Part shown: positions 1-14,058 of the stretch, in pieces
Numbering within the stretch: position 1 is the stretch's first letter
How the letters are laid out: the number at the start of each line of letters is the position of its first letter
DNA from: an uncultured Faecalibacterium sp.
Lineage (GTDB): Bacteria; Bacillota; Clostridia; Oscillospirales; Ruminococcaceae
NCBI GenBank assembly: GCA_934547065.1
Contig: CAKTEF010000034.1
Coordinates: 1-14,058 of the forward strand
Reading direction: 5' to 3'
DNA: 14,058 bases
The notes under the pieces: generated by a model
What the model was told of the DNA's origin: nothing
Database searches by the model: none
The model's input: only the letters and a program-made list of their open reading frames with translations
Position numbers and translations under genes: made by a program

Positions 1-483
1 ATCGACCCGAAGAACATCCAGCTGATGGAGGACTTCGGCGTGCTGACCAAGGTGGAGATGGAGAGCCGCTACGAAGTTGAGATGGAGCACTACTCCAAGA
101 TCATCAACATCGAGGCCCTGACCATGCTGGAAATGGCCCGTAAGCAGCTGCTGCCCGCTGTCAACGCCTACATGAGCGAGGTTGCCAACACCGCCGCCTC
201 CAAGCTGGCCGTCAGCGAGTCCATCAGTGTGCGCAGCGAGACCAAGGCCCTGACCCGCCTGTCCAACGATGCCGATGCCATGAGCGATGCCATCGACGCG
301 CTGCAGGCCGCTGTGGATGCCGCTGAGGCCATGACCGACGAAAGCGCCAAGGCCGTTTCGTTCCACGATGAGGTGCTGCCCAAGATGGATGCCCTGCGTG
401 CGGCGGCCGACGATGCAGAAACTGTCTGCGGCGAGGATTACTGGCCGCTGCCCAGTTACAGCAAGATGCTCTACTACGTCTGA
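1..483 (+). CDS. glnN: Glutamine synthetase type III (GSIII), C-terminal part
   Basis: This is the 3' end of a gene entering from the left edge; frame 1 is open from the first base to a TGA at 481-483, giving 160 residues. Glutamine synthetase makes glutamine from glutamate, ammonia and ATP in the cytoplasm. The visible part matches the C-terminal region of the long GSIII family (usually about 700 residues), not GSI: a helical stretch beginning around EMESRYEVEMEHYSKI, an Ala-rich helical region, a segment HDEVLPKMDALRAAADDAE, and the family-typical ending WPLPSYSKMLYYV. The catalytic domain lies outside the window, so activity cannot be judged. A terminator follows, and a second, unrelated glutamine synthetase (type I) comes next. 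Codon use is strongly biased (AAG, CTG, GCC), which suggests high expression. Confidence 0.88.
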   Translation: MDPKNIQLMEDFGVLTKVEMESRYEVEMEHYSKIINIEALTMLEMARKQLLPAVNAYMSEVANTAASKLAVSESISVRSETKALTRLSNDADAMSDAIDALQAAVDAAEAMTDESAKAVSFHDEVLPKMDALRAAADDAETVCGEDYWPLPSYSKMLYYV

Positions 484-517
484 TCCTGAATCAAGCATTT
501 CTGGGCTGTAATTTCAT

Positions 518-547
518 TTGACATTCTCCTTTTCCTATTTCTTACAC
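518..547 (+). promoter_or_regulatory. Candidate glnA promoter overlapping the upstream terminator
   Basis: A perfect -35 hexamer TTGACA lies at 518-523. At 17-18 bases spacing there is only a poor -10 (CTTACA/TTACAC, 541-547). If used, transcription would start near 553, inside the left arm of the terminator hairpin (550-557), so the transcript would escape that terminator. The weak -10 keeps this tentative; an activator might be needed. Confidence 0.3.
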
Positions 548-549
548 CA

Positions 550-599
550 GCCTAAAGACCTGTTCCTGCAAAAGGGGCAGGCCTTTAGGCGTTTTATTT
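550..599 (+). terminator. Intrinsic terminator between GSIII and glnA
   Basis: GCCTAAAG (550-557) pairs perfectly with CTTTAGGC (583-590). Inside, either CCTG (559-562) or CCTGC (565-569) can pair with GCAGG (577-581), so two inner folds compete. GTTTTATTT follows. It ends only 16 bases before the glnA start codon, so it either ends the GSIII transcript or acts as an attenuator for glnA. Confidence 0.75.
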
Positions 600-614
600 G
601 AAAGGGAAGCTACT

Positions 615-1934
615 ATGAGCTATTCGACCCAACAGGACATCCTTGATTTTGTAGAGGACAACAACGTCAAATTTGTCCGCTTTGCGTTCTGCGATATCTT
701 TGGCACCCAGAAAAACATTGCGGTCCTTGCCAGCGATCTGCCCAAGGCGCTGGAGGACGGGGTCTGCTTTGACGGCAGCTCCATTGCCGGGTTTATGAAA
801 GTGGAAGAAAGCGATCTGGTGCTCCGGCCCGATCTTTCCACCGTGACCATCCTGCCCTGGCGGCCGACCGAGGGCCGGGTGATGCAGTTCTTCTGCGATG
901 TGGAAAAGCCGGACGGCGAACCGTTTGGCGGCAACTGCCGCGGCTTTTTGCGCCAGATGAGCCGCCGGTTCAAGCGGCTGGGCCTGACCTGCAATGTGGG
1001 TGCCGAGTGCGAGTTCTATCTGTTTGAGAATGATGACCGCGGCCGCCCCACCCGCATCCCCATCGACTTTGGCGGCTATTTTGACGTGGCTCCGCTGGAC
1101 GCAGGCGAGAACCTGCGCCGGGACATCTGCCTGACCATGGAGCAGATGGGCATGGCTCCCCAGCACAGCCACCACGAAAGCGGCCACGGCCAGAACGAGA
1201 TCGACTGCCACCACGCAGGCCCGCTGAAAACAGCCGACAATGTGATGATGTTCAAGCAGATCGTGCGGGCTGTTGCCACCCGCAGCGGCCTGCACGCCAG
1301 CTTTCTGCCCAAGCCCCTGGCAGACCAGGCGGGAAGCGGCCTGCACATCAACCTCTCGCTTTATATGGACAGCCGCAACCTGTTTGAGGGCGACATTGCC
1401 CCGGACAGCATTGCGGGCAGCTTTATGGCCGGTGTGCTGGCCCACAGCCGGGAGCTGACTGCGTTCACCAACCCCCTGCCCAACAGCTACCTGCGCTTTG
1501 GCAGCGACGAGGCCCCCCGTTATGTCAGCTGGAGCCGCCAGAACCGCAGCCAGCTGGTGCGCATCCCGCAGGTCAAGGGCGACAACTGCCGTATGGAGCT
1601 GCGCAGCCCGGACCCCGCCTGCAACCCGTACCTTGCCATCGGGCTGGTGCTGGCTGCCGGACTGGACGGCATTGAAAAGCGGATGGTTCTGCCTGCCCCC
1701 GTCAACATGAACCTGTTCCGCCCGGAGGAGGCCTCCGGCCTGGGGCTGGAAACGCTGCCCGCCAGCCTGGAAGAAGCCGTGCTGGCCGCCGAGGAAAGCG
1801 AATTTCTGCGCAGCGTGCTTCCGGAGGAGCTTTCGCACCGGTACTATGCGGAGGAGCTGAAGCGCTGCACCGCCCTGAAAGCAGCAGCCGACCCGGCAGA
1901 GTATGAGCGCATCCACTACTTCAACGCCATCTGA
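615..1934 (+). CDS. glnA: Glutamine synthetase type I
   Basis: 439 residues, close to the usual GSI length (about 444 in Bacillus). It condenses glutamate and ammonia to glutamine using ATP; GSI forms cytoplasmic dodecamers. Visible motifs in order: beta-grasp N-terminus (about 15-100) with DGSSIAGF at 53-60; metal-binding Glu residues at 131 and 133 (GAECEF) and 188/195 (HHESGHGQNEID); SGLHINLSL near 240; NSYLRFGSDEAP and NRSQLVRIP; and RMELRSPDPACNPYLA near 340. No adenylylation-type C-terminus is seen, which fits the Gram-positive GSI-alpha class. Lys62 occupies the position of Bacillus Arg62, which is involved in glutamine feedback inhibition. The start is supported by GAAAGGGAAG at 600-609. 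The ANTAR regulator follows after 38 bases, so the two are probably cotranscribed. Confidence 0.96.
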   Translation: MSYSTQQDILDFVEDNNVKFVRFAFCDIFGTQKNIAVLASDLPKALEDGVCFDGSSIAGFMKVEESDLVLRPDLSTVTILPWRPTEGRVMQFFCDVEKPDGEPFGGNCRGFLRQMSRRFKRLGLTCNVGAECEFYLFENDDRGRPTRIPIDFGGYFDVAPLDAGENLRRDICLTMEQMGMAPQHSHHESGHGQNEIDCHHAGPLKTADNVMMFKQIVRAVATRSGLHASFLPKPLADQAGSGLHINLSLYMDSRNLFEGDIAPDSIAGSFMAGVLAHSRELTAFTNPLPNSYLRFGSDEAPRYVSWSRQNRSQLVRIPQVKGDNCRMELRSPDPACNPYLAIGLVLAAGLDGIEKRMVLPAPVNMNLFRPEEASGLGLETLPASLEEAVLAAEESEFLRSVLPEELSHRYYAEELKRCTALKAAADPAEYERIHYFNAI

Positions 1935-1972
1935 GCCCACCGCTGGAATGAAAAAAGAAAGGAGCGATCCGT

Positions 1973-2542
1973 ATGGGACGTGCTCTGATCGTCAGCGCGG
2001 GAGCCAGCTCAAATGAGTACCTCTCCGCCCGGCTGGCAGAGCTGGGATACACCCGGCCTCTGATCGTCCCCAGCGGGGCGGAGGCACGGCGGCGGATGCT
2101 GGAATCGGACTTTGAGCTGATCGTGGTCAATGCCCCCCTGCCGGACGAGTTCGGACATGAGCTGTGCGCCAGCGCCGTGGAACAGACCGATGCCGGGGTG
2201 CTGCTGCTGGCCAAAGCGGCGGCGGCCGAGCAGCTGCTGCTGCCCATGAGCGAGCATGGCGTGCTGCTGCTCAGCAAACCGTTTTCCAATACCCTGTTTT
2301 TGCAGGCCGTCCACATCGCCTCGGCCAGCAACCACCGCCTGCTGCGCCTGCGGCAGGAAAACGCCCGGATGCAGGAAAAGATCGCGCAGATCCGGCTGGT
2401 CAGCCATGCAAAGTGCTGTCTGGTGGAGAAAGAACACATGACCGAGGCCGAAGCGCACCGTTACATTGAAAAACAGGCCATGGACACCCGGCGCGACCGT
2501 GCAGAAATTGCACAGGAAATCCTTGATTCTTACGAGGATTAG
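1973..2542 (+). CDS. ANTAR-domain response regulator with pseudo-receiver (putative antiterminator)
   Basis: 189 residues in two domains. Residues 3-115 form a CheY-like receiver fold that lacks key residues: the usual N-terminal acidic pair is replaced (LIVSAG, 5-10) and the phospho-acceptor position reads Asn53 (IVVNAPLPDEFG), while Lys102 (SKPF) is kept. A coiled-coil linker (about 122-140) leads to an ANTAR domain at 130-185, with A146/K147, A161 in TEAEAHRYI, and A169-M170-D171 with R173/R174. ANTAR proteins bind paired short hairpins in nascent RNA and block terminators; AmiR, NasR and EutV are known examples, and I recall a clostridial glnA-nitR pair. Position directly after glnA suggests nitrogen control. 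The start has AAAGGAG at about 1958-1964. Regulation without phosphorylation, perhaps by contact with glutamine synthetase, is inference. Confidence 0.9.
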   Translation: MGRALIVSAGASSNEYLSARLAELGYTRPLIVPSGAEARRRMLESDFELIVVNAPLPDEFGHELCASAVEQTDAGVLLLAKAAAAEQLLLPMSEHGVLLLSKPFSNTLFLQAVHIASASNHRLLRLRQENARMQEKIAQIRLVSHAKCCLVEKEHMTEAEAHRYIEKQAMDTRRDRAEIAQEILDSYED

Positions 2543-2551
2543 GTCTATAAT
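2523..2551 (+). promoter_or_regulatory. pyrG promoter
   Basis: TTGATT (2523-2528), a 17-base spacer and a perfect TATAAT (2546-2551). The -35 lies inside the last codons of the ANTAR regulator gene. Transcription should begin near 2557-2560, leaving a leader of about 125 bases before pyrG. Confidence 0.72.
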
Positions 2552-2589
2552 GTCAGTTTGGAAATGTCCTGTTTCAATCGTTCTATGGC

Positions 2590-2627
2590 ACCCTTTTCCG
2601 CCCGGCCGGAAGCTGTGCGGAGAGGGT
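2590..2627 (+). other. Strong hairpin in the pyrG leader
   Basis: Left arm 2590-2601 (ACCCTTTTCCGC) pairs with right arm 2617-2627 (GCGGAGAGGGT): 11 pairs including one G-U, with one bulged T. The loop contains the palindrome CCGGCCGG (2602-2609). No T-run follows (TAAAATTT), so this is not a standard terminator. It may stabilise or regulate the pyrG mRNA; the role is unknown. Confidence 0.5.
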
Positions 2628-2683
2628 AAAATTTGGGAAAGAATCGGATCAGAAAAAAGAAAATTAGAGGAGGAACGTAACCT

Positions 2684-4315
<1,632 letters not shown>

Positions 4316-4339
4316 TCGGACCTGATCCCGTAATCTGAG

Positions 4340-4390
4340 AAAAGAGCAGCCTCACGGAGGATTTTTCCCGTGAGGCTGCTCTTTTGTGTT
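4340..4390. terminator. Bidirectional terminator between convergent pyrG and the epimerase gene
   Basis: An 18-bp perfect inverted repeat: 4340-4357 pairs with 4368-4385, with a 10-base loop. The arms begin AAAAGAGCAG and end CTGCTCTTTT, giving a T-run on both strands, and TGTGTTTTG continues on the + strand. It serves both converging transcripts. Confidence 0.9.
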
Positions 4391-4399
4391 TTGATCCGC

Positions 4400-5287
4400 T
4401 CAGCGTGCAAAGGTTGTGCTGAGGGTGGTGCTCCAGCTTTGGCCCGGTTCCAGGCGGGCGGCAGCGGCGCGCTGTTCCCACTCCTGCGGGTCGGTGACCG
4501 CACCGGGCAGCGACTGCCACGGCTCGATGCAGACAAAACGCACCGGCTTTGCCGGGGCCGACCAGATCAGCGCATACGGGAACGCACCCACCTCGCATAC
4601 GATGTGGCGGCCGGTATCCTTTTCGTAGATGCCCAGCGTTTTGGTGCGCAGGCCCGCCATGCAGAAGCTGTCATTTTCAAACAGGTCGTCCGTGAGCGGG
4701 ATGGCGGAAACATTTTTCCACTGGTAGCCGCACTTCCCGCTGAGCAGGCCGCCCGCACCGGCATCCAGGATCATGGGGCTTTCGGGCTGGTCAAAGCGGA
4801 ACTCGTAATCCGTGGTGGTATGGCCGGCATCAAAGGGGATGTTGAACGCCGGATGATACCCGATGCCAAATTGCAGCGGTTCTGATGCGCCGGCCGGATT
4901 TTCCACGGTCAGGGTGTGGTGGACGGTCTTGCCGTCCAGGCGGAACGTGCTGGTCAGGACAAAATCAAAGGGAAAGCGCTCGGCCTTGAGCGTCTCGTCG
5001 GAGCGCAGTTCCAATTCGATGGTATCGCCCGCAGCCCGGAGCAGGGTGTGCTCCAGATCGCGCGCAAATCCGTGCTGACCGCCGGGGTAGGACGTTCCGC
5101 CGTGGGAAAAACTGCCGCCGGGCAGCTTGCCGGTCCAGGGAAACAGGATCGGCGCATGGCGTTTCCAGACAGCCGGGTCGGCCTGCCAGAGCAGCTCCTC
5201 CCCTGCCGCATTTTTCACGCTGACCGCTTCGGCGCCGTGGGAATCCACGGTCAGGGTCAGAAATTCGTTGTGAATGGTCGCCTGCAT
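4400..5287 (-). CDS. Aldose 1-epimerase family protein (LacX-like)
   Basis: 295 residues of the galactose mutarotase-like fold, which interconverts alpha and beta anomers of sugars or sugar phosphates. Visible family features: RHAPILFPWTGKL (43-55), HGFARD with His72 and Arg76, the second catalytic His145 in GYHPAF, and the general base Glu255 in CIEPW. The length and the FPWTGKL and HGFARD pattern fit the LacX-like branch more than classical GalM, so the substrate is unknown; no galactose genes are nearby. The start is supported by AAAGGAGAG just upstream. It lies 22 bases after the dehydrogenase gene and is the last gene of the minus-strand run. Confidence 0.88.
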   Translation of the reverse strand: MQATIHNEFLTLTVDSHGAEAVSVKNAAGEELLWQADPAVWKRHAPILFPWTGKLPGGSFSHGGTSYPGGQHGFARDLEHTLLRAAGDTIELELRSDETLKAERFPFDFVLTSTFRLDGKTVHHTLTVENPAGASEPLQFGIGYHPAFNIPFDAGHTTTDYEFRFDQPESPMILDAGAGGLLSGKCGYQWKNVSAIPLTDDLFENDSFCMAGLRTKTLGIYEKDTGRHIVCEVGAFPYALIWSAPAKPVRFVCIEPWQSLPGAVTDPQEWEQRAAAARLEPGQSWSTTLSTTFAR

Positions 5288-5309
5288 GGTAAACTCTCCT
5301 TTTCTCCGT

Positions 5310-6272
5310 TCAGGGGTTCACGATATGTTCGCCGTTTCCGGCCAGGAACGTGCGCAGGTTCCGGGTGGTGATCTCCATCAGATTCTGCAGCGCCTCCTTG
5401 GTCGTCCACGCAATGTGCGGGGTGAGCAAAGCGTGCGGCTCGGCCCGCAGGGGACTGTCGGCGGGCAGCGGCTCGGTGGCAAAGGCATCGGCTCCATAAA
5501 AGCCCAGCTGCCCGCTGTGGAGCGCAGCCGCCACGGCGGCTTCGTCCACCAGCGCACCCCGCGCGGTGTTCAGCAGGATGGCCCCCGGCTTCATCTTTGC
5601 CAATGCGGCGGCATCCACCATGCCCCGCGTCTGGGGCGTGGCCGGGCAGTGCAGGCTGACCACATCGCTCCGGCGCAGCAGGGTGTCCCACGGGACAAAC
5701 TCCACCCCGTCGGCCTCGTATTCGGGCCGCACCGTGCGGGTGCAGGCCAGCACCCGCATCCCGAACGCCCTGGCGATGCGGGCCGTCTGCCGCCCGATGC
5801 TGCCATAGCCGAACACGCCAAACGTCTTGCCGTACAGCTCCATCTGGGGCAGCAGTGCAAAATGCTCCGGAATCTTCAGCTGCCAATATCCGTTTTGGAC
5901 GGTCCGGTAGTACCGTTCCGCGCACTGGCAGATGGCCAGCAGCAGGCTGAACGTCATCTGTGCCACACTGTGGGTGGAGTAGCCGGGCACATTGGCCACG
6001 GCCACCCCATGGCGGCGGCAGGCTTCCAGGTCCAGGTTGTCCGTCCCGGTGGCAATGATGCCCACCCATTTCAGGTTGGGGCACTGCGCCAGGATGGCTT
6101 CGTCCATCCGGCATTTGTTCAGCAGAACCAGCTCGGCATCCCCGATGCGGGGTGCAATGTCCTGATAGGCCGTACGGACATAGCTGGTGGTATCCGGCAC
6201 CAAGGCCCGGATGCCAGACCAGTCCAGGTCGCCCTCCTGCATGACATAGCTTTCCAGAATGACTGCTTTCAT
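5310..6272 (-). CDS. D-isomer-specific 2-hydroxyacid dehydrogenase (glycerate dehydrogenase/hydroxypyruvate reductase-like)
   Basis: 320 residues. The family reduces 2-keto acids to D-2-hydroxy acids with NAD(P)H. The catalytic domain spans about 1-100 and 288-320, around a Rossmann domain with GYGSIG (155-160). The catalytic set is complete: Arg238 (NTARGALVDE), Glu267 (ATEPLP) and His286 (TPHIAW). After the second Rossmann strand the sequence reads ACTRT (176-180) without the acidic residue typical of NAD-specific members, so NADPH use is possible (inference). The ATG at 6272 is chosen over one nine codons upstream because GGAGG lies properly spaced before it and it sits one base after the sirtuin stop, which indicates translational coupling. 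The closest group looks like glycerate dehydrogenase; the true substrate is not determined. Confidence 0.9.
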   Translation of the reverse strand: MKAVILESYVMQEGDLDWSGIRALVPDTTSYVRTAYQDIAPRIGDAELVLLNKCRMDEAILAQCPNLKWVGIIATGTDNLDLEACRRHGVAVANVPGYSTHSVAQMTFSLLLAICQCAERYYRTVQNGYWQLKIPEHFALLPQMELYGKTFGVFGYGSIGRQTARIARAFGMRVLACTRTVRPEYEADGVEFVPWDTLLRRSDVVSLHCPATPQTRGMVDAAALAKMKPGAILLNTARGALVDEAAVAAALHSGQLGFYGADAFATEPLPADSPLRAEPHALLTPHIAWTTKEALQNLMEITTRNLRTFLAGNGEHIVNP

Positions 6273-6273
6273 C

Positions 6274-6999
6274 TCAATCCTCCAGTACAACATCCTCACT
6301 CAGCACCTGGCCGATGGGCTTTGCAATGCACAGATCCGCCTGCTGATCGGCCCCGGTGGGCTGCATGTTGATGACCACCAGATGCCGCCCCCGGAAATAC
6401 CGGATCAGCCCGGCCGCCGGGTAGACCACCAGACTGGTGCCGCCGATGATCAGGGTATCGGCCTTGCGGATCGCCGCCACGGCCCCGGAGACAACGCTCT
6501 CGTCCAGGCCCTCCTCATACAACACCACATCCGGCTTGACGATGCCGCCGCACTTGGGGCAGCGGGGCACCCCGGTGCTGTTGGCAATAAAATCCACATC
6601 GTAAAAAGCACCGCAGTCCACGCAGAAATTGCGCAGAGTGCTCCCGTGCAGCTCATACACCGTTTTGGAGCCGGCTGCCTGATGCAGGCCGTCGATGTTC
6701 TGGGTGACGACCGCTTTCAGCCTGCCCTCCCGCTCCAGCTTGGCCAGCCGCAGGTGGGCCGCATTGGGCTTTGCCCCTTTTACAATGAGCTTATCGCGGT
6801 AAAAGCGGTAGAACTCCTCCGGGTTTTGCTCCCAGAACGTATGGCTCAGGATGGTTTCCGGCGGGTAATCGTAGGTCTGGTGATACAGCCCGTCCACGCT
6901 CCGGAAATCCGGGATACCGCTTTCGGTGGAAACGCCCGCACCGCCAAAAAAGACGATGCTGCCGCTTTCCGCAATGATTTTTTCCAGTGCAGGAACCAT
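6274..6999 (-). CDS. NAD-dependent protein deacylase (Sir2 family)
   Basis: 241 residues, a typical single-domain bacterial sirtuin (CobB/SrtN type). It removes acyl groups from lysines, using NAD and releasing nicotinamide and O-acyl-ADP-ribose. Motifs: GGAGVSTESGIPDFRS (19-34), TQNIDGLH (99-106), catalytic His118 (YELHGS), a zinc site of Cys126/129/147/150, and GGTSLVVYPAAG (186-197). All catalytic and zinc residues are intact. The ATG at 6999 gives the normal sirtuin N-terminus; an upstream in-frame extension would run into nnrD and shows no homology. The only ribosome site is GAAAGGGG, about 11 bases upstream, which lies in the right arm of the preceding terminator hairpin. The stop is one base from the dehydrogenase start. 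Confidence 0.94.
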   Translation of the reverse strand: MVPALEKIIAESGSIVFFGGAGVSTESGIPDFRSVDGLYHQTYDYPPETILSHTFWEQNPEEFYRFYRDKLIVKGAKPNAAHLRLAKLEREGRLKAVVTQNIDGLHQAAGSKTVYELHGSTLRNFCVDCGAFYDVDFIANSTGVPRCPKCGGIVKPDVVLYEEGLDESVVSGAVAAIRKADTLIIGGTSLVVYPAAGLIRYFRGRHLVVINMQPTGADQQADLCIAKPIGQVLSEDVVLED

Positions 7000-7001
7000 A
7001 A

Positions 7002-7081
7002 GAAAAAACGCCCCTTTCCGGCAGGAAGATCTGTGTGTTCTTCTGTTCCAAGTATAACACAAATCTGCCGGAAAGGAAGCG
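7002..7081 (-). terminator. Large hairpin terminator after nnrD, overlapping the sirtuin ribosome site
   Basis: CCTTTCCGGCAG (7013-7024) and CTGCCGGAAAGG (7065-7076) are a perfect 12-bp inverted repeat, extended outward by CGC/GCG and inward by an imperfect ATTTGTGT/ACACAGAT pairing. On the minus strand the hairpin is followed by TTTTTTCTT (7007-6999) and then the sirtuin ATG. The + strand side is followed by TTTGTTTT, so it may work both ways. Confidence 0.75.
7051..7056 (-). promoter_or_regulatory. Candidate -10 for sirtuin operon inside the terminator loop
   Basis: On the minus strand TATACT (+ strand AGTATA) lies in the apical part of the hairpin. The -35 at the right spacing (CTTCCT) is poor. 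A start near 7044 would leave the left arm out of the RNA, so the terminator could not form and the ribosome site would be free. Confidence 0.35.
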
Positions 7082-7099
7082 TTTGTTTTGGCTGGTGTT

Positions 7100-7996
7100 T
7101 CAGCGGCCATTCTCCGCAAACAGGATGCCCAGCTCATGAAAAAGATCGTGGGGCAGCATCCCGGCTTCCCCGTGGCTGGCCGCAGCCCGGTCAGCCGCCG
7201 CACCGTGGAGCCAGACTGCGCAGGCTGCCGCTTCAAAAGCAGGCAGGCCGCAGGCCAGCAGAGCCGATGTCATGCCCGCCAGCACATCCCCGCTGCCCCC
7301 GCGGGAAAGGCCGGGGCCGCCTGTGGGATTCACCGCACAGCGGCCGTCCGGGGCCGCGATGACGGTATGGGCTCCTTTGAGCACTACCACGGCGTTCCAC
7401 GCTTTGGCAAAACGGCTGGCTATCCCCTCGCGGTCGGCGTTGATCTGCGCCGCCGGGAGTCCGGTCAGGCGGGCCATCTCACCCGGATGCGGGGTCAGGA
7501 TCAGCTCCCCTGCCGGGCGGGGCAGGGGATTGTTTGCGGCCAGCAGGTCTGCGGCGGCATTCAGGCCGTCGGCATCCAGGACCGCGCTGCCCCCAAAACC
7601 GGGCAGCAGGGTCTGCACCAGCGCCCGCGTCTCGGCGGCGCGGGCCGCACTCTGGGCCGTGTAACCCAGGCCTGGGCCCGCCAGCAGCACGGTGGCTTTC
7701 TGGCGCCGGATGCGGGGCAGGCTTTGCGGGGCAATGCCGCCCTCGGCCCCCGCTTCACAGGGGCAGAGACAGCACTCCGGCAGGCGTGCAGTCACCGCTG
7801 CCAGCACCGGCTCCACACCGGCCAGCGTGACGATGCCCGCGCCGGTGCGCAGGGCTCCCTCCACGGCCAGCGCCGCCGCACCCCGGTAGCAGGCACTGCC
7901 CGCCACGACCAGCACCGCCCCGAACGTTCCCTTGTGGGCATCGCGGGGGCGGGGCTTGATGTGCTGCCAGACAAAATCAGATGTGGTGGTGAACAT
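7100..7996 (-). CDS. nnrD: ADP-dependent NAD(P)H-hydrate dehydratase
   Basis: 298 residues. The enzyme repairs damaged hydrated NADH/NADPH (the S form of NADHX/NADPHX) using ADP. Ribokinase-like fold with family motifs in order: KGTFGAVLVVAGSACYRGA (22-40), GPGLG (107-111), DADGLN (141-146), TPHPGEM (168-174), VVLKGAHTVIA (204-214), GGPGLSRGGSGDVLAGM (226-242) with the catalytic Asp237, and LHGAAAD (263-269). The N-terminal epimerase (NnrE) domain found fused in many bacteria is absent, so only the dehydratase half is present here. The start has AAAGGAG six bases upstream. It is followed by a hairpin terminator and a sirtuin gene, another NAD-linked function. Confidence 0.93.
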   Translation of the reverse strand: MFTTTSDFVWQHIKPRPRDAHKGTFGAVLVVAGSACYRGAAALAVEGALRTGAGIVTLAGVEPVLAAVTARLPECCLCPCEAGAEGGIAPQSLPRIRRQKATVLLAGPGLGYTAQSAARAAETRALVQTLLPGFGGSAVLDADGLNAAADLLAANNPLPRPAGELILTPHPGEMARLTGLPAAQINADREGIASRFAKAWNAVVVLKGAHTVIAAPDGRCAVNPTGGPGLSRGGSGDVLAGMTSALLACGLPAFEAAACAVWLHGAAADRAAASHGEAGMLPHDLFHELGILFAENGR

Positions 7997-8013
7997 AGGC
8001 TTCTCCTTTGTAC

Positions 8014-8146
8014 AACCTCTCAGTCGGGCTTGCGCCCGCCAGCTCCCCTAGTAGGGGAGCCTTTGGCATAGAGATGAGGCTTTACCCGGCTGCCAAGGCC
8101 TCTCCTATTAGGAGAGGTGGCATTGCGAAGCAATGACGGAGAGGTT
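8014..8146. repeat. Palindromic intergenic repeat (MITE-like)
   Basis: A 133-bp element with ends AACCTCTCAGTC (8014-8025) and GACGGAGAGGTT (8135-8146), inverted with one mismatch in 12. Inside are GCTCCCC-TAGT-GGGGAGC type palindromes (8042-8060), CCTCTCCTATTAGGAGAGG (8099-8117), CATTGC-GAA-GCAATG (8121-8135), GGGC-TT-GCGCCC (8026-8037), and longer arms CTTTGGCA (8061-8068) and TGCCAAGG (8091-8098). The layout is that of small non-autonomous mobile or palindromic repeats; I recall similar ones from Faecalibacterium and relatives. It contains no coding sequence. Its right end touches the stop codon of the GTPase-NYN gene and its left end lies just before the nnrD ribosome site. Confidence 0.75.
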
Positions 8147-10746
8147 TAATCCGTCTCCCCCTGTAAAAACGTTCGGATCTCCTTTTCCGCCTCCTGCACT
8201 TCTTCGTGGAACATGCGGGCGGAGACGCGGAGGGCACCGTGGCCCAGGATGATGACCTGCTCCATGCCGTCGGAGGTGGCCACGCGGACCCGCCGCCCCT
8301 TGCCGATCTCGTGGGTGACATGCTCAATGAACATGTCCGCCGTTTCGGCTTCCTTGGTATAGACGACATGGATGTTATGATACTGCTCGATGCTGCCGGG
8401 GCTGCCCGGCACCCGGTAGGCATCGAACACCAAAATCAGAACGCATTTTTTGAAGCCCTGATAGTTGCACAGAACGTCCATCAGCCGGTGGCGGGCGGCA
8501 TCCAGGCTCTGCTTGGACAATGCGTTCAGCTCGTCCCAGGCAAAGATGATGTTGTAGCCGTCCACCAGCAGGTATTCCGGCTGGATCTCCCACTGCTCGG
8601 CGTTGAAATCCGGGCGTTCCCTCTTCTGGGTGGGGCGGAACGCCGCCAGCGGGTCACGCTTGATGGGGCCGTAGGTCTGCTCAAAAATTTTCAGCAGCTC
8701 AGCATCCTCTTCCAGCGTGGCGCGGTAGGCCGCCATCCGGCGGGGGCGGGTCTGCACCGTCTCCTCCGGGCGGACCGTTTTGCCCCAGCCGCTGTCCACA
8801 TGCATGTGGCTCCGCACCTGGTCCCAGGGCACCACGAACCCGGCCCCGTGGGAGCAGAACACCGAGTCCGCCGGGTTGTCCAGATCGTGCTCCGGCTCAT
8901 ACCCGATGGCTTCGATCACCTGCCGGGCGTTGTGGCAGGGACGGTAGCCGTCCAGACTCAGGCTCAGGTGTCCCCTGCCCCGCGTATAGCCTACCACCTC
9001 CATGGGGTAGTTCTGCATCGCGGCCGTGGGGGCCGTGCCGGTCAGGATCGCGGTCTGGCCGTCGGAGGAGGTCTGGGGCGGGTCAAAGCCGCCGCCCATG
9101 TTCTGGATGTCGTTCATGGCGCGGCCCACGTTTTCCGCAGGCAGTTCCAGCCGAAACGCATACCACGGCTCCAGCAGCTGGGTCTTGTGGATCTGGTTTG
9201 CCATCATCAGGCCCTGGCGCACGGCGCGGTAGGTGGCCTGGCGGAAATCCCCGCCCTCAGTGTGCTTGAGGTGGGCCCGGCCCGCAATCAGCGTGATCTT
9301 TACATCCGTCAGCGGCGAGCCGGTCAGCACGCCCAGGTGCTGCTTTTCCTCCAGATGGGTCAGCACCAGCCGCTGCCAGTTTTTGTCCAGCACTTCCTCC
9401 CGGCAGTCGGCGGCAAACTGCAGCCCGCTGCCGCGCGGCAGCGGTTCCAGCTTGAGATGCACCTCGGCGTAATGGCGCAGGGGCTCGTAGTGGCCCACGC
9501 CCTCAATGGCTTCCGTGATGGTTTCCTTATATAAAATGCCGCCGGGGCCAAAGCTCACATCCAGGCCGTACCGCTCCGCCAGCAGGCTCTTGAGCACTTC
9601 CAGCTGGATCTCGCCCATCAGGTGGACATGGATCTCGGCCAGCGTCTCGTTCCACACCACATGGAGCTGCGGTTCTTCCTCCTCCATCCGGTGGAGCCTG
9701 CCCAGCGCCGCATGGACATCGGCACCCTCCGGCAGCAGCACCTGATAGCTCAGCACCGGTTCCAACACGGGCAGGTCGCCGTCCTGCTCGGCCCCCAGGC
9801 CCTGGCCGGGACGGGCCTTGGTCAGGCCGGTCACCGCACATACCTGGCCGGGGCCGATGCTCTCAGCCAGCGTATATTTCGCCCCGGAGTACAGCCGCAG
9901 CTGGTTTGCCTTTTCGGCCCAGGGCTCGCCGTCGGTCTCTCCGGTGAGCTGGGCCTTGACTCTGAGTTCTCCGCCGGTCACGCGCAGCCAGGTCAGGCGG
10001 GTGCCCTGCTCGTCCTGACTGACCTTGAACACCCTGGCTCCAAAGGCATCCAGCGCCGGGGCCGCGCGGGTATCGCGTTCCAGGCCGTCCAGCAGCGCAT
10101 CCACGCCGTCCAGCCGGAGCGCCGCACCAAACCAGCACGGGAACACATGCCGCCGGGCAATGGCCGGGACAAGGTCGGCATCGGTCAGGGTGCCGGTGTC
10201 CAGCACCCGCTCCATCAGGCGCTCGTCACACACGGCCAGCGCTTCGTCCCGCTGGGCCCGGTCTGCGCCAAAATCCACAAAGCCTTCGCCCAGGCGGCGG
10301 TTCAGCTGTTCCAGCAGTGCGGCCCGCTCCATGCCGGGCAGGTCCATCTTGTTCACGAACACGAACGTCGGGATGTGGTACCGCCGCAGCAGCCGCCAGA
10401 GCGTCTCGGTGTGGCTCTGCACCCCGTCGGTCCCGCTGATGACCAGCACGGCGTAGTCCAGCACCTGCAGCGTGCGCTCCGTCTCGGTGGAAAAATCCAC
10501 ATGGCCGGGGGTGTCCAGCAGGGTGATCTCCGTGTTTCCCACCGTGAGCAGGGCCTGTTTTGAAAAAATGGTGATGCCGCGTGTCTTTTCCAGCGTATCG
10601 GTGTCCAGGAACGCATCCTTGTGGTCCACCCGGCCCAGCTTGCGGATGGCACCGGCCCGGTAGAGCATCGCCTCCGAAAGAGTGGTCTTGCCCGAGTCCA
10701 CATGCGCCAGAATGCCCACCACCAGATGCTTGCGTGCTGTTTCCAT
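8146..10746 (-). CDS. EF-G/TetM-like ribosomal GTPase fused to a YacP/Rae1-type NYN nuclease domain
   Basis: 866 residues. The N-terminal two-thirds (1 to about 650) is an EF-G/Tet-type translation factor: G1 AHVDSGKTTL (14-23), switch RGIT (56-59), G3 DTPGH (78-82), G4 NKMD (132-135), EF-G domain II from about 235, domains III-V from about 330, including GHYEPLRHYAEVHLKLEP (418-435). The domain IV tip reads AHLKHTEGGDF (491-501), without the Ser-Pro-Val of tetracycline protection proteins. After a linker (about 650-720) comes a complete NYN domain of the YacP type (724-850), with acidic residues Asp729 (DGYN), Asp775 (FDAYRV), Asp804 (EAETADMF) and Asp826 (TSDG). YacP/Rae1 of Bacillus cuts mRNA in the ribosomal A site. 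The fusion suggests a ribosome-acting GTPase that delivers a nuclease; this is inference. TAAGGAGG lies 7 bases before the start, overlapping the upstream gene's stop. Confidence 0.93.
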   Translation of the reverse strand: METARKHLVVGILAHVDSGKTTLSEAMLYRAGAIRKLGRVDHKDAFLDTDTLEKTRGITIFSKQALLTVGNTEITLLDTPGHVDFSTETERTLQVLDYAVLVISGTDGVQSHTETLWRLLRRYHIPTFVFVNKMDLPGMERAALLEQLNRRLGEGFVDFGADRAQRDEALAVCDERLMERVLDTGTLTDADLVPAIARRHVFPCWFGAALRLDGVDALLDGLERDTRAAPALDAFGARVFKVSQDEQGTRLTWLRVTGGELRVKAQLTGETDGEPWAEKANQLRLYSGAKYTLAESIGPGQVCAVTGLTKARPGQGLGAEQDGDLPVLEPVLSYQVLLPEGADVHAALGRLHRMEEEEPQLHVVWNETLAEIHVHLMGEIQLEVLKSLLAERYGLDVSFGPGGILYKETITEAIEGVGHYEPLRHYAEVHLKLEPLPRGSGLQFAADCREEVLDKNWQRLVLTHLEEKQHLGVLTGSPLTDVKITLIAGRAHLKHTEGGDFRQATYRAVRQGLMMANQIHKTQLLEPWYAFRLELPAENVGRAMNDIQNMGGGFDPPQTSSDGQTAILTGTAPTAAMQNYPMEVVGYTRGRGHLSLSLDGYRPCHNARQVIEAIGYEPEHDLDNPADSVFCSHGAGFVVPWDQVRSHMHVDSGWGKTVRPEETVQTRPRRMAAYRATLEEDAELLKIFEQTYGPIKRDPLAAFRPTQKRERPDFNAEQWEIQPEYLLVDGYNIIFAWDELNALSKQSLDAARHRLMDVLCNYQGFKKCVLILVFDAYRVPGSPGSIEQYHNIHVVYTKEAETADMFIEHVTHEIGKGRRVRVATSDGMEQVIILGHGALRVSARMFHEEVQEAEKEIRTFLQGETD

Positions 10747-10758
10747 CTTCCGGCCTCC

Positions 10759-11178
10759 TTACAACAGGCCGGCCAGCAGGGCCGCTGCCACCAGCGGCAG
10801 GCCCAGCACCAGGTTCGACAGCATGCTGCAATAGATGCGCTCCTCCGGCTCCAGCTCCTCGAACGAAACGATTTTTTCGTCGGCATAGTCGATGATGGAG
10901 CGGGTGGCGTGGAACGTTTTCTTTTTGCCCTGGCCCTTGAACTGCTCCAGCAGGTGGTGGATGGTCACGCCGTCCAGCCGCAGATAATCCACCCAGGCAA
11001 AGATCAGCAGCACGATCCCGCACAAAAAGCCCGGAGCCTCCCACATGGTAAAGGTGTGATCGCTGAGGTAACGGTCCCACAGCAGCATCAGCACCGCTAC
11101 AATGGAGACACGGGTAACGGTCTTATATAAAATAGGATGGAACATGTAGCGCTTGTACATGTTTTTCAGCTTTTTCAT
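10759..11178 (-). CDS. Small membrane protein, three predicted helices, unknown function
   Basis: 139 residues, not recognised. A basic N-terminus (KKLKNMYKRY) is followed by hydrophobic segments at about 24-38, 48-66 and 121-139, the last ending exactly at the C-terminus. Between the second and third lies a charged, probably cytoplasmic stretch (67-118) with QFKGQGKKKTFHATR and EELEPEERI. The ATG at 11178 is chosen over one eight codons upstream because AAAGGAG precedes it at good spacing and a basic start suits a membrane protein. Its stop codon TAA is part of the TAAGGAGG ribosome site of the GTPase-NYN gene 12 bases downstream, so the two are almost certainly cotranscribed and may be translationally coupled. 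A role in placing or controlling the GTPase is possible but unproven. Confidence 0.72.
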   Translation of the reverse strand: MKKLKNMYKRYMFHPILYKTVTRVSIVAVLMLLWDRYLSDHTFTMWEAPGFLCGIVLLIFAWVDYLRLDGVTIHHLLEQFKGQGKKKTFHATRSIIDYADEKIVSFEELEPEERIYCSMLSNLVLGLPLVAAALLAGLL

Positions 11179-11216
11179 GGCGGAAGCTCCTTTTGCAATC
11201 AAGCAGTATTCATTTT

Positions 11217-11245
11217 ATTGTAGCATGTTTTTATGAAAAAAGATA
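11217..11245 (-). promoter_or_regulatory. Candidate promoter of the membrane protein/GTPase-NYN operon
   Basis: On the minus strand a -10 TACAAT (+ strand ATTGTA, 11217-11222) with only a weak -35 (TATCTT, + strand 11240-11245) at 17 bases. The start would fall near 11210, about 30 bases before the gene. Confidence 0.4.
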
Positions 11246-11268
11246 GTAGCCCGCACAGCCGGATTGTT

Positions 11269-11445
11269 TTCCGCGTGGGCTTTGAGTGGGTCATGAACGC
11301 CTACAAGAACGAGGCCAACAACACCTTCAATTACGACAAGCGCAGCACGGACGGCACCCCCGATGAGAACTGGAACAAGGCCATCGCCAACAAGGCATTC
11401 CGCCAGTGCTTCTCCAAGGGCCTGGAACTGTCCAAGTTTTACGCC
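11269..11445 (+). pseudogene. Relic of a peptide ABC transporter substrate-binding protein gene with internal deletion
   Basis: The frame reads FRVGFEWVMNAYKNEANNT and then directly FNYDKRSTDGTPDENWNKA onward to KFYA. The first 19 residues match residues 147-165 of the intact binding protein at 12515 (14 identical) and the next 40 match residues 352-391 (30 identical). The 186 residues between are missing, an in-frame loss of 558 bases. Similarity stops on both sides: no signal peptide, no lipobox, and no ribosome site before the ATG at 11233 (open to TGA at 11470-11472). The divergence shows it came from a paralogue rather than a recent copy. It is probably not functional. Confidence 0.7.
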
Positions 11446-11468
11446 CACTCCATTTTTATTATGACCTA

Positions 11469-11496
11469 TTGAATTTTGGGCAAATCGTGCTATACT
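11469..11496 (+). promoter_or_regulatory. Promoter of the toxin-antitoxin operon
   Basis: TTGAAT (11469-11474), a 16-base spacer and TATACT (11491-11496), followed by the AT-rich TATATA and the AAAGGAG ribosome site of the antitoxin. The antitoxin-toxin complex usually represses such promoters; no clear palindromic operator was seen. Confidence 0.6.
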
Positions 11497-11517
11497 ATAT
11501 ATAAAGGAGTGAGCAGC

Positions 11518-11784
11518 ATGGCAAAAGTATCTACCAGCATTTCTCTGGATTACGATGTCAAGCGCCAGGCGCAGGAGCTTTTTTCTGACTTGGGGCTCGA
11601 CCTTTCCACAGCGATCAACATTTTTTTGAAGCAGTCCATCCGGGACGACGGCTTTCCCTTTGCGATCCGCCGCGAAACACCCAACGCTGTGACGCAGGCT
11701 GCCATTGACGCTGCCCTCAAGGATGAGGACCTGCATGGCCCCTATGACAGTGTTGCCGACCTGATGGAGGCCCTCAGTGCTTAA
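11518..11784 (+). CDS. dinJ: RelB/DinJ-family antitoxin
   Basis: 88 residues. The N-terminal part (MAKVSTSISLDYDVKRQAQ) has the ribbon-helix-helix pattern of RelB/DinJ antitoxins, with LGLDLSTAINIFLKQSI (about 24-40) as the DNA-binding dimer helices; the C-terminal half (about 50-88) would wrap and inhibit the toxin. Family members bind their own promoter and repress it. The ATG at 11518 is preferred over one 14 codons upstream because AAAGGAG lies eight bases before it and the family N-terminus starts there. The gene overlaps the toxin start by 8 bases. Confidence 0.9.
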   Translation: MAKVSTSISLDYDVKRQAQELFSDLGLDLSTAINIFLKQSIRDDGFPFAIRRETPNAVTQAAIDAALKDEDLHGPYDSVADLMEALSA

Positions 11785-12055
11785 ACCGGAATTCACCAGC
11801 CAGTTCAAAAAGGATTATAAGCTTGCAGTCAAACGCGGCTGTGACCCCAAAAAGTTCGAGGCCGTGGTCACACTGCTCTGCGCAGAGCAGCCCCTGCCGG
11901 AAAAGTACCGTGACCACGCCCTGACCGCTTCCCGTAACGATCAAGGTGTGCGGGAATGCCATATCCAGCCGGACTGGCTTCTGGTCTATCAGGTAGTGCA
12001 GGAAACACTGATCCTTAAACTGATCCGTACCGGGACCCATAGTGACCTGTTTTAA
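11777..12055 (+). CDS. yafQ: YafQ-family toxin (mRNA interferase)
   Basis: 92 residues, the usual size for the RelE/YafQ fold. YafQ cuts mRNA in the ribosomal A site. The residues known to matter in E. coli YafQ have counterparts: His47 (DHALT), His62 and Asp66 (ECHIQPDW), His88 (TGTHSDLF) and the terminal Phe92, so the toxin looks intact. Translation starts at GTG (11777), 8 bases inside the end of the antitoxin gene, with GGAGG (11766-11770) as ribosome site within the antitoxin frame; this enforces coupled, lower-level synthesis. A terminator follows directly. Together with dinJ it forms a self-contained module between a decayed and an intact peptide-binding protein gene. Confidence 0.92.
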   Translation: MLKPEFTSQFKKDYKLAVKRGCDPKKFEAVVTLLCAEQPLPEKYRDHALTASRNDQGVRECHIQPDWLLVYQVVQETLILKLIRTGTHSDLF

Positions 12056-12069
12056 TTTTTTGTTTTTTC

Positions 12070-12112
12070 AACAGCGGGCGCGATCTGCAAAGCGGATCGC
12101 ACCCGCTGTTTT
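12070..12112 (+). terminator. Terminator of the toxin-antitoxin operon
   Basis: AACAGCGGGCGCGATC (12070-12085) pairs with GATCGCACCCGCTGTT (12095-12110), 15 of 16 positions, with a 9-base loop. A short TTTT ends the right arm. It starts 15 bases after the toxin stop codon. Confidence 0.75.
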
Positions 12113-12142
12113 AGAATATAAAGCAGCCAGCAAAGCAAGGCG

Positions 12143-12208
12143 GCCGACAGGTGTTCTCTTGACAAGAACAATTTCAGTTGTTTTGTCTGCGGCTTTTGTT
12201 GTTAATTT
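12143..12208 (+). other. Second hairpin with T-rich tail, in the 460-base gap before the binding-protein gene
   Basis: GACAAGAACAA (12161-12171) pairs with TTGTTTTGTC (12178-12187), ten pairs with one bulged G and a 6-base loop; outer GCCG/CGGC can close it. TTTTGTTGTTAATTTT follows, so it may be a backup terminator. The rest of the stretch from 12113 to 12282 is AT-rich and shows no gene. Confidence 0.35.
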
Positions 12209-12282
12209 TCCTGCACTCTTTACTGTGCAAAAGCGAATAAATTTCATCTTTTCTTCCGACAGTTCTTTCTTTTTTGAAGTTC

Positions 12283-12309
12283 AAGCTGTCTGTCCTCCAT
12301 TGACAGCTT
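12283..12309 (+). promoter_or_regulatory. Candidate operator overlapping the -35 of the binding-protein promoter
   Basis: A perfect 8-bp inverted repeat, AAGCTGTC (12283-12290), 11 bases, GACAGCTT (12302-12309). The right arm covers the -35 hexamer (12300-12305), so a bound dimeric protein would block RNA polymerase. No candidate regulator is visible in the window. Confidence 0.4.
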
Positions 12310-12328
12310 ACTCATTTAATGATATAAT
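12300..12328 (+). promoter_or_regulatory. Consensus promoter of the peptide-binding protein gene
   Basis: TTGACA (12300-12305), 17 bases, TATAAT (12323-12328): both hexamers are perfect sigma-70 consensus. Transcription should begin near 12335, giving a leader of about 180 bases before the gene. Confidence 0.88.
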
Positions 12329-12363
12329 ACGGAGCGTGTTAAGGTTTTGCGGGAGGAGCACAG

Positions 12364-12501
12364 ATGCAGACAGAGGGGTCTGTTTCTGCGCTTTTTTGTA
12401 TTCCCCAGCAATACAGGGGAGGATCAAAGCTTTCCGCGAAGGAGTGGGAAAAGCAGTACACCGTGTACTGCACCATGGACCGTAGCACGGAAACTATTTA
12501 G
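12364..12501 (+). CDS. Possible 45-residue upstream ORF (leader peptide) of the binding-protein gene
   Basis: The ORF begins ATG at 12364 with GGAGG seven bases upstream (12352-12356) and lies wholly on the transcript from the consensus promoter. It encodes MQTEGSVSALFCIPQ and onward to MDRSTETI and ends in TAG (12499-12501), whose last two bases begin the GGAGGA ribosome site of the next gene. I recognise no family. Codons such as AGG, GGA and TCA are unlike the strongly biased codons of the gene behind it. The last base of its ATG is the first base of a terminator hairpin, which suggests a regulatory role for its translation. It could also be a chance frame in a structured leader. Confidence 0.42.
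   Translation: MQTEGSVSALFCIPQQYRGGSKLSAKEWEKQYTVYCTMDRSTETI
12366..12397 (+). terminator. Intrinsic terminator (attenuator) in the binding-protein leader
   Basis: GCAGACAGA (12366-12374) pairs with TCTG (12379-12382) and TCTGC (12385-12389), nine pairs with a two-base TT bulge and a GGGG loop, followed after GC by TTTTTT (12392-12397). It lies only about 30 bases from the predicted transcription start and starts at the G of the upstream ORF's ATG. Confidence 0.65.
12429..12490 (+). other. Additional leader hairpins before the binding-protein gene
   Basis: GCTTTCC (12429-12435) can pair with GGGAAAAGC (12446-12454). GCAGTACA (12453-12460) and TGTACTGC (12464-12471) form an 8-bp hairpin with a 3-base loop. 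CCGT (12480-12483) pairs with ACGG (12487-12490). The first two share bases 12453-12454 and are mutually exclusive. No known riboswitch was recognised. Confidence 0.4.
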
Positions 12502-12514
12502 GGAGGATACTACA

Positions 12515-14058
12515 ATGAACATCAATCACGAGTCTCATGCAATCAGCCGCCGCAGCTTTCTGAAAGCTTCCGGTGTCGTTGGTGCCGCCGGCATCCTGGC
12601 AGCCTGCGGCGGCAGCTCCAACAGCGGCTCTACTGCTGCTTCCTCCGGCGCTACCAGCGCTCCCAACACCACCGGCGCTACCCCGCTGAAGGAGTTCATC
12701 TCCTGGGAGAGCACCAACCGTGAGCTGGAAAGCTGGAACATGCTGTACAGCCAGATGGCTTCCGACATGAACGTCGTCACCAACCTGTGGGAAGGCCTGC
12801 TGAGCTTTGACTGCTACGGCAAGGCCGTTCCTTCCGTGGCCAAGGAGTGGAGCCACAATGAGGACTCCTCCGTTTGGACCTTCAACCTGCGCGACGATGT
12901 GGACTGGGTGGATGTCAACGGCGAGGTCAAGGCTCACCTGACTTCCAAGGACTTCCTCGTGGGTCTGGAGTGGGTGCTGAACGCAGCCAAGAACCAGGCC
13001 AACAACACCTCCATGCCCAGCGAGACTCTGGTAGGCGCTGCTGACTACTACCAGAAGACCAGCGACATGGGCGACGCTGCTGCCGACCTGACCTACGAAG
13101 ATATGCTGGCCGCCGGTGTGGGCGTTGAGGCTACCGATGATTACACTCTGGTCTTCACCTGCAAGGATCCCTGCCCGTACTTCGATACCGTGGCTGCTTA
13201 CACCAGCTTCTATCCCGTCTCTGAGGATCTGATCACCGAGCTGGGCGTTGAGGGCTTCCGCGCCTGCGACTACACCAACATGTGGTACAATGGTCCGTAT
13301 GTGGTGGAGGAGTTCATCAGCCAGAACACCAAGAGCTACATCCCCAACCCCAACTACTATGGTGCAGACGATGTGTCCCGCTTCGACCGCTTCACCGTTA
13401 CCATGATCAGCGACGGCACCGTTACCTTCCAGCTGTACCAGAACCGTGAGCTGGACGAGATGGATGTGGGCGAGAGCACCCTGACCACTATCCAGGCCGA
13501 TCCTTCCAGCGAGTACAACGATCAGCTGTGCGAGAAGCGCCCCAAGAAGTACAGCTATCAGATGCACTTCAACTACCAGAAGAACAACGAGGACGGCACC
13601 CCCGATGACAACTGGAACAAGGCGATTGCCAACACCGCTTTCCGTCAGTGCTTCTACAAGGGCCTTGAGCTGACCAACTGGTATGCACGTACCAACAAGA
13701 TCAACCCCCTGAAGTGCGAGAACGACTTCTACACCATGCCCGGTGTCTGCTACAACACCAAGGGTGAGGAGTACACCACTCTGGTCGCCAAGGAGATGGG
13801 TCTGGACGGCGAGGCTTACGATGGCAAGACCATGAAGCGTCTGCGCGCCAACAACGGCGACATCGCTGACCTGAAGAAGCAGGCAATGGACGAGCTGAGC
13901 GCCGTTGGCGTTACTTTCCCTGTCCACGCTGCTTACTACATCATCGCCGGCAACTCCACCGCTCTGGACAGCGCAACCGTCCTGAAGCAGTGCTTCACCG
14001 ACAGCTTCGGCGATGACTTCATCGTGCTGGACATCAAGACCTACGTCTCCTCCATCAC
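12515..14058 (+). CDS. Peptide ABC transporter substrate-binding lipoprotein (SBP family 5), Tat-type signal, partial
   Basis: The first 514 residues; the gene runs off the right edge. Family 5 (OppA/DppA-like) proteins capture peptides or similar solutes outside the membrane and pass them to an ABC permease. The signal peptide has a twin-arginine motif SRRSFLK (11-17), a hydrophobic stretch, and a lipobox LAAC with the lipidated Cys31, then a Ser/Gly/Ala-rich linker (32-57). The mature part shows family features: LWEGLLSFD (91-99), VPSVAKEW (105-112), FNLRDDVDW (123-131), GPYVVEEF (260-267). A strong GGGAGGA ribosome site precedes the ATG. Codon use is very biased (AAC, ACC, TCC, AAG), as in highly expressed genes. 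The permease genes are probably downstream. Confidence 0.92.
   Translation, partial: MNINHESHAISRRSFLKASGVVGAAGILAACGGSSNSGSTAASSGATSAPNTTGATPLKEFISWESTNRELESWNMLYSQMASDMNVVTNLWEGLLSFDCYGKAVPSVAKEWSHNEDSSVWTFNLRDDVDWVDVNGEVKAHLTSKDFLVGLEWVLNAAKNQANNTSMPSETLVGAADYYQKTSDMGDAAADLTYEDMLAAGVGVEATDDYTLVFTCKDPCPYFDTVAAYTSFYPVSEDLITELGVEGFRACDYTNMWYNGPYVVEEFISQNTKSYIPNPNYYGADDVSRFDRFTVTMISDGTVTFQLYQNRELDEMDVGESTLTTIQADPSSEYNDQLCEKRPKKYSYQMHFNYQKNNEDGTPDDNWNKAIANTAFRQCFYKGLELTNWYARTNKINPLKCENDFYTMPGVCYNTKGEEYTTLVAKEMGLDGEAYDGKTMKRLRANNGDIADLKKQAMDELSAVGVTFPVHAAYYIIAGNSTALDSATVLKQCFTDSFGDDFIVLDIKTYVSSI

Follow-up and report, generated by a model that had tools for sequence, protein, structure and literature searches.

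Translation factors of the EF-G type insert their domain IV into the A site of the ribosome; to our knowledge, it is not established how paused ribosomes come to recruit the nuclease Rae1, or whether this takes a partner. According to the cited parts of the respective papers, Pro509 of TetM contacts C1054 (PMC8161019), and Rae1 acts on mRNA during translation (PMC10632193, PMC10100781). In the cited part of Atkinson 2015 (PMC4342817), the acquisition of a YacP-like NYN RNase domain by the Tet proteins of ten clostridiales species was described and a possible novel resistance mechanism via the RNase activity was proposed, the maturation of rRNA and tRNA being given there as the proposed role of the YacP-like domain. 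Besides, the cited parts of two further papers describe a TetM-like gene on the chromosome of Bacillus toyonensis, whose deletion drops the tetracycline MIC from 16 to 1 ug/ml, which enables the growth of B. subtilis at 32 ug/ml tetracycline and which is weakly expressed in susceptible strains (PMC5209696), and a Bifidobacterium animalis gene with EF-G/TetM domains, the 'putative tet(P)', which rises under acute tetracycline (PMC6238047). The architecture considered here, a translational GTPase joined with a Rae1-type nuclease, has thus been in print since 2015, and what is new is the replacement of free Rae1, the separation of the GTPase from TetM, TetO and TetW, and the linker motif. The preliminary description of this DNA, which knew of no described function, did not mention the published account of the architecture, with the suggested resistance role, in the cited part of Atkinson 2015 and was right in that no test of the function of the fusion was found in the open-licence literature.

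The window, i.e., the whole stretch of 14,058 nucleotides analysed, comes from an uncultured Faecalibacterium sp. (GCA_934547065.1, contig CAKTEF010000034.1, positions 1 to 14,058, forward strand). A single complete open frame of 866 codons runs on the minus strand from 10746 to 8146, and the plus-strand frame over the same positions is interrupted by stops; the location 8146..10746 had been given correctly before, with the strand left unstated. The features of the gene are as follows:

8146..10746, minus strand: fusion gene, 866 aa (EF-G-like translational GTPase, C-terminal domain, linker and YacP/Rae1 NYN domain)
10078..10731, minus strand: GTP-binding domain, residues 6-223, G motifs intact (Pfam PF00009, GTP_EFTU)
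9547..9762, minus strand: EF-G domain III (EFG_III), residues 329-400 (Pfam PF14492)
9199..9537, minus strand: EF-G domain IV (EFG_IV), residues 404-516 (Pfam PF03764)
9241..9282, minus strand: domain IV tip loop GRAHLKHTEGGDFR, residues 489-502, with K494 at the TetM Pro509 position (alignment)
8923..9180, minus strand: EF-G domain V (EFG_C), residues 523-608 (Pfam PF00679)
8779..8922, minus strand: subfamily C-terminal domain with the SVFCxHGAG-type motif, residues 609-656, common to fused and unfused members
8575..8778, minus strand: linker, residues 657-724, of low confidence at 657-676 and 703-721, with a predicted helix (model)
8668..8700, minus strand: linker motif ELLKIFEQTYG, residues 683-693, in fused proteins (motif count)
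8164..8571, minus strand: YacP/Rae1 NYN nuclease domain, residues 726-861, with D729, D775, D804 and D826 (Pfam PF05991, PDB 5mq9 match)

The profiles GTP_EFTU (E 9.7e-48 in the 866-aa product), EFG_III, EFG_IV, EFG_C and NYN_YacP all exceeded the curated Pfam cut-offs, the last one with E 2.4e-48 and 164.7 bits against the cut-off of 24.6 over profile positions 1-138 out of 166, and the open frame with these five domains confirms that one frame joins a GTPase to a YacP/Rae1 NYN domain. EF-G_D2 (domain II) reached 22.2 bits, below the Pfam cut-off of 27, and was recognised by its fold. The G motifs AHVDSGKTT from residue 14 (within the span 14-23 of the preliminary description), DTPGH at 78-82 and NKMD at 132-135, as well as D729, D775, D804 and D826, all lie at the residues where they had been reported, and with these G motifs and the EF-G domain order the window protein is a translational GTPase of the EF2 family. 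Residues 1 to ~620 match EF-G structures, many of them ribosome-bound (Foldseek and VIA-align, the rows of the latter spanning residues 2-618 only). In the AlphaFold2 model of the fusion (mean pLDDT 82, pTM 0.60), the NYN domain is well formed at ~725-863 except for 828-832, a helix occupies 670-692, and the stretches 657-676 and 703-721 are floppy; with such linkers and such pTM, the position of the NYN domain relative to domain IV is not fixed by the model.

The fusion is not an assembly accident, since each of the top 120 relatives among 7999 scored (75-100% identical) has the same set of five Pfam domains and the dN/dS of the domains is low. As determined for a single pair, the window and the locus L004 with proteins 86% identical, the dN/dS was 0.15 overall and 0.05 to 0.23 across the domains, the two most constrained parts being domain IV (0.049) and NYN (0.078), with 0.088 in the C-terminal domain, 0.12 in residues 670-702, and 0.75, i.e., nearly no constraint, in the first linker over 19 codons. 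Both halves of the fusion are under purifying selection. The completeness and the conservation of both halves are thus upheld by the Pfam matches, the alignment with 5mq9 and the low dN/dS. Many relatives carry the TetM/TetW/TetO/TetS family names in databases, as had been anticipated of the tetracycline-resistance names.

The NYN half matched the sequence of B. subtilis YacP in PDB 5mq9 (E 1.5e-23), with D729, D775, D804 and D826, which we take to be the catalytic residues, aligned with D7, D53, D81 and D104 in the chain numbers counted from the alignment. D775, D804 and D826 are invariant in 36/36 fused and 24/24 free NYN domains; the same holds for D729, where the search pattern itself required D or N. 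In the NYN tree, 21 of the 24 free domains formed one clade (100), and 35 of the 36 fused domains grouped with two free ones (L142 of G228 and L144 of G244) at a weak support of 48, one fused domain (L161) being outside both groups. By its sequence, the nuclease half is genuinely related to YacP/Rae1, and a single capture of the NYN domain by the GTPase appears likely.

Neither its score nor its clade nor its tip loop makes the GTPase half a Tet protein. The window protein scored 386 bits with the NCBIfam model tet_protect, not reaching the cut-off of 775, and seven subfamily members scored 370-436, against 880 for TetM and 819 for TetW; with the NCBIfam EF-G model it scored 250 bits, below the cut-off of 659.4. 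In the tree of 77 proteins, from which Tet(Q), TetB(P) and OtrA are absent, the subfamily (bootstrap 98) is apart from TetM, TetO and TetW with the Paenibacillus relative L030 (100). Of the 80 loci collected, 19 family loci, L030 as the outgroup and 11 EF-G loci were used; the partial L022 and L028 were left out of the alignments, the partial L029 and L031 and the other EF-G-like loci were unused, and L159 and L162 were dropped from the tree, as no G motif was found in them. The NYN domains of L162 (VDAYN) and L163 (VDSYN) were missed by the search pattern and are absent from the NYN tree, and L163 appears as unfused in the GTPase tree although it is fused. Most of the unfused Clostridia and Bacilli proteins formed one clade (97), and the fused proteins formed another, weakly held one (58), within which four unfused proteins are nested, so that the nuclease can be lost. 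The unfused proteins of Ligilactobacillus, Bifidobacterium and Collinsella are inside the fused clade, beside the group of the window protein (100), and the nuclease was probably lost there, perhaps after a transfer.

The residues K20, D78-H82, N132, K133 and D135 occur in all 35 proteins counted as fused, and G19, T21 and T22 in 34 of them. The tip of domain IV in the subfamily has the consensus HxKHT(E)GGDFR, with the tip histidine H492 in 34/35 of the proteins counted as fused and a His in 11/11 EF-G, and with Lys at position 494, that of TetM Pro509, in 35/35 counted as fused and 26/27 counted as unfused, the latter including the actually fused L163. In 19 further unfused Bacilli proteins, position 494 is K in 6, E in 9, Q in 3 and P in 1.

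The linker is long: the C-terminal and NYN motifs are 98-113 residues apart in 28 of the 37 fused proteins, and 92 in the shortest. The motif E-L-x-x-I-F-x-x-T was found in the linker of 32/37 fused proteins, with close variants in the remaining five; its rate in shuffled linkers is 0.15%. The first pattern was too narrow (19/37) and was loosened after seeing the sequences. None of the 27 proteins counted as unfused, which mostly end near the motif site and include L159, a truncated fused protein, contains it. The motif suggests a docking helix and not a passive tether.

The genomes were surveyed with a C-terminal domain profile (24 sequences, window residues 570-652), which separates the subfamily from EF-G (family matches of 143 to 56 bits, the next from 32) in 293 Clostridia genomes, the class of G001, a Lawsonibacter MAG. 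The classes of the surveyed sets were inferred from the organism names, and the sample was requested at the completeness of at least 90, with per-genome values not given. The C-terminal domain was found in 125/293 Clostridia genomes and the GTPase-YacP fusion in 104/293, about a third, which bears out the belief that the architecture occurs in other clostridia. The fused call rests in 91 of the 104 on a NYN match adjoining the C-terminal domain on the same strand (seven of these with frames below 780 codons, some at contig ends, and one, G254, with the two domains in different open frames), and in 13 on an open frame of at least 780 codons together with a NYN match in the genome whose position was not listed; four of the 13 were retrieved, all with the NYN domain, and nine rest on frame length. 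The GTPase was unfused in 21 Clostridia genomes (22 matches in all, including a broken remnant in G225), of which 14 had a separate YacP and seven had no YacP match. The YacP domains matched in 192/293 genomes, 191 of them above the cut-off, and in 74/293 without the GTPase. A single YacP match was found in 100 of the 104 fused genomes and two in four, the second one being of 21 bits, below the cut-off, in three of these, so that G302 is the only fused genome with a true second, free YacP. Thus, the fusion replaces free Rae1, being the sole YacP domain above the cut-off in 103/104 fused genomes. In a separate genome set, three of which overlap the 293, all 14 fused genomes had exactly one YacP, the fused one, and among five unfused genomes those of Neobacillus, Intestinibacter and Collinsella had a free YacP and two of Bifidobacterium had none.

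Among the Bacilli, the GTPase was found in 20/200 genomes (frames of 650-705 codons, 0/200 fused) and YacP in 195/200, including all 20 GTPase carriers, 175 of the 195 being without the GTPase. Among the Coriobacteriia, the GTPase was found in 21/99 genomes, each with YacP elsewhere, YacP in 99/99 and the fusion in 0/99; among the Actinomycetia, the GTPase occurred in 1/148, the Bifidobacterium query genome itself. The surveyed genomes share kinship and are not independent, so that the counts are given without a p-value, and the mutual exclusion of fused and free YacP may be partly due to shared descent. The replacement of free Rae1 in 103/104 fused genomes fits a putative Rae1-like job.

With regard to the genomic context, the ORFs of the window and of 23 loci were clustered, those lying under longer antisense ORFs being masked, and no neighbour family proved to be widely shared; a few families recurred in 2-3 loci. 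Seven window neighbours taken as queries gave matches at L004 only, for three of them (a 147-aa protein, NAD(P)H-hydrate dehydratase and a sirtuin), and no conserved operon partners emerged from these two approaches. A mobile origin was rejected as well, as no relative was found in the viral contigs searched and the two 'Bacteriophage sp.' records with the fusion sit among bacterial-looking genes.

To the reading that the fusion is a GTPase bringing a Rae1-type nuclease to paused ribosomes for cutting mRNA, we give about an even chance of being correct. The GTPase part, near to TetM, TetO and TetW and separate from them, would bind, like EF-G and TetM, to the factor site and the empty A site of paused ribosomes; the tethered Rae1 domain would cut mRNA in or beside the A site after domain IV moves out, and GTP hydrolysis would reset or release the factor. 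The EF-G-like domain IV and the Rae1 domain are probable competitors for the A site, a point not taken up in the preliminary description; the two parts would therefore have to act in turn or on different ribosomes. The long linker may allow both steps to be carried out in sequence by one protein, the GTPase leaving or moving aside and the nuclease entering and cutting. In the fused Clostridia, the fusion would do the work of free Rae1 in Bacillus. Ribosome binding, the cutting, the mRNA as its target and the order of events are what we infer, and this reading is favoured by the EF-G fold, the intact motifs, the invariant acids, the Rae1 replacement, the constraint, the tip His and the linker motif. 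Against it stand the 7/21 unfused Clostridia genomes and the two Bifidobacterium genomes in which the GTPase has no YacP, so that it has a job without the nuclease, the 175 of 195 Bacilli genomes having YacP without the GTPase, the four unfused proteins nested in the fused clade, the shared descent that may partly explain the mutual exclusion, and the loose position of the NYN domain in the model; also, there are no conserved neighbours pointing to a pathway. The interpretation of the preliminary description, a ribosome rescue or mRNA-quality system, is partly supported. In a broader form, to be held only tentatively, the separate GTPase subfamily would make the A site of paused ribosomes accessible to a Rae1-type nuclease; the two would be distinct proteins in Bacilli and Coriobacteriia, while in much of Clostridia a self-contained GTPase-nuclease has taken over from Rae1.

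The main rival, which we regard as somewhat unlikely, is a factor of protection against tetracycline or another A-site drug, to which the NYN domain would add RNase activity for resistance. It agrees with the TetM/TetW/TetO/TetS family names of the relatives and with the resistance role proposed in the cited part of Atkinson 2015 (PMC4342817), and also with two possible relatives, the resistance-giving TetM-like gene of B. toyonensis, whose product of 647 aa by coordinate count is of the length of the 19 unfused Bacilli members (641-662 aa), and the tetracycline-induced 'putative tet(P)' of B. animalis (PMC6238047, cited part). These two genes, Btoyo_0322 (CP006863.1, 307023-308966) and BALAC_RS06365, may be unfused members of the subfamily. 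Primers for Btoyo_0322 gave no match in the retrieved loci, in plasmids, in viral contigs or in 299 genomes from a single order, and the best 120 relatives in two protein searches include none named for the B. cereus group. The weak expression of the B. toyonensis gene in susceptible strains (PMC5209696, cited part) speaks against protection. So do the Lys at the Pro509 position in 35/35 proteins counted as fused, the tet_protect scores of 370-436 bits below 775, the clade separate from TetM, TetO and TetW, and the presence of the fusion in about one in three of the sampled Clostridia genomes. If both genes are members, ribosomes stalled by tetracycline would also be cleared by the GTPase, and a single activity could then account for drug protection and pause clearance.

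It is improbable that each half has a job of its own and joint expression is the only reason for the fusion, the GTPase being an accessory factor of translocation or pause relief and the NYN domain acting on free RNA: each half does occur alone (the GTPase in 21 Clostridia and 20/200 Bacilli genomes, YacP in 195/200 Bacilli) and the first linker is nearly unconstrained, but the linker motif, strict or as a close variant, is in all 37 fused proteins examined, and a free YacP stands beside the fusion in only 1/104 genomes. The least probable, in our view, is that rRNA or tRNA is what the nuclease cuts, whether on the ribosome or away from it, in maturation or stress cleavage; such a role was the one first proposed for the YacP-like domains, as cited in Atkinson 2015 (PMC4342817, cited part), but Rae1, the homologue that has been characterised, has mRNA under translation as its substrate according to the cited parts of the reports on it (PMC10632193, PMC10100781).

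Should the reading of a ribosome-directed GTPase-nuclease be true, the fusion would be a translation factor with its own mRNA cutter, coupling GTP hydrolysis to ribosome-directed mRNA cleavage, and by taking the place of Rae1 it names a candidate Rae1 partner, the unfused GTPase. Many of the 'tetracycline resistance' labels on the genes of gut Clostridia may then mark a housekeeping mRNA-quality factor; alternatively, these labels point to a reservoir of intrinsic protection factors that is both real and large, and either answer matters for gut resistomes.

Among the known systems, TetM, TetO and TetW have the same five-domain GTPase layout at 27-29% identity; in contrast to them, the window protein is without the YSPVS/Pro509 tip loop and adds the SVFC-type C-terminal domain and NYN. 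EF-G has the same fold along residues 1-620 and the tip His in common, whereas the fusion has additional C-terminal domains. The unfused 'translation factor GTPase family protein' of Bacillaceae, Clostridia, Collinsella, Bifidobacterium and Ligilactobacillus belongs to the same subfamily and shares the GGDFR loop and the kind of C-terminal domain, but is without the NYN domain and the linker motif. Rae1/YacP of Bacillus subtilis (PDB 5mq9) is of the same domain family, with the same four acidic residues; the free-standing YacP relatives are mostly frames of ~170-200 codons, whereas in the fusion YacP is the C-terminal domain of a GTPase. The clostridial Tet-NYN proteins in the cited part of Atkinson 2015 (PMC4342817) have the same architecture, and the window gene is of that kind; they are counted there as Tet, in an account of which, in that part, the Rae1 replacement and the linker motif do not form a part, whereas here the score, the tip loop and the tree separate the GTPase from TetM, TetO and TetW.

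The GTPase–NYN fusion was found in two GenBank scaffolds titled 'Bacteriophage sp.', MT835514 (locus L003) and MT835563 (locus L004), and in both of them it is surrounded by genes resembling bacterial housekeeping genes, such as those recognised by eye in L003 as gltX, rsmH and glpK. Since the neighbours are of this kind, the phage titles look wrong, and both scaffolds appear to have been mislabelled. In the window itself, these genes were noted besides the fusion gene:

615–1934, +, putative glutamine synthetase (by eye)
1973–2542, +, ANTAR-domain regulator (Pfam)
10759–11202, −, 147-aa protein, encoded upstream of the fusion gene at a distance of 12 bases
11476–11784, +, RelB-type antitoxin (Pfam/NCBIfam)
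11777–12055, +, YafQ/RelE-type mRNA-interferase toxin (Pfam/NCBIfam)

The 147-aa protein, membrane-like as judged by eye, matched neither Pfam nor NCBIfam models at an E-value cut-off of 0.001, and among the 23 loci searched a homologue was present only in L004, the closest relative. The antitoxin and toxin genes form a pair with an 8-base overlap, and the putative glutamine synthetase gene is directly followed by that of the ANTAR-domain regulator.

In the NYN tree, the free YacP domains L142 (genome G228) and L144 (G244) cluster with the fused ones, with weak support (48); they may have been detached from the fusion or, alternatively, may belong to a pre-fusion lineage. Among the unfused GTPase relatives, two copies occur in a single genome, G126 (L119 and L125), and another gene lies on a Ligilactobacillus salivarius megaplasmid (L002, 4992–6926), where its neighbours are rpsN and a gene with a putative role in metal homeostasis. 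The unfused Bacilli protein L205 is the only one of the 19 compared with proline at the position of TetM Pro509, in the loop AHHPETKGGDF.
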